IMG/VR virus record: IMGVR_UViG_3300006875_000005
Location: 1 to 44,239 of that record
Direction: 5' to 3' (one strand)
Length of the DNA: 44,239 nucleotides
DNA from: a virus
Shown: positions 1 to 44,239 of the stretch, piece by piece
Numbering within the stretch: the first letter of the stretch is position 1
Layout of the letters: each line of letters starts with the position of its first letter
The notes under the pieces: model-generated
Databases searched by the model: none
What the model was told of the DNA's origin: nothing
The model's input: only the letters and a program-made list of their open reading frames with translations
Made by a program: the position numbers and the translations under genes

Positions 1-110
1 TTCTCGGAGTAGAGAGAAACAATCATGGTCACGCGGTACTTCTAGAGCTCGACGAACATATCCGCTATCCGAATCTCTTTCATCGATGGTTGAATACCGC
101 GCGAGATGAA
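1..110. repeat. Terminal direct repeat, left copy
   Basis: These 110 bases are identical to the last 110 bases of the window (44130-44239). The repeat lies inside the terminase gene, and the reading frame is preserved when the two copies are merged. The simplest reading is a circular assembly, from a circularly permuted or circular replicating phage molecule, rather than a functional terminal repeat. Confidence 0.95.
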
Positions 111-383
111 CGCGATCCGCGTCCGGGCTGGGTGACTGATAAGGTTACTCGCCCGATCATGCTAGACGCGTTTATCGATGCGATCGAAGATCGAAATTAT
201 AATTTAAACGACGAGCAGACTCTTCAGGAGTGTCTGACACTCGTAAATGAAAATGGAAAAATTCAAGCAGCCGACGGCAAACACGACGATACTATCATTG
301 CTGCCGCGATTGCTTTGCAGATGTGTATCGAGTCAAGCGGGCTTGAGTTATATAACAACATAGGAAGCAAAATCTTACTCTGA
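1..383 (+). CDS. terL: Terminase large subunit, C-terminal part (continues from the right edge)
   Basis: This is the C-terminal end of the DNA-packaging motor whose N-terminal 409 codons are at 43013-44239. The frame has codons starting at base 3, and the stop is TGA at 381-383. It carries the end of the RNase-H-like nuclease domain: an HDD motif followed by a helix (HDDTIIAAAIAL) supplies the last metal-binding aspartate of that family. Joined through the 110-bp overlap, the protein is about 499 residues, normal for TerL. The portal gene starts 7 bases after the stop. The apparent start at TTG 90 is not real; it is only the first permissive codon inside a truncated gene. Confidence 0.95.
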   Translation, partial: LGVERNNHGHAVLLELDEHIRYPNLFHRWLNTARDERDPRPGWVTDKVTRPIMLDAFIDAIEDRNYNLNDEQTLQECLTLVNENGKIQAADGKHDDTIIAAAIALQMCIESSGLELYNNIGSKILL

Positions 384-390
384 GGTGCTA

Positions 391-2592
391 ATGGCAGAGA
401 CAGCGACCGCGACAGCATTGACGAAACCAAAGAGCGAGCACTCAGAGAACCTCGTTGCTGACCTTTACTTCGGGATTGCCGAGAAGACTTTCGCCGAGAG
501 CTCCTATGTTCCCGACTCACTGTTAAAACCATACAACCCGGACGATCTCTATCAGAAGACCGGCGACTATAGACTTTACGAAGAGATGCTCGACGACGAT
601 CAGGTATCGGTCTGCCTTCAATTAAAAAAAGACCTCGTTATCGGATCCGGCTGGGATATTTTTCCGGAGGAAGACGGCCAAGACGAAATCGTCGAAGATA
701 TTAAGGTCGCTCTGTGCGAGGATGCTTCCGTTCCGTTCGACGATTCTCTCGAAGAGATCTTATCGGCATACGAGTTCGGCTTTTCGCTAACCGAGAAGAT
801 ATTCAAGAACCGCCCGGACGGTTCTCTTACTCTCAATGCGCTAAAGACGCGTCATCCGGCAACGTGGATTATTCATACTGACGTCCATGGCAATGTCGAG
901 AGGTACGAGCAGCGTGGGCCGTATAGCTCGATTGACGTCGAGCCAAGGTCGCTTATTCATTACGTGCTAAATCGCAAGTTTCAAAATCCTTATGGCAAGA
1001 GTGACCTGCGCCCAGCTTATGCGGCCTGGTTTACGAAGCGGCAGATAATCCGTTACTATGCGATATTTCTAGAAAAGGCGGCAAGTCCAACGCCGATCGC
1101 GAAGTACAATACGAATGCTCCGCCTCAGGCGGTAACGGATATTTACAACGCGATTAGAAAGTTTCAGGCGAAGACGGCGCTTGCTATTCCCAAAGACATT
1201 GAGGTCGAGTTTTTAGAAGCAAAATCAAACGGCGAGGTTTACGAGAAGGCCCTAAACATTTTCAATATGTTCATTGGACGCTCGCTATTTATTCCGGATT
1301 TGCTCGGATTTCACGGATCTCAGACTGGCTCTGGATCTTTAGCTCTTGGGAAAGAGCAAATAAACATCTTTGTGAAACACATCATGCGCAGGCGTAAAGC
1401 GCTCGAGGATATCGTTAACAACGAGATCATCTGGCCGATCGTGTTCTACAACCATGGATACGTCGACAACTATCCGAAGTTTAAGCTACGCCCGATTAAC
1501 GACGCGGATGCGATCGAAGGCGCAAGGATCTGGATCGAGGCCGTCAAGGGTCGCCTCTATAAGGCGTCGGACGAAGAAATTAACCACTTCCGGAGCATCG
1601 TGAAGTTTCCCGAAGGGGAAGTCGACCGCGAAGCGCCGCCCGCACAGCTGATGCCAAATCAGAGTCCAGGGGAAGAAGATGATAAATCCAAGGCCGGGCA
1701 AGACGTCACGGATGACGTCAAAAAAGAGACCGAGAACAAAGAGAAGGAACCAGCCGAATCCGAAGCAAAACAATTTAAGCTCGGAGCGTTTCCACGAGGC
1801 GACTATCACAAGAAGTGTGATTTTAAAGCGATCCAAAAACAGCTAGAAGCCTACGACGACTCCATTGCGCGCGACGCGAAACCTCTCGTTCAGTTCATGA
1901 TCGACGACATGCTAGAGCAAATCGCGAAGAAGAAGGTCATTCAGAGCGGTGATGCCGGACGCCTCGATTCCGTTAGGCTTAAACGAAAGAACGAACTCAA
2001 GCTGATGCTTAAGCGAAGCCTTCGCGACATTTACAACGAGGGTAAGAAGACAGCTTCGAGCGAGCTGTTTAAGAACGTCTACGCGCTTCCTCAGCCTGAA
2101 TCAGAGTTCCTCGAGCTTCTCGAGAAGGAACTATTCAATTTTATCGGAGACTGGGAATATCAGCTCACGAAGCAGGCTCGCCAGGAAGTAATTGCGGCGA
2201 TTAAGGACGGACGGCCACTTTCGTCGGTCGTATCTCTAGCGGGCGAACAGCTTTACGACGACGCGCTGGTTTCAATCGAGAGGTATGCGCGCACGAAGCA
2301 CACCGAGGTACTCAACAAGGGTCGCCTTGCGTTCTTCGAAGACTCCGGCGTCGTTACGGCGTACCAATACAGCGCGATTCTCGACGATTCGACCTCGGAT
2401 ATATGTCGCGGACTCGACGGAAAAATCTTCAAGTCAGGCACGCAGCCGGTTCCGCCGATGCACTTTAATTGTCGATCGCTTCTGATCCCGATTACGAAGT
2501 TCGAAGAGTATGAGGTTGATACGAGAGTCGGATCAAAACCAATCGATGACTTTATCGAAGAGAACAAAGGGAAAGGATTCCCCACGCAGTGA
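391..2592 (+). CDS. Portal protein (DUF935 type) fused to a MuF-like head protein
   Basis: This 733-residue protein joins two functions that Mu encodes separately. Residues 1 to about 420 resemble the Mu gp29-like DUF935 portal, the dodecameric ring through which DNA enters the head. An acidic, lysine/glutamate-rich linker lies at about 430-475. The C-terminal 230 residues resemble the Mu gpF minor head family (PF04233), with the hallmark MHFNCRS at about residue 690. I prefer ATG 391, which has GAGG 5-6 bases upstream, over GTG 385 in the same frame. It follows terL directly and its stop overlaps the next start (GTGA), as in a tightly packed head operon. Portal-MuF fusions occur in other siphophages. 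Confidence 0.9.
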   Translation: MAETATATALTKPKSEHSENLVADLYFGIAEKTFAESSYVPDSLLKPYNPDDLYQKTGDYRLYEEMLDDDQVSVCLQLKKDLVIGSGWDIFPEEDGQDEIVEDIKVALCEDASVPFDDSLEEILSAYEFGFSLTEKIFKNRPDGSLTLNALKTRHPATWIIHTDVHGNVERYEQRGPYSSIDVEPRSLIHYVLNRKFQNPYGKSDLRPAYAAWFTKRQIIRYYAIFLEKAASPTPIAKYNTNAPPQAVTDIYNAIRKFQAKTALAIPKDIEVEFLEAKSNGEVYEKALNIFNMFIGRSLFIPDLLGFHGSQTGSGSLALGKEQINIFVKHIMRRRKALEDIVNNEIIWPIVFYNHGYVDNYPKFKLRPINDADAIEGARIWIEAVKGRLYKASDEEINHFRSIVKFPEGEVDREAPPAQLMPNQSPGEEDDKSKAGQDVTDDVKKETENKEKEPAESEAKQFKLGAFPRGDYHKKCDFKAIQKQLEAYDDSIARDAKPLVQFMIDDMLEQIAKKKVIQSGDAGRLDSVRLKRKNELKLMLKRSLRDIYNEGKKTASSELFKNVYALPQPESEFLELLEKELFNFIGDWEYQLTKQARQEVIAAIKDGRPLSSVVSLAGEQLYDDALVSIERYARTKHTEVLNKGRLAFFEDSGVVTAYQYSAILDDSTSDICRGLDGKIFKSGTQPVPPMHFNCRSLLIPITKFEEYEVDTRVGSKPIDDFIEENKGKGFPTQ

Positions 2593-2831
2593 AACTTCAA
2601 GACGTTACATTTCAAGTCGCGGTCTGGGCTTTAGCGGTAATCGTCGGCTGGGTCGGAGTACAGTTAAACTCAATCGCAGATAACGTAAGCGACCTTAATA
2701 AAAACGTCGCTGTTGTAATCGAGAAGGTGGAGAATCACGAGCGGCGAATGCTTAAGCAGGAGTCGGTCGGAGAAACGCACTCTAATCGTATTCGCGAACT
2801 TGAACTCAGAAATCGGACGAGCGGAGGATAA
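2589..2831 (+). CDS. Small membrane-anchored coiled-coil protein
   Basis: An 80-residue protein with a GTG start overlapping the portal stop by four bases. Residues about 7-27 are a hydrophobic segment (VAVWALAVIVGWVGVQL); the rest is a charged heptad-like helix. This is the topology of a small N-in anchored protein, seen in some phage holin or spanin-like genes, but its place between portal and protease is unusual for lysis. Function unknown. The overlap with the portal gene supports translation. Confidence 0.7.
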   Translation: MKLQDVTFQVAVWALAVIVGWVGVQLNSIADNVSDLNKNVAVVIEKVENHERRMLKQESVGETHSNRIRELELRNRTSGG

Positions 2832-2833
2832 AG

Positions 2834-3931
2834 ATGCCAACCCTTAAGTCGATTAACGGAGTCGAAATATTCTCGGCCGGTACATGGAACGGAGACACCT
2901 ACACCGAGGCGGATATCGATGAGATGGTTCGCGCGTTTAATGCGACCAGCAAGAGCTGGACACCAGCGCTTAAACTTGGTCATACGGAAGACCAGAAGCT
3001 TATCCAGGCTGACGGTCTTCCCGCTGCGGGCTGGATCGGAAACATCTATCGCGTCGGGAAAAAGCTCGTCGCCGACTTCGTCGATATTCCAGAGAAGATC
3101 TACGAGTTAATTCAGACGAAGGCATATAAGAGAGTTTCGAGCGAGATATACTGGAACATCACGGTAAACGGTACGAAGTATCCTTATCTTGTTGGTGCCG
3201 TTGCTCTTCTCGGCGCCGATTTGCCTGGCGTTCAGAATCTTTCGGATATCATTGCGCTCTACGGACTGGACCCAGAAGCAAAAATTAAAATTTACGAACA
3301 GGACGAGAATAAGGCTATCGTCAGGCGGTACGAACTTTCTTTGGACAACGATGGAGGGGCTATGCCTACAGAAAACGAGATCAAGCTTGAATTGGAACTG
3401 AAGGCAGAAAAGGCGAAAGCCGAAGAGGCTCAGGCCCAGCTCAAGAAGTTTACGACTGATCTCGAATCTCGGGATAGCGAAATCGCTGAACTGAAGAAGT
3501 TCAAAGAAGATTCGGTCGCGCGCGAGCGTGCGGCATTCGAGGCCAAGGAAAAGGCCGAAACCGAAGCCTTCGTCGATAAGCTCGTTAGCGAGAATCTCGC
3601 AACGCCGGCGATGAAGCCCTTTATCCTCGAAATCCTCGGCGCGGACAAAAAAGAATACGCGCTAAAAGTGGGCGACGAGGAAAAGAAGCTCAGCAAAAAA
3701 GATCTGATCAAAGAAACCCTGAAATTGCATTCCGCCTTGGACGTTAACCGCACAGAAGGTTCGACCGAGGGTCTGAAGAAGAGCGGCAATTCAGACGATG
3801 CTATTAACGAAAAAATCGAGAAGTACATCGCTGAACACAAGTGCGACTACAAGACGGCCTATAAGGCTGTTACGAAAGAAGTTCGCCCTCGTGAGTCGGC
3901 CGCGATCCAAACTATGGCCGAAGCCGAGTAA
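2834..3931 (+). CDS. Mu gpI-like head maturation protease with C-terminal scaffold
   Basis: A 365-residue protein. The N-terminal 150 residues match the Mu-like phage protease pattern: ALKLGHTEDQ around H50, DGLPAAGWI at 60-68, and AYKRVSSEIY at 97-106 with candidate catalytic serines 102/103. Residues about 177-365 are a lysine/glutamate-rich coiled coil typical of a head scaffold. The family cleaves the scaffold and itself during head maturation. The gene lies between portal and capsid decoration protein, the standard order. An internal in-frame start at 3362 probably yields the scaffold alone. SD: GGAGG just upstream of ATG 2834. Confidence 0.85.
   Translation: MPTLKSINGVEIFSAGTWNGDTYTEADIDEMVRAFNATSKSWTPALKLGHTEDQKLIQADGLPAAGWIGNIYRVGKKLVADFVDIPEKIYELIQTKAYKRVSSEIYWNITVNGTKYPYLVGAVALLGADLPGVQNLSDIIALYGLDPEAKIKIYEQDENKAIVRRYELSLDNDGGAMPTENEIKLELELKAEKAKAEEAQAQLKKFTTDLESRDSEIAELKKFKEDSVARERAAFEAKEKAETEAFVDKLVSENLATPAMKPFILEILGADKKEYALKVGDEEKKLSKKDLIKETLKLHSALDVNRTEGSTEGLKKSGNSDDAINEKIEKYIAEHKCDYKTAYKAVTKEVRPRESAAIQTMAEAE
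3362..3931 (+). CDS. Nested scaffold protein from internal start
   Basis: ATG 3362 is codon 177 of the protease gene and has a strong Shine-Dalgarno (GGAGG at 3353-3357, 4-base spacing). Initiation here would give a 189-residue, protease-free protein starting MPTENEIKLELELKAEK. It consists almost entirely of a charged coiled coil with a basic C-terminus. In Mu (I/Z) and lambda (C/Nu3), the scaffold is made from exactly this sort of in-frame internal start. Inference from position and SD only. Confidence 0.65.
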   Translation: MPTENEIKLELELKAEKAKAEEAQAQLKKFTTDLESRDSEIAELKKFKEDSVARERAAFEAKEKAETEAFVDKLVSENLATPAMKPFILEILGADKKEYALKVGDEEKKLSKKDLIKETLKLHSALDVNRTEGSTEGLKKSGNSDDAINEKIEKYIAEHKCDYKTAYKAVTKEVRPRESAAIQTMAEAE

Positions 3932-3961
3932 GGGTCACTTCTCCACTGATGGAGGATTAAC

Positions 3962-4345
3962 ATGGCACATATTCCGCCACTTTCCTTTAAGGTGCAGTCG
4001 ACGCTCGCAGCTTACCGCTTCGTGAGCGCCGTAACAGGCACCGCGCAAACTGTAAAGTATCCGGCAGCCGTTACGAGCCCACTCTTCGGAGTCACGCTCG
4101 ATACGGTTAAGGATACGACCTCTGCAATCCCGGTCGCAGGACCCGGAACCCTTGCAAAGGTGTTCTTTAACGACACCGTCACGAGCGGAAACCTCGTCGC
4201 ATCGGATTCGTCCGGTCGCGGGATTCCTCACGTTGATGCAACCGCAGGCTCGTACGTTGGTGGAATCTTGGTTGGCCCGACCGTCGCGGCGACCGGAACC
4301 ATCGCGGACGTTTTCATCAACCCGTTCTTCAAGTCCATCCCGTAA
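3962..4345 (+). CDS. Capsid decoration/cement protein (DUF2190-like)
   Basis: A 127-residue protein rich in small, beta-forming residues, starting MAHIPPLSFKVQSTLAAYRF. The repeated short beta strands (GTLAKVFFNDTVTSGNLV, GGILVGPTVAATG) are typical of head-stabilising cement proteins of the DUF2190 type, which bind the outside of the capsid lattice. It lies between protease and major capsid genes, the usual place. A GGAGG stands before the ATG. The assignment rests on length, composition and order. Confidence 0.75.
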   Translation: MAHIPPLSFKVQSTLAAYRFVSAVTGTAQTVKYPAAVTSPLFGVTLDTVKDTTSAIPVAGPGTLAKVFFNDTVTSGNLVASDSSGRGIPHVDATAGSYVGGILVGPTVAATGTIADVFINPFFKSIP

Positions 4346-4368
4346 CGGATGAGCTAAGGAGGTAGGTT

Positions 4369-5274
4369 ATGCCATTAGCTAACCAACTGCATGTCGATAA
4401 GCTTCTTAGCAATATTTCCGTTAAGTACCAGAACACGGAATATATTGCGGATCAGGTTTTCCCGCGGATGCCGGTTAAGCTGGACTCGGACCTTTACCGG
4501 ATCTGGGTTCGTAACTTCCGGATCCCGGAAACGAAGCGTGCTCCGAAGGCCGTCGCCAACGAGCACAACTTCGAAGTGACGACTGCGTCGTATCTTCTCG
4601 AAGATCACGCGCTGAAGAACTATGTCGGCGACGAAGAGGCCGACAACTATGACATCACGGACCTTCGGGCAGACATGACCGAAGAGCTGACAGATGTCAT
4701 CATGCGTATGCGCGAGAAGAAGGTCGCAGATTTGTTCACGACGACCAACTGGTCTCTGAACGTTTCCCTTGCGGCTGCGAACGCGTTCAACGCGAATACG
4801 ACGGTTTCGAACCCGATTCCGGTATTCGATACCGCGGCGACGACGGTGATTCAGAACTCTGGATACAAGCCGAACTTCGGCATCTTGCCGCGCGACGCTT
4901 TCGTTGCGTGCAAGAACCACGTGTCCGTTCTCGATCGCACGAAGTACACGACGAGCGAAATGACGCCCGCGATGCTGGCCGGCCTTTTCGACCTTCCCGA
5001 GCTCTTGATCCCGATCTCATCGGTGGACACAAGTGCTCCGGGAACGACCGAGGCAATCTCCCAGATTTACGGCGATATCGCTTTCGTCGGCTACAAGGCG
5101 CCGAACCCGTCGCCGATGAAGCCGAGCTGCGGTTACACGTTCATGAAGAACATGCCGATGGTCCGCCGCTGGCGCGACGAAGAGCGCAAGGCGGAAGCCA
5201 TCGAGGTCCAGATTAAGTTCCAGCCAAAGATCGTCGCATCTTTGACCGGCTACCTAATCAAGGACGTCGTCTAA
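4369..5274 (+). CDS. Major capsid protein
   Basis: A 301-residue protein of the HK97-fold capsid type. It begins LANQLHVDKLLSNISVKYQN, followed by a region with alternating charge and the ending typical of this group (RRWRDEERKAEAIEVQIKF, then a terminal beta strand). It follows the decoration protein and has a strong SD (AAGGAGG 4356-4362, before ATG 4369). The mature virion shell would be built from it. There is no obvious N-terminal delta domain, consistent with the separate scaffold. Confidence 0.85.
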   Translation: MPLANQLHVDKLLSNISVKYQNTEYIADQVFPRMPVKLDSDLYRIWVRNFRIPETKRAPKAVANEHNFEVTTASYLLEDHALKNYVGDEEADNYDITDLRADMTEELTDVIMRMREKKVADLFTTTNWSLNVSLAAANAFNANTTVSNPIPVFDTAATTVIQNSGYKPNFGILPRDAFVACKNHVSVLDRTKYTTSEMTPAMLAGLFDLPELLIPISSVDTSAPGTTEAISQIYGDIAFVGYKAPNPSPMKPSCGYTFMKNMPMVRRWRDEERKAEAIEVQIKFQPKIVASLTGYLIKDVV

Positions 5275-5346
5275 GAGTTTTCGTGTCCTTTACTTTCGGG
5301 GCCGCTCTTTCGCCAGGCGGTCTCGATTCCTTTAGGGAGTAACTGA

Positions 5347-5607
5347 ATGTCAGAAGAACTGACCACGCCGACAGTCGATGCCGAAGAAACTCCTCAGTCG
5401 CGTCATCGCAAGAAGGTCGCACGAGAGGAAGAAGCGCGGAAGAAGGCGGCCGCCGTGAAAGAAGAGTGGTATCAGATTCACGGCGATAAGCTGATCAAAG
5501 TTTCCAAGATGGCAAACGGAAACAAGCATCGCGTTTACATATGCTCGGTGAAGAAAAACAAGGACTTCGTCGAAAAGCTGAAGAAGACAAATAAGATCCG
5601 AATCTGA
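5347..5607 (+). CDS. Small charged protein of the head region
   Basis: An 86-residue, highly charged protein. The N-terminus is acidic and threonine-rich, then comes a basic helix (HRKKVAREEEARKKAAAVKE), then a compact C-terminal half (VSKMANGNKHRVYICSVKKN). No family recognised. It has a good SD (AGGGAG at 5334-5339, before ATG 5347) and lies between capsid and connector genes, so it is probably a minor head or assembly protein. About 70 non-coding bases precede it. Confidence 0.7.
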   Translation: MSEELTTPTVDAEETPQSRHRKKVAREEEARKKAAAVKEEWYQIHGDKLIKVSKMANGNKHRVYICSVKKNKDFVEKLKKTNKIRI

Positions 5608-5622
5608 TCGTGAGGTTAAGCC

Positions 5623-6108
5623 GTGGGCACATACTGCACGACGACGTCGCTTCAGACGGCGATGATTGGCACAGAGTTCGACACGGCAACGACCAGTCTT
5701 GCGACAGAGTGCATCCAGTGGGCCGAAGACGAAATCGATAAGTTTCTATCGCAGCGTTACGACCTGTCTTCGTCCTACTTTCAGACGTCAACCTCGACCC
5801 CTCCGGTAATACAGACAATCTGCAAATGGCTTAGCCAGGGCTATATGTATGAGCAGATGGCCAGGGGTCAGGAATCAAAGCGCGGCGAAAAGCTTATCGA
5901 GCGCGCAATCAATAACCTTAAGATGATTGCTGAGTTTAAACTCAACGTCTTTGACTCGACCGGATCCGTCGTGCCGGACTCGGTAAGCAGCACCTACCGT
6001 ATCCAGTGCAATACTTCGAACTACGCGAATACGTTTAACGAAGATGACGAGCTAAACTGGCGCGTCGATGATTCTAAGCTAGACGATATCGATGCGGAGC
6101 GCGACTGA
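5623..6108 (+). CDS. Head-tail connector, Mu gp36-like (DUF1320)
   Basis: A 161-residue protein starting at GTG 5623 (GAGG upstream). Sequence features such as YCTTTSLQTAMIG, ATECIQWAEDEIDKFLSQRY and IQTICKWLSQGYMYE match the gp36/DUF1320 adaptor family that extends the portal. The stop TGA overlaps the next ATG (ATGA is replaced by TGATG). Order (capsid, adaptor, gpG, terminator) supports the call. Confidence 0.8.
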   Translation: MGTYCTTTSLQTAMIGTEFDTATTSLATECIQWAEDEIDKFLSQRYDLSSSYFQTSTSTPPVIQTICKWLSQGYMYEQMARGQESKRGEKLIERAINNLKMIAEFKLNVFDSTGSVVPDSVSSTYRIQCNTSNYANTFNEDDELNWRVDDSKLDDIDAERD

Positions 6109-6581
6109 TGGCGCAGGAAGTTTACTTCGACGATAAAGAGATTAGAAGGTTCATGGAGCGTGTCGCGAAGATGGTTAAAGAACCAGAACGGCAAGCCGGA
6201 ATCGTCGGCGCCATTTCTGCCGTTGTCTTTAAAGATGTTATCGAACACTTCGAGCAAGAGCGCGGCCCGTCGGGTCCATGGGAACCGTGGTCAGAGATCT
6301 ATCGCGAACATATGAAAGAGATTGGACGCAGCGGGAATAAGATTCTCCAGTTCAGCGGACGTCTTCGGCAGAGCTTTCAGCCGACCAAGTATAAAGTCGA
6401 GCCTCACGCGATTACTTGGTTTAATAACGCGAAGACAAAAGGCGGCTACCCATACGCCTGGGGGCACGACGAGGGCGATGGAAATTTACCCGAGCGTTCG
6501 TTTATGTGGCTTTCATCGAAGGCGCACGAGACTGTGGCCGAGACCATCCTTGCGAAGATTCTAGAGGACAAGAATGGCTGA
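6108..6581 (+). CDS. Virion morphogenesis protein, Mu gpG-like tail completion/stopper
   Basis: A 157-residue protein with the features of the phage virion morphogenesis family (PF05069): an N-terminal helix pair, then GPWEPWSEIYREHM, then ILQFSGRLRQSF, then PYAWGHDEGDG and the terminal ERSFMWLS segment. The family acts at the head-tail junction. It overlaps the next gene by eight bases, consistent with coupled translation. Confidence 0.85.
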   Translation: MAQEVYFDDKEIRRFMERVAKMVKEPERQAGIVGAISAVVFKDVIEHFEQERGPSGPWEPWSEIYREHMKEIGRSGNKILQFSGRLRQSFQPTKYKVEPHAITWFNNAKTKGGYPYAWGHDEGDGNLPERSFMWLSSKAHETVAETILAKILEDKNG

Positions 6582-7077
6582 GCGGGTCGACCTGAACGGT
6601 ATTCTAGAGAATATTCAGACGACGCTTCAGGCCGCTAACACGACGACCGCGTCGCCGATCGATCTCTCTAGCGATCTAAGTCGGCGGGTCCGGAAGATCT
6701 TAAAGGTTCATCCGTTGATGATCCCGGTTCAGGCGTCTTTCTATCCATTCGTAACGTGCTATGTGAGCAAGAAAAGCCCGCAGAACGCGAGCATCGCGAA
6801 GGACCAACTAAACGCGAAGCGAAGGGCCGAGGTCTTCGTCGACGTCGTCGCCGCGGTCTGGAACGACACGCTTTCGGTCGTCGACGAAGATCCGGCGGAT
6901 AAGGATATCAATTATTTAATGGAGAACGTCGAGCTTGTCCTTCGCAGTATTCCGAATGTTTCGGGATCCGTACTTTGGCAGGTCGCAAGCGACACACTTT
7001 ATTACGATCAACCATTGAAGGAAAACGTCCATCTGCGCGCCGGGATTATGACAATCCGAGGAACAGTCTTCTACTGA
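6574..7077 (+). CDS. Tail terminator-like protein
   Basis: A 167-residue protein of the size and position of the tail terminator (lambda gpU-like), which caps the tail tube and fixes its length. It shows an N-terminal helix (VDLNGILENIQTTLQAAN), a central strand (FYPFVTCYVSKKS), another helix around the ENVELVLRSIPNV segment, and a final strand. No catalytic motif is seen. Function is from gene order and fold-like pattern only. Confidence 0.65.
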   Translation: MAERVDLNGILENIQTTLQAANTTTASPIDLSSDLSRRVRKILKVHPLMIPVQASFYPFVTCYVSKKSPQNASIAKDQLNAKRRAEVFVDVVAAVWNDTLSVVDEDPADKDINYLMENVELVLRSIPNVSGSVLWQVASDTLYYDQPLKENVHLRAGIMTIRGTVFY

Positions 7078-7089
7078 GGTTTTACTTTT

Positions 7090-8079
7090 ATGCCATCTGA
7101 GTCACAGATTCTTGCTCAATCGAAAGCGGCCTATAACCAATGGGCGAAGCAGTGGCGCGCGCACGCGACACTTCACTCTAAGTTTAAAATGAAGGACCTT
7201 TCTGATTTCGAAAACATCGGCGTCGGCCGCGCGATACTCTGTATCGCAAACGGCTATTCGTTCGAAGAGAACCTCGAGACGATTAAGGAACTTCAGGAGA
7301 ACGTCGACATCCTGGTCTGTGACAAAACACTCGGTCACTGCCTTAATCACGGCATTAAACCGACCTACGTCCTCGTGTGCGACGCAAACGTCTCTTTCGA
7401 GAAGTATCTCGAGCCGTGGAAAGACCAGGTTAAGGATATCGTTTTGTTTTCGAACGTCTGCGCCAATCCGCGGTGGACGCATGAGGCGAAATGGAAAGAT
7501 ATGTACTTCTTCGTAAACAAAGACATCATTAAGTCGGAGCAGGAGTTTTCTCGTCTCTCGGGCTGTCAGAACCAGATTCCAGCCGCGACGAACGTATCTA
7601 ACGCTATGGTTGTGTTCCTTACTCAGTCGGACGACCGCGGCCGTGCGAACTTCTTCGGTTACGATAAGATTCTACTTATCGGATACGACTTCTCCTGGAG
7701 ACCCGACGGGAAATATTACGCTTTCGATAGCGATGGCGGCGGGAAGAAAAACTACATGCGCCATATTTACTTGAACAATTTAAATAATAATTATTCGTAC
7801 ACGTCGGGGAACCTCGCGTTCTCCGCCGAGTGGTTGGAAAAATATATCAAGACGTTCAATTTGCCGGTGATACAATGCTCGAAAGAAACGATCATGCCCG
7901 GCAGATTCATGTCGAGTCTTGAGTCACAAATGAAGTATTCATACAAGAGAGAAGATGCCGGGATCGTGCGAGAGAAGGTAAGGAAGCGCAGAGAGCTTCT
8001 TCAGGCTCTCGGCGATATCGATGGGTCGCTTCGTATGATTGGACGTGAACATTACTATGCGTTTGCGTCTTCTATCTAG
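7090..8079 (+). CDS. DUF115 / Maf-type glycosyltransferase-like protein inside the tail operon
   Basis: A 329-residue protein that does not look structural. Residues about 45-110 resemble the DUF115 (MptE/Maf) core: RAILCIANGYSFEENL, then ILVCDKTLGHCLNHGIKPTY, then VLVCDAN. A second signature, DKILLIGYDFSW, is at about residues 196-207. Bacterial Maf proteins of this family transfer CMP-activated nonulosonic acids to Ser/Thr of flagellin. Here the gene lies between tail terminator and tail tube with normal spacing and SD. A virion protein as acceptor is an inference. The sugar cassette at 15.9-20.6 kb could supply the donor. A pterin-pyrophosphokinase-like role is the alternative. Confidence 0.7.
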   Translation: MPSESQILAQSKAAYNQWAKQWRAHATLHSKFKMKDLSDFENIGVGRAILCIANGYSFEENLETIKELQENVDILVCDKTLGHCLNHGIKPTYVLVCDANVSFEKYLEPWKDQVKDIVLFSNVCANPRWTHEAKWKDMYFFVNKDIIKSEQEFSRLSGCQNQIPAATNVSNAMVVFLTQSDDRGRANFFGYDKILLIGYDFSWRPDGKYYAFDSDGGGKKNYMRHIYLNNLNNNYSYTSGNLAFSAEWLEKYIKTFNLPVIQCSKETIMPGRFMSSLESQMKYSYKREDAGIVREKVRKRRELLQALGDIDGSLRMIGREHYYAFASSI

Positions 8080-8091
8080 GGAGGGAAGTAA

Positions 8092-9141
8092 ATGGCAGTA
8101 GGTCAGAACGCACTTGTTGGTTTCCCTTCTTATCTCGCGGTCGCACGCGAAACGACCTACGGCACTTACGTCACCGCTACGGCCGGAATCGAGTTTATCT
8201 CGTCTAGCCTTCGGACGATGAAGGAAGCAAAGGTCATTGAGGAAATCACCACGCATCGCGTGTACGCGGATACGATCAGTCTCGGTAAGAAGATCGAAGG
8301 AGATATCGAGATTCATTACGACCCGCGCTCGACTGCGGCCGCTTATTTGCTTCAGAATGCGATGGGCGGTGCGGCCATTACGTCTGCGACCGCCACGGGA
8401 GAGACGGCCGGAGGGAGTGCGTTTACGCATACGTTCACTCTCGGAAACTTCGACGCTACACACGGGTCGCTTTCTATCAATACTCGCAAGGGCGACTCGG
8501 CTTCGGCAAAGATTTTCGAGTTTACCGGACTTCGCGTAAACGAATTCACTCTAAATTCGGAGATCGACGAGGCGGTAAAGGCGACGTTCTCTTTGATCGG
8601 AAAAGACTCGACGATTTCGACAAACGACGTTTCGACGGCTATCGGAAACCTAAATCAGTGGCCACTTAGCTTCGTTAGCGGACGCGTGAGCGTCGAGAGT
8701 TCATTCGGTTCTTTGACCTCGACGTCGTTCTGGCATGTTCAAACGGTTGAGTTGACGATTGCAAACAATCTCAAGGCAGATGCAGATTCTCGACGCATAG
8801 GCTCGGACCTTCTTCAGGTATTGCCGCCCGGAGTGGCCGCGATCACGCTGAATATGACGATGCGGTTCGATACGACGACCGCCTACACGGCGATGATCAA
8901 CAATTCTCAGCTCGCTTGTGAGCTTGAGTTTTTGGGCGACACGCTGTCTGGTTCCGCGATCCGTCGCGGGATTAAAATTCAGATGCCGAAGATCTTCATC
9001 ACTGAGGCGTCGGATCCTGAGATTGGCGGGCCGGACGAGATTCTAAAAACCGAAGTTTCCGCACTCGTGCTTCGCGACTCATCAACCTCGACCGGATATG
9101 CGATTCGGGCGCTCGTGACAAACGATACGTCGAGTTATTGA
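8092..9141 (+). CDS. Major tail tube protein
   Basis: A 349-residue, beta-rich, threonine/serine-rich protein, with VGFPSYLAVARETTYGTYVT near the start, as in many siphophage tube proteins. It sits directly upstream of the G/GT tail chaperone genes, where the tube gene normally lies. It is longer than lambda gpV, so it probably carries an extra beta domain. SD GGAGG stands before ATG 8092. Its many Ser/Thr residues would be possible targets of the upstream Maf-like protein (speculative). Confidence 0.8.
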   Translation: MAVGQNALVGFPSYLAVARETTYGTYVTATAGIEFISSSLRTMKEAKVIEEITTHRVYADTISLGKKIEGDIEIHYDPRSTAAAYLLQNAMGGAAITSATATGETAGGSAFTHTFTLGNFDATHGSLSINTRKGDSASAKIFEFTGLRVNEFTLNSEIDEAVKATFSLIGKDSTISTNDVSTAIGNLNQWPLSFVSGRVSVESSFGSLTSTSFWHVQTVELTIANNLKADADSRRIGSDLLQVLPPGVAAITLNMTMRFDTTTAYTAMINNSQLACELEFLGDTLSGSAIRRGIKIQMPKIFITEASDPEIGGPDEILKTEVSALVLRDSSTSTGYAIRALVTNDTSSY

Positions 9142-9142
9142 T

Positions 9143-9538
9143 ATGTTCGGCTGGTTTAAAAAGAAAAGTCTTAATGCGCACATTCACGCGAAGATGAAGG
9201 TGCGCATTAAGGGCGTAGAGTTCATTATTCGCAAGGTTGATGTCCTAAATTATCTCGAAGGCGCGCGCGTTCTGCGGCAGTCGTATGACACCTACCAAGC
9301 TGGGGGCGCGAAAGATGACGTGCAGCTTTCTCATAAAAAAATTCGTGAACACTTGGCTGACGTGATTATTGCGGGGGTCGTCAGTCCAAAAATCGGCCGA
9401 AAAGAGGGCGAGGGACTCGTTCCGATCTCTGACGTTTTCATCGATATGGAAATGGCAAATGCGTTGTACGATAAAATCGTAGAGTTTTCGTACGGTAAAA
9501 AAAAACTGAAGTCACTCGGCTCTCACGAGAGAAGTTGA
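9143..9538 (+). CDS. Tail assembly chaperone G
   Basis: A 131-residue protein immediately after the tail tube gene. In lambda-like phages the G protein, together with the longer GT product made by a -1 frameshift, coats the tape measure during tail assembly. Near its 3' end is a run of nine A (9497-9505) in the frame AAA-AAA-AAA. The ordinary stop is at 9536-9538. Confidence 0.75.
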   Translation: MFGWFKKKSLNAHIHAKMKVRIKGVEFIIRKVDVLNYLEGARVLRQSYDTYQAGGAKDDVQLSHKKIREHLADVIIAGVVSPKIGRKEGEGLVPISDVFIDMEMANALYDKIVEFSYGKKKLKSLGSHERS

Positions 9539-9711
9539 TTGAACTTGATGTGATTGCGAAGCGTTACGGTGTGCTGCCCTCGAGCTTGCTTCATTCGGAA
9601 AACACCGACTTCCAGTTCGATATGCTTGTGGCGAGTAAGGCGATCGAAGAGGAAATAAAGCAAGCGAAGAGAGCGAATCAAAGGAAGAGTCGCAGACCAG
9701 GCGGTAGGTAA
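9143..9711 (+). CDS. Tail assembly chaperone GT (programmed -1 frameshift product)
   Basis: Joining 9143-9505 to 9505-9711 (re-reading base 9505) gives about 189 residues. The downstream frame, which has no start of its own, reads TEVTRLSREKLIELDVIAK, then RYGVLPSSLLHSENTDFQF, and then an EEEIKQAKRANQRKSRR tail. This RYGVLPSSLL pattern is typical of T-domains of siphophage tail chaperones. The stop TAA (9709-9711) overlaps the tape measure ATG (9711). The slip site A-AAA-AAA is a classic heptamer. Frameshifting itself is inferred. Confidence 0.8.
9497..9505 (+). promoter_or_regulatory. Slippery A9 run for -1 ribosomal frameshift
   Basis: Nine adenines are read as AAA-AAA-AAA in the G frame. 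A -1 slip on the last A-AAA-AAA puts ribosomes into the 207-base T frame. The T frame has no independent start codon at its beginning and codes a recognisable chaperone domain. Confidence 0.8.
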
Positions 9712-11489
9712 TGGCACAGAAGGAAGCTACCCTAATACTTAAAGTAAAGGAGATGGGTTCTTCCGCGCTTGATAAAGTCGGGCTTGGAATCGCTACCATC
9801 GCAAGCGCCGCGGTCGCAGCCGGCGCAGCGATCGTTGGCTTTGCCGGACTCGCGCTTCGAAATTTTCGCGAACAAGAAGAGGCGACTAACCGCTTAAACC
9901 AAGCGATGGTCAACGCCGGCACCTTCACAACCGATCTTAGGGATAAGTATCTAGGTCTGGCGACATCGCTACAGAAGGTTACGACCTTTGGTGACGAGCA
10001 AATCATTTCGGCCACGGCAATTATTCAACAGTTCTCGAAGCAAAAAGAGGTCACCGAGGACGTTCTCAAGGCGACTCTTGATTTCGCTGCGGCCAAGAAG
10101 ATCGACCTGAATACTGCAGCGGAGCTTGTTGGAAAGACGATTGGCACGGGGACGAACGCGCTCGCGCGATACGGCATCGAAATCAACGCCGCCGCATCTT
10201 CGTCAGAGAAAATGACCGCCGTCACAAAGGGCCTTAGCGATACCTTTGGGGGTCAGGCCGAAGCCGCCGCGATGGGCCTCGGCTCAATAGAGCAGTTAAA
10301 GAATCGGCTCTCTGACTTTCTGGAAACAGTTGGTGAGCGTATCGCGCCGACGATAACGGCCATGATTGCAATCCTCGGACGCATGTTTACTGGGTTTGAG
10401 GAGAACAAGCACATTGTGGATGCGTTCGCGTTTGCGATCGACGCTGCGGCGAGAACGATGCTGGTATTGCGGCTGATCGTTGGGACCCTTGTTGAGAAGG
10501 TCCAGAACGACCTGTCTGCGGCATTTAAGGCGGTCAGCCTAGTAATGGATGGCGAATTCAAAAAAGCTGGCGAAGCTTGGGTTGCTGGGCAAAAAGCGAC
10601 CATCGATGACGTAAAGGAAAACTGGCGCACCTTTAACGAAGACATGTCGGCACTGTCTGCGGCGAGAAATCAAGACGAGCAAAACAAAAGGAAAGAGGAC
10701 GAGGAGAATTTTCGCGCTTCACTTGCAAACAAGAGAACGATCTCTCGCGAAGATGCACTCGCTGGGCAGGTCGAGGCGGAGCAGCAGCGTCTCGAGGCTA
10801 TGGCGGTTGAGAACGCGCAGATTGGGGCAAACGAAGAGCAGAAACTTGCGACTAAGATCTCCGCACTCGACAAACAGTTTCAAGCTGAATCAAATAACGC
10901 GGCCAAGCTCAAGCTTCTTAAGGACAAAGAAGGCCTCTTAAACCAACAGCGTGCGGCAAAGGAAGAGGCCTTTGAAAAACAGAAAAACGAAAATATTGTC
11001 CGCGACAGGCAGGCGACACTAAGCACGATTGCGACACTGCAGAATGCAAACAACCGAACTCTGGCGGCCATTGGTAAGGCTGCGGGCATCACCCAGATCG
11101 CAATTGAAACTCCTGTTGCCATCGCTCGGGCCCTGTCTGCGTTTCCTCCGCCATTCAACTTTATTGCGGCCGGTCTCGTGGGGACCGCGATGGCGGCGCA
11201 GGCTGCAAGAATTGCGGGCGTGCCTCTGGCTGAGGGCGGTATCGTGCGCGCAACGAACGGCGGTGTGCCCGCAATCATTGGTGAGGGTGGGCGTGATGAG
11301 GCGGTGATTCCGCTTGACGATCCTGACGCGCGCTCTCGGCTTGGCGGCGGAGGCGTTACCATTATTGTAAACGGGGGACTTCTTGGCGATCAGTCATCGG
11401 CGCGAGAGTTTGCCGTCGCAGTCGACCGCGAGCTTCTGAGGCTGCGTCAGAACAATGAAAGTCTTGCCTTTGACGAGGGGTTGGTCTGA
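9711..11489 (+). CDS. Tape measure protein
   Basis: A 592-residue protein with hydrophobic stretches near residues 20-50, long helical segments, a lysine/glutamate coiled coil around 310-440, and a hydrophobic region at 475-500. It ends in the usual tape-measure pattern (LAEGGIVRATNGGVPAIIGE, then EAVIPLD). Family members set tail length. At about 1.5 angstrom per residue this predicts a tail near 90 nm, short for a siphophage. ATG overlaps the GT stop. Confidence 0.9.
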   Translation: MAQKEATLILKVKEMGSSALDKVGLGIATIASAAVAAGAAIVGFAGLALRNFREQEEATNRLNQAMVNAGTFTTDLRDKYLGLATSLQKVTTFGDEQIISATAIIQQFSKQKEVTEDVLKATLDFAAAKKIDLNTAAELVGKTIGTGTNALARYGIEINAAASSSEKMTAVTKGLSDTFGGQAEAAAMGLGSIEQLKNRLSDFLETVGERIAPTITAMIAILGRMFTGFEENKHIVDAFAFAIDAAARTMLVLRLIVGTLVEKVQNDLSAAFKAVSLVMDGEFKKAGEAWVAGQKATIDDVKENWRTFNEDMSALSAARNQDEQNKRKEDEENFRASLANKRTISREDALAGQVEAEQQRLEAMAVENAQIGANEEQKLATKISALDKQFQAESNNAAKLKLLKDKEGLLNQQRAAKEEAFEKQKNENIVRDRQATLSTIATLQNANNRTLAAIGKAAGITQIAIETPVAIARALSAFPPPFNFIAAGLVGTAMAAQAARIAGVPLAEGGIVRATNGGVPAIIGEGGRDEAVIPLDDPDARSRLGGGGVTIIVNGGLLGDQSSAREFAVAVDRELLRLRQNNESLAFDEGLV

Positions 11490-12283
11490 TGGCTGCGAAT
11501 AGCGTAATGGAGTTTCTCGAGCGAAACTACTGCCAGACCACAACTCAATTCGTCGTTAACTCGAATACGGATACAGTTTCGAATATCCTTAACCCAGACC
11601 GATCGATTCAGTTTTATTCGGATGGTTTTGCAAATGATTCGACGACCGTCACGATGCGGATCAACTTTGATGCGACCGTTTCGGTGAGCCGCATTGCGCT
11701 GCTCGAGACGAACCTGAAGTCTTTTACAATCTTTTACAACGGTGCGACCGCAAACACGTTCTCTCTGACAACGACCGGCTCTACGGTTACGAGCAATTTC
11801 TCTTCAAACTCGGAGACCTCTCTTTATCTGCGCGCCGCCGCCGTGAACTGTACCAGCGTATCAATCGACATGAAATCGACTCAGGTCGCTAACTCTGAAA
11901 AGGCGATTGGTCATCTGATCATCAGCGATACGCTTTTAACTTTCGCGAGGAATCCGAACTCGAACAATTACTCGCCTAAGGTAGATCCGGAACAGGTTGT
12001 CCATCAAATGTCGGACGGCGGCGTCAGGATTCACACGGTCCAGAGAAAGTTCTCGGCCGAGATAAAACTTCGATATATCTCTACGGCCTTTCGAAACTCC
12101 CTTAAGGATATATATCTTCGGCGCACGCCGTTCGTGTTTTGTCCTTTCGGCACCACCACGGGATGGGATGAGTTCGTGTTCGAATGCGTCTGGCCGGGAA
12201 ATTTCGACTTCTATACGTACTCAGAAGATGCCGCCAACTCTGGATTCTCTGGCACGATTGCTCTGCGGGAAACGACGACATGA
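11489..12283 (+). CDS. Minor tail / distal tail protein
   Basis: A 264-residue, beta-rich protein directly after the tape measure, where the distal tail (Dit-like) protein is expected. Sequence shows many Ser/Thr-rich strands and a final SGTIALRETTT. No catalytic motif. It begins with A of the tape measure stop (TGATG) and overlaps the next gene by four bases. Assignment by order. Confidence 0.65.
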   Translation: MAANSVMEFLERNYCQTTTQFVVNSNTDTVSNILNPDRSIQFYSDGFANDSTTVTMRINFDATVSVSRIALLETNLKSFTIFYNGATANTFSLTTTGSTVTSNFSSNSETSLYLRAAAVNCTSVSIDMKSTQVANSEKAIGHLIISDTLLTFARNPNSNNYSPKVDPEQVVHQMSDGGVRIHTVQRKFSAEIKLRYISTAFRNSLKDIYLRRTPFVFCPFGTTTGWDEFVFECVWPGNFDFYTYSEDAANSGFSGTIALRETTT

Positions 12284-13677
12284 GTCTTCTGGGTGAGATT
12301 CGGAATCCACACTCGAAGGTCTTTAGGCGATGTCTGATTAAGCGCCGAGAATCCGACACGGGCCTTTTCGAGTCAGCGTGGCTTGATATATCTGACGACG
12401 TGAAAAAATGGGGTTCGTATAAGGTCGCGATTGATTCCCAGTACCCGAATCGGTTTTCGTTCTCTAACGCAACTCTCGTTTTCGCTAACGATGAAGGCAG
12501 GTATAACCCCGAGACCGAAGAGCCAAGCCTCTGGTATGGATACCTCTCGCAGCAGCGGACGCTTGTACGAATTGAGGCGGGCTTCGTTTCAGAAACTTTA
12601 TCTGCATCCGGTATCTGGGACCGAGATGAGGTTCCAAACGAAACGCAGTGGGACGTTGACGACTGGGACGAGGACAGTTCGGAATGGGATACAGATGGTG
12701 CCCTGTTTACCGGAATAATTTCGGGAGATATCAGCCTATCAAATAAGAACGAAGTCTCATTTACGGTTAAACCGCTCACACAGGTATTTCTCGACTATGC
12801 CGCCCGAAACCTTACTGGGTGGACTTCGACCGGCATGACAGCAAGTCAGTTTATCACGATGCTTCGCGATCAAACCGATTCTTTAGGAAACTATGTCTTT
12901 CGACCGTTCTTTGGCAACACTACGACGGGTTGGGACATAAGCACAACGTCGAACGTTTTCACCACACTGAACACCTCTACGGCGGTCGGAATCATTGACT
13001 CGAACGTTTGGGACGTGATTCAGAAGCTTGCAGAGGCGGAGAATTTTGTCCCATACGTTACCAGGAACGGAACGTTTAAGTTTGTTTCTCGAGAAGAGAA
13101 CTCGGATCAAATCGCGTTCCAGTTCCATGGAAGTGGAAGCTTTGACACTACTTACGGAACGACGATCAAATCCATTGATCGCTTTGGGAAGAGGTTAACA
13201 AAGTATTACTCGAGGGTCGAGGTCAAGTGGCGCGAGGAGGATACCTCGACGTCGTACGAAGTAGCTCAGTCCGCGCTCGAAGTATCGCCTCAGAATAATC
13301 CATGGAACCTTGGCGAAAGAACTCTTAAGGTCGAGAATATCTACATTCCGACCGCAACCGTTGCGGCGACGATCGCTTTAGATCTCTTTAATGAGTATTC
13401 TTCGTTGAAGAACGAGATTCTGTTTTCAACAAGCTTTATTCCGACGCTCGAGATTCTCGACCGAGTTAGTATTTCATATGATTCGCCGGCGACAAGCCGT
13501 AACACGCTTTGGGATCAGAACGACTGGGCCGCCGACACCACGTCAACGTCGACAGATCTTTTCTGGGAACTGCCAACGGGCGACGCAATTTCGTTGTTGG
13601 ACGCAGAATTTAAGTTTCTATCGATTGATGTGAATCTCGATAGACTGGAAACAAAATTTGAGGCGAGGGAAATTTAG
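12280..13677 (+). CDS. Tail tip / baseplate hub-like protein
   Basis: A 465-residue protein starting at ATG 12280 (ATGA overlap); the upstream extension of the open frame is not used. It has tryptophan/aspartate-rich repeats (WDVDDWDEDSSEWDTDG near 125-141; another WDQNDWAAD near 410). The hub-like core contains LTQVFLDYAARNLTGW. It lies between the distal tail protein and the fibres, the usual place for the tail tip (Tal-like) protein. No peptidase motif seen. Confidence 0.65.
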   Translation: MSLLGEIRNPHSKVFRRCLIKRRESDTGLFESAWLDISDDVKKWGSYKVAIDSQYPNRFSFSNATLVFANDEGRYNPETEEPSLWYGYLSQQRTLVRIEAGFVSETLSASGIWDRDEVPNETQWDVDDWDEDSSEWDTDGALFTGIISGDISLSNKNEVSFTVKPLTQVFLDYAARNLTGWTSTGMTASQFITMLRDQTDSLGNYVFRPFFGNTTTGWDISTTSNVFTTLNTSTAVGIIDSNVWDVIQKLAEAENFVPYVTRNGTFKFVSREENSDQIAFQFHGSGSFDTTYGTTIKSIDRFGKRLTKYYSRVEVKWREEDTSTSYEVAQSALEVSPQNNPWNLGERTLKVENIYIPTATVAATIALDLFNEYSSLKNEILFSTSFIPTLEILDRVSISYDSPATSRNTLWDQNDWAADTTSTSTDLFWELPTGDAISLLDAEFKFLSIDVNLDRLETKFEAREI

Positions 13678-14592
13678 ATGCCGAATGTAGCGACGATTAC
13701 CTCGAGCGACTTCACTTCGTTTCAACCGAGTACCAAGATTAAGAGCGCCGAAGTTAACTCAAACTTTGGAGTCTTTCGGGGACATCTTCTTCCGGTCGAC
13801 CCCACGATTTCGTCTGCCACGAATCTTAGCTATGATCTGGGCGCGACTGATCGCCGTTGGCGCTTTAGTTACTCCTCGCCCGTCATCAACTTGGCGGAAA
13901 CTACGGGATCAATGTCGATCCAATCGCATACTGATATTGCTCGCATCAGTGCTAGCGGAGGGACAGCAACCGCGACACTCCCGTCACTCTCGAGCCTTCC
14001 TATAGGACGACTGATAAACATCGAGAAGACCGACACGAGTTCTAGCGATGTTTTGATTTCTGGCAACGGGTCTAATATCGATGGAACAACGACTGCGTAT
14101 TTGCGGACTCTTAACGAGTCAGTAGCGATTGTTCGCGCGTCATCCGAATTCCGAATTGTGCGCCGTAATATTCCTTCGAAATGGGTTACCTTCACTCCCA
14201 CGGGCACTTGGTCGACGAATACAACCTACGTTGGTCGATGGCGCAGGGTTGGCGACTCGATGGAAATTCAAACTCAGATTCAGCTTAGCGGCGCGCCAAC
14301 GTCTACGGGCCTGATTGTCAACTTGCCGTCGGGCTACACGATTGATACCACGAAACTTGTCTCGGCAAGTGGAGCCAAGTCACTTGGATATGGAAAAATT
14401 CTTGATTCTGGCTCGTACAATGGTGTTGCGGCAGCCTATTATAATAACACAACCTCGGTCGAGGTTCGGTCTCTTAGTACAGCGGTAGCCTACAGTATGG
14501 TCGCGGTAACTCAGTCGGTACCATTCACGTTCGCGAACAATGATAATATTGATTTAACCTACGTCGTGCCGATCGTCGGATGGGGGGGCTAA
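13678..14592 (+). CDS. Tail fibre protein 1
   Basis: A 304-residue protein. The first 65 residues (KIKSAEVNSNFGVFRGHLLP, then NLSYDLGATDRRWR) are a paralogue of the start of the fibre at 14961-15830, so they are probably the virion-binding domain. The rest is serine/threonine/glycine-rich beta structure ending VVPIVGWGG, as in receptor-binding fibres. The start is one base after the previous stop. Confidence 0.75.
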   Translation: MPNVATITSSDFTSFQPSTKIKSAEVNSNFGVFRGHLLPVDPTISSATNLSYDLGATDRRWRFSYSSPVINLAETTGSMSIQSHTDIARISASGGTATATLPSLSSLPIGRLINIEKTDTSSSDVLISGNGSNIDGTTTAYLRTLNESVAIVRASSEFRIVRRNIPSKWVTFTPTGTWSTNTTYVGRWRRVGDSMEIQTQIQLSGAPTSTGLIVNLPSGYTIDTTKLVSASGAKSLGYGKILDSGSYNGVAAAYYNNTTSVEVRSLSTAVAYSMVAVTQSVPFTFANNDNIDLTYVVPIVGWGG

Positions 14593-14593
14593 G

Positions 14594-14953
14594 GTGCTCT
14601 ACTTGATAAAGACCGAATCAGGCAAACTTGTAAATCGTTGGTCAATTGATCCCGAAAAGGACTTTGCTGGCCTGACAGTAATCGGGCCTGCTCTTAAAGA
14701 CGAATCCGGTCAGATAGAGAACGGCGACTGGATCGATCTGGTCGGCGGGGTTCCAGCTGTGAATCTCCAGAGGAAAAATGAGATTATTGCTGCATGGAAC
14801 GCGGCTGCCGATGCGGACAAGCGCAACGACCAGGAGGCCCGCGAGGCGCTTCAAAAACTTAGGGATCTAGACCCCGACACGTTAACGGACATCGGCGGCA
14901 TAAGAAGATACTTGAAAGACCTAAGACGTATTTTGATCAGACTTCGCGTGTGA
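14594..14953 (+). CDS. Small protein between the two fibres
   Basis: A 119-residue protein starting at GTG 14594. The N-terminal half is beta-like (LYLIKTESGKLVNRWSID); the C-terminal half is an alanine-rich helix ending in RRYLKDLRRILIRLRV. This layout resembles tail fibre assembly proteins, but I do not recognise a family. Position between two paralogous fibres suggests a fibre chaperone or attachment protein. Confidence 0.6.
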   Translation: MLYLIKTESGKLVNRWSIDPEKDFAGLTVIGPALKDESGQIENGDWIDLVGGVPAVNLQRKNEIIAAWNAAADADKRNDQEAREALQKLRDLDPDTLTDIGGIRRYLKDLRRILIRLRV

Positions 14954-14960
14954 GGAAATT

Positions 14961-15830
14961 ATGCCAACAACGATCACCGCTTATAATACCTTCACTGCAA
15001 ATACAAAGGCGCGAGCTAGCCAAGTTAATGCGAACTTCGACAACCACCGAGGTACGCTTGTCCCAATTAATTCGAATACTGCGACGGCTTCGAACCTTAC
15101 TCATGATTTAGGCTCGACCGAGCATCGCTGGCGAAACGGTTACGTGAGCGAGATGTACCTTGGCCAGACGACGTCGGGCTATCGGATCTACGACGACGCA
15201 ACGGCAAGTGGTTCGCTGACGTTTGAAAAACTCACCTCGTCGCCTACCGCAGGGGCGATTATCTTTCGGCTTGGCGGGACGACGTCTGCGCGAGTCCTTC
15301 CGACAGGTTTCGACGGGGAAACGGTTGCGCCCGGAACGCTTCCGTACACGGCCCATCCAACGCGTGCTGCGACGACAACCGCTGCTACAGGAGGCATTGC
15401 GATTAGCCCTACCATTAGTGCGATTGGTATTGTCACTACAGCAGCATACGCGCTTCCAAGTTCTACGATCACAATATCGTGCACGGGTCAGCGTCCTCTT
15501 TGGATCGGGTTTATCCCAGCAGGAATACCGTCAACTTTCCGCGGGGCTGCGAATACCACGTCAGCGCTGCAGGTTGGCGTGTTGGTTGAGATAGTACAAA
15601 ACGGCACATCTACGGCGGCTGTACAAACGAGGGTCCAGTTTGTTCCGTTGAACCTCACGACAACGGCAGTGAATAGTGGAGCGAATCAGATCGACATGCC
15701 GGCAAGCGCGGTCAATGGAATAATCTTCCCGAGCGCAGGAAACCATACCTTCTATGGTACAATTCGACAGGGTTTTACTGGAGCATCGGCCAACGCCTTC
15801 ACTATGCGCCTTTGTGCGTACGAGCTTTGA
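14961..15830 (+). CDS. Tail fibre protein 2
   Basis: A 289-residue protein whose N-terminus (KARASQVNANFDNHRGTLVP, then NLTHDLGSTEHRWR) aligns with that of fibre 1. The remainder is a different beta-rich, Thr/Ser/Ala-rich domain. Two fibres with a common anchor and unlike tips suggest two host-recognition specificities or a duplication with domain swapping. It is the last gene of the structural operon; the next promoter-like palindrome is at 15844. Confidence 0.75.
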   Translation: MPTTITAYNTFTANTKARASQVNANFDNHRGTLVPINSNTATASNLTHDLGSTEHRWRNGYVSEMYLGQTTSGYRIYDDATASGSLTFEKLTSSPTAGAIIFRLGGTTSARVLPTGFDGETVAPGTLPYTAHPTRAATTTAATGGIAISPTISAIGIVTTAAYALPSSTITISCTGQRPLWIGFIPAGIPSTFRGAANTTSALQVGVLVEIVQNGTSTAAVQTRVQFVPLNLTTTAVNSGANQIDMPASAVNGIIFPSAGNHTFYGTIRQGFTGASANAFTMRLCAYEL

Positions 15831-15843
15831 TTGCCATGGCTTA

Positions 15844-15855
15844 AAATTATAATTT
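15844..15855. promoter_or_regulatory. AT palindrome, copy 1 (AAATTATAATTT)
   Basis: Exact 12-base palindrome containing TATAAT (15848-15853), in the gap between fibre 2 and the radical SAM gene, 33 bases before its ATG. The same element lies before the lysis genes, the second glycan cassette and the terminases. No clear TTGACA-like -35 box is present 17 bases upstream. Confidence 0.65.
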
Positions 15856-15888
15856 GCGATTTAAGTTTTCGCCGAATCTAATCCGGAT

Positions 15889-16833
15889 ATGTCGCTCGCA
15901 TATTCGATCTATCGAGCCAAATACCGATTCGGTCGGTACTTGCCGCTTAGAAAGCCCGTAGATGTCTCCCTTGAGCTCGCCGCTGCCTGTAATCAGCGCT
16001 GCGGTTATTGCTATTGGGCAGAGCCGGACAAGGTCCCGTTTAAACGCGGCATGATGGCGCGTGACACAGCTTTCGAGATCATCAAGCAATGTTCTGATCT
16101 CGGCGTGCCTAGTCTAAAGTTTAACTGGAGGGGCGAGTCGACTCTTAACCCGCACTTTCTTGAGATCACCGCTTATGCGAAAAGCCTGGCGAGCGGTTCG
16201 ACATTTATTGATCGCCTGACGAACTCCAATTTTAAGTTTCCGAGTCATCGTGAGGATATTTTTGAAGGGCTCTGCAACCAAACGAAGGTGAAGGTTTCTT
16301 TCGATTCGTTTATCAAAGATGTTTTCGAAACACAGCGGGCGGGCGCGCGGTACCATCAAGCGCTTACGAATATTGATCTTTTTTATCATCACCCGAGGCG
16401 CAAAGATACCGAGCTCGTGATACAGGCGGTCCGAACCGCGCGGAACCTTGAAGAGGACATTGAGGGCGAGGTAAAGAAGCGCTGGCCATCGGCGACGGTC
16501 AGTATTCGCAATGTGGTCGAGGGAAGGCGTAGCGAGTCGATCTCGGATATCGCGGTTCTCGAGCGCCCGAAAGAGCGGCAATCCTGTCTGCAGGCGCACG
16601 TGCGACTGATTTTCTCTCATGATGGCAACGCATCTCCTTGCTGTCCTTCGATCTCCGATCAGCTTTATCTGGGAAACATCAAGGACAGTTCGGTAAAAGA
16701 GATTTTTAACTCGGCAATGGCCCGAGAGCTTCGGAAAGATCTTAAGTCGGGCGTGGCGTTTAAACTAGACCCGTGCAAAACCTGCTCGTCGTTCGAATCA
16801 TACAAGGGCTTTCGCCCGTCGTGGAACTCATGA
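15889..16833 (+). CDS. Radical SAM/SPASM-like protein
   Basis: A 314-residue protein with the radical SAM CxxxCxxC motif at C34/C38/C41 (ACNQRCGYCYW). A C-terminal cysteine group (ASPCCPS, then DPCKTC) resembles a SPASM domain that binds extra Fe-S clusters. Such enzymes use S-adenosylmethionine to start radical chemistry on sugars, peptides or cofactors; the substrate here is not evident. First gene of a five-gene cassette with overlapping ends (ATGA with the next gene). The ATG lacks a good SD (only CCGGA). No host metabolic neighbour is present. Confidence 0.85.
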   Translation: MSLAYSIYRAKYRFGRYLPLRKPVDVSLELAAACNQRCGYCYWAEPDKVPFKRGMMARDTAFEIIKQCSDLGVPSLKFNWRGESTLNPHFLEITAYAKSLASGSTFIDRLTNSNFKFPSHREDIFEGLCNQTKVKVSFDSFIKDVFETQRAGARYHQALTNIDLFYHHPRRKDTELVIQAVRTARNLEEDIEGEVKKRWPSATVSIRNVVEGRRSESISDIAVLERPKERQSCLQAHVRLIFSHDGNASPCCPSISDQLYLGNIKDSSVKEIFNSAMARELRKDLKSGVAFKLDPCKTCSSFESYKGFRPSWNS

Positions 16834-18122
16834 AAACAGGAATCGTTGTCTGCACTCGTCTTAACTCTTCTCGTGTGCCCGGAAAGGCTGTACGCGAGAT
16901 AAATGGCGTTCCACTTATCCGTCATCTGGTCCGGCGCTTAAAGCGCACGGGCCTTCCGGTCGTTCTTGCGTTGCCTCAAGAAGATCTAAAACCAATCACC
17001 GATGCTCTGGGAGAGGATGCTCCGCCACTCGGCTTTACGATAGGCCATCCCAACGATCCGCTTGCGAGGACGTACCAGGCCGCCAAGGACCATGGGCTCG
17101 ATCGCGTTGTGCGTGTCAGTCACGACAAGATTTTCGTCAGCGACCTGCTGTCTGAGATCGAAGACCTACCAATCGATGCCGACTATTGCTTCAGTCCCGG
17201 CTTTGCGGCCGGAACCGGATTTGAAGTTATATCTTTCCGCGCACTAAGGGCAGCGGCGGAAAAGTACAAGAACGTAGAGTTCATCGGTTACGCCGTAAAA
17301 TCAGTCACGGACAAGATCTTTCAAATTCAGGCCAGAAGCGAATCTCAAGACGACCGGCTGCTAATCGATTTTCCTGAAGATCTTAGTCTAATGGAATTGA
17401 TACTGGCGTCTTGCGGAAACGACTGCACAACTAAGGACGCGCTGGAGTTCTTAAAAGCAAATCCGTGGGCCCGGAAGATCAATCGGCTTCCAAGGCTGAC
17501 GCTCTATACGTGCGTCTATAACGGTGAGAAGTTTATCGAGCGCGCCATGGGTTCCGTTTCGTCGCAGAATGGATTTCGCGACTTCGAGTATATCATTGTT
17601 GATGATCACTCGACCGATCGAACGACGAAGCTAATAGCAAAGTTTTGCACGCTATACCCGAATGCAAGATGGATTCGGAATCGAGAGAACCTTGGCCTTG
17701 CGAGCTCGTCGAATATCGCTCTGAAGAATGCAAGATCCGAGTTCATCATGCGTCTCGACGCGGACGATTATTTTTCCTCGTTTTTCTCCGCTCAAGAGAT
17801 GTTGAACTGCATTCAATCCCAAGGGCTTGATGCCGTTTACCCAGACTGTTACTTCGGCAGCAAAACAAAGGTTCAACCGGGTTCGGAAAGCCATCATGTT
17901 GGTGGGGCGATCTTCCGCACACGCGCCGTGAACCACGTTAAATTCACCGAAAGACTTCGCGGTTACGAGGGGCTAGATTTCTTCGTGCGAGCGAAAGATC
18001 AGATCAAAATCGGGTACTTTTCTTCGCCAACTTTCTTCTATACACAGCGGCCGGACTCGTTAAGTAAAACGAACCTCGAAGAGCGGGCAAAGATCAAAGA
18101 GGAAATAGATGCGAAAGCATAA
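16830..18122 (+). CDS. CMP-sugar synthetase-like domain fused to a GT2 glycosyltransferase
   Basis: A 430-residue fusion. Residues 1 to about 205 resemble the SpsF/CMP-NeuNAc/KdsB cytidylyltransferases: VVCTRLNSSRVPGKA at 6-20 is the nucleotide-binding loop and VSHDKIF at 96-102 a likely metal/sugar site. Residues about 222-430 are a GT-A family 2 transferase: YTCVYNGEKFIERA, VDDHSTD (257-263), and the metal-binding DAD at 310-312. One protein could therefore activate a sugar with CTP and transfer it or a second sugar. I place the start at ATG 16830, overlapping the previous stop by four bases. Upstream in-frame codons are not used. Confidence 0.85.
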   Translation: MKTGIVVCTRLNSSRVPGKAVREINGVPLIRHLVRRLKRTGLPVVLALPQEDLKPITDALGEDAPPLGFTIGHPNDPLARTYQAAKDHGLDRVVRVSHDKIFVSDLLSEIEDLPIDADYCFSPGFAAGTGFEVISFRALRAAAEKYKNVEFIGYAVKSVTDKIFQIQARSESQDDRLLIDFPEDLSLMELILASCGNDCTTKDALEFLKANPWARKINRLPRLTLYTCVYNGEKFIERAMGSVSSQNGFRDFEYIIVDDHSTDRTTKLIAKFCTLYPNARWIRNRENLGLASSSNIALKNARSEFIMRLDADDYFSSFFSAQEMLNCIQSQGLDAVYPDCYFGSKTKVQPGSESHHVGGAIFRTRAVNHVKFTERLRGYEGLDFFVRAKDQIKIGYFSSPTFFYTQRPDSLSKTNLEERAKIKEEIDAKA

Positions 18123-18483
18123 CTCGATCGACCTTCTCGCGCTGTATGCAAAGGGTAGCGCAAACGGATGGAATAAGTTTCTTACTGAGTGTCTCGAGTC
18201 GCACAACGTAGCAAGGTTAAGCCGGATGATGTATGCGCTTCAGGCCGGCATGGATGACCTTTCAAAGAAGAAGCTTAACGACGAGAAGATTATTCAGTTC
18301 TACATTCGACTTCTTAAGTCGATCGAGAACACGCTTAAAGCAATCTTGCGGGCGAAGTACCCTACGCCCCTCGACAATTCACTAAAATCAAAAGACTCCG
18401 AGTATGCGAGGGCAAAGTGGAAAGAGATTAAGAAGAAACGCGATCAAGAGTTCGAAAAGTTCTTAAGAAAGTCGAGTTACTAA
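18109..18483 (+). CDS. Small helical protein of the glycan cassette
   Basis: A 124-residue, lysine-rich, all-helical protein, overlapping the preceding gene by 14 bases and followed without a gap by the next gene. It has no signal peptide and no membrane segment. It ends in a basic helix (KWKEIKKKRDQEFEKFLRKS). I do not recognise a family; coupling to its neighbours implies a role with the transferase or synthase. Confidence 0.65.
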   Translation: MRKHNSIDLLALYAKGSANGWNKFLTECLESHNVARLSRMMYALQAGMDDLSKKKLNDEKIIQFYIRLLKSIENTLKAILRAKYPTPLDNSLKSKDSEYARAKWKEIKKKRDQEFEKFLRKSSY

Positions 18484-19323
18484 ATGAAAAACGAATTCGC
18501 CCAGCGTCGAACGTGGGGCCCGGCCCCGAAGTATCCGAGCGTAATCGATTACTGTCCGACACAAGATGAAGATGAGTTTATCGTTGTTGCCGGGCCATGT
18601 TCTGTCGAGAGCGATCGTCAGATTAAAGAGATCGCGTCTCTCGTCGCGTCTGCGGGCGCCACACATCTGAGAGGCGGCGTTTTCCGCGCGGGAACATATC
18701 CAGGGGCAAACTTTGGTTGGGTCGATCGCGATCTGATTAAGTCGTATAAACGAGCAGCTTCGGCGAATGGACTTCGAAACATCATTGAGATCTTAGAGTA
18801 TGATCGGCCGGAAATGCTTGAGTTCATTCTCGAGAACGCGGACTGCGTTCAGGTTGGCGCGCGGCAGATGCAAAACTATACGCTGCTCCGTCGCTTAGGG
18901 AAAACAGGAAAGACCGTGTTTCTGAAACGAAATCCTGGCGCGACCCTAGACGAGTGGCTCGGCGCTGCTGAATACATTATCGCGTCGGGCGGGAAGCCGA
19001 TTCTTATCGAGCGCGGATCGGCAACACACGCAAATCATGTGCGCTGGGATTTATCAATCAGCATGATTCCTGCTGTTCAGGCGATCACAAAGATTCCGAT
19101 TATTGTCGATGCGTCACACGGGACGGGTCGCCGAGACCTCGTAAGTCCCATGACACTTGCCGGGATTGCTGCTGGCGCAAACGGAATGCTTGTTGAAGTT
19201 CACTACGACCCGAAGAACAGTCTATCAGACGCGGATCAGGCTATCGAGCCGACTGAATTTTTCGAACTCATGAGAAAGACAAAGCTACTGAGACACATTT
19301 TAAAGAAGGAATCTGCGGCATGA
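18484..19323 (+). CDS. DAHP/Kdo8P synthase-family enzyme with altered acceptor loop
   Basis: A 279-residue protein of the class I DAHP synthase family, which joins PEP to an aldose phosphate to make a 3-deoxy-ulosonic acid. Conserved metal and PEP residues are visible: GPCSVES at 37-43 (C39), VGARQMQN at 124-131, FLKR 146-149, E176, VDASHGTGRRD 208-218 (H212) and VEVHYDP (E238). The loop that in aromatic-pathway enzymes reads KPRT is here FRAGTYPGANFGW (67-79), and the usual RTFE region is THANHVRW. These are acceptor-binding positions, so the aldose is probably not erythrose 4-phosphate. With the CMP-synthetase-like partner, a CMP-ulosonate pathway is plausible. Confidence 0.8.
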   Translation: MKNEFAQRRTWGPAPKYPSVIDYCPTQDEDEFIVVAGPCSVESDRQIKEIASLVASAGATHLRGGVFRAGTYPGANFGWVDRDLIKSYKRAASANGLRNIIEILEYDRPEMLEFILENADCVQVGARQMQNYTLLRRLGKTGKTVFLKRNPGATLDEWLGAAEYIIASGGKPILIERGSATHANHVRWDLSISMIPAVQAITKIPIIVDASHGTGRRDLVSPMTLAGIAAGANGMLVEVHYDPKNSLSDADQAIEPTEFFELMRKTKLLRHILKKESAA

Positions 19324-20615
19324 GATGCGTGATCTGTGACTCAAACGACTGGGAAAACGTCGACCGCTTCCGGATTAAAGCCGAAGGCATGTGCATGTGC
19401 AAGAAGTGCGGCTTTATCTCATACCCTTCGAAGTGGAAATCTGAAGATGAAATGAAGCAGTATTATCGAAAGGATTATCGAAATCCGCCGAAGGTCTCGA
19501 ACTTTTTCACCGGCCAGCGCAAACTTCACTACCACAATGCGTTTCTTCGCCCGCTGTTTGACGAATGGGCAGAGGCGGGTAAGTCTCGGCCCGTTGTCTG
19601 CGAGATTGGTGCTGCCTATGGGATGTTCTTGAATTACCTTAAAGAAGTCGTACCTGGCGCCGAGGTCTACGGAACTGAACTCACGCTTTCCTATCGACGA
19701 AACGCATTCCATGAATTTGGCCTGAACCTCACCGAGGAATTCGATCATTCGCGCGATTACGATTTGATTTGCTCTTATAAGGTCGCGGAGCATCAATTCG
19801 ATATTGATCGCTATCTTATGCTCTATCGGAGCAAGCTTAAGCCGGGCGGATATCTCTACATCAGTGTCCCAACCTGGTTAAACCGGATGACAAATTTTGG
19901 GGCCTCGGGCTTCGACCTCGAATACTATTACCATCCGAATCACATCAACGTTTGGACGCGTACTCTATTTGAGACACTTTTGAATAAATGCGGTTTCAAG
20001 ATCGTGCGCTACAATAACTCGATGTATGACGACACGTATCTCTGCGTAGCAGACGAGCGGGTTGCTAACGATCCTCCGGCCTACGAAAGTCCCGATGAGA
20101 TTCTCGGAAAACTTGAGCGTATACACAGAGCGGGGATCGCCTATCTCGAGGGCCGGTTCGACGATGCGATTGCGACGTGGCCGGATTTCCCCGAGGCTCA
20201 TGTCTCGCGCTACGAAGGGAAGAGGGCGGAGTTTCACAAGGGTTCTTTTAAATCCGTCTTAGAGAACGTCATCGACGTTGCGGTCAAGTCTTGCCCTGAT
20301 TCACCAGAGGCCTGGGGGCTCGCGGGCGACCTCCACATGCGCTACGACAAGTTTCACGATGCAATTAAATGTTTTGAAAAGGTCCTAGAGCTTCGTCCGG
20401 GCCAGTCATCAGCACTTCGTGGGATCGCGCACTCTCTTAGATCACTTGGGAACATCGCCGCGCGCAGCGGTCAATTCTCCGAGGCGACGGGATACTATAC
20501 CGAAGCACGAAATGTGACGCGCTACCTGCGACAAGTATCAGAACAAGATCAGCACGATGCGCTGACGTGGGTCTACGACGATAACTCTCGAATCCCGATG
20601 CCGAGCGAGGCTTGA
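19320..20615 (+). CDS. SAM methyltransferase with zinc-binding N-terminus and TPR tail
   Basis: A 431-residue protein. The first 30 residues hold two CxxC pairs (C3/C6; C27/C30), as in sugar C-methyltransferase-like proteins that bind zinc. The class I methyltransferase core follows (VCEIGAAYGMFLNY at 93-106, then a later GGYLYISVPTW). Residues about 285-400 carry tetratricopeptide-like helices (AWGLAGDLHMRYDKFHDAIK, then CFEKVLELRPG). Overlaps the synthase stop by four bases and ends the cassette. Likely methylates the sugar or glycan; the substrate is not visible. Confidence 0.8.
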   Translation: MRCVICDSNDWENVDRFRIKAEGMCMCKKCGFISYPSKWKSEDEMKQYYRKDYRNPPKVSNFFTGQRKLHYHNAFLRPLFDEWAEAGKSRPVVCEIGAAYGMFLNYLKEVVPGAEVYGTELTLSYRRNAFHEFGLNLTEEFDHSRDYDLICSYKVAEHQFDIDRYLMLYRSKLKPGGYLYISVPTWLNRMTNFGASGFDLEYYYHPNHINVWTRTLFETLLNKCGFKIVRYNNSMYDDTYLCVADERVANDPPAYESPDEILGKLERIHRAGIAYLEGRFDDAIATWPDFPEAHVSRYEGKRAEFHKGSFKSVLENVIDVAVKSCPDSPEAWGLAGDLHMRYDKFHDAIKCFEKVLELRPGQSSALRGIAHSLRSLGNIAARSGQFSEATGYYTEARNVTRYLRQVSEQDQHDALTWVYDDNSRIPMPSEA

Positions 20616-20625
20616 ATTATAATTT
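20614..20625. promoter_or_regulatory. AT palindrome, copy 2 (GAATTATAATTT)
   Basis: Differs from the consensus at one base and keeps TATAAT (20618-20623). It overlaps the stop codon of the methyltransferase gene and lies 56 bases before ATG 20682, the first lysis-region gene. A TAnnnT hexamer (TAGTCT, 20648-20653) lies 22 bases downstream, as in copies 3 and 4. Confidence 0.65.
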
Positions 20626-20681
20626 CTTTCGCGCTCGCCGCTTCCGATAGTCTGAACTCAATTATGAAGGGAGTTTCAGAT

Positions 20682-20954
20682 ATGGCAGAAGCAAGGGGCA
20701 TCAAGGAAATGAGCGAGTTGGCCGAAGGCATCAAGGTTATCGGCGTGGCCGCGAAGGAAGTTTTGAAAGACGGCGAAATCACGGCGGCCGACGGCATTGT
20801 GGTCTTCAAAGTGATGCAGAGCCCGCAAGTATTGATCGACGCGTTCACTGGCCTTGCGGACATCGATGACGAGATCAAAGACCTCTCGCTTGATGAACTT
20901 CAGCAGATGTTCATGAAGCTTGTTGAGGCCGCGAAAGCGATTAAGGCCGCGTAA
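20682..20954 (+). CDS. Small helical protein at the head of the lysis region
   Basis: A 90-residue protein. ATG 20682 is preferred over ATG 20664 because AAGGGAG (20667-20673) is well placed before it. Sequence is amphipathic helix throughout (KEMSELAEGIKVIGVAAKEV; FMKLVEAAKAIKAA) with no membrane segment. Family not recognised. It is the first gene after palindrome copy 2 and its stop overlaps the next ATG. Confidence 0.7.
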   Translation: MAEARGIKEMSELAEGIKVIGVAAKEVLKDGEITAADGIVVFKVMQSPQVLIDAFTGLADIDDEIKDLSLDELQQMFMKLVEAAKAIKAA

Positions 20955-21277
20955 TGGCATGGCTCGGCCTCCTCCTTAAAGTTCTCAACCCGCTCAATTG
21001 GTTCAAGGTTGCCTCAGCAATCAATGCCATCATCTCGGCCGGCGAAACCGTAATCCGATTTATTAAAGAATGGCAGAAGAGCCGAGAGCTTGAGCGGAAG
21101 AAGAAGGGGGCGGCCGATGCCGCCGCTGAACTCAAGAAAGCAAGCGAGATCGAAGATGACGACGCCCGACTTAAAGCGAAAGCAGATGCTCTTTGCCGCC
21201 TTGAGAAGAAAATGGATCCTTCTTCCACTTGCGATGTGGACGATGGGAGTAGCGAGCTGCCCGACAAACGCACCTGA
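20954..21277 (+). CDS. Membrane-associated coiled-coil protein, possible inner spanin or holin
   Basis: A 107-residue protein. Residues 1-40 are hydrophobic/amphipathic (WLGLLLKVLNPLNWFKVASA, then INAIISAGETVIRFI); residues 43-85 are a charged coiled coil. An N-terminal anchor followed by a coiled coil is the architecture of inner-membrane spanins. A lipoprotein gene starts out of frame inside its 3' end, as Rz1 does in Rz. A holin-type role is the alternative; no separate holin is recognised. ATG overlaps the previous TAA. Confidence 0.6.
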   Translation: MAWLGLLLKVLNPLNWFKVASAINAIISAGETVIRFIKEWQKSRELERKKKGAADAAAELKKASEIEDDDARLKAKADALCRLEKKMDPSSTCDVDDGSSELPDKRT

Positions 21278-21464
21278 GTTTGTCATTAGAGCGCGGCCGT
21301 ATACGACTGATTACGAGACTCAGTCCCTTATCAGGGGAAACAAGAGGATCCGCTCTGACAGCCCAGAATTTGAGGGGCGCATCTGCATCACGATCGACGA
21401 GTATGCGCGCATATACAGCGACGGCGTGGAACTCATCAACAAGTGTGAAAGGTGGAAGCCATGA
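21186..21464 (+). CDS. Outer-spanin-like lipoprotein nested in the preceding gene
   Basis: A 92-residue protein. I choose ATG 21186 because it yields a clean lipoprotein signal: basic n-region (LRRKW), hydrophobic core (ILLPLAMWTMG) and lipobox VASC with C25. The first third lies inside the previous gene in another frame, as in nested Rz/Rz1 pairs. The mature part is longer than usual o-spanins and not proline-rich, so the assignment is provisional. Overlaps the endolysin start by four bases. Confidence 0.6.
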   Translation: MLFAALRRKWILLPLAMWTMGVASCPTNAPEFVIRARPYTTDYETQSLIRGNKRIRSDSPEFEGRICITIDEYARIYSDGVELINKCERWKP

Positions 21465-21880
21465 CGGCGCACAAATGGATGAACATCGCCTGGGATGAGC
21501 TCGGAACCAAGGAGATCGCGGGCGATAAAGATGACCCACGTATAATTGATTATCACGCAACGACAAGTTTAAAAGCAGGCGATGACGAGGTCGCCTGGTG
21601 CTCGAGTTTCGTTAACTGGGTGATGAAGCAAGCGGGCATTGAAGGGTCAAACTCTGCCGCCGCACGAAGCTGGCTCGGATGGGGATTAAAACTTAGCCAA
21701 CCTCGGTACGGCGCAATCGTAGTGTTTAAGCGCGGTTCGAGCGCTTGGCAAGGTCACGTTGCGTTCTATCTCGATTCGGATGAGACGCATATCACGGTGC
21801 TCGGAGGGAACCAGTCGAACCGGGTCTGTGTCGCCAAGTATCCGAAGAGGGATCTACTGCAATACCGCTGGGCTGCCTAA
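21461..21880 (+). CDS. Endolysin, CHAP/NlpC-P60-like peptidase or amidase (TIGR02594 type)
   Basis: A 139-residue cysteine peptidase-like protein. The catalytic set appears as C47 (EVAWCSSFVNWV), H99 (WQGHVAFY) and N117 (GGNQSN), the layout of small TIGR02594-type phage lysins acting on the peptidoglycan peptide. ATG 21461 with AAGGTGG upstream is preferred over GTG 21452. There is no signal sequence, so export would need a holin. The 3' end overlaps that of a minus-strand gene by four bases. Confidence 0.85.
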   Translation: MTAHKWMNIAWDELGTKEIAGDKDDPRIIDYHATTSLKAGDDEVAWCSSFVNWVMKQAGIEGSNSAAARSWLGWGLKLSQPRYGAIVVFKRGSSAWQGHVAFYLDSDETHITVLGGNQSNRVCVAKYPKRDLLQYRWAA

Positions 21881-22353
21881 TTCAGATCGGCTTTAATTCG
21901 ATCAACGAATGGTGTTACGCAAGCATCAAACGCCCGGTCGGCCTCGACTTTATTCGATGGCCTAAGATGTGAGTCCCACGCGCCCGATACGGTTTTCCCG
22001 ACAATTTCAGAGACGACGATGTCTGTTTTGTTATCCGCAGAAACGGTCTCCAGGGTGAACCAAAGTCTTTGGTCGGGAGCATATCCATTTCCAAGCCCCA
22101 GTGCGTCGCACTCCACATTACCCTTTGCGATAATTCGCCCAGACTCTCTGTCCGTCAGACGAAGTACCTCGTTCGAGTTGGCGAAGGACCGCGCAAACCA
22201 CGCGAGCGTCTTGTCGTAGGCGGCCTGTTTTTTTAGTCTGTGTTCAGCGACGTACGAGCGCGCTCTCAGGTCGGTGGGAGCAAGCTGGACGTTGGCGCAG
22301 CCGACAAAGAAAAGACAGGCAACGATTGCTACCTTTTTCACGATGTACCTCAT
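21877..22353 (-). CDS. Lipoprotein with DUF4468-like domain
   Basis: A 158-residue protein with a lipoprotein signal: MRYIVKKVAIVACLFFVGC, with C19 as lipidation site. The mature part contains LAWFARSFANSNEVLRLTD and GRIIAKGNVECDALG, a pattern like the DUF4468/TBP-like domain of bacterial surface lipoproteins. On the minus strand between lysis and immunity regions, it is a likely prophage-expressed (lysogenic conversion or exclusion) gene. No partner is visible; the function is not known. Confidence 0.75.
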   Translation of the reverse strand: MRYIVKKVAIVACLFFVGCANVQLAPTDLRARSYVAEHRLKKQAAYDKTLAWFARSFANSNEVLRLTDRESGRIIAKGNVECDALGLGNGYAPDQRLWFTLETVSADNKTDIVVSEIVGKTVSGAWDSHLRPSNKVEADRAFDACVTPFVDRIKADLN

Positions 22354-22560
22354 TGTTGGATTGTTTATTCGCTGTAGAACTTAATCTCCGAGAGATAGAA
22401 CGTGAACCACGTCCGCACCTTAAAGTTTCCTGAATTGAAAAGTTAAGCGTTTGTAATAACTAGCTATTTTGATCGGGAACGCCAATTTTCTGACACTACC
22501 CTTGATCTCATCGATGATCAACATCACTTCGTGATTACCGCGGAGACATAGGAGGAGCGA
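22354..22560. promoter_or_regulatory. Divergent regulatory region with dyad ATCAC-TTC-GTGAT
   Basis: A 207-base gap between the leftward lipoprotein and the rightward HTH gene. It holds a perfect 5-bp dyad (22523-22535, ATCACTTCGTGAT), a candidate operator. A possible rightward promoter is TTGAAA (22435-22440) with TAACTA (22457-22462), spacer 16. A strong GGAGGAG (22551-22557) precedes ATG 22561. Promoter elements are guesses by eye. Confidence 0.45.
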
Positions 22561-22782
22561 ATGACCCTAAAGGAGTTTTGCCGTTTCAAACGAGTCCTGA
22601 ACCTCGAGCTTGCTAGGGAGACCGGACGCGACCCGAGTCGAATTAGTATGTTTTTAAATGGTTGGATAACCCTCCCCGAGGGCGATGCCAGAAAGATCGC
22701 GACTTTCTTGGGGATCACCGAGCAAGAAGTTAAATCTAATCGTGTGCATGAATCTCGTAAAAAATCCGGGCGGCCCGCATGA
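22561..22782 (+). CDS. Small Cro-like HTH protein
   Basis: A 73-residue protein with an HTH of the XRE/Cro type: FKRVLNLELARETGRDPSRI, then SMFLNGWITLPEGDARKIAT. The strong SD and the dyad upstream suggest autoregulation. A basic tail (ESRKKSGRPA) follows. It opens a rightward set of genes towards the annealing-type protein, with ATGA overlap at its end. Confidence 0.75.
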   Translation: MTLKEFCRFKRVLNLELARETGRDPSRISMFLNGWITLPEGDARKIATFLGITEQEVKSNRVHESRKKSGRPA

Positions 22783-23386
22783 TCCGGTCAATTCGCGGGC
22801 CGGAATCATACACGAATCTCGCCCAGCTCCTCGAAGAGGAGCGCCTTTCAGAGCGGCGCCTAAAAAGTGCAGAGGAACAGCTGGCCTTCGCAAGTGCGCG
22901 CTACAAGGCCGTCCTTAGCGCCTCGTTTGGTTTCGCGAAGAGCGGCCTGAGTGGTCGATCGAAACAGAAATCGTCTCCGTAACTGAAGTCGACGCTTTCA
23001 TGCGTGCTGTGATCAAAGATCAGACTGGCCGATTGATCGCGACGAGCCACAAGTTTGAGAGCAAAGAAGGCTTTCCGGACTTCATCGAAAAAGCCGAAAC
23101 CGGCGCCATCGGACGAGCGCTTGCGCTGTGCGGGTTTGGAACTCAATTCTGCGCCGATGAACTCGACGAGGGCAAACGCATCGTCGATTCGCCTACGATA
23201 ACCGCGGCAAGCATCGATAAACGTCATGGCACCGGTTCTCGAGTTGGCTCTGTGAACCGACAGCGAGCAGTACCGCCCACATGCTGCGGAAAGCCGTTGA
23301 AGCCGAGCTATAAAAAGCCCGGCTACCACTTCTGCGAATCCTGTCGCAAGTTTCAGGCGCCTTCGGGGTCGGGAGGGGCGTCATGA
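22779..23386 (+). pseudogene. ssDNA-annealing/recombination-type protein, interrupted by a frameshift
   Basis: Two frames make one protein. The 5' frame (22779-22982) gives a start and a helix ending ARYKAVLS. From about 22919 the -1 frame reads RLVWFREERPEWSIETEIVS, which has no start codon after TAG 22916-22918, and runs into the segment beginning at ATG 23000. That contains the conserved FIEKAETGAIGRALALCGFG and DELDEGKRIVD. The latter pattern is common in phage annealing/ssDNA-binding proteins. One extra base near 22916 (CTT-NAG-CGC) would restore one frame of about 202 codons. The C-terminus has a zinc-ribbon-like CC..CESC. Either a real mutation, a sequencing error, or recoding. Confidence 0.7.
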
Positions 23387-23547
23387 AGTTTGATGACACC
23401 GAGCTCGAGGCGATGATTGCAGCTGGTGTTAGTATTGAGACGATCAAGAACGTTGAGCGTGGCGCCCGGTTCCCGTCGCTAACCGTCCTAATCAGAATTT
23501 GTAGAGTCTTAAGGCTAGAGATTAGTATACAAACCAAAAACATTTAA
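23383..23547 (+). CDS. Very short HTH protein
   Basis: A 54-residue protein beginning at ATG 23383 (ATGA overlap). It holds AAGVSIETIKNVERGARFPS, then LTVLIRICRVLRL, which aligns with helices 2-5 of XRE-family domains but lacks most of helix 1. It could be a minimal Cro-like regulator or a remnant of a longer repressor. Downstream bases to 23613 hold no gene. Confidence 0.6.
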   Translation: MKFDDTELEAMIAAGVSIETIKNVERGARFPSLTVLIRICRVLRLEISIQTKNI

Positions 23548-23613
23548 CAATCTTCAGAAAAATTAACCAGGTTTAGACGTTAAGAATTGGGACGTCCGTG
23601 GCGAAAAGGAACC

Positions 23614-23811
23614 ATGGACCACGACGAGATAGTTAGTGTGCTTGAGAGAATCGCAATTGAACTCTACCAACTCATCGAAAGGCTTGATCAACTCAGATCA
23701 GGTGAACGACCCGCCCGGCTTCTTACTCTCGTCAAGACTCCGAATCTCGCCACGGACGAAACGCAAAGCGCGCTCAACGCTGAACTTCCGGTTATTGATC
23801 TCGATGAGTAG
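23614..23811 (+). CDS. Small acidic helical protein, 3' overlap with the repressor
   Basis: A 65-residue protein from ATG 23614 (AAAAGGA before it). The start HDEIVSVLERIAIELYQLIE is like many small phage helix proteins of unknown role. Its last 114 bases lie antisense to the end of the CI-like gene, which is unusual. One of the two 3' ends could be non-coding; the repressor is the better supported. Confidence 0.45.
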   Translation: MDHDEIVSVLERIAIELYQLIERLDQLRSGERPARLLTLVKTPNLATDETQSALNAELPVIDLDE

Positions 23812-24174
23812 TGCCTGTTGAATGGGGCTTGGCATCTGATTCCTTAGATTCTCTACCTCTAGCCGCAGACGCCTTATCTCGAGTGCCAGTTCGCCGAGCG
23901 CAATTGCTTGCTCAGTCGCTTTCGTCTTTAGGGAAGAAATCACTTTCGCAGGGTTTTGCTCGCTATCTGGGTCTGCAAAGAGCTCCCAAGGTTCGATCTC
24001 GAGCTTCTTTGCAATCAAATCAATACGCTCAGGCGGAGGCCAAACTTCACCGGATTCATATTTTTGATAACCGCGGGGATCCATCTCGATTTCTGGCGCA
24101 AGCTCCCGTTGCGTGAATTTTGGCTCACGGAGTCTTGCGAGATTTCTCTTAAACAGATCTCTAATGTTTCCCAA
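23698..24174 (-). CDS. CI-like repressor
   Basis: A 158-residue protein on the minus strand: HTH of XRE type (FTQRELAPEIEMDPRGYQKY at about 20-39, EIEPWELFADP ending the domain) followed by a coiled coil (90-115) for oligomerisation, with no peptidase-like domain. That layout fits a non-LexA-type prophage repressor. The start is TTG 24174, since an in-frame stop lies just upstream. A minus-strand -10-like TATGAT (24182-24187) would place the transcript start nearly at the start codon, so the mRNA may be leaderless, like lambda PRM transcripts. Confidence 0.8.
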   Translation of the reverse strand: MGNIRDLFKRNLARLREPKFTQRELAPEIEMDPRGYQKYESGEVWPPPERIDLIAKKLEIEPWELFADPDSEQNPAKVISSLKTKATEQAIALGELALEIRRLRLEVENLRNQMPSPIQQALLIEINNRKFSVERALRFVRGEIRSLDESKKPGGSFT

Positions 24175-24184
24175 TAGTTAAATC

Positions 24185-24239
24185 ATACGAACAATGCGTA
24201 CGCCTTCATACGAACGTATTTTGATTGCAAAATACGAAC
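24185..24239. promoter_or_regulatory. Operator region: three ATACGAAC repeats
   Basis: ATACGAAC occurs at 24185-24192, 24208-24215 and 24232-24239, spaced 23 and 24 bases apart. That is about two DNA turns, as in lambda operators. The middle copy extends to the inverted pair ATAC-GAAC-GTAT. They lie between the CI-like and Cro-like genes and overlap both candidate promoters. Confidence 0.7.
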
Positions 24240-24254
24240 AGGTGAGGGTATATT
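24225..24254 (+). promoter_or_regulatory. Probable promoter of the Cro-like gene
   Basis: TTGCAA (24225-24230) and TATATT (24249-24254) are separated by 18 bases and enclose the third operator repeat. The transcript would begin at or next to ATG 24261, suggesting leaderless translation of the Cro-like protein. Confidence 0.5.
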
Positions 24255-24260
24255 GGACGT

Positions 24261-24491
24261 ATGAATAGACGAGTAGAGCGTACTTTGATCGACCGCTGGA
24301 TCGATAAGAATGGGCCTGATGGACTCCTGGAACTCGCCAGAGCCAGTGGAGTTTCATCCAGCACGATTTCGAAAGCTCGGCTTGGGTATGTTCCGAAGCG
24401 ACAGCGAACGCGTGACCGACTCTGTTCGGTGCTCAAAGTCTCTGAAGCGCGTTTGTTTCCGCCCGTTCGCGCGGGCGAAGAAGCTTCGTGA
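24261..24491 (+). CDS. Cro-like HTH protein
   Basis: A 76-residue protein: ELARASGVSSSTISKARLGY is a compact XRE-type recognition helix pair, followed by RTRDRLCSVLKVSEARLFPP. Divergent from the CI-like repressor across three operator repeats, it should be the lytic-side regulator. No Shine-Dalgarno stands before the ATG, in keeping with a leaderless transcript. Confidence 0.75.
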   Translation: MNRRVERTLIDRWIDKNGPDGLLELARASGVSSSTISKARLGYVPKRQRTRDRLCSVLKVSEARLFPPVRAGEEAS

Positions 24492-24499
24492 TTTGTTCG

Positions 24500-24539
24500 A
24501 GCCCTTAGGAAGAGGGCTTAGTTGTTCCGCAACAACTAA
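24500..24539 (+). promoter_or_regulatory. Two consecutive RNA hairpins after the Cro-like gene
   Basis: Hairpin 1: AGCCCT (24500-24505) with AGGGCT (24513-24518). Hairpin 2: TTAGTTGTT (24518-24526) with AACAACTAA (24531-24539), loop CCGC, perfect 9-bp stem. No U-tract follows, so a simple intrinsic terminator is unlikely. A box-B-like or other regulatory RNA role, or an operator, is possible. Confidence 0.55.
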
Positions 24540-24577
24540 ATTAGATTGATCGCCCACGCTAGGCAAAATGGATTGGT

Positions 24578-24595
24578 GCGCCTTTTTATAGGCGC
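24578..24595 (+). promoter_or_regulatory. Hairpin GCGCCT-TTTTAT-AGGCGC
   Basis: A perfect 6-bp stem with a 6-base loop, 18 bases before ATG 24614. It could protect the leader or affect ribosome access; the SD (GGAAGG, 24602-24607) lies just outside it. Confidence 0.4.
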
Positions 24596-24613
24596 GATTG
24601 AAGGAAGGTAACG

Positions 24614-24799
24614 ATGACGGCTAGAGAATATCACAACTGGAACTGCTTCTTCGGGTGGCTTGGAATCAGCGTTGCCATTTTCTTTATCACGGGGCGGCCC
24701 GCGTACGCCTTTCTTTCGTTCTTCATTCCGTCAGCAATTGGGAATGCCTGTGCCTGGTTGATCGCCGTTTCGGACGAAATCAAGCGGGGAGTGAAGTGA
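24614..24799 (+). CDS. Small membrane protein
   Basis: A 61-residue protein with two likely membrane segments (GWLGISVAIFFITG at 14-27; AFLSFFIPSAIGNACAWLIA at 32-51) and a charged tail. A strong SD precedes it. Early position after the Cro-like gene suggests a superinfection or host-interaction role; unknown family. Confidence 0.65.
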   Translation: MTAREYHNWNCFFGWLGISVAIFFITGRPAYAFLSFFIPSAIGNACAWLIAVSDEIKRGVK

Positions 24800-24804
24800 T
24801 GTTC

Positions 24805-25248
24805 TCACTTTCGTCGGCCGAGTGCGAGAGCCTTCAGATCATCTTCGGTCCAGTGGATGGACTCGCCACAGCTTTGTCCGAGGCACTTGAGTTTTATGTG
24901 AACTCCGTGCCGTCCGTCGCGTTGCACGTCGCTTCCACAAATGGTGCACCAGGCGGTTCGGATCTTCAGAGACAGAGCTTTTATCTGGGTTTGATAATCG
25001 GATTTCTCGTATTCCCATTGATGCTCGCGTTGCTCGAGCTTCTGTTTCATTCCATCTCGCTCATTCACTGCATTTTGGGCGTCTATCTTAAGGCGCTCCG
25101 ATTCCCGTTCGAGGATCTGAACAATTCGCTTGTGAAGAAACATTTGAATTGTAAATCCGCCCGCTCCGCCACCCAAAAGTCCGAAGAGAAAGGCGTATGC
25201 AGTGGCCGGATTAGAAACAAAATTAAAGGCCTTATCAAAAAAGTCCAT
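24805..25248 (-). CDS. Membrane-anchored coiled-coil protein with a zinc ribbon
   Basis: A 147-residue minus-strand protein: membrane segment at about 16-37 (glycine-rich), coiled coil 38-90, and a zinc-binding tail (TICGSDVQRDG, then LKCLGQSCGE). It has a strong SD (AAGGAG, seven bases before the ATG on the minus strand), which favours it over the long + strand frame in the same place. It is isolated in opposite orientation, so probably expressed from the prophage. Confidence 0.65.
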   Translation of the reverse strand: MDFFDKAFNFVSNPATAYAFLFGLLGGGAGGFTIQMFLHKRIVQILERESERLKIDAQNAVNERDGMKQKLEQREHQWEYEKSDYQTQIKALSLKIRTAWCTICGSDVQRDGRHGVHIKLKCLGQSCGESIHWTEDDLKALALGRRK

Positions 25249-25328
25249 CTGAGCTCCTTGAAAGCTTGGGTGGTTTGCCTGGCCGCAGGTTGCACTGCGG
25301 TCGGGCGCTATCTTTTACCGAGGTGCGT

Positions 25329-26243
25329 GTGACGGGTCAATTGGTCGCAAATCCCTTCGCCGCGTTCGAGGACAAGGCGGATTTGAGTATTCCGTCTGCA
25401 ACGCTGCAGATTTATCAGTTCATCGCGGAATACCTTGAACGCAAGGACGACAAGAATATCAATCGCGCTTCGTCGGCAACGATGTGCGTGAAGCGTCGGC
25501 AGCTCAAGCGCATGGGTGCTCCCGAAACACCGCTCACCCCACGCAAAATGGTCAACTTTCTGCTTGGCGACTTGTCCGAGCGCACGATGCTCTACTTCAT
25601 CAAGCAAGCGTGCGTGGGCCCGGGCAAGCTCTACAGCGAAGTGGACTTTGGCGATGTGATTGGCACATTTCAGTTTCAAGGAAAGCCAATCGATCTCTAC
25701 GTTCAAAAGACCATGAGTTTTGAGCTTGATGGCGTAAAGATCACTGGCCACGCAGATGGATTCGGCAAGCGTAATTCTGATGGCAAGTGGGAGTTGATCG
25801 AGTGCAAGTCGGCTGCGAACTGGGGCTTTAAGGCGTTTCAAGACGAGGGTCCGGACGACTATCTGAAGCAGTCGCATACGCTCATGCTGACTGACGAGTG
25901 CCGCGCGCTCAACATCGAGACCGTGCGATTCTTCTACCTTCGCAAAGAGACGGGCCATCTCTGGGATGGCGTATTTCAGTATGACGATGCAATTGCACAC
26001 ACGGTCGTGAAAGAGTTTCGCCAGGCAAATAGCGACGAGCACATTCCAGCGCCTCATCCGCTTGTCGAAGAAACATTCCGCAAGAAGCCCACGGGCAGAC
26101 TCGTTGCGAAGTTTCCTTGCAGTTATTGCCCATACCTTGAGTCGTGCCACGGCAAGTTTGAAGTCGATTGGAAATCAGATCAGTGGGGAAACAAGTCCCC
26201 TCAATACGTATTCGGTGAAACGGAGAAGAAAGATGCAGTTTAA
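25329..26243 (+). CDS. PD-(D/E)XK nuclease with Fe-S cluster cysteines (Cas4/RecB-like)
   Basis: A 304-residue protein. Nuclease core residues: GHADG with D143 and IECKS with E158/K160. Four cysteines (C53, then C264, C267, C273) are placed as in Cas4/AddB 4Fe-4S nucleases. GTG 25329 is preferred (GAGGTG upstream); GTG 25323 is an alternative. It is followed by an SSB, so it probably resects DNA ends in phage recombination. No cas1/cas2 is near. Confidence 0.85.
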   Translation: MTGQLVANPFAAFEDKADLSIPSATLQIYQFIAEYLERKDDKNINRASSATMCVKRRQLKRMGAPETPLTPRKMVNFLLGDLSERTMLYFIKQACVGPGKLYSEVDFGDVIGTFQFQGKPIDLYVQKTMSFELDGVKITGHADGFGKRNSDGKWELIECKSAANWGFKAFQDEGPDDYLKQSHTLMLTDECRALNIETVRFFYLRKETGHLWDGVFQYDDAIAHTVVKEFRQANSDEHIPAPHPLVEETFRKKPTGRLVAKFPCSYCPYLESCHGKFEVDWKSDQWGNKSPQYVFGETEKKDAV

Positions 26244-26727
26244 ATCAAGCCCGTCTATTGGCGGTGGTTCAAAGAATTTCCTGAAGCTCAAAGATAAAGA
26301 GTCTGTCGTTGGCGTGTTCCGCGGCATGCCCCACGAATTCTATGTCGTTTGGAAAGACAACAAATCGCATATCGTTGACGAGTCGACACCAAAGGCAAGC
26401 TTCCGCTTCCGCATCAACTTCGTGTTGAGTGAAAACGGCGTATACGTGGCCAAAGTATTTGAGCAGGGCGCGACCGTCTACAACCTGCTCAAAGAGCTTC
26501 ACGAGGAGTGCGACCTTGAGAAGGCTATCGTCAAGATCACTCGCAGCGGCACGGGCACGAATACGACCTATTCGATCATTCCCAGCATGAAGCAAAAGCT
26601 CACCAAGGAAATGTCGGCGCAAATTGATGCGGTCGCGCTCCAGCCGCTTGAGCACGGCAAGCGTGACGACGAGACGCCCGAGGGGAAGCTCAACCCGTTT
26701 GATTCTGACGAGGAGATTCCGTTTTGA
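26233..26727 (+). CDS. Single-stranded DNA-binding protein
   Basis: A 164-residue protein starting at ATG 26233 inside the end of the nuclease gene. The body is beta-rich (FRGMPHEFYVVWKDN, then FRFRINFVLSENGVYVAKVF), fitting an OB fold. The tail NPFDSDEEIPF is the acidic C-terminal peptide by which SSBs bind partner enzymes. It belongs with the nuclease and the annealing-type protein at 22.8 kb in one recombination set. Confidence 0.8.
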   Translation: MQFKSSPSIGGGSKNFLKLKDKESVVGVFRGMPHEFYVVWKDNKSHIVDESTPKASFRFRINFVLSENGVYVAKVFEQGATVYNLLKELHEECDLEKAIVKITRSGTGTNTTYSIIPSMKQKLTKEMSAQIDAVALQPLEHGKRDDETPEGKLNPFDSDEEIPF

Positions 26728-26966
26728 GGCGCACATTCGATCGCCATTTCCACAACTGGACGCTTACGAACGACGACACGCTCAGCGTGCACTCGATTGA
26801 ATCACGTGGCGCGGACGTCGACGACATGCTCGCGAACGCAGTGATCTACACGCAGACGTGGCACGGGGACGAGGGGCCGATCATGCACGCTGGCGACCTG
26901 TCGAGCTATGACCACGAGCAGCTGACCAAGATGTTCACTGAGTTTCTCGCGGCGGTGCCGGCATGA
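26724..26966 (+). CDS. Small hypothetical protein
   Basis: An 80-residue protein starting at TTG 26724 with TTGA overlap to the SSB stop. Contains MLANAVIYTQTWHGDEGP. No family recognised; acidic and soluble. The next gene overlaps its stop by four bases. Confidence 0.55.
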   Translation: MRRTFDRHFHNWTLTNDDTLSVHSIESRGADVDDMLANAVIYTQTWHGDEGPIMHAGDLSSYDHEQLTKMFTEFLAAVPA

Positions 26967-27139
26967 CCTCTGTCGCGGCCCTCGCAATCGGCGGCGTTGT
27001 TCTGCCCTCGTGCAGTCTCGATCTCTCGAAGATTCAGACGGTGACTGTGGAGTCGGTGAAGCAAGAGCTCCGCTGCAACATGAAGCATCCGGTGCGCGTG
27101 CGAATCGTGGGCAACAAAGTTTACGTGGAGGCGCCGTGA
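26963..27139 (+). CDS. Small hypothetical protein
   Basis: A 58-residue protein (ATG 26963, ATGA overlap on both sides). It begins TSVAALAIGGVVLPSCSLDL, a weakly hydrophobic stretch, and ends VRVRIVGNKVYVEAP. Support is mainly the chain of overlapping starts. Confidence 0.5.
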   Translation: MTSVAALAIGGVVLPSCSLDLSKIQTVTVESVKQELRCNMKHPVRVRIVGNKVYVEAP

Positions 27140-27387
27140 GCGTTCATATTCACGATTGCGAATATCGCTTCGACACGAATCTGATCTTGCGCGGGCAGGT
27201 CAGTGATCAGGACGGAAGGGTGAGTGTTGGAAGCGTTCGGGTTTTGTACAGGGGCAAAGTAGACGTAACACAGACGTTCCGGAAGCTCGAGCTTGATGAG
27301 TTCGAAGATGAGATCGCGGAGTCGTACAAGCGTGAGTGCGAGCAGCCAAGGTGCCGCGAGTATTTGCCAACAGGAGAAGTGGGATGA
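27136..27387 (+). CDS. Small hypothetical protein
   Basis: An 83-residue protein starting at GTG 27136 (GTGA overlap). Beta-rich N-terminus (VHIHDCEYRFDTNLILRGQV) and an acidic helical C-terminus. Cysteines C8, C71 and C76 might bind metal. Unknown family. Confidence 0.6.
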   Translation: MSVHIHDCEYRFDTNLILRGQVSDQDGRVSVGSVRVLYRGKVDVTQTFRKLELDEFEDEIAESYKRECEQPRCREYLPTGEVG

Positions 27388-27668
27388 TCGGTGTGATGGA
27401 TCTTGATCCATTGATGGATGTGTCAAAGCGCCTTGGCAGGCTTACGGGGGCCGCCGAGTTCACTGTCGGCAAACTTCAGGTCTCGCTGAACTGTCTTGAA
27501 CGCTCGCCGCCAGAACACCGCGCTGAATACATCAACGACATGCGAAATGCATTGGAGCTTCTTGAGAAGGTCATCGAGGGGGTTAAGCAACATGGGGATG
27601 TTTATAAAGAAGTTGATAACGATGTTTATAAACAGGTCCCGGAAAACGAACCCAAGCCCACTGGTTGA
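27384..27668 (+). CDS. Small hypothetical helical protein
   Basis: A 94-residue protein (ATG 27384, ATGA overlap): helices around LMDVSKRLGRLTGAAEFTVG and MRNALELLEKVIEGVKQHG. A duplicated GATGTTTATAAA near its 3' end (27597-27608, 27621-27632) yields DVYKEV and DVYKQV. Its last 77 bases overlap the next gene in another frame. Confidence 0.6.
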   Translation: MIGVMDLDPLMDVSKRLGRLTGAAEFTVGKLQVSLNCLERSPPEHRAEYINDMRNALELLEKVIEGVKQHGDVYKEVDNDVYKQVPENEPKPTG

Positions 27669-27897
27669 ACGGGTGTGTATTGATACGGGCGAGATCGTGT
27701 CGAACTTTTCCAAAGATCGAACGGCGGAGCTCGATGCAAACCCTCCGACATTCACGGACATCATTACGTGGGCGGCCGACATGGGGCGAATGCCGAGTGC
27801 GGAAGAGATCAAATTGGAGCAAGCGCGACAGAAACGAAATTTACGAAGGCAATGGACATCTTGTGAGGACCCGGACGGTCCGGGAGGAGCAGCATGA
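27592..27897 (+). CDS. Small hypothetical protein
   Basis: A 101-residue protein from ATG 27592, deep inside the end of the preceding gene. A basic amphipathic start (FIKKLITMFINRSRK) is followed by a soluble acidic part and a charged helix (SAEEIKLEQARQKRNLRRQW). No family recognised. Confidence 0.5.
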   Translation: MGMFIKKLITMFINRSRKTNPSPLVERVCIDTGEIVSNFSKDRTAELDANPPTFTDIITWAADMGRMPSAEEIKLEQARQKRNLRRQWTSCEDPDGPGGAA

Positions 27898-27986
27898 CCG
27901 GCGCGGTAGTGGTAATCAGCTTCATGATTCTAACGGGGTACGTGATTAAACAGCTTTTGGAATACAAAAAGGGGGACCGCAAATGA
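27894..27986 (+). CDS. Tiny membrane protein
   Basis: A 30-residue single-span protein (TGAVVVISFMILTGYVIKQL, then a basic tail). ATGA overlaps at both ends and GGAGGAG just upstream support translation. It may assist the SPFH lipoprotein that follows. Confidence 0.55.
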   Translation: MTGAVVVISFMILTGYVIKQLLEYKKGDRK

Positions 27987-28762
27987 GAATGCTTCTGCTG
28001 GGAATGCTTGCGTTGAATTTAACCGCATGTGGCTTCGAGATCGTTGACACTGGCCATCGCGGAATTAAGACCCGCTTCGGCGAGGTCGTCGGCGAGCCGC
28101 TGCCCGAAGGCATGCACTTCTACAACCCGGTAACGTCAGGCATTCGCGAATATGCCGTTCGCGAAGAGAAATGGGCCGACAAAACGGCCATTTTCACCAA
28201 GGACACTCAGCGGGTTGATATCGAGTTCGCGGTCGTATTCTATCCTGACCCGAAGCAGGTCCATAATTTGTATCGCGAAGTTGGACTGGACTATGAGCTT
28301 GCAGAGAAGATCATTCGTCCCGTCGTCCTCGGATCTATCAAGGACGCGATTGGGCAAGTCATCGCAGACGAGCTGGTCTCGAAACGCGAACTCGTGACCA
28401 AGGAAGCGCTTCGAGAAGTTCAAGAAAACCTCAAGGCACGCAGCGTGATCGTAACTGACCTTCAATTCACAAATTTAGACTTCGACGACGCATATGAGCA
28501 GGCGGTCGAGCAGAAGGTCGTTGCAATCCAAGATGCTCAGCGCGCCAAGAACGAAACGGTACGGATTGAAGAAGAAGCGAAGCAAAAAGTAAAGACCGCC
28601 GAGGCCGATGCGGAGTCGATGCGGATCAAGTCCCAGGCGCTCTCGCAGAACAAAGGGCTCGTCGAATTTGAAGCTGTACAGAAATGGGATGGCAGACTGC
28701 CGCAGTACATGTTCGGCAGTCAGACGACTCCGTTCATCGATCTCCGTTCGATGAAGCAGTGA
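27983..28762 (+). CDS. SPFH/Band-7 domain lipoprotein
   Basis: A 259-residue protein of the stomatin/prohibitin/HflK-HflC superfamily. A lipoprotein signal (LLLGMLALNLTAC, C16) is followed by the SPFH core (VDTGHRGIKTRFGEVVGEPL; YNPVTSGIREYAVR; RVDIEFAVVFYPDP). A long charged coiled coil (about 170-225, rich in EEEAKQKVKTAEADAE) follows, as in oligomer-forming members. Bacterial SPFH proteins control membrane proteases such as FtsH, which in lambda infections degrades CII. A role in the lysis-lysogeny choice, or in keeping the membrane intact, is inference. Confidence 0.85.
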   Translation: MRMLLLGMLALNLTACGFEIVDTGHRGIKTRFGEVVGEPLPEGMHFYNPVTSGIREYAVREEKWADKTAIFTKDTQRVDIEFAVVFYPDPKQVHNLYREVGLDYELAEKIIRPVVLGSIKDAIGQVIADELVSKRELVTKEALREVQENLKARSVIVTDLQFTNLDFDDAYEQAVEQKVVAIQDAQRAKNETVRIEEEAKQKVKTAEADAESMRIKSQALSQNKGLVEFEAVQKWDGRLPQYMFGSQTTPFIDLRSMKQ

Positions 28763-29081
28763 CTGCATAAATATGCACGCCAGCCCGAGCGCATCGGGCG
28801 CCTGAATGAAGCCATCCGGCGTGCGCGAACACGCTGGCTTTCGCGAGTCCAATTCGGTCGACGTTGCTACATGACGGCGTCATCCCCGAGGAAATGGATG
28901 GCTTCATTGAGGCGGCGGCGTGGGAAGCTGTGGCGGGACTAGGGCTGCGTGCCCGAATACGGAAGACCACTGGAGACACGCACACGCGTAAAGTCTGAGT
29001 GCCACTAACAGGTAATGCTGCGGGCTCGTTGAAATCTCAGGGCCGGCGTAGCGAACCGGACGCCTCAACTTTGGAGGAGTG
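28763..29081. other. Intergenic stretch, possibly decayed coding sequence
   Basis: This 319-base gap has no gene I can support. The frame that continues directly after the SPFH stop reads a protein-like HKYARQPERIGRLNEAIRRA without a normal start. Another frame reads GVIPEEMDGFIEAAAWEAVA up to 28998. Together they may be remains of a frameshifted gene. No clear promoter or terminator seen. Confidence 0.35.
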
Positions 29082-29159
29082 ATGGGGGAAACGAAAACTA
29101 CTTTCAATTGTGCGAAGAATCTGTTCTCGCGGATTCGCACGGTTAGCGTCGGTAAGTAA
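29082..29159 (+). CDS. Tiny ORF with strong SD
   Basis: A 25-codon ORF (MGETKTTFNCAKNLFSRIRT and five more). TTGGAGGAG stands just before ATG 29082. May be a leader peptide or chance. No family. Confidence 0.35.
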   Translation: MGETKTTFNCAKNLFSRIRTVSVGK

Positions 29160-29259
29160 TGGTAGGGCACGGTAGGGCGTTCAACCGAATTTGGAAGAAA
29201 AAGTTTCTGTCTGTACACGCGGGATGGGCGCCGGTAAACGCGATCAAAGCGAGGAGCAA

Positions 29260-29481
29260 ATGAAGAAATTCGCGACAAGAGCAAAGGAACTCGAGAGCCT
29301 GGAGCTCATCACGATCGATGAGTGTGTGAAACGCATTCAGGAGCTGTATCGACTTCCAGAGCCGCCATACAAAAAGCAGACGATGCACAAATGGATCAGC
29401 CAAAAGCAGATCAATCGGTACGGCCCCCGGCACATGGCACTTGTTGATTGGAACGAAGTGCGAAGAAAGAAGTGCTCGTGA
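29260..29481 (+). CDS. Excisionase-like DNA-binding protein
   Basis: A 73-residue protein from ATG 29260 (GAGGAG before it). ITIDECVKRIQELYRLPEPP, followed by TMHKWISQKQINRYG, is the winged-HTH pattern of excisionase/MerR-like proteins. It directly precedes and overlaps the integrase gene, as xis normally does. It would direct excision at the attachment site at 30.65 kb. Confidence 0.75.
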   Translation: MKKFATRAKELESLELITIDECVKRIQELYRLPEPPYKKQTMHKWISQKQINRYGPRHMALVDWNEVRRKKCS

Positions 29482-30617
29482 GACGCGAGAAGACCTCCGA
29501 GAAAAACTTATACCGCGTTGGCAATGCGTATTGGTACCGACGCGGAGACTTTGAGCGTTCACTTGGCGAGTATCCGACCGAGAAGAAGGCGATCGAATAC
29601 AAGCGGCACTTCGAAGCAAAGCTACGCGGCGACGGCCTGATGGCTCATCAGCTTCGGGTCGCGCCGCTGTTTGAAGAATACCTCGCCGAGCGCGAAGCCG
29701 AGATGCTGGGGAAGGTCCCGGGTCGACGTCAGATCAGTCCCGGCACGTTCAAAGAGACCAAAGACATTTGGGAACTTCACTTGTTCAAAGCGTTCGGAAC
29801 TAAGCGCCTTGCAGAGGTGAACGATCCGCTGTGGTCGCGGTACTGCGACACTAAAGACCTTGACCTCACAAATCACCGGAAGGTTCTTAAGCACTTCCTG
29901 ACCTCGTGCAAAATCAAAGGCTATCTCCAAACGCTGCCGATCCTTCCAATACCAAAGGTTGAACGCCGGGTGCGAATGATCCTCACGCCCGATGAGATAG
30001 GCCGCGTGCTGACGAACTCAAGCGGGACGCTCTTACTGTTTGTCTCGCTATACCTGTTCATGGGCGTTCGCTGGTCGGAATCAATTCGCCTGAAGCAGAA
30101 GTCGGTCTTCTTGGATGAAAACTTCCTCGTCATTGAGCGCGGAACAAGCCGAACCAGGCGTGGTCGAGAGATCCCGTTAAATGCGTTTGTAGCGGCCTTG
30201 CTGCGCGAGCGGATGACGGGGACGGCAAAGGGTAGCCCTTGGGTCTTCCCGAAGCGTGGCGCCCCCAAAGAACACATGTCGATGACCGGGATTAATAACC
30301 CATGGCGGGTGATGAAACGTAAGGCGGGGCTTCCTGACCTGCGCCCGCACGATCTGCGGGCAACGTTCGAGTATTACGCAAACAAGCGGGCAGATTTCAC
30401 CGATACGCAACGCGAGAAGTTCGCCGGCGCGAGCATTGAGGTTCAACGTCGCCATTACGTCTCGTTCAAGGCTGATGACGTGCGCGGGCTTGAAGAATCA
30501 GTGCAGTTTGCAGGTCTCGATCGTGTACTTGCTGCGAAACTAGAGGCGGGTAAAACACGGGTAATCGAGCTGCCTGTCAGGAAATTAAAGCGCGCAAGCG
30601 GCGGGAACAAGAGATGA
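29478..30617 (+). CDS. int: Tyrosine-family site-specific integrase
   Basis: A 379-residue recombinase. An N-terminal arm-binding region is followed by a core-binding region (about 60-160) and the catalytic domain: R198 (MGVRWSE), H291-x-x-R294 (RPHDLRAT) and Y327 (RRHYVSF). The second conserved histidine (GHxS) is replaced by AGAS (317-319), a known tolerance. Start taken at GTG 29478 (GTGA overlap with the excisionase). The attP core with a tRNA half follows 32 bases downstream. Confidence 0.9.
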   Translation: MRREKTSEKNLYRVGNAYWYRRGDFERSLGEYPTEKKAIEYKRHFEAKLRGDGLMAHQLRVAPLFEEYLAEREAEMLGKVPGRRQISPGTFKETKDIWELHLFKAFGTKRLAEVNDPLWSRYCDTKDLDLTNHRKVLKHFLTSCKIKGYLQTLPILPIPKVERRVRMILTPDEIGRVLTNSSGTLLLFVSLYLFMGVRWSESIRLKQKSVFLDENFLVIERGTSRTRRGREIPLNAFVAALLRERMTGTAKGSPWVFPKRGAPKEHMSMTGINNPWRVMKRKAGLPDLRPHDLRATFEYYANKRADFTDTQREKFAGASIEVQRRHYVSFKADDVRGLEESVQFAGLDRVLAAKLEAGKTRVIELPVRKLKRASGGNKR

Positions 30618-30649
30618 ATCATAGACGCTCGTTGTGCCCGCATTATATC

Positions 30650-30694
30650 TTCCTAAACTGTAGGTCGCCTGTTCGATCCAGGCCCGGGTCACCA
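30650..30694 (+). other. attP: Probable attP core: 3' half of tRNA-Arg(CCT)
   Basis: These 45 bases fold as the 3' half of a tRNA: anticodon loop TTCCTAA (anticodon CCT, 30650-30656), 3' anticodon stem ACTGT, variable loop AGGTC, T stem GCCTG with loop TTCGATC and CAGGC, acceptor strand CCGGGTC, discriminator A and CCA. The 5' half is absent. This is the classical identity block of phages that integrate into tRNA genes, so the host site should be a tRNA-Arg(CCU) gene. Confidence 0.9.
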
Positions 30695-30775
30695 GCTCAA
30701 ATACATTTCTTCTGGCATCCCGAAAAGATCAAATCTGCCCGCTTTTTGTACGCATCAGTACCAACTTTGACGGAC

Positions 30776-30809
30776 GTTTCCCGGGCTAGACGGGGAAACC
30801 ACGGGGAAA
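30776..30809. repeat. Inverted and direct repeats near attP
   Basis: GTTTCCC (30776-30782) pairs with GGGAAAC (30793-30799), and ACGGGGAAA is repeated directly at 30790 and 30801. They are 80-115 bases past the tRNA half, a typical place for integrase arm-type sites. A hairpin terminator for the integrase transcript is the alternative, but there is no U-tract. Confidence 0.45.
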
Positions 30810-30899
30810 ACTCGCCTCTCGCGCGATCGCTCGCTCCGCCATAGCAGTCCCATTCCATCTCTTCTCATCACGACGGCATCATGAATTTGGGGACTCAGC

Positions 30900-31616
30900 A
30901 TGGCAAAGCGATTCACGGTAACTCTGGTCAATTGGGAAAAGCATAACCCGCGCAAAGACTATAAGCGCCCAACTTGGTTCGCACTCTCCAACCGGTTTCT
31001 AGAAGACCCAGACTTCATGGACTTCGAACCGATCGAACTCAAGGCGACGCTTTACATTTTCTGTCAGGCATCTCAGAGGAACTCGGCGACGGTTCCGATC
31101 GTGCCCGCACATGCTCATCGGGTGTGTGAAATCGAGCCCGAGATCTTGATCCGAACGATCGAGAAACTTGAGGCGATCGGGGCCGTACGGTCATCTGTAC
31201 AGACCGGCGAACAGGGCACCGTACAGACCGCCGTACAGACCACCGGAAAAATCTGTACAGATTCTGTACGTGATCCGAACGCTACAGACAGACATACAGA
31301 CATACATACATTCGGCGGTGGTAAACCACGCGCTCGAAAGCAGCTGGTTGTTTCTTTCGCCAACTCCGAAGAACTCAGGTTCGCACTCGGCGGCGAATGG
31401 ATGGGATCACAACGCGAGATCTATCCCGACGCGGACTACCTCGAACGAGAGCTGAAAAAAGCGTTCGTGTACTACTCCGACAACAAGCGCAAATGCCCGA
31501 CGACGATCGGCGGTTGGAAGCGCACGCTCGCGTCATGGTTCGATCGAGGGTGGGCACGACACCAGGCAGGAATACCGACCGCTAAAACCGCAAACTCAGA
31601 CATCGTGGAGGACTAG
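30900..31616 (+). CDS. Replication initiator-like protein
   Basis: A 238-residue protein with an N-terminal winged-helix-like part (FTVTLVNWEKHNPRKDYKRP, ALSNRFLEDPDFMDFEP) as in phage O/DnaD-type replication proteins. It is followed directly by a DnaB-like helicase. Its middle is of low complexity (SSVQTGEQGTVQTAVQTTGK) because the DNA there carries iterons, as lambda ori lies inside O. The C-terminal half (YLERELKKAFVYYSDN) resembles helicase-loading domains. Confidence 0.75.
   Translation: MAKRFTVTLVNWEKHNPRKDYKRPTWFALSNRFLEDPDFMDFEPIELKATLYIFCQASQRNSATVPIVPAHAHRVCEIEPEILIRTIEKLEAIGAVRSSVQTGEQGTVQTAVQTTGKICTDSVRDPNATDRHTDIHTFGGGKPRARKQLVVSFANSEELRFALGGEWMGSQREIYPDADYLERELKKAFVYYSDNKRKCPTTIGGWKRTLASWFDRGWARHQAGIPTAKTANSDIVED
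31197..31300. repeat. ori: Iteron cluster, probable replication origin
   Basis: GTACAGACC occurs at 31197-31205, 31221-31229 and 31233-31241, with variants GTACAGATT at 31254 and TACAGA at 31283 and 31295. The repeats are in the middle of the initiator gene. A run of A/T-richer bases (GGAAAAATCTGTACAGATTC) lies within. By analogy with lambda this is the origin, bound by the encoded protein. Confidence 0.7.
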
Positions 31617-31619
31617 GTC

Positions 31620-32621
31620 ATGTTCAGATCAGCGGCCGAAGGCGCCGAAAAAGAAACCGCGGCTAGGAAGGATGCACGCAAAGACTTGCGTAAGTTCGGG
31701 ATTGATTTCCTTGACGACGCGCTTCTCGGGATTGCTCCGAGCGATCTCGTGCTCGTCGGCGCGCCGAGCGGCATGGGGAAGACCCAGCTCTGCTGCAACA
31801 TCGCGCTCAAGAACATCGCAGACGGGAAGCGCGTTCACTTCGTTGCGCTCGAAGCGGAGGAGTGGGAGGTCGAGCGCCGGCTGAAATACCAAATCATCGC
31901 AAGCGCGTATTTCGCCGATCCTGAGCGTCCGCACCTGGGGGGCCACCTGACCTATGACCGTTGGGTTTTGGGCGACTGGCTGGGCGTTCTGGCGAAATAC
32001 GAGCGGCAAGCCACCGAGTTCATGAAGGGCGCTTATTCAGGCCTCTTCGTTCACTACAAAGCCGACCAGTTCACGTTGGAAAACCTGATCGAGAGTGTTT
32101 CGCTCAATTCGCACTCGTCGGACCTCTTCATCATAGACCACGCGCATTATTTCGATCTTGATGAGGACCGCGGCGAAAACCGCGCGCTGAAAGAACTGGC
32201 CAAGACGGTTCGGGCACTGGCGCTTGAACAGAAAAAACCAATCATCCTCGTTGCCCATCTGCGGAAGCGTGACCGCGCAAACGAAGACCTTGTTCCCGGC
32301 ATTGATGAGTTCCACGGCTCAAGTGATCTCGCAAAGATCGCGACCAAGATCGTCACAATCGCGCCCGGCGGACGAACGGCTGACGGTCGCTTCGAAACCT
32401 TTTTTCGAATTCCCAAAAACAGAATGAACGGCGGATGCACGCGCTTCATTGGTCGCATCATGTTCAACCCGAGGACGAATTCTTATGAGTACGGTTACAA
32501 AGTCGGAAGTAGCTCTCTCACGCGAAAAGAAGGGTTTGCTGAACTTGACCACGGTCTTTACCCGGATTGGGCCAGAAGACAAACGCTGGTGGGCGCCCAT
32601 CGTGGTTCAAATGATGCGTGA
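31620..32621 (+). CDS. Replicative DNA helicase, DnaB-like RecA fold
   Basis: A 333-residue protein lacking the DnaB N-terminal domain. Walker A is GAPSGMGKT at 47-55, Walker B is LFIIDHAH at about 164-171, and KPIILVAHLRKR (about 205-216) is the third motif of SF4 helicases. It pairs with the upstream initiator. The final 40 codons overlap the next gene in another frame. Confidence 0.85.
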   Translation: MFRSAAEGAEKETAARKDARKDLRKFGIDFLDDALLGIAPSDLVLVGAPSGMGKTQLCCNIALKNIADGKRVHFVALEAEEWEVERRLKYQIIASAYFADPERPHLGGHLTYDRWVLGDWLGVLAKYERQATEFMKGAYSGLFVHYKADQFTLENLIESVSLNSHSSDLFIIDHAHYFDLDEDRGENRALKELAKTVRALALEQKKPIILVAHLRKRDRANEDLVPGIDEFHGSSDLAKIATKIVTIAPGGRTADGRFETFFRIPKNRMNGGCTRFIGRIMFNPRTNSYEYGYKVGSSSLTRKEGFAELDHGLYPDWARRQTLVGAHRGSNDA

Positions 32622-32856
32622 TAACTCGGCATGGATGCGCATGAGAGAGGGTCGCGATTTGCTCGCACTCGTTGCGCCTCATCTCGATCAGGTGAAGTGG
32701 AATGGTGCACTCAACGGGGTGCCCTCCGCTGACTTCACACGCATCGACGCAATCCTCAAAGAGTATTTCGAGAAGCTCGAGAAGAACGAACAGCCATGGC
32801 CTCAAGCTGAACCGCACGACGAGGACTGGTTCTGGGACAGCGGGAGGGACACATGA
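32485..32856 (+). CDS. Hypothetical early protein
   Basis: A 123-residue protein if it starts at ATG 32485 (GAGG nearby, 136-base overlap with the helicase gene); ATG 32610 is a shorter alternative. The C-terminal part (LKEYFEKLEKNEQPWPQAEP, then DEDWFWDSG) is acidic. Unknown family. Confidence 0.55.
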   Translation: MSTVTKSEVALSREKKGLLNLTTVFTRIGPEDKRWWAPIVVQMMRDNSAWMRMREGRDLLALVAPHLDQVKWNGALNGVPSADFTRIDAILKEYFEKLEKNEQPWPQAEPHDEDWFWDSGRDT

Positions 32857-32874
32857 TCATCTTGGGGGAACAAC

Positions 32875-33048
32875 ATGGGCAAGGTCATACACGCGCCATT
32901 TGGACGGGCGCACGAGATGTTTTCGTACTACATGCACGGATTCTCAGTCGCAGAAATCGCAGCGATCTTTGGAACAACGTCAAGAATCGTGAGGGCAGAG
33001 ATTGAGCGATACGTACGACGGCTAAATAATCCGGGGGGGGTAAAATGA
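32875..33048 (+). CDS. Tiny HTH protein
   Basis: A 57-residue protein with GFSVAEIAAIFGTTSRIVRA as a helix-turn-helix, similar in style to the 70-residue protein at 42841-43053. A G8 tract (33033-33040) near its end precedes the next gene's ATG and may act as its SD. ATGA overlap with the LuxR-type gene. Confidence 0.65.
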   Translation: MGKVIHAPFGRAHEMFSYYMHGFSVAEIAAIFGTTSRIVRAEIERYVRRLNNPGGVK

Positions 33049-33278
33049 GAACAGAACTAACGACACGCCAAAAAGAAATTGCCGAACTGGTCGCAAAGGG
33101 CCTGACGAATCGGGAGATTGCGAAACGGCTAGATGTTGAAGAAAAAACGATCAAGTTCCATCTGACCAACGTGTTCAAAATCCTGGGGATTAAATCCAGA
33201 GCGCATCTCATTGTATCGAAACTGCTCGAGGAAAGTGTGTCCCGTGAGGAACTCTCGGAGTTCAGGAAGCTCTTGTGA
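33045..33278 (+). CDS. Stand-alone LuxR/GerE-type HTH regulator
   Basis: A 77-residue protein that is almost only a LuxR-type DNA-binding domain: LTTRQKEIAELVAKGLTNRE, then IAKRLDVEEKTIKFHLTNVF, then KILGIKSRAHLIV. It has no sensor or receiver domain. Such domains bind short palindromes as dimers, often to activate transcription. As an early-region gene it is one candidate for the protein acting at the AT palindromes before the late units; that link is inference. Confidence 0.85.
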   Translation: MRTELTTRQKEIAELVAKGLTNREIAKRLDVEEKTIKFHLTNVFKILGIKSRAHLIVSKLLEESVSREELSEFRKLL

Positions 33279-33284
33279 TGCGGC

Positions 33285-33743
33285 ATGAGCGACAAGCCAT
33301 ACATCAGAAATCCGAAGGGCATCACAAGCGGCGGCAAGTGGGACACCAATGAAGAAGACAAGGAAGACTATGAGCAAGAACGACGAATCCAAGAATGGCT
33401 TAAGCAACAGGGAAATTCTGCTGAATTTGGATACGAGTATATCAATCGCAAAGGGAATGCTCGCAACACTCTCATTAAGGCATCAGTCCGACTGGACCAG
33501 AAAATTGGCGAAGACGGAACCGGAACATTTGCGGATCTTATTGTTGGAAGTGATGGAAGAGATTTGGTCGGCGGAGACGAACCTCTCGACCCTGAGGTCG
33601 AAGCTCGAGAAATCATACATGGGTATCTGTTTGCACTAGGTTTTCAACACGAGGAGATATTGTGGCTGATAAAAACGCTGAAGTTGTCGGTATCGGAAAG
33701 CAAGTCGCTCTTCGAGAAATTAGCGATCGATTCGGAGTGGTAG
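33285..33743 (+). CDS. Sigma-factor-like small protein
   Basis: A 152-residue protein. SVRLDQKIGEDGTGTFADLI (about residues 66-85) resembles the linker between regions 3 and 4 of sigma-70 proteins (the SLDxPIGxDG..TFxDLI pattern), followed by a helical C-terminus. No full region 2 is seen. It may be an RNA-polymerase-associated phage protein. The start has no clear SD; its last 82 bases overlap the next gene. Another frame (33370-33639) is also open here. Confidence 0.55.
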   Translation: MSDKPYIRNPKGITSGGKWDTNEEDKEDYEQERRIQEWLKQQGNSAEFGYEYINRKGNARNTLIKASVRLDQKIGEDGTGTFADLIVGSDGRDLVGGDEPLDPEVEAREIIHGYLFALGFQHEEILWLIKTLKLSVSESKSLFEKLAIDSEW

Positions 33744-33898
33744 ATACGGTCAAGACCCTTCAACACATGATGAAAGAAGTGACCAAAGAGAAGATCACTC
33801 CAGACTCGGTGAATGCTGCGTGCAATTGCGTTCAGAATTTGAATCTCACGATTAAGACCGCCATTCAGGCCGCGAGGTACTTGAGTGAAAAAGACTGA
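33662..33898 (+). CDS. Small helical hypothetical protein
   Basis: A 78-residue protein from GTG 33662 (GAGGAGATATT before it). Helices include DTVKTLQHMMKEVTKEKI and NLTIKTAIQAARYLSE, a pattern met in small early phage proteins of unknown role. Overlaps the following GTG start. Confidence 0.6.
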   Translation: MADKNAEVVGIGKQVALREISDRFGVVDTVKTLQHMMKEVTKEKITPDSVNAACNCVQNLNLTIKTAIQAARYLSEKD

Positions 33899-34682
33899 AT
33901 ACGGCTGGTCTGAAGATGATGAACACAGGCTTCGGAAACTGGCGAGCAAAGGCTCAATGTTTTACACAGAGATCGCCGAAGCGCTTGGCAAAACACCGCA
34001 GTCTGTTCGATGGAAGGCGAAGAAACTCGGCCTGCAATCGACACGGGCAACGCTACGCGATCGATTTGGGAAATGGAACTCAAGGCATGCTCATTTGCGC
34101 GAGCCCGCGATGAGATACTTCCTCAGACACAGCTTTGAAGAGACGCGGAAGAAGTTTGGACTGACGAAACGAGAGATGAAATCGTTGATGTCAGCTTCGT
34201 ATCTAGATCCTCGCCTGAAACACTTGCGAAAAGAAACTAGAGACCATTCTCCTTGGTCGGCCGCGCAACTCAAATTTCTTCTCCGGCATGCTGGTCTCCG
34301 CAATCGTGACTGGATTGCTGAACGGATCGGACGTGGGAACCGGACATGCATCAAAGAGCGAATGCAAGCTCTCGGCATCGCAAGCCGAACGATACAAGGA
34401 ATAACACTTTCGCAGTTCATTCAGGCTTTCGGCCGCCGCCCTGACTTTTACCTTCAAACAGCAGCTGGTCCCAACGGCGGCGCCAAAGGAACTCTTCCGA
34501 CTCGATGGAAGATCATCCCATGGGTTTGGCTCGATCAGGAGTTAAAGGCAAAGCGCCTCAAAACCGCGCCTGAGTTCCGTCATCTTGTTGCGGCAATGGC
34601 GATGTTTCAGGAGTGGATCTTTGAGGGAAATGCAATCGCGAAAATGAAGCGAATTTGTGCAGAAGGGAGACGATCAGCATGA
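33885..34682 (+). CDS. Myb/SANT-like DNA-binding protein
   Basis: A 265-residue protein with an N-terminal Myb/SANT-like HTH (GWSEDDEHRLRKLASKG, then IAEALGKTPQSVRWKAKKLG) and a second one at about 120-165 (WSAAQLKFLLRHAG, then IAERIGRGNRTCIKERMQAL). The C-terminal 90 residues are a separate globular part. Likely a regulator of phage genes; targets unknown. GTG start overlaps the preceding stop. Confidence 0.75.
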   Translation: MKKTEYGWSEDDEHRLRKLASKGSMFYTEIAEALGKTPQSVRWKAKKLGLQSTRATLRDRFGKWNSRHAHLREPAMRYFLRHSFEETRKKFGLTKREMKSLMSASYLDPRLKHLRKETRDHSPWSAAQLKFLLRHAGLRNRDWIAERIGRGNRTCIKERMQALGIASRTIQGITLSQFIQAFGRRPDFYLQTAAGPNGGAKGTLPTRWKIIPWVWLDQELKAKRLKTAPEFRHLVAAMAMFQEWIFEGNAIAKMKRICAEGRRSA

Positions 34683-35044
34683 CCACATTTCTGCACACCA
34701 AAGAAAGACAGCGCAGACTCATGACCGAAAAGCAGATTGAGAACAGCATTCTCTCATTTCTCGCACTCCGCCGAGTGTTCGCGTTCAAGGTCGACACCAT
34801 CGGCATCTTTGATCCGACGAAGAAGGTATACCGCAAGAAGCAGTCGGTGCATCACACGAAAGGCATCTCAGACATCCTCGGCATCTATCGCGGTCAGCCG
34901 CTTGCGATTGAAGTGAAGAGCGAGCAGGGCCGCGTGAGTCCAGAGCAGAAGGCATTCCTTGAGTCGTGGAATGAGCAAGGCGGCATTGGCTTCGTCGCCC
35001 GCTCGATCGAGGACGTGGCAGAGAAACTTGGAATCAAAATTTAG
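34679..35044 (+). CDS. VRR-NUC domain nuclease
   Basis: A 121-residue protein: GISDILGIYRGQPLAIEVKS has the D...ExK core of VRR-type PD-(D/E)XK nucleases, followed by RVSPEQKAFLESWNEQGGIG. Such phage proteins process branched DNA. Start at ATG 34679 (ATGA overlap). Belongs with the replication and recombination set. Confidence 0.85.
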   Translation: MTTFLHTKERQRRLMTEKQIENSILSFLALRRVFAFKVDTIGIFDPTKKVYRKKQSVHHTKGISDILGIYRGQPLAIEVKSEQGRVSPEQKAFLESWNEQGGIGFVARSIEDVAEKLGIKI

Positions 35045-35052
35045 GAGGAAGC

Positions 35053-35238
35053 ATGAACAAAAACAAACTCGCAGTGGAAATCGCACGCCGAGAAGGCGGC
35101 AAGATCAACCTCCCGATCGCGCAGATCAAGGAAGTAATTCGGCTTGTCGATCTGATTCGTGCGGAGGAGACGGTTGGGAAAGACAGGCAGCAGACAATCC
35201 ATCGCATGTATCGGAAGAGTAAACGGGGGGCGAGATGA
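35053..35238 (+). CDS. Small basic protein
   Basis: A 61-residue protein with AGGAGGAAGC just before the ATG. Sequence LPIAQIKEVIRLVDLIRAEE suggests a helical protein with a basic tail (KSKRGAR). Function not recognised. Confidence 0.6.
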   Translation: MNKNKLAVEIARREGGKINLPIAQIKEVIRLVDLIRAEETVGKDRQQTIHRMYRKSKRGAR

Positions 35239-35381
35239 GGTGTCCGAAGTGCAAGAAGGATGATGTCGAGACGATGAAAGATGCAAGCTACATTCTTGTT
35301 GCAGGCAAGCTGAAGAAGCTTCCGGGGTTCTACTGCCCTTGGTGCTGTATCTCATGGACGGTTCCAAAGGATTCCAAATGA
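35235..35381 (+). CDS. Small zinc-ribbon protein
   Basis: A 48-residue protein with CPKC near the start (C3, C6) and YCPWCC near the end, a typical one-zinc ribbon. ATGA overlaps at both ends support coupled translation. Confidence 0.65.
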   Translation: MRCPKCKKDDVETMKDASYILVAGKLKKLPGFYCPWCCISWTVPKDSK

Positions 35382-35449
35382 CCCGCCTCACACGTAAAGA
35401 GCGAGATCTCAAACACGGCATCCGCGCCGACGAGGGGAGTGAGGGATGA
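35378..35449 (+). CDS. Tiny coupled ORF
   Basis: A 23-codon ORF (MTRLTRKERDLKHGIRADEG and three more) that overlaps the previous and next genes by four bases each. It may serve only to couple translation. Confidence 0.4.
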   Translation: MTRLTRKERDLKHGIRADEGSEG

Positions 35450-35730
35450 GCCTGGGATTTGAAGAAACACCAAAGGTTATGTGGCGCGTATTCGAATGGG
35501 CGTACGCGAACGATATTGATGTCACTTTGATGAAAGAATACTCGTACGGCAGAGAGGCCTATCCGGTTTTGAGATTTAGAAGAAACGGCAAGACAACACA
35601 GATGGCATTGTTTCCCGCAACAGACATTACCGGGCAGCTTGATTTTGCCTGGCAGAGCATCGCACTCGAATTATGTGTAGAGCCTCTTGTGCTGAGTGAT
35701 TTGGAGGCCTCCCATGACCCCCAAGACTGA
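35446..35730 (+). CDS. Hypothetical early protein
   Basis: A 94-residue protein. RVFEWAYANDIDVTLMKEYS and a strand-rich middle (YPVLRFRRNGKTTQMALF). ATGA start. Unknown family; overlaps the next gene by 17 bases. Confidence 0.6.
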   Translation: MSLGFEETPKVMWRVFEWAYANDIDVTLMKEYSYGREAYPVLRFRRNGKTTQMALFPATDITGQLDFAWQSIALELCVEPLVLSDLEASHDPQD

Positions 35731-35962
35731 CGCTGAGGTGATGGAGGATTGTTGCTGGGAATTTATTCCTGGACCTGAGCAAGAAGCATTCAAACGCGGC
35801 TGGTCCGCAGCGCTCAAGCACAGCCCGGTCGTCAGGGAGTTGGAAATGGCAATCGAAGCTATGATGAAATGCGAAAACGATGTTCGACCATGTGATATGT
35901 GCTGCGCATCCGGTACTCACACCCTAGCCAAGCTCCAAGCCGCGCGGAAGGGGGAAGGGTGA
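35714..35962 (+). CDS. Hypothetical early protein with CxxC
   Basis: An 82-residue protein with GGAGG six bases before ATG 35714. Contains GPEQEAFKRGWSAALKHSP and VRPCDMCCASGTHT (possible metal site). Helical; unknown family. Confidence 0.65.
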   Translation: MTPKTDAEVMEDCCWEFIPGPEQEAFKRGWSAALKHSPVVRELEMAIEAMMKCENDVRPCDMCCASGTHTLAKLQAARKGEG

Positions 35963-36276
35963 TGGAGCGACGATACGAATATTTTACGGTTGGAGAAGCC
36001 GGGCCGCCCTGGACGTCGATGAGTGAGAAATCGATGGCGCGTGTTATGAAGGCCGTTCTGATAACGGGCTCGAGCATCCAAAGTACGTACATTCAGCAGA
36101 TTCAGTATGCTCCGCGCACCTCAGTTTACTATTCGGTCAGAATACCTGCGGACAAGGTTGATCAGTTTATCGATGTCTGTGGCTACAAGCTCACTCGTCA
36201 TCCGGACATTCAGCTTGGAATGGATGTAGTGAAGTCAGTTAAAGCCGTGATTTACGATGTAGAGGACAAGCCATGA
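35962..36276 (+). CDS. Hypothetical early protein
   Basis: A 104-residue protein with AAGGGGGAAGGG before ATG 35962. The central part (YAPRTSVYYSVRIPADKVDQ) is beta-like. Unknown family. ATGA overlap with the following gene. Confidence 0.65.
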   Translation: MERRYEYFTVGEAGPPWTSMSEKSMARVMKAVLITGSSIQSTYIQQIQYAPRTSVYYSVRIPADKVDQFIDVCGYKLTRHPDIQLGMDVVKSVKAVIYDVEDKP

Positions 36277-36710
36277 CCCCAACCCACACACTGCCGAAGG
36301 AACTGAAAGAGAAGGTTGAGAAGCTGGCCGAACAGAATGCTGGCGTAGAGAACCTCGGACTGAACGCAAGAGGTGAGATCATCTATAGCGCAACCGATAT
36401 CAACGCCCTGACTAATTGTCGAAGCAAGATTCGTCATCAAATCGAAGGTGCAACAATCCTCTACAACATCTTGCTCGCGATGGGGGATGAGATGGAGCTA
36501 CCCAAAATGGACGCTGGCGATGGGCTTCAGTTTAACTACGGGTACGCAAAAGGCTGGACTGATCAGCGCAATATCCTGACGGCGAAGTACGAGGCGAAGC
36601 TGGCCGAAAAAGATCAACAAGAAGAGATCGATTGGAAGCGTGCGGAGAAGGCCGAGTCAGAAGTTCGAGCCCTGCGCGAGGAGATCGCGAAACCGAAGGG
36701 AAGCGTATGA
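36273..36710 (+). CDS. Hypothetical helical protein
   Basis: A 145-residue protein with an N-terminal helix (LPKELKEKVEKLAEQNAG) and a long C-terminal coiled coil (about 100-140). YGYAKGWTDQRNILTAKYEA links the two. No recognised family. Confidence 0.65.
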   Translation: MTPTHTLPKELKEKVEKLAEQNAGVENLGLNARGEIIYSATDINALTNCRSKIRHQIEGATILYNILLAMGDEMELPKMDAGDGLQFNYGYAKGWTDQRNILTAKYEAKLAEKDQQEEIDWKRAEKAESEVRALREEIAKPKGSV

Positions 36711-37372
36711 GTGAGAAAAGAGAATCCACCCAAACGTCTTCGGACGAAGGTATGGAATGCACAGCCCCGCTTCGCCACGATGTCGCTTACTCGTATGTGT
36801 TGTTTGTAAAGGCACATCTCAATAAGGATTGGGAGGTGTTTAGCCAAGGAGTGAATGCGCTAGGAAAGGTGCTCGACCGCCTCGATCGCGAAGAATCCCC
36901 TCCAGTGGCTCGGTCGGAGATGGTAGAGGAGTCATGCATTTGCCCAAATTATTGCCCCGTTCACTTGCCCACGTATTCTTGTAGCTTTTGCGGTGAAGCG
37001 TTTGAGGAGCACATTGAAGCTTGGGCACACGAGGCGGGGTGTAAGCAAAACCTAAGTAAGCCGCAGAGCGCGTCACACTTACGGACTGAAAGTGAGATCG
37101 ATAAGGATCTGAAACTAGGCCTCGTCGCTCGCATGGCATCCGGCGAAGTGATGACGTGTCTTGGTCCGGCTGAGCGTTCTGCGCTGAAAGCGGCGTTGGC
37201 ACGCATCGGTGAGCTCGAGAGAGATTATTCAGAACTGATGGCAAATAGGGACAGGCTTGCCGAGCGCTTGGGCACCGAGAAGTGGAATCTTAAGGACCGT
37301 GTCGCGGATCTCGAAAAAGAGATCGACGAACTCAAGGCCGAACTCGAGCGGCTGAAGGGCGGGCGGGGATGA
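36707..37372 (+). CDS. Zinc-finger and coiled-coil protein
   Basis: A 221-residue protein from ATG 36707 (ATGA overlap). The middle has a cysteine/histidine group (CPNYCPVHLPTYSCSFCGEA) followed by H residues, suggesting one or two zinc fingers. The last 60 residues are a leucine-heptad coiled coil (ADLEKEIDELKAELERLKGG). Function unknown; possibly a nucleic-acid-binding dimer. Confidence 0.65.
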   Translation: MSEKRESTQTSSDEGMECTAPLRHDVAYSYVLFVKAHLNKDWEVFSQGVNALGKVLDRLDREESPPVARSEMVEESCICPNYCPVHLPTYSCSFCGEAFEEHIEAWAHEAGCKQNLSKPQSASHLRTESEIDKDLKLGLVARMASGEVMTCLGPAERSALKAALARIGELERDYSELMANRDRLAERLGTEKWNLKDRVADLEKEIDELKAELERLKGGRG

Positions 37373-37584
37373 AGGGTCATCAAGTCAAAGCTTGGAAGCT
37401 CACAGTTCTCAAGAAGTACGACGATTGGGTGCGCCGATCGTGTCGACAGAAAAAAGGATTCTCCCAGCAAGATGCCTTGAGGATGGGGCGAGTTGTAAAG
37501 CAGCGAGCATACGAATGCAAATGGTGTGGTCAATGGCATCTGACAAAGCAGGTATGGAAGGAGGCCACCCGTGAGCGGGAGTGA
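37369..37584 (+). CDS. Small basic zinc-finger-like protein
   Basis: A 71-residue protein with a basic N-terminus and ECKWCGQWHLTKQ near the end (CxxC...H), a pattern common in short phage zinc-finger proteins. Last gene of the early operon. ATGA overlap. The following 65 bases to the palindrome hold nothing else. Confidence 0.7.
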   Translation: MKGHQVKAWKLTVLKKYDDWVRRSCRQKKGFSQQDALRMGRVVKQRAYECKWCGQWHLTKQVWKEATRERE

Positions 37585-37649
37585 TGGGGTCGAGGATAAC
37601 GTACGAGTTGAGCAGCGATAAAACAGCGATAGCGCGCGCATCAAAACAG

Positions 37650-37661
37650 AAATTATAATTC
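37650..37661. promoter_or_regulatory. AT palindrome, copy 3 (AAATTATAATTC)
   Basis: One mismatch from consensus; TATAAT at 37654-37659. It is 59 bases before ATG 37721 of the second glycan cassette. TAGACT (37684-37689) lies 22 bases downstream, matching the position of similar hexamers in copies 2 and 4. Confidence 0.65.
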
Positions 37662-37720
37662 TAAAAACAGCACAAGACTCTTCTAGACTCCGTTTCTAGA
37701 GCCAAAGAGGAGTCTTTTAT

Positions 37721-38104
37721 ATGCGCGTACTTCTTGCTTTCGTCTTTGCGTTTTTGAGTTCCAGCATTGCACTTGCCGGCGCGAATCTCTCGCTAAGTGC
37801 TCATACGTTCGAGGGAGAGTCGAAGGTTTACCCGATCATCGGGCTTGCGATCGATCAGCAAATCAAGGGTCCGTTTTACCTTAGCACATGGGTCGGGGCC
37901 GGTAGCCGACCGCTCGAAACACACGACGGAAAAGAATGGGCAAGCATGAAGGCCGGCGTCGACTACCGCTTAGCGAAGTGGACCGTCGGCATGGGCGGAG
38001 CGATCGGCGTCTCGACCGTCGATTGGACCGACGTTTCGGCGCGCGAAATCGGGGCGAGCCGGGAAGCGAGCGCCTACGTAAAAGTCGCGTATAAGCTCTG
38101 GTAA
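37721..38104 (+). CDS. Exported, probable outer-membrane barrel-like protein
   Basis: A 127-residue protein with a Sec signal peptide (MRVLLAFVFAFLSSSIALA, cleavage after residue 19 or 20). The mature part shows alternating-residue strands (PIIGLAIDQQIKGPFYLSTW, then ASMKAGVDYRLAKWTVGMGG) and ends SAYVKVAYKLW, with an aromatic terminal residue as in outer-membrane barrels. Short for a full barrel (perhaps six to eight strands). Could block a receptor or act with the downstream glycan synthase. AGAGGAG before ATG. Confidence 0.65.
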   Translation: MRVLLAFVFAFLSSSIALAGANLSLSAHTFEGESKVYPIIGLAIDQQIKGPFYLSTWVGAGSRPLETHDGKEWASMKAGVDYRLAKWTVGMGGAIGVSTVDWTDVSAREIGASREASAYVKVAYKLW

Positions 38105-38109
38105 CCTAG

Positions 38110-38295
38110 ATGGCGCGTGAAACCGGGATACTTACGCTAAGGGAAGCAGAGCGAAACGAAATCGAATACGCACTTGCGTTTCATAAGGGAAACGTAAGAC
38201 CAGCGGCACGCGATCTCGGAATCGCGTTTGCGACTCTCTATCGAAAGATTAAAGAGTATCAAATCGATCTAGCGAGCATACGAAAGTCGAAATGA
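38110..38295 (+). CDS. Fis-type HTH protein
   Basis: A 61-residue protein made of a Fis/NtrC-C-terminal HTH (EIEYALAFHKGNVRPAARDL, then GIAFATLYRKIKEYQIDL). As a stand-alone domain it may dimerise and control the glycan genes that follow with ATGA overlap, or late transcription more widely. Confidence 0.75.
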   Translation: MARETGILTLREAERNEIEYALAFHKGNVRPAARDLGIAFATLYRKIKEYQIDLASIRKSK

Positions 38296-39797
38296 TTCTC
38301 CCAAGTCCGCCGAATGATCACGAGAAGTATCTCTACGTTGACCAGAATAAGTGGCTTATCTACGGATGGGGCCTCGTCTCGTTCCTACTGCTCGTCGCCG
38401 GGATGGCGATTTTCGCGGTTCATCACAATTACTTCGTCGTCTACGTCGCGTTTACGATCATTACGGCGTTCTATCTTGGCGTTTCGTACTGGATTGGCGT
38501 CTTCGGGAAACCGTTTGATCTGACGAAACACGAAGACGTCCGACGAAATACGATCACAAATAATCTCTCCGTCGACGTCTACTTGCCGTCTTGTGGCGAA
38601 CCGCTCGAGGTTCTCGAGAATACCTATCGTCATGTCCGCGCCCTTCGATGGCCCGAGGGGAAACTTCACGTCTGGGTCCTAGACGATTCGCATCGCACGG
38701 AAGTCGCGATGCTTGCTGATCGTTTCGAATTTAACTACATCGCTCGTCCGAACCGCGGCGAACTAAAAAAAGCCGGAAACGTTCGCTATGCGTTCGCGCG
38801 TACGACAGGTGAACTGATCTTAATCCTCGACGCTGATTTCTGTCCTCGGCCCGACATGCTCGAGGAAATGGTCCCGTACTTTAATCGTGACGCCGGCCTT
38901 GCGATCGTACAGTCGCCGCAATACTTCGAGCTTAAAGCCGGACAGTCCTGGGTCGAGAAGGGGGCAGCCTATGTGCAAGAGCTCTTTTATCGAATGGTGC
39001 AAACTAATCGCGATACTTGGGGTGCTTCTATCTGCGTTGGGACTTGCGCACTGTACCGTCGAGCGGCGCTGGCGCCCCACGGAGGAACTTATCCCATAGC
39101 GTATAGCGAGGACCTTCACACGGGATGGCAGGCGATCGTCGACCGCTGGCGCGTAAAGTATCTTCCTCTAAATCTCGCTAAGGGCATCTGTCCCGAGACC
39201 ATGTCCGCTTACTGGGTTCAACAAACTCGGTGGTGTACGGGGTCGACGTCTCTGCTTCTCTCTAAGAAATTCTGGACGACTCCGCTTCCGTCTTTCATGA
39301 CTCGACTGTGTTACATCAGCGGCATGTTTTATTACGTCGCAACAGCACTTTCGGTGATCTTAACGCCTTTGCCGGCGCTCATCGTCGTATGGTTCCATCC
39401 TGAAAACGTCTTCTGGTACAACTACCTATTCTCGTTGCCGAGCTTTATCTTCGGCGTCCTTATCGTTGCCATGTGGGGCCGGGCACCATTTGGCGCATAC
39501 GTCCTTTCCGCCCGGCAAGTCTCATACTATGCGCACCTCTTTGCCCTTTGGGACAAGCTTAAGGGATCGATGGTCGCATGGGTTCCGACGGGCGACACGA
39601 AGACCATGAAGTCCGTTAGACGCTATTTGGACTTTAAACGTGTCATGTTTTTCTGGGTCTCGATTACGACAGCACTCGCGTTTGCAGGCGCGTTCTATCG
39701 CATGGACGAACTATCGAACTACAATTTCTATCCGCTTCTGTTCTTCAGTGGTTTTCATTACTGGGTTTCGATGCGGGCGTTCTCGGAGGAGTCTTGA
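38292..39797 (+). CDS. Membrane-embedded processive GT2 polysaccharide synthase (BcsA-like)
   Basis: A 501-residue protein with two N-terminal membrane segments (about 22-42, 47-70), a cytosolic GT2 domain, and about four more membrane segments after 334. All catalytic marks of processive synthases are present: DD at 131-132, DAD at 180-182, ED at 273-274 (YSEDLHTGW) and QQTRW at 310-314. The PilZ domain that binds cyclic-di-GMP in cellulose synthase is absent, so control should differ. Such enzymes polymerise a UDP-sugar and push the chain through the membrane. It overlaps the next gene, a UDP-sugar epimerase. Confidence 0.9.
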   Translation: MILPSPPNDHEKYLYVDQNKWLIYGWGLVSFLLLVAGMAIFAVHHNYFVVYVAFTIITAFYLGVSYWIGVFGKPFDLTKHEDVRRNTITNNLSVDVYLPSCGEPLEVLENTYRHVRALRWPEGKLHVWVLDDSHRTEVAMLADRFEFNYIARPNRGELKKAGNVRYAFARTTGELILILDADFCPRPDMLEEMVPYFNRDAGLAIVQSPQYFELKAGQSWVEKGAAYVQELFYRMVQTNRDTWGASICVGTCALYRRAALAPHGGTYPIAYSEDLHTGWQAIVDRWRVKYLPLNLAKGICPETMSAYWVQQTRWCTGSTSLLLSKKFWTTPLPSFMTRLCYISGMFYYVATALSVILTPLPALIVVWFHPENVFWYNYLFSLPSFIFGVLIVAMWGRAPFGAYVLSARQVSYYAHLFALWDKLKGSMVAWVPTGDTKTMKSVRRYLDFKRVMFFWVSITTALAFAGAFYRMDELSNYNFYPLLFFSGFHYWVSMRAFSEES

Positions 39798-40810
39798 AAG
39801 TTCTCGTTACCGGATGTGCTGGCTTTATCGGATCACACGTCACCGATGCGCTGCTCGCAGAAAACCACTCAGTTGTTGGCATCGACAACCTCTCGAACGG
39901 CTTCTATGCGAACATGTCGCAGGCGTTCAATCGGAAAGACAAGTTCACCTATTTCACTGCGGACCTTTGCGACGGCATGTCCCTGCGAAATATCTTCATG
40001 AGCCAAAAACACAAAGGTGAGCCGATCACGCATGTCTGCCACCAAGCTGCCCTTGGTTCCGTGCCGCGGTCGATGGAAATGCCGGTTGAGGTAATCGAGA
40101 ACAACGTGAAAGCCCTCAACAACGTGCTTGAAATGGCCCGAACATTCGGCGTCGAGCGCGTAGTTTATGCTTCGTCGAGTTCCGTCTATGGTGATGATCC
40201 TCTCAAGACGAAGTGCGAGCAGAGTACGGGTAAGGCACTCTCGCCGTACGCTCTCTCGAAGCAAATGAAAGAGTCTCTCGCGGACACGTACGCGCGCGTG
40301 TACGGCGTAAAATCAATCGGTCTTCGATATTTCAATGTATTCGGTCATCGACAAGCTCACTCCGGAGCGTATGCCCCAGTCGTCGCTCGATGGGCCAATC
40401 TGCTGAAAGAAGGAAAGCAGATCGAGATCTTCGGAACAGGCGAAGCGTCGCGCGATTTTTGCTACGTGAAAAACGTCGTTCAGGCGAATCTTTTGGCACT
40501 CAAGGCGCCGATCGCGCCAGGCGTCTCAGCCCCTTACAACATCGCATGTGGCGAGACGACGAGCCTAAATAAGCTGCTCTTGATGATGATGAGTGTTCTT
40601 GGAATTGACGAATCGATCGTACGGGTCGTTCGAAGACAAGAGCGCCATGGTGACATCAAGTCGTCTTTGGCCGACATTTCTCGGGCGCGCGTACAGCTCG
40701 GGTATCGGCCACAGTACTCGGTTCTCGACGGTCTCTATGATCTGTTCGGGAAACCTAAAGTCGAAAGTAATGGAGTCCTTTTGCCTGTAGGCTCTCGCGC
40801 GACAGGATAG
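39794..40810 (+). CDS. UDP-sugar 4-epimerase, WbpP/TviC-like
   Basis: A 338-residue short-chain dehydrogenase-type protein: NAD site TGCAGFIG (6-13), catalytic SSSSVYG (127-133), Y152 and K156 (YALSK). The segment HQAALGSVPRS (83-93) is typical of the group that epimerises UDP-GlcNAc or UDP-GlcNAcA (WbpP, TviC) rather than plain UDP-Glc. Together with the dehydrogenase it could produce UDP-GalNAcA. Its 3' end overlaps that of the dehydrogenase by 56 bases in opposite orientation. Confidence 0.9.
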   Translation: MKVLVTGCAGFIGSHVTDALLAENHSVVGIDNLSNGFYANMSQAFNRKDKFTYFTADLCDGMSLRNIFMSQKHKGEPITHVCHQAALGSVPRSMEMPVEVIENNVKALNNVLEMARTFGVERVVYASSSSVYGDDPLKTKCEQSTGKALSPYALSKQMKESLADTYARVYGVKSIGLRYFNVFGHRQAHSGAYAPVVARWANLLKEGKQIEIFGTGEASRDFCYVKNVVQANLLALKAPIAPGVSAPYNIACGETTSLNKLLLMMMSVLGIDESIVRVVRRQERHGDIKSSLADISRARVQLGYRPQYSVLDGLYDLFGKPKVESNGVLLPVGSRATG

Positions 40811-42047
40811 ACTTCACGTCAAAGATGATTCCCTTGAGCCCGCAAAGCCAGGCCATTTGGTCATCGCTTAGCTGCCGATATTGCTCGTGAGCAACGGCGA
40901 CAATTACAATATCAGCTGGCACGAGGCGATCGAGAGGCATAAGCTCGACCGAGCTGCCGCTGACGTCCGCAATCGGATCATGGACCTGGACCTTTAACCC
41001 GAATTCCTTTAGTTCACTGATAATGTCGAAGACCTTCGAATTTCGGATGTCGGGACAGTTTTCTTTAAACGTCACCCCAAGGACGGTTGCGCGAACAGGC
41101 TTCGCTGAGTGACTTGCGGCAAAAAGCTTAAGCGCTTTCTGTGCAACAAAGCGTCCCATCCCATCGTTAATTCGACGACCAGAGAGAATGACCTCGGCGT
41201 GATGTCCAACTTCGGCCGCCTTGTGCGTTAGATAGTAAGGGTCAACGCCAATGCAATGGCCCCCAACAAGACCAGGTCTAAAAGGAAGGAAGTTCCATTT
41301 GGTTTGAGCAGCATCGAGTACCTCAGCTGTATCTATCTCGAGCCTATCGAAAATCAACGCAAGCTCGTTCATGAGAGCGATGTTTACGTCACGCTGCGTG
41401 TTCTCGATAACCTTCGCGGCCTCTGCTACGCGAATCGATGGTGCTCTATGTACGCCAGCCTCAATTACTGATCCGTAGACGTAGGCGATTTTTTCAAGCG
41501 TTTCCTCGTCCTGCGCCGAGACGACCTTCTTAATGTTCTCGAACTTGTGTGACGTGTCCGCCGGGTTAATCCTCTCGGGGCTGTATCCGACCGAGAAATC
41601 AAAGCCAGCCCGAAGACGAGATGTGTTTTCGAGTGCAGGAATGCAGACGTCTTCGGTCGCGCCAGGATAGACGGTCGACTCGTAAACGACGATCGAACCC
41701 TTCTCCAGAAACCAACCGAGTGCTTCGGACGCGTCGACAAGCATCGACAGGTCGGGCCGCTTCGAATCGTCGACCGGCGTCGGTACGGCAATAATATGAA
41801 AGTTCGCCCGCGAGAGATCGCTCGCCTCAGACGTAAGGTAAAAACTTTTACTTTGTAGCTCGGCCGCGGAAATCTCGCCCGTTCTGTCGATTCCTGCCCT
41901 TAGCTGATCGACCCGAGACGCATCAATGTCGTAGCCGATGACCTTAAACTTCTTGGACAACGCAACAGCGACCGGAAGGCCCACATAGCCAAGGCCGATC
42001 ACGCTAATCGTGGGGCTATACTCGGTCATCAGTTTTTCTGCTGCCAT
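40755..42047 (-). CDS. UDP-N-acetylhexosamine 6-dehydrogenase, TviB/WbpA-like
   Basis: A 430-residue protein of the UDP-glucose/GDP-mannose dehydrogenase family: NAD site GLGYVGLP (18-25), catalytic C265 (GGHCIGVDPYY), and features of the TviB/WbpO branch (VPTPVDDSKRPDL, YESTVYPGATEDVC, VGYSPERINPADTSHK). It would oxidise UDP-GlcNAc (or a related sugar) to the uronic acid. It lies opposite to the synthase and epimerase and starts two bases after the preceding minus-strand gene. Overlapping convergent 3' ends mean the two sides may limit each other's transcription. Confidence 0.9.
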   Translation of the reverse strand: MAAEKLMTEYSPTISVIGLGYVGLPVAVALSKKFKVIGYDIDASRVDQLRAGIDRTGEISAAELQSKSFYLTSEASDLSRANFHIIAVPTPVDDSKRPDLSMLVDASEALGWFLEKGSIVVYESTVYPGATEDVCIPALENTSRLRAGFDFSVGYSPERINPADTSHKFENIKKVVSAQDEETLEKIAYVYGSVIEAGVHRAPSIRVAEAAKVIENTQRDVNIALMNELALIFDRLEIDTAEVLDAAQTKWNFLPFRPGLVGGHCIGVDPYYLTHKAAEVGHHAEVILSGRRINDGMGRFVAQKALKLFAASHSAKPVRATVLGVTFKENCPDIRNSKVFDIISELKEFGLKVQVHDPIADVSGSSVELMPLDRLVPADIVIVAVAHEQYRQLSDDQMAWLCGLKGIIFDVKSILSRESLQAKGLHYFRL

Positions 42048-42049
42048 AT

Positions 42050-42337
42050 TTACGCCGATTTGTCGGTTGGTACTGGGGCGTCAGTCCTCAGAAGTCCTTC
42101 AGCGATCAGCTCGGGCTCGATCTCGTCCATCATTTGGATCAGAAACCGTCGCGCACGCTCATTAATCTTGCGTTCGTCCTTTGAGCGTTCACGTGGCCGT
42201 TTGCTCATTGCAACTTTAATTCTGTGATACCGAACCGCGATTCGGTAGCTGATCGGTATGGCGATAGGGATAACGAGAGAATCGGGGTCGCCGTGAAACT
42301 CTGGGATAACCGGATCTTCGGAATCGATGAAGTGCAT
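42050..42337 (-). CDS. Small protein upstream of the dehydrogenase
   Basis: A 95-residue frame on the minus strand; a shorter start at 42208 would give 52 residues (KRPRERSKDERKINERARRF, then a helix). Neither start has a good SD. The C-terminal helix (FLIQMMDEIEPELIAEGLLR) looks protein-like. Family not recognised. It is transcribed with the dehydrogenase. Confidence 0.5.
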   Translation of the reverse strand: MHFIDSEDPVIPEFHGDPDSLVIPIAIPISYRIAVRYHRIKVAMSKRPRERSKDERKINERARRFLIQMMDEIEPELIAEGLLRTDAPVPTDKSA

Positions 42338-42382
42338 AGCAGGATTAAAATTAATATCCGCCCACGGTTCAAGAGCAAACTG

Positions 42383-42394
42383 AAATTATAATTT
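42383..42394. promoter_or_regulatory. AT palindrome, copy 4 (AAATTATAATTT)
   Basis: Exact consensus; TATAAT at 42387-42392. It lies 52 bases before the ATG of the small terminase and between two divergent units, so it may act in both directions. TACCTT (42417-42422) is 22 bases downstream on the + side. Confidence 0.65.
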
Positions 42395-42446
42395 GTGACA
42401 CGCGGAACTTCGCCCGTACCTTGAGTTACAAGGGAGTCATCAAGCA

Positions 42447-42848
42447 ATGAAGGGCGGGAAATCAGGCGGACGCGATTTTGTTCCAGGTCAGTCGGGTAAC
42501 CCGGCGGGTCGCCCTCCGGTGCCTGAGGACCTAAAAAAGGCCCGAGCCGAGAGCAAGGAAAGGATTGAACGCGCGCTCCACAACTATGCGTTCCTGCCGC
42601 GGGGGGAGATTGCCGCTTTAAAGAAAGACATCGAACTCCCCGCTATCGAGTCCTTGATTGTTAATATCCTGGACCGTGCCATTTCGACCGGAGACTACAC
42701 GCGGGCATCATTCATCCTCGACCGGATGCTCGGGAAGGTGCCAGAGAAGATCAGTCACTCTGGGTCGCTACACGGTCAGCTCGTCGCGTTCATGAATCAG
42801 TTTGAAGAGGAAACCTATCCGGGGGAGTTTGGTGAACTTGATGCATGA
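42447..42848 (+). CDS. terS: Terminase small subunit-like protein (DUF5681)
   Basis: A 133-residue protein starting with GRDFVPGQSGNPAGRPP, the DUF5681 signature that stands in front of terminase genes in many phages and prophages. The rest is helical (LIVNILDRAISTGDYTRASF). It probably recognises the phage packaging site. AAGGGAG before ATG 42447. First gene of the late head operon. Confidence 0.75.
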   Translation: MKGGKSGGRDFVPGQSGNPAGRPPVPEDLKKARAESKERIERALHNYAFLPRGEIAALKKDIELPAIESLIVNILDRAISTGDYTRASFILDRMLGKVPEKISHSGSLHGQLVAFMNQFEEETYPGEFGELDA

Positions 42849-43053
42849 TCCGTATCAGACGAACGTGATCCCCGTTCCCTTCGACATGGAAGTGAAAAAC
42901 GCCATCATGTCAGCCCTAACGCAGGGGATGTCGATAGAAGAGATCGCGATCGCCCTTGGGACGCGAGACTCGGTCGTCCGAATGACTATCTTACGAATGC
43001 TTGGAAAAAAACGTGCAGAGCGACCGCCGAGCCATTTTCCGCCGATTGCGTGA
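42841..43053 (+). CDS. Small HTH protein between the terminase genes
   Basis: A 70-residue protein from ATG 42841 (eight-base overlap). ALTQGMSIEEIAIALGTRDS, then VVRMTILRMLGKK, is an HTH of sigma-region-4 style. It may be the DNA-recognition part of the packaging complex or a regulator. It overlaps the large terminase start by about 40 bases. Confidence 0.65.
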   Translation: MHDPYQTNVIPVPFDMEVKNAIMSALTQGMSIEEIAIALGTRDSVVRMTILRMLGKKRAERPPSHFPPIA

Positions 43054-44239
43054 TCCGAATTGGCGGATCGCAAATCTCTACAAGATAGTCGATAAAAACG
43101 GGAAGCGGGTTACGTTTGCCGAGAACAGTATTCAGCAAAAAATTCGACTTTCAAAATCGAAGCGCAAGCGAATCTTAAAGGCGCGCCAATTCGGCGTGAG
43201 CACGGGCTGTATCATTAGCCTATTTGACGACACGATCTGGACTCCGGATGTTACAAACTGCATTATTGCTCACGAGCAGGATTCCATAAAAAAGCTCTTT
43301 AGAATTGTGAAGCGTGCTCACAAGTTTCTACCAGACGAAATTCGACCGATGGTTGACCGCGGCGGCGGCTCTAAATACGAGATGTATTTCCCCGAGATCA
43401 ATTCTCGAATTTACTGCGACCTTGAGTCGCGCGGCGATACGATTCAAAACCTTCACATTTCAGAGGCAGCGTTTGTCCAGGACCCAAGCCGGCTAAAGGC
43501 CACGATCGAGGCCGTTCCTCTTCATGGCAAGGTGACGGTCGAAACGACTCCGAACGGTATGGGAAATCATTTCTACGAAGACTGGATGGACCGCAGTTCT
43601 ACCTACGAAAACTTATTTTTCCCATGGTACATGCACCACGAGTATCAGATCCCGGACGCCGAGATAGGCGAACTAACAGAAGAGGAAGTCGAGTTTATAG
43701 AGAAGGCGGATCGACTCTACGGCGTGAAGATTACGCCGGCACAGATAGCGTTCCGTCGCTTTAAGCGCTCGGACCTAAAGTCACTCTTTATTCAGGAATA
43801 TCCAGAGGACGACCAATCGTGCTTTCTTGCGAGCGGGCGGGCCGTTTTTGACCTGACTCTGATTAAAGAACTTCTCTTAAAAGCGCCTAAGCCGATCGAA
43901 GTCGACGGGCCGATAAAGATCTTCGAGCGATATAACAAGAATCACTTCTACGTGGTCGGGGCCGATGCTGCCGAAGGCGTCGGCGGAGACTGGTCCGCGG
44001 CCTGCATGATTAATACGACCACTCGTCAGCAGGTCGCAACGATTCGAGGAAACCTAAAGCCGTCGGAGTTTGCGGACCAACTCGCGAAACTCTGCGAGAT
44101 GTATGTCTCGGGCGGAAGGATGCATCCGCTTCTCGGAGTAGAGAGAAACAATCATGGTCACGCGGTACTTCTAGAGCTCGACGAACATATCCGCTATCCG
44201 AATCTCTTTCATCGATGGTTGAATACCGCGCGAGATGAA
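43013..44239 (+). CDS. terL: Terminase large subunit, N-terminal 409 codons (continues at base 111)
   Basis: GTG 43013 opens the frame. ATPase motifs: KARQFGVST (56-64, Walker-A-like), NLHISEAA (146-153, Walker B with catalytic E151), ETTPNG (177-182, motif III). Nuclease motifs: GADAAEG with D318 and GGDWSAA at 324-330, then GVERN with E377. The gene leaves the window and is completed by 111-383, giving about 499 residues. TerL cleaves the concatemer and drives DNA through the portal. The frame is not interrupted at the join. Confidence 0.9.
   Translation, partial: MQSDRRAIFRRLRDPNWRIANLYKIVDKNGKRVTFAENSIQQKIRLSKSKRKRILKARQFGVSTGCIISLFDDTIWTPDVTNCIIAHEQDSIKKLFRIVKRAHKFLPDEIRPMVDRGGGSKYEMYFPEINSRIYCDLESRGDTIQNLHISEAAFVQDPSRLKATIEAVPLHGKVTVETTPNGMGNHFYEDWMDRSSTYENLFFPWYMHHEYQIPDAEIGELTEEEVEFIEKADRLYGVKITPAQIAFRRFKRSDLKSLFIQEYPEDDQSCFLASGRAVFDLTLIKELLLKAPKPIEVDGPIKIFERYNKNHFYVVGADAAEGVGGDWSAACMINTTTRQQVATIRGNLKPSEFADQLAKLCEMYVSGGRMHPLLGVERNNHGHAVLLELDEHIRYPNLFHRWLNTARDE
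44130..44239. repeat. Terminal direct repeat, right copy
   Basis: Exact copy of bases 1-110. Merging the copies gives a circle of about 44,129 bp and one uninterrupted large-terminase gene. A true short terminal repeat of packaged DNA is the alternative, but its position inside the terminase coding sequence argues for an assembly overlap. Confidence 0.95.

Follow-up and report, generated by a model that had tools for sequence, protein, structure and literature searches.

A Maf-like putative glycosyltransferase gene fixed beside the tail tube gene in an uncultivated siphovirus lineage

We find that an MptE-like (PF01973) gene located immediately upstream of a tail tube gene belongs to the core genes of an uncultivated siphovirus lineage. 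The gene was analyzed in IMG/VR record IMGVR_UViG_3300006875_000005, all 44,239 nucleotides of which are referred to below as the window. Its product is very probably a glycosyltransferase; fold, profile-profile match, motifs, co-occurrence and a parallel bacterial cluster all lend good support to the assignment of a Maf/sialyltransferase-type enzyme together with an ulosonate-type sugar cassette. We favor, with some reserve, a reading in which the phage makes a CMP-activated ulosonate-type acid that the Maf-like enzyme would use to O-glycosylate a virion protein, most likely the tail tube. The first and last 50 bases of the window recur at opposite ends, as fits a 110-bp direct terminal repeat (∼110 bp, positions 1-110 and 44130-44239), and the record is thus probably a complete 44.1-kb phage genome. 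TerL runs across the genome junction, with positions 90-383 encoding its C-terminal part. Elsewhere in the window, a single ORF (385-2592) combines a Mu-type portal with a Mu protein F-like domain, and a phage SPFH/Band 7 protein with a lipoprotein-like N terminus is encoded at 27983-28762.

The Maf-like gene and its surroundings in the tail operon comprise the following features.

6108-6581, plus strand: Neck1/tail completion protein (phrog_26)
6574-7077, plus strand: putative tail terminator (by position and synteny only)
7076-7079, plus strand: Shine-Dalgarno sequence GAGG of the Maf-like gene, sharing bases with the stop codon of the gene before it (seen in the sequence)
7090-8079, plus strand: Maf/MptE-like (PF01973) putative protein O-glycosyltransferase, 329 residues, a single domain with N- and C-terminal helices
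8080-8084, plus strand: Shine-Dalgarno sequence GGAGG of the tube gene, within the gap between the two genes (sequence and gap statistics)
8092-9141, plus strand: tail tube protein of the trimeric siphovirus type, the candidate acceptor (phrog_290 and predicted model)

The ORF at 7090-8079 is genuine. GAGG precedes its ATG by 10 nt, and the 12 nt that separate it from the tube ATG at 8092 contain only the GGAGG of the tube gene. The product matches PF01973 (MptE-like, which we take to be the former DUF115) with 58.3 bits against a curated cut-off of 34.6, and NCBIfam returns a weak match to PseD, a flagellin modification protein. A preliminary description of this DNA had reported a Maf-family gene with normal spacing and a Shine-Dalgarno sequence inside the tail operon; this observation is confirmed, and the interpretation built on it is partly supported, as detailed below. 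Strictly structural neighbors, also part of that description, are indeed found: the operon contains genes for a head-tail adaptor, Neck1, the presumed terminator and the tube. The terminator is assigned by position, the gene at 6574 having no family match, and the tube assignment is borne out by the predicted structure of the 8092 protein (Z-scores of 26.3 and 21.9 with the tubes of P74-26 and T5, respectively).

Pattern scans of IMG/VR for the Maf-like gene, which miss distant relatives, returned 31 and then 79 loci, and a search anchored on the tube yielded 72. The preliminary description had proposed looking for the gene in related tail operons, and among the tube-anchored loci we find it wherever the sequence extends beyond the tube on the upstream side. 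All related loci that span these genes show the order terminator-Maf-tube. No insert of more than 150 bp separates the Maf-like and tube genes in 78 distinct loci (the largest gap is 43 bp), and inserts or extensions occur at 6 of 74 terminator-Maf and 13 of 65 neck-terminator junctions. Median pairwise identity is 51% for the Maf-like protein, equal to that of the major capsid protein, 53% for the tube and 40% for the terminator. Some relatives carry HAD phosphatase genes between terminator and Maf-like gene (L021:2274-2720, PNKP-like by Pfam, and L024:2502-2927), which might encode a sugar-acid phosphatase or a DNA-end enzyme. One terminator has a long N-terminal extension that appears LamG/concanavalin-like by eye (L004:8551-9978), and another relative (G010) contains low-complexity ORFs with short HSGTHSGP- or RVLTRVLT-type repeats, apparently arising from one type of DNA repeat in different reading frames (L038:8457-10737).

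An AF2 model of the Maf-like protein, built from 28 homologues (pLDDT 93), has as its best solved match the flagellin glycosyltransferase Maf from Magnetospirillum (5MU5; Z-score 21.5, 238 residues, 2.8 Å). Lower scores are obtained with SteA (Z 10-11) and with GT29/GT42 sialyltransferases, several of them CMP-bound (Z 8-10). Profile-profile comparison (hhalign) with four bacterial Maf-type sequences aligns residues 47-266 with a probability of 96% (E = 3e-9). The family name of PF01973 and a Z-score of 15.2 with the pterin pyrophosphokinase of Methanocaldococcus jannaschii (MjHPPK) might instead suggest a 6-hydroxymethyldihydropterin pyrophosphokinase (MptE), that is, a metabolic helper gene; a pterin-type kinase fold was also the evidence that the preliminary description had named as speaking against its own reading. 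Maf is clearly the better match, and although archaeal MptE/MjHPPK share Pfam family and fold with the phage enzyme, their metal-binding stretch VSDLDGD aligns with VCDANV in the phage profile, where the DLDG motif is lost. The gene context is likewise unrelated: among the window proteins scanned, a set that leaves out some small ORFs, there is no pterin, folate or methanopterin gene, and the Maf-like gene is linked to sugar-acid genes instead. We dropped the kinase reading on fold rank, motif and context, and consider it hardly credible.

Comparison with bacterial Maf enzymes (Magnetospirillum 5MU5, Clostridium botulinum, Geobacillus) reveals a shared central PF01973 domain and fold and a glycine-rich nucleotide loop, which reads GSGPS in Maf and ANGYS in the phage. 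Both are linked to NulO/CMP-sugar genes and lie beside a gene for a tube- or filament-forming protein. The phage enzyme differs from the three-domain Maf architecture of ∼650-700 residues in being a lone domain: Pfam finds no N-terminal Maf domain (PF20157) in its 329 residues, and the genes beside it encode virion proteins, the tube and not a flagellin. PF20157 may help in flagellin recognition. A second difference concerns the donor pathway, which in the phages often has a DAHPS-like enzyme in place of NeuB. With the GT42/GT29 sialyltransferases CstII and ST8SiaIII the phage enzyme shares the fold and, as far as a weak alignment shows, a YAFD motif with what may be the counterpart of the CstII tyrosine. 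The phage motif GYDxSW..DGKYYAFD aligns with CstII GIDFYQNGSSYAFD (CstII letters identical to 1ro7), a weakly scoring alignment (probability 16%) that lies within the structural equivalence. In this weak alignment the invariant phage Tyr-210 falls on CstII Tyr-162, and CstII His-188 falls on Thr-238, so that the catalytic histidine would not be conserved; we take Tyr-162 to be the active-site tyrosine contacting the CMP phosphate and His-188 to be the catalytic base. Unlike these sialyltransferases, the phage protein has no match to Pfam CST-I (PF06002) at E ≤ 1, and its acceptor would be a protein. A record-wide search with CST-I was silent, as were its controls. The 32 invariant columns of the phage family include the likely active-site motifs DA, TNV, NFFGYDK, GxD, W203, YY and NL.

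An ulosonate-type cassette, invoked in the preliminary description, is present at ∼15.9-20.6 kb, directly behind the tail fiber genes and before the lysis genes. Late expression is therefore expected. Further sugar genes are located beside terL.

15889-16833, plus strand: radical SAM/SPASM protein with an invariant C34-C38-C41 motif, the first cassette gene
16830-18122, plus strand: fusion of an SpsF/KdsB-type cytidylyltransferase with a GT2 glycosyltransferase (the ORF opens at 16773; likely start at 16830)
18109-18483, plus strand: small cassette protein of conserved position
18484-19323, plus strand: DAHP-synthase-like PEP-condensing enzyme with an altered acceptor motif, FRAGTYPG; some relatives carry a NeuB-like gene in this slot
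19320-20615, plus strand: methyltransferase-TPR protein, the last cassette gene
38292-42047, mixed strands: accessory sugar genes beside terL, their link to the cassette uncertain (cassette homologues in relatives)
38292-39797, plus strand: GT2 glycosyltransferase, beside terL
39794-40810, plus strand: epimerase/dehydratase, beside terL
40755-42047, minus strand: UDP-sugar dehydrogenase, beside terL

Homologues of the terL-side genes sit inside the cassette in two relatives (G008 and G034). The cytidylyltransferase-GT2 fusion was found in 8/12 and 19/28 probed contigs; nearly all contigs without it end before or shortly after the fiber genes. Several of the contigs counted in this work are near-duplicates (G020/G021, G027/G029). 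Reverse searches with the fusion or the radical-SAM protein identified three further contigs, all three with the Maf-like gene. The clear exception is the divergent G033, which has the Maf-like gene and, in the ∼4 kb past its fiber gene, other genes in place of a cassette; the sequence of G037 ends ∼1 kb past its fiber gene. One possibility is therefore that an older Maf-tube pair acquired the cassette later; another is that genomes of the G033/G037 type carry it at a different site. Of the self-contained system proposed earlier, the phage's own sugar cassette is found, while G033, which carries the gene and no cassette in the sequence seen, keeps self-containment from being fully shown.

Retention of the gene in such divergent members, its strict tie to the tube gene and the lack of an evident GT42 catalytic histidine would also fit a glycosyltransferase-fold protein that has become a structural component or chaperone of tube assembly and no longer performs catalysis. 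The invariant columns, covering as they do the likely active-site motifs, and the strong co-occurrence with the sugar-acid cassette make this quite improbable.

DAHPS and NeuB both condense PEP to a 2-keto-3-deoxy acid. In 23 phages, the window included, the synthase slot holds a DAHPS-like enzyme in 12 (among them the window), a NeuB-like enzyme in nine and both in two, and none has neither. The structural-protein tree implies at least four changes of synthase type; on it, the NeuB-like G026 nests with the DAHPS-like G022 and G032 at full or near-full support, a swap between sister phages. The Maf phylogeny does not follow synthase type (five changes; 47 of 300 shuffles were as low), whereas the types group better on a tree of the joint cassette (three changes; 0 of 300 shuffles). 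In G014, which has both synthases, the NeuB-like copy (L173:3287-3973) lacks some conserved residues and motifs and looks like decay after displacement. The 18484 protein scores below the cut-offs of type I beta DAHP synthase equivalogs (246.9 versus 267.75 and 276.1 versus 335 bits). Complete phage homologues (one, L172, is truncated) keep the Cys/His/Glu/Asp metal site and the Lys-Arg PEP site, and the erythrose 4-phosphate motif KPRTSP is replaced by FRAGTYPG or close variants. Judged by these residues, the DAHPS-like family (18484-19323 and relatives) is possibly a new PEP-dependent sugar-acid synthase. The interchangeable slot, adjoining a cytidylyltransferase, points to a CMP-ulosonate product because DAHPS and NeuB share PEP condensation. 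A shikimate-pathway helper was considered and is unlikely, since NeuB-like genes replace the enzyme and its erythrose 4-phosphate motif is altered. Most DAHPS matches among phage records involve short unannotated entries and look like host DNA.

Searches of cultured phages returned no match for the Maf-like gene or the tube, and no full-length match for the radical-SAM protein or the cytidylyltransferase-GT2 fusion. No relative of the phage gene turned up in 84,980 species genomes scanned for hosts with a pattern-limited search. One Maf match, L182, proved false and was dropped. Searching 398 proteobacterial genomes with the phage profile gave matches in open frames of 442-1211 residues, the best of which (672 residues) combines PF20157 (Maf_flag10_N) with PF01973 and adjoins a flagellin gene. 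The best proteobacterial match to the radical-SAM protein (27% identity) lies inside a NeuB cluster that contains a GT2-cytidylyltransferase fusion of opposite domain order, the radical-SAM/SPASM protein, two NeuB, SpsF-like and NeuA-like cytidylyltransferases and a methyltransferase. This cluster gives an independent connection between the phage parts and nonulosonate chemistry.

Taken together, we infer the class of the sugar, its CMP activation and the O-linkage as follows. The PEP-condensing synthase, DAHPS-like or NeuB-like, would build a 2-keto-3-deoxy acid, the cytidylyltransferase domain would charge it with CMP, and the radical-SAM enzyme, the GT2 domain and the methyltransferase-TPR protein may tailor or extend the sugar. 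The minimal, single-domain Maf-like enzyme would then move the CMP-sugar acid to Ser/Thr of a virion protein during assembly. CMP-Neu5Ac and CMP-KDO both serve as donors for Maf enzymes, whose targets are Ser/Thr residues of flagellin and whose pfam01973 domain is similar to CstII (PMC11339370). A CMP donor of the ulosonate type is likely, and a virion protein as acceptor somewhat less so. Counting against this reading are the missing PF20157, the mismatch at His-188 in the weak alignment, G033, and a Maf tree that does not follow synthase type. The acceptor and the benefit, for example particle shielding or the escape from host recognition suggested in the preliminary description, are its least certain parts.

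Because the Maf-tube gene pair is invariant, the adjoining tube is the favored acceptor; taken by itself, we rate the tube at a little short of an even chance. The virion target put forward earlier, the tube especially, is thus backed by gene order only, and leaves room for a fiber or another late protein. The preliminary description had pointed to a Thr/Ser-rich tube, which is accurate (Ser + Thr 22.6%; family median 21%) and not specific: decoration and adaptor proteins are as rich, and fibers equal or exceed the tube. We therefore dropped Ser/Thr richness as proof of the acceptor. That composition, and a cassette placed directly behind the fiber genes, would suit a transferase that modifies fibers or other receptor-binding proteins and so tunes adsorption; with the transferase gene itself kept next to the tube gene and several kb away from the fibers, we regard this as rather unlikely, yet the most serious alternative.

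Some phages are known to encode enzymes that modify nonulosonates of the host surface (PMC12053666), and the window contains an integrase-like gene, so the phage may be temperate. The Maf-like enzyme could then act on a host target such as flagellin, LPS or another envelope glycan, for phage exclusion or surface change. Conversion genes are usually accessory. The Maf-like gene, however, lies in a virion operon, is always joined to the tube gene and away from the integrase, and is as conserved as core virion proteins, and its cassette is expected to be expressed late, so that we consider a host target improbable and retain the virion protein as the preferred one.

Our literature search, which covered few subscription journals, found no report linking MptE-like or Maf proteins with phage virions. 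Mycobacteriophage transferases glycosylate capsid and tail tube (Freeman et al. 2023, cited in PMC11600133 and PMC12619734). As far as the accessible text of these two articles goes, that system resembles the one proposed here in its phage-encoded transferases acting on capsid and tube and a nearby methyltransferase, and differs in its three tandem glycosyltransferases, no Maf-type enzyme or ulosonate cassette being reported there. The sps legionaminic acid pathway of Bacillus subtilis (SpsE/SpsF; PMC7439481) likewise pairs a NeuB-type synthase with an SpsF-type cytidylyltransferase to coat a particle surface, which there is the bacterial spore crust, and its transferases and remaining genes are different.

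Extending these findings to the whole lineage, we propose, and only tentatively, that a minimal Maf enzyme O-glycosylates the tube, using an ulosonate that the phage makes with an undescribed, DAHPS-derived and NeuB-interchangeable synthase. Maf enzymes are known as flagellin transferases; if the proposal is true, they would not be flagellum-specific, and the sugar could represent a new class of activated sugar acid. That DAHPS-like and NeuB enzymes naturally replace each other at a single operon position points to an ulosonate synthase not yet described, and the small Maf-like transferase may serve glyco-engineering. Sialic acid-like sugars would join the short list of virion glycans, and acidic glycans of phage origin could influence the charge of the particle, its adsorption and its recognition. 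The fixed position of a core phage Maf gene beside the tube gene suggests that there is a general route for glycosylating helical protein tubes.

Follow-up and report, generated by a model that had tools for sequence, protein, structure and literature searches.

Why should a phage carry, immediately behind its tail fibres, what looks like a route to an activated sugar acid? The window analysed here is the whole 44,239-nucleotide stretch of IMG/VR record IMGVR_UViG_3300006875_000005. A sequence-only reading of it had proposed that five genes at 15889-20615 resemble a CMP-ulosonate (Kdo/nonulosonate-like) pathway. Below we ask what these genes are likely to make, and where the product might go.

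A coupled cassette in a late region

All five open reading frames exist and had been placed correctly (Table 1). They lie on the plus strand and are translationally coupled, with overlaps of 4, 14, 0 and 4 nt at successive junctions. The overlaps described in the sequence-only reading therefore stand, whereas the single promoter-like element said to precede them does not: the total number of sigma-70-like sites equals the shuffled expectation, and none lies on the plus strand between 13500 and 22490. The late region is colinear from portal to endolysin and holds both the cassette and a Maf-like gene considered below, which suggests expression during virion building. The frame of the second gene is open from a GTG at 16773; its homologues begin at ATG 16830, which forms an ATGA overlap with the stop of the radical SAM gene, and this ATG is very probably the true start.

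Table 1. Features of the cassette, the Maf-like gene and candidate acceptors
Feature	Length (aa)	Position	Strand	Basis or location
Maf-like (PF01973) glycosyltransferase, candidate CMP-ulosonate protein O-transferase	329	7090..8079	+	Outside cassette coordinates
Tail protein, 22.6% Ser+Thr, candidate acceptor by adjacency		8092..9141	+	phrog_290 (tail), E 2e-32
Tail-fibre-like protein 1, 27% Ser+Thr, alternative candidate acceptor		13678..14592	+	Position, shared N-terminal domain
Tail-fibre-like protein 2, 24% Ser+Thr, alternative candidate acceptor		14961..15830	+	Immediately 5' of cassette
Radical SAM/SPASM-Twitch protein	314	15889..16833	+	SPASM Pfam match, conserved Cys
SpsF/KdsB-like cytidylyltransferase::GT2 glycosyltransferase fusion (CMP/GT)	430	16830..18122	+	CTP_transf_3, Glycos_transf_2
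Small all-helical protein, no assigned function	124	18109..18483	+	Alignment, AlphaFold2
Putative PEP-dependent 3-deoxy-ulosonate synthase, DAHP synthase fold	279	18484..19323	+	DAHP_synth_1, residue table, tree
Four-Cys Zn-ribbon + class I SAM methyltransferase + TPR	431	19320..20615	+	Methyltransf_23, TPR (Pfam)

About 50 other IMG/VR contigs, with identities of roughly 25-65%, carry all or part of the same order (radical SAM/SPASM, cytidylyltransferase::GT2, small helical ORF, PEP-dependent synthase, Zn-ribbon methyltransferase::TPR), and the genes often stand directly behind those for tail fibres; such recurrence means that the gene order is not due to chance. The order was found in none of 50,697 GenBank phages, nor did these yield a radical SAM, a Maf-like or a full-length CMP/GT match; their matches to the synthase all stay below 60% identity and belong to records without annotation, of which many are short contigs. 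A CMP/GT profile at E 1e-30 hit 0 of 101 genomes of one phylum, a count that shows little, the search having had no positive control.

A DAHP-fold synthase with an altered aldehyde motif

Searched gene by gene, four of the five cassette genes match Pfam families above cut-off. The synthase matches DAHP_synth_1 at 152.8 bits against a cut-off of 25.5 (E 1e-44), and its best matches in both the PDB and NCBIfam are DAHP synthases, with scores that fall under the NCBIfam DAHP cut-offs (246.9 versus 267.75 bits for TIGR01361, 276.1 versus 335 for NF006421). Eight PEP- and metal-binding residues (C39, R63, R127, K148, R177, H212, E238 and D249), assigned through what we take to be their counterparts in E. 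coli AroG numbering, are each kept in 20/20 proteins of the family. The aldehyde motif, canonically KPRTSP, reads RAGTYP here: the erythrose-4-phosphate (E4P) motif KPRT has become RAGT in all 20 phage family members, while bacterial homologues retain its residues, position by position, in 80, 78, 79 and 76 of 80 sequences. With the motif columns masked, the RAGT synthases still form a clade of their own (SH-aLRT 100), and the synthase lies nearer DAHPS-I-beta than KdsA. Among bacterial contigs (84,980 species) we found no RAGT-type synthase, only KPRT-type DAHPS, in the best 80 of 209 relatives. Reading the protein as a putative PEP-dependent 3-deoxy-ulosonate synthase is supported by these features.

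The slot that this gene occupies is not always filled by the same kind of enzyme. In 12 contigs it holds a NeuB-family synthase, and the four such proteins scanned match PF03102 at E 2e-12 to 7e-34. These proteins are about 200-260 aa long and consist of the NeuB domain only, the C-terminal SAF/antifreeze-like domain being absent. Both metal-ligand His (motifs SDH and EKH) are present in 11/11 aligned slot proteins; the copy in contig L134 has lost both motifs and sits beside an intact RAGT synthase, a pairing to be expected where one synthase takes the place of another. In contigs L124 and L139 the flanks are alike (66-75% identity, DNA or protein) and the synthases differ, that of L139 being of NeuB type and that of L124 of RAGT type. 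On the CMP/GT tree, well-supported branches force at least five such exchanges. A NeuB enzyme in the synthase slot, exchanged this often, lends support to the ulosonate reading, as do the RAGT motif and the cytidylyltransferase motif described next, and we regard a CMP-ulosonate pathway as the likely sense of the cassette.

Predicted activation and tailoring enzymes

The fusion protein matches CTP_transf_3 (32.4 versus 22.6 bits) and Glycos_transf_2 (88.6 versus 23.3 bits). Its CMP-like domain aligns over its full length with the solved cytidylyltransferase 6oew (E 5e-23) and also with KdsB (8e-13). In the RxxSxRxPxK motif and at the metal Asp positions, S32, R34, K38, D118 and D199 are found in 44/44 homologues, R29 in 42/44 and P36 in 39/44. 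The domain thus keeps the nucleotide motif and two metal Asp. Of the two outcomes named as telling against the sequence-only reading, an ordinary aromatic-pathway DAHP synthase and a CMP-like domain lacking CTP binding, neither emerged. The other half matches GT2 structures and has its acidic residues D329/D331/D332 in 44/44 homologues. GT2 enzymes normally use NDP-sugars, so the fused GT2 fits a CMP donor poorly.

The assignment of the first gene to the radical SAM/SPASM proteins was borne out. SPASM scores above cut-off (42 versus 21.5 bits, E 9e-11), and all eight Cys, CxxxCxxC at C34/C38/C41 together with C233, C251, C252, C296 and C299, are kept in 42/42 homologues; the Radical_SAM model itself stays under its cut-off (16.6 versus 29.5 bits). 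Against the PDB the best profile match, confined to the C-terminal third, is BtrN (E 1.4e-15), a radical SAM dehydrogenase of an aminocyclitol. The last gene is indeed a methyltransferase (Methyltransf_23, 55.5 versus 27 bits) and has, in addition, a four-Cys Zn-ribbon and a TPR half; C3/C6/C27/C30, G97, G101, E120, E157 and H158 are present in 43/43 homologues. The 124-aa protein carries a conserved C-terminal KRxxDxEFExFLxKxSY and is modelled by AlphaFold2 as five helices (pLDDT 86). No PDB structure resembles it in fold at E <= 0.001, and comparison by sequence yielded nothing convincing; one viral homologue shares 49% identity, and several divergent cassettes have no recognisable copy.

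A Maf-like gene beside the tail protein

Maf enzymes attach sugars to Ser/Thr with CMP-nonulosonates as donors, and CMP-Kdo is accepted as well (PMC11339370). Upstream of the cassette, the window encodes a PF01973 protein (58.3 versus 34.6 bits, E 1e-15) that had escaped the sequence-only reading and that we consider a better candidate CMP-ulosonate transferase than the fused GT2. Its best NCBIfam match is PseD flagellin modification, at 29 bits against a cut-off of 670, and the best PDB profile match is the Maf structure 5mu5 (1.1e-5), with HPPK at 1.5e-3. The AlphaFold2 model (pLDDT 94) superimposes on 5mu5 with Z 21.4 over 236 residues at 2.8 A, covering only 237-513 of its 632 residues; the N- and C-terminal domains of the full Maf architecture are missing. 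Disregarding fold matches under Z about 8, Maf is followed by an archaeal HPPK (8sd5, Z 15.6) and by sialyltransferases at Z 8-10.5; that the fold is also that of a pterin pyrophosphokinase counts against a Maf-type reading.

Of 39 cassette contigs, 37 have the Maf-like gene, and the two without it are fragments of 24-27 kb. Such co-occurrence would also be expected of a single phage lineage, as the portal is likewise shared (34/39). Contigs with the Maf-like gene and no CMP/GT extend, by their coordinates, no more than about 9 kb beyond the gene on its downstream side, which makes the absence uninformative. In every locus long enough to test (119/119), the Maf-like gene lies directly upstream of the tail-protein gene, whose product, by position, is probably the major tail (tube) protein. 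The two tail-fibre-like proteins, the first of which has no family match, share an N-terminal domain that also occurs immediately before most cassettes. Neither adjacency nor a high Ser/Thr content establishes any of these proteins as acceptor.

A proposed pathway and its alternatives

Taken together, the cassette and the Maf-like gene may well constitute a phage-encoded CMP-ulosonate glycosylation system for the phage's own virion proteins, a reading we hold with slightly better than even confidence. The DAHP-fold synthase would condense PEP with an aldose to give a 2-keto-3-deoxy sugar acid, a NeuB-type synthase doing so in the sister phages; the fold and the PEP/metal site are the basis of this step. 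The window contains no kinase, phosphatase or aldose-precursor genes alongside the cassette, so the precursor must be supplied by the host. Going by its family and motif, the SpsF/KdsB-like domain would then use CTP to form the CMP-ulosonate, and the radical SAM/SPASM protein and the methyltransferase, as members of their families, might tailor the sugar or glycan. From its fold and genomic adjacency, the Maf-like protein could take the sugar from its CMP carrier and attach it to Ser/Thr of a tail protein; the major tail protein encoded next to it is the most likely target, and the fibres are possible ones. The fused GT2 might supply a priming or additional sugar, with an ordinary NDP-sugar as donor, or might use the CMP-sugar itself. 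In these uncultivated phages the gene set looks capable of producing a sugar acid related to sialic acid, probably destined for phage tail proteins rather than for the host.

Could the same pathway instead decorate a host surface glycan (capsule or LPS), bringing about receptor masking, superinfection exclusion or lysogenic conversion? We think this unlikely. An integrase at 29448-30617 makes lysogeny plausible, and the phage-borne nonulosonate-modifying genes that we found described do act on host capsule (epaA/epaB, PMC12053666; O-acetyltransferases, PMC6586298). However, the cassette lies in the late structural region rather than in a lysogenic-conversion position and has no membrane flippase, polymerase or membrane-anchored transferase (no cassette protein, nor the Maf-like protein, contains a long hydrophobic segment), separate polysaccharide genes at 38292-42047 look more like a conversion module, and the candidate transferase is closest in fold to a protein O-glycosyltransferase. 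It is more doubtful still that the GT2 is the sole transferase and the PF01973 protein something unrelated, such as a pterin/nucleotide kinase or an assembly factor. The GT2, whose acidic motif is invariant, is covalently joined to the cytidylyltransferase, and PF01973 includes MptE kinases, with HPPK as second-best fold; yet Maf outranks HPPK by profile as well as by fold, and CMP-sialic acid transferases come next in the fold list.

We give even less credence to a scenario in which the cassette yields some CMP-activated small molecule, or acts on DNA or on a peptide, the substrate being the 124-aa protein. SPASM radical SAM proteins often have peptide substrates, and family members mature peptides (the NCBIfam matches are weak); the conserved C-terminus of the 124-aa protein would fit, but that protein is predicted to be folded and helical and was not recognised in several divergent cassettes, no base-modifying gene was seen among the cassette neighbours, and a PEP synthase paired with a cytidylyltransferase indicates sugar acids. 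Least of all do we expect the synthase to be an ordinary auxiliary metabolic gene feeding aromatic or other small-molecule metabolism. Its fold and top database matches are those of DAHP synthases, but KPRT is lost throughout the family, a NeuB-type enzyme can take its slot, and it is regularly linked to a cytidylyltransferase. An aromatic-pathway gene in particular was rejected because the E4P motif is altered, the scores miss the cut-offs and NeuB replaces the synthase elsewhere, to which the separate clade may be added.

Returning to virion glycosylation, we tentatively suggest, at somewhat less than even confidence, that a temperate tailed-phage lineage uses a DAHP-fold synthase, remodelled for a new aldehyde, to produce a 3-deoxy-2-ulosonic acid of its own that is probably undescribed, that it glycosylates its tail with this acid by means of a stand-alone Maf-type transferase, and that swapping the synthase in the one slot (RAGT, GGGT, KYRS and NeuB types) changes the sugar. 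If so, phages would synthesise and activate a sialic-acid-like acid for the virion, beyond attaching host-made sugars, and exchange its type through a single-gene swap. The DAHP/Kdo8P synthase fold would gain a new class of substrate, the Maf enzymes a minimal member, and virion glycosylation a tractable example beyond the actinobacteriophages. Because DAHPS-type and NeuB-type enzymes replace each other, how far the two synthase families are functionally akin can be tested directly.

Comparison with known systems

We found no description in the literature of a self-contained phage pathway that makes, activates and attaches a sugar acid. Among phages, glycosylation of mycobacteriophage capsid and tail tube (cited in PMC11600133 and PMC12619734) provides a precedent, likewise with phage-encoded glycosyltransferases and a methyltransferase (Freeman et al. 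2023); the passages that cite this work name these phage genes and do not mention sugar-acid biosynthesis. The Acinetobacter phage genes noted above also act on nonulosonic acids, but they alter a host-made sugar on the host capsule and do not synthesise one.

Like the Kdo route (KdsA/KdsB), the cassette pairs a PEP-dependent synthase of the same superfamily with a KdsB-like cytidylyltransferase, but it lacks KdsC phosphatase and KdsD, has no LPS gene linkage and uses a synthase nearer DAHPS-I-beta. The sps pathway for legionaminic acid in B. subtilis (SpsE, SpsF), in which SpsF is a member of the CMP-legionaminic acid route (PMC7439481), likewise combines a PEP-condensing synthase with an SpsF-like cytidylyltransferase; in the phage that domain is fused to GT2 and the modifying enzymes differ, and the Bacillus target is the spore crust. 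Maf flagellin O-glycosylation (Campylobacter, Aeromonas, Clostridium; 5mu5), which uses CMP-pseudaminic or CMP-legionaminic acid, resembles the phage system in its combination of a synthase (of NeuB type in 12 phages), a CMP-sugar synthetase and a Maf-like transferase, and in that the transferase gene adjoins that of a tube-forming structural protein. It differs in that the cassette is phage-borne and without precursor enzymes, the transferase is reduced to the central Maf domain, the synthase usually has the DAHP fold and a new aldehyde motif, and the phage adds a radical SAM protein, a GT2 fusion and a methyltransferase-TPR protein.

Cassette organisation and recurrence

The five genes that the sequence-only reading had placed behind the tail fibres, and likened to a CMP-ulosonate pathway, are borne out as genuine, tightly coupled open reading frames on the + strand. 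Homologues of the cytidylyltransferase-glycosyltransferase fusion begin downstream of its listed start (GTG 16773), and translation very probably starts at ATG 16830, in an ATGA overlap with the radical SAM stop codon. The promoter-like element proposed for these genes was not found: from 13500 to 22490 the + strand has zero sigma-70-like sites, and the overall count of such sites in the region is the same as in shuffled sequence. Since the cassette belongs to a colinear run of genes spanning portal and CHAP endolysin, in which no gap exceeds 174 nt, late co-expression with the structural genes would be the simpler reading. Apart from the promoter, the original observation is confirmed, and its interpretation gains support and is taken further.

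Features of the window discussed in the text
Feature	Position	Strand	Remark
Radical SAM/SPASM protein	cassette, 15889-20615	+	
SpsF/KdsB-like cytidylyltransferase fused to GT2 glycosyltransferase	cassette, 15889-20615	+	
124-aa protein without family	cassette, 15889-20615	+	helical
DAHP-synthase-fold protein	cassette, 15889-20615	+	
Zn-ribbon methyltransferase with TPR half	cassette, 15889-20615	+	
Maf-like protein	7090-8079		PF01973 member
Tail protein	8092-9141		matches phrog_290 (tail)
SPFH/Band 7 lipoprotein-like protein	27983-28762		early or middle region of phage
Cellulose-synthase-like GT2	38292-39797		below curated equivalog cut-off
TviC-like UDP-sugar epimerase	39794-40810		below curated equivalog cut-off
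TviB-like UDP-sugar dehydrogenase	40755-42047	-	below curated equivalog cut-off

The five-gene order recurs in other IMG/VR phages. Close relatives of the synthase occur in 16 contigs, in nearly all of which the five genes follow tail-fibre genes in unchanged order; alignment searches with synthase and fusion protein brought the number beyond the window itself to 50 contigs, including a few duplicates or fragments. Nothing comparable was found among 50,697 GenBank phage records: the synthase matched only DAHPS proteins below 60% identity in unannotated records, matches to the fusion all stopped short of 80% query coverage, and there were zero matches for either the radical SAM or the Maf-like protein. 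Four more IMG/VR contigs (3300006641_000168, 3300007234_000382, 3300025818_003042 and 3300025889_019713) carry a portal protein identical to the window's and therefore represent the same virus assembled more than once. In two relatives (G130, 29969-32158, and G133, 1773-3950) the portal gene contains one in-frame TAG, which could be a sequencing error or stop-codon suppression. At locus L135 (7298-8654, in the numbering of L116) the fusion is split across two overlapping frames, through either a phage frameshift or an assembly error. Near the window's other end lies a second glycan set (38292-42047), possibly a lysogenic-conversion module.

Exchange of the synthase

The superfamily's PEP- and metal-binding residues, their roles being assigned via E. 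coli AroG, are invariant in all 20 proteins of the window's synthase type. The E4P motif K-P-R-T, assigned in the same way, is R-A-G-T in 20/20, while bacterial homologues retain its four positions in 80/80, 78/80, 79/80 and 76/80 cases. With motif columns masked, the AGT-type phage proteins still form a single clade (SH-aLRT 100). Other phages carry SAGT, GGGT, KYRS or KPLT variants, and 12 contigs have in this position a short NeuB-family enzyme without the usual C-terminal SAF domain.

Mapped onto the fusion-protein tree, the DAHPS/NeuB state needs eight or more changes by parsimony; counting only well-supported branches, the NeuB label must still have changed five times or more. Two contigs, L124 and L139, illustrate this: their radical SAM and fusion proteins are ~70% identical, the synthases differ, and similarity resumes at the methyltransferase start. 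Both kinds occur together in two contigs. In one of them, L134, the NeuB-like copy (10763-11446) has lost both metal-ligand His motifs (GYKDK, EKNI) and the adjoining RAGT synthase is intact, perhaps an exchange caught in progress. The pattern reads as functional replacement of one synthase type by the other. Such replacement would be hard to account for unless either type yields a 3-deoxy-2-ulosonic acid on which the shared downstream enzymes act.

Proposed activation, tailoring and transfer

Both metal Asp residues and the nucleotide motif are conserved in 44/44 fusion proteins, apart from minor exceptions at positions R29 and P36; among solved structures the cytidylyltransferase profile matches 6oew over the full domain (5e-23), and also KdsB. 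In its C-terminal domain the radical SAM protein most resembles BtrN, an aminocyclitol dehydrogenase, in line with a sugar substrate. Seven divergent cassettes (L149, L153, L157, L158, L160, L162, L163) contain, judging by sequence, an additional NAD-dependent epimerase/dehydratase-like gene behind the fusion, and in L159 there is a nucleotide-sugar-dehydrogenase-like one; these may encode precursor enzymes. The methyltransferase's TPR half may help find the acceptor, by analogy with Caulobacter FlmG, whose TPR part binds it. FlmG has been described as a modular flagellin glycosyltransferase (PMC7591256).

The GT2 half keeps its acidic residues (D329/D331/D332). GT2 enzymes are not known to use CMP-ulosonates, so a second transferase was sought. 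Of 39 cassette contigs tested, 37 have the Maf-like gene, both misses being 24-27 kb fragments. Co-occurrence alone is weak evidence, because the portal shared by 34 of the 39 marks one broad lineage. The best solved relative of the Maf-like protein's profile is the Maf glycosyltransferase 5mu5 (1.1e-5), followed by archaeal HPPK (1.5e-3). The AlphaFold2 model (pLDDT 94) superposes on 5mu5 with Z 21.4 over 236 residues at 2.8 A, ahead of HPPK (Z 15.6), SteA (Z 10.9) and CMP-sialic acid sialyltransferases including ST8SiaIII, Cst-I and CstII (Z 8-10.5); Foldseek alone gives 5mu5 at 3e-10. In 119/119 loci long enough to test, the gene lies directly upstream of a homologue of the 8092-9141 tail protein, often only 12-25 nt away.

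Relation to known systems

Virion glycosylation is already known in mycobacteriophages (as cited in PMC11600133 and PMC12619734), as are phage genes modifying host nonulosonates in Acinetobacter (PMC12053666, PMC6586298). We found no report in the open-licence literature searched of phage-encoded synthase, activation and transferase together. Maf genes target flagellins, which also form tubes; the enzymes attach nonulosonates to Ser/Thr with the CMP-sugar as donor, CMP-Kdo being accepted too (PMC11339370). SpsF of B. subtilis takes part in the CMP-legionaminic route (PMC7439481). In functional terms, the nearest known systems are Kdo/legionaminic acid activation and Maf-type flagellin glycosylation.
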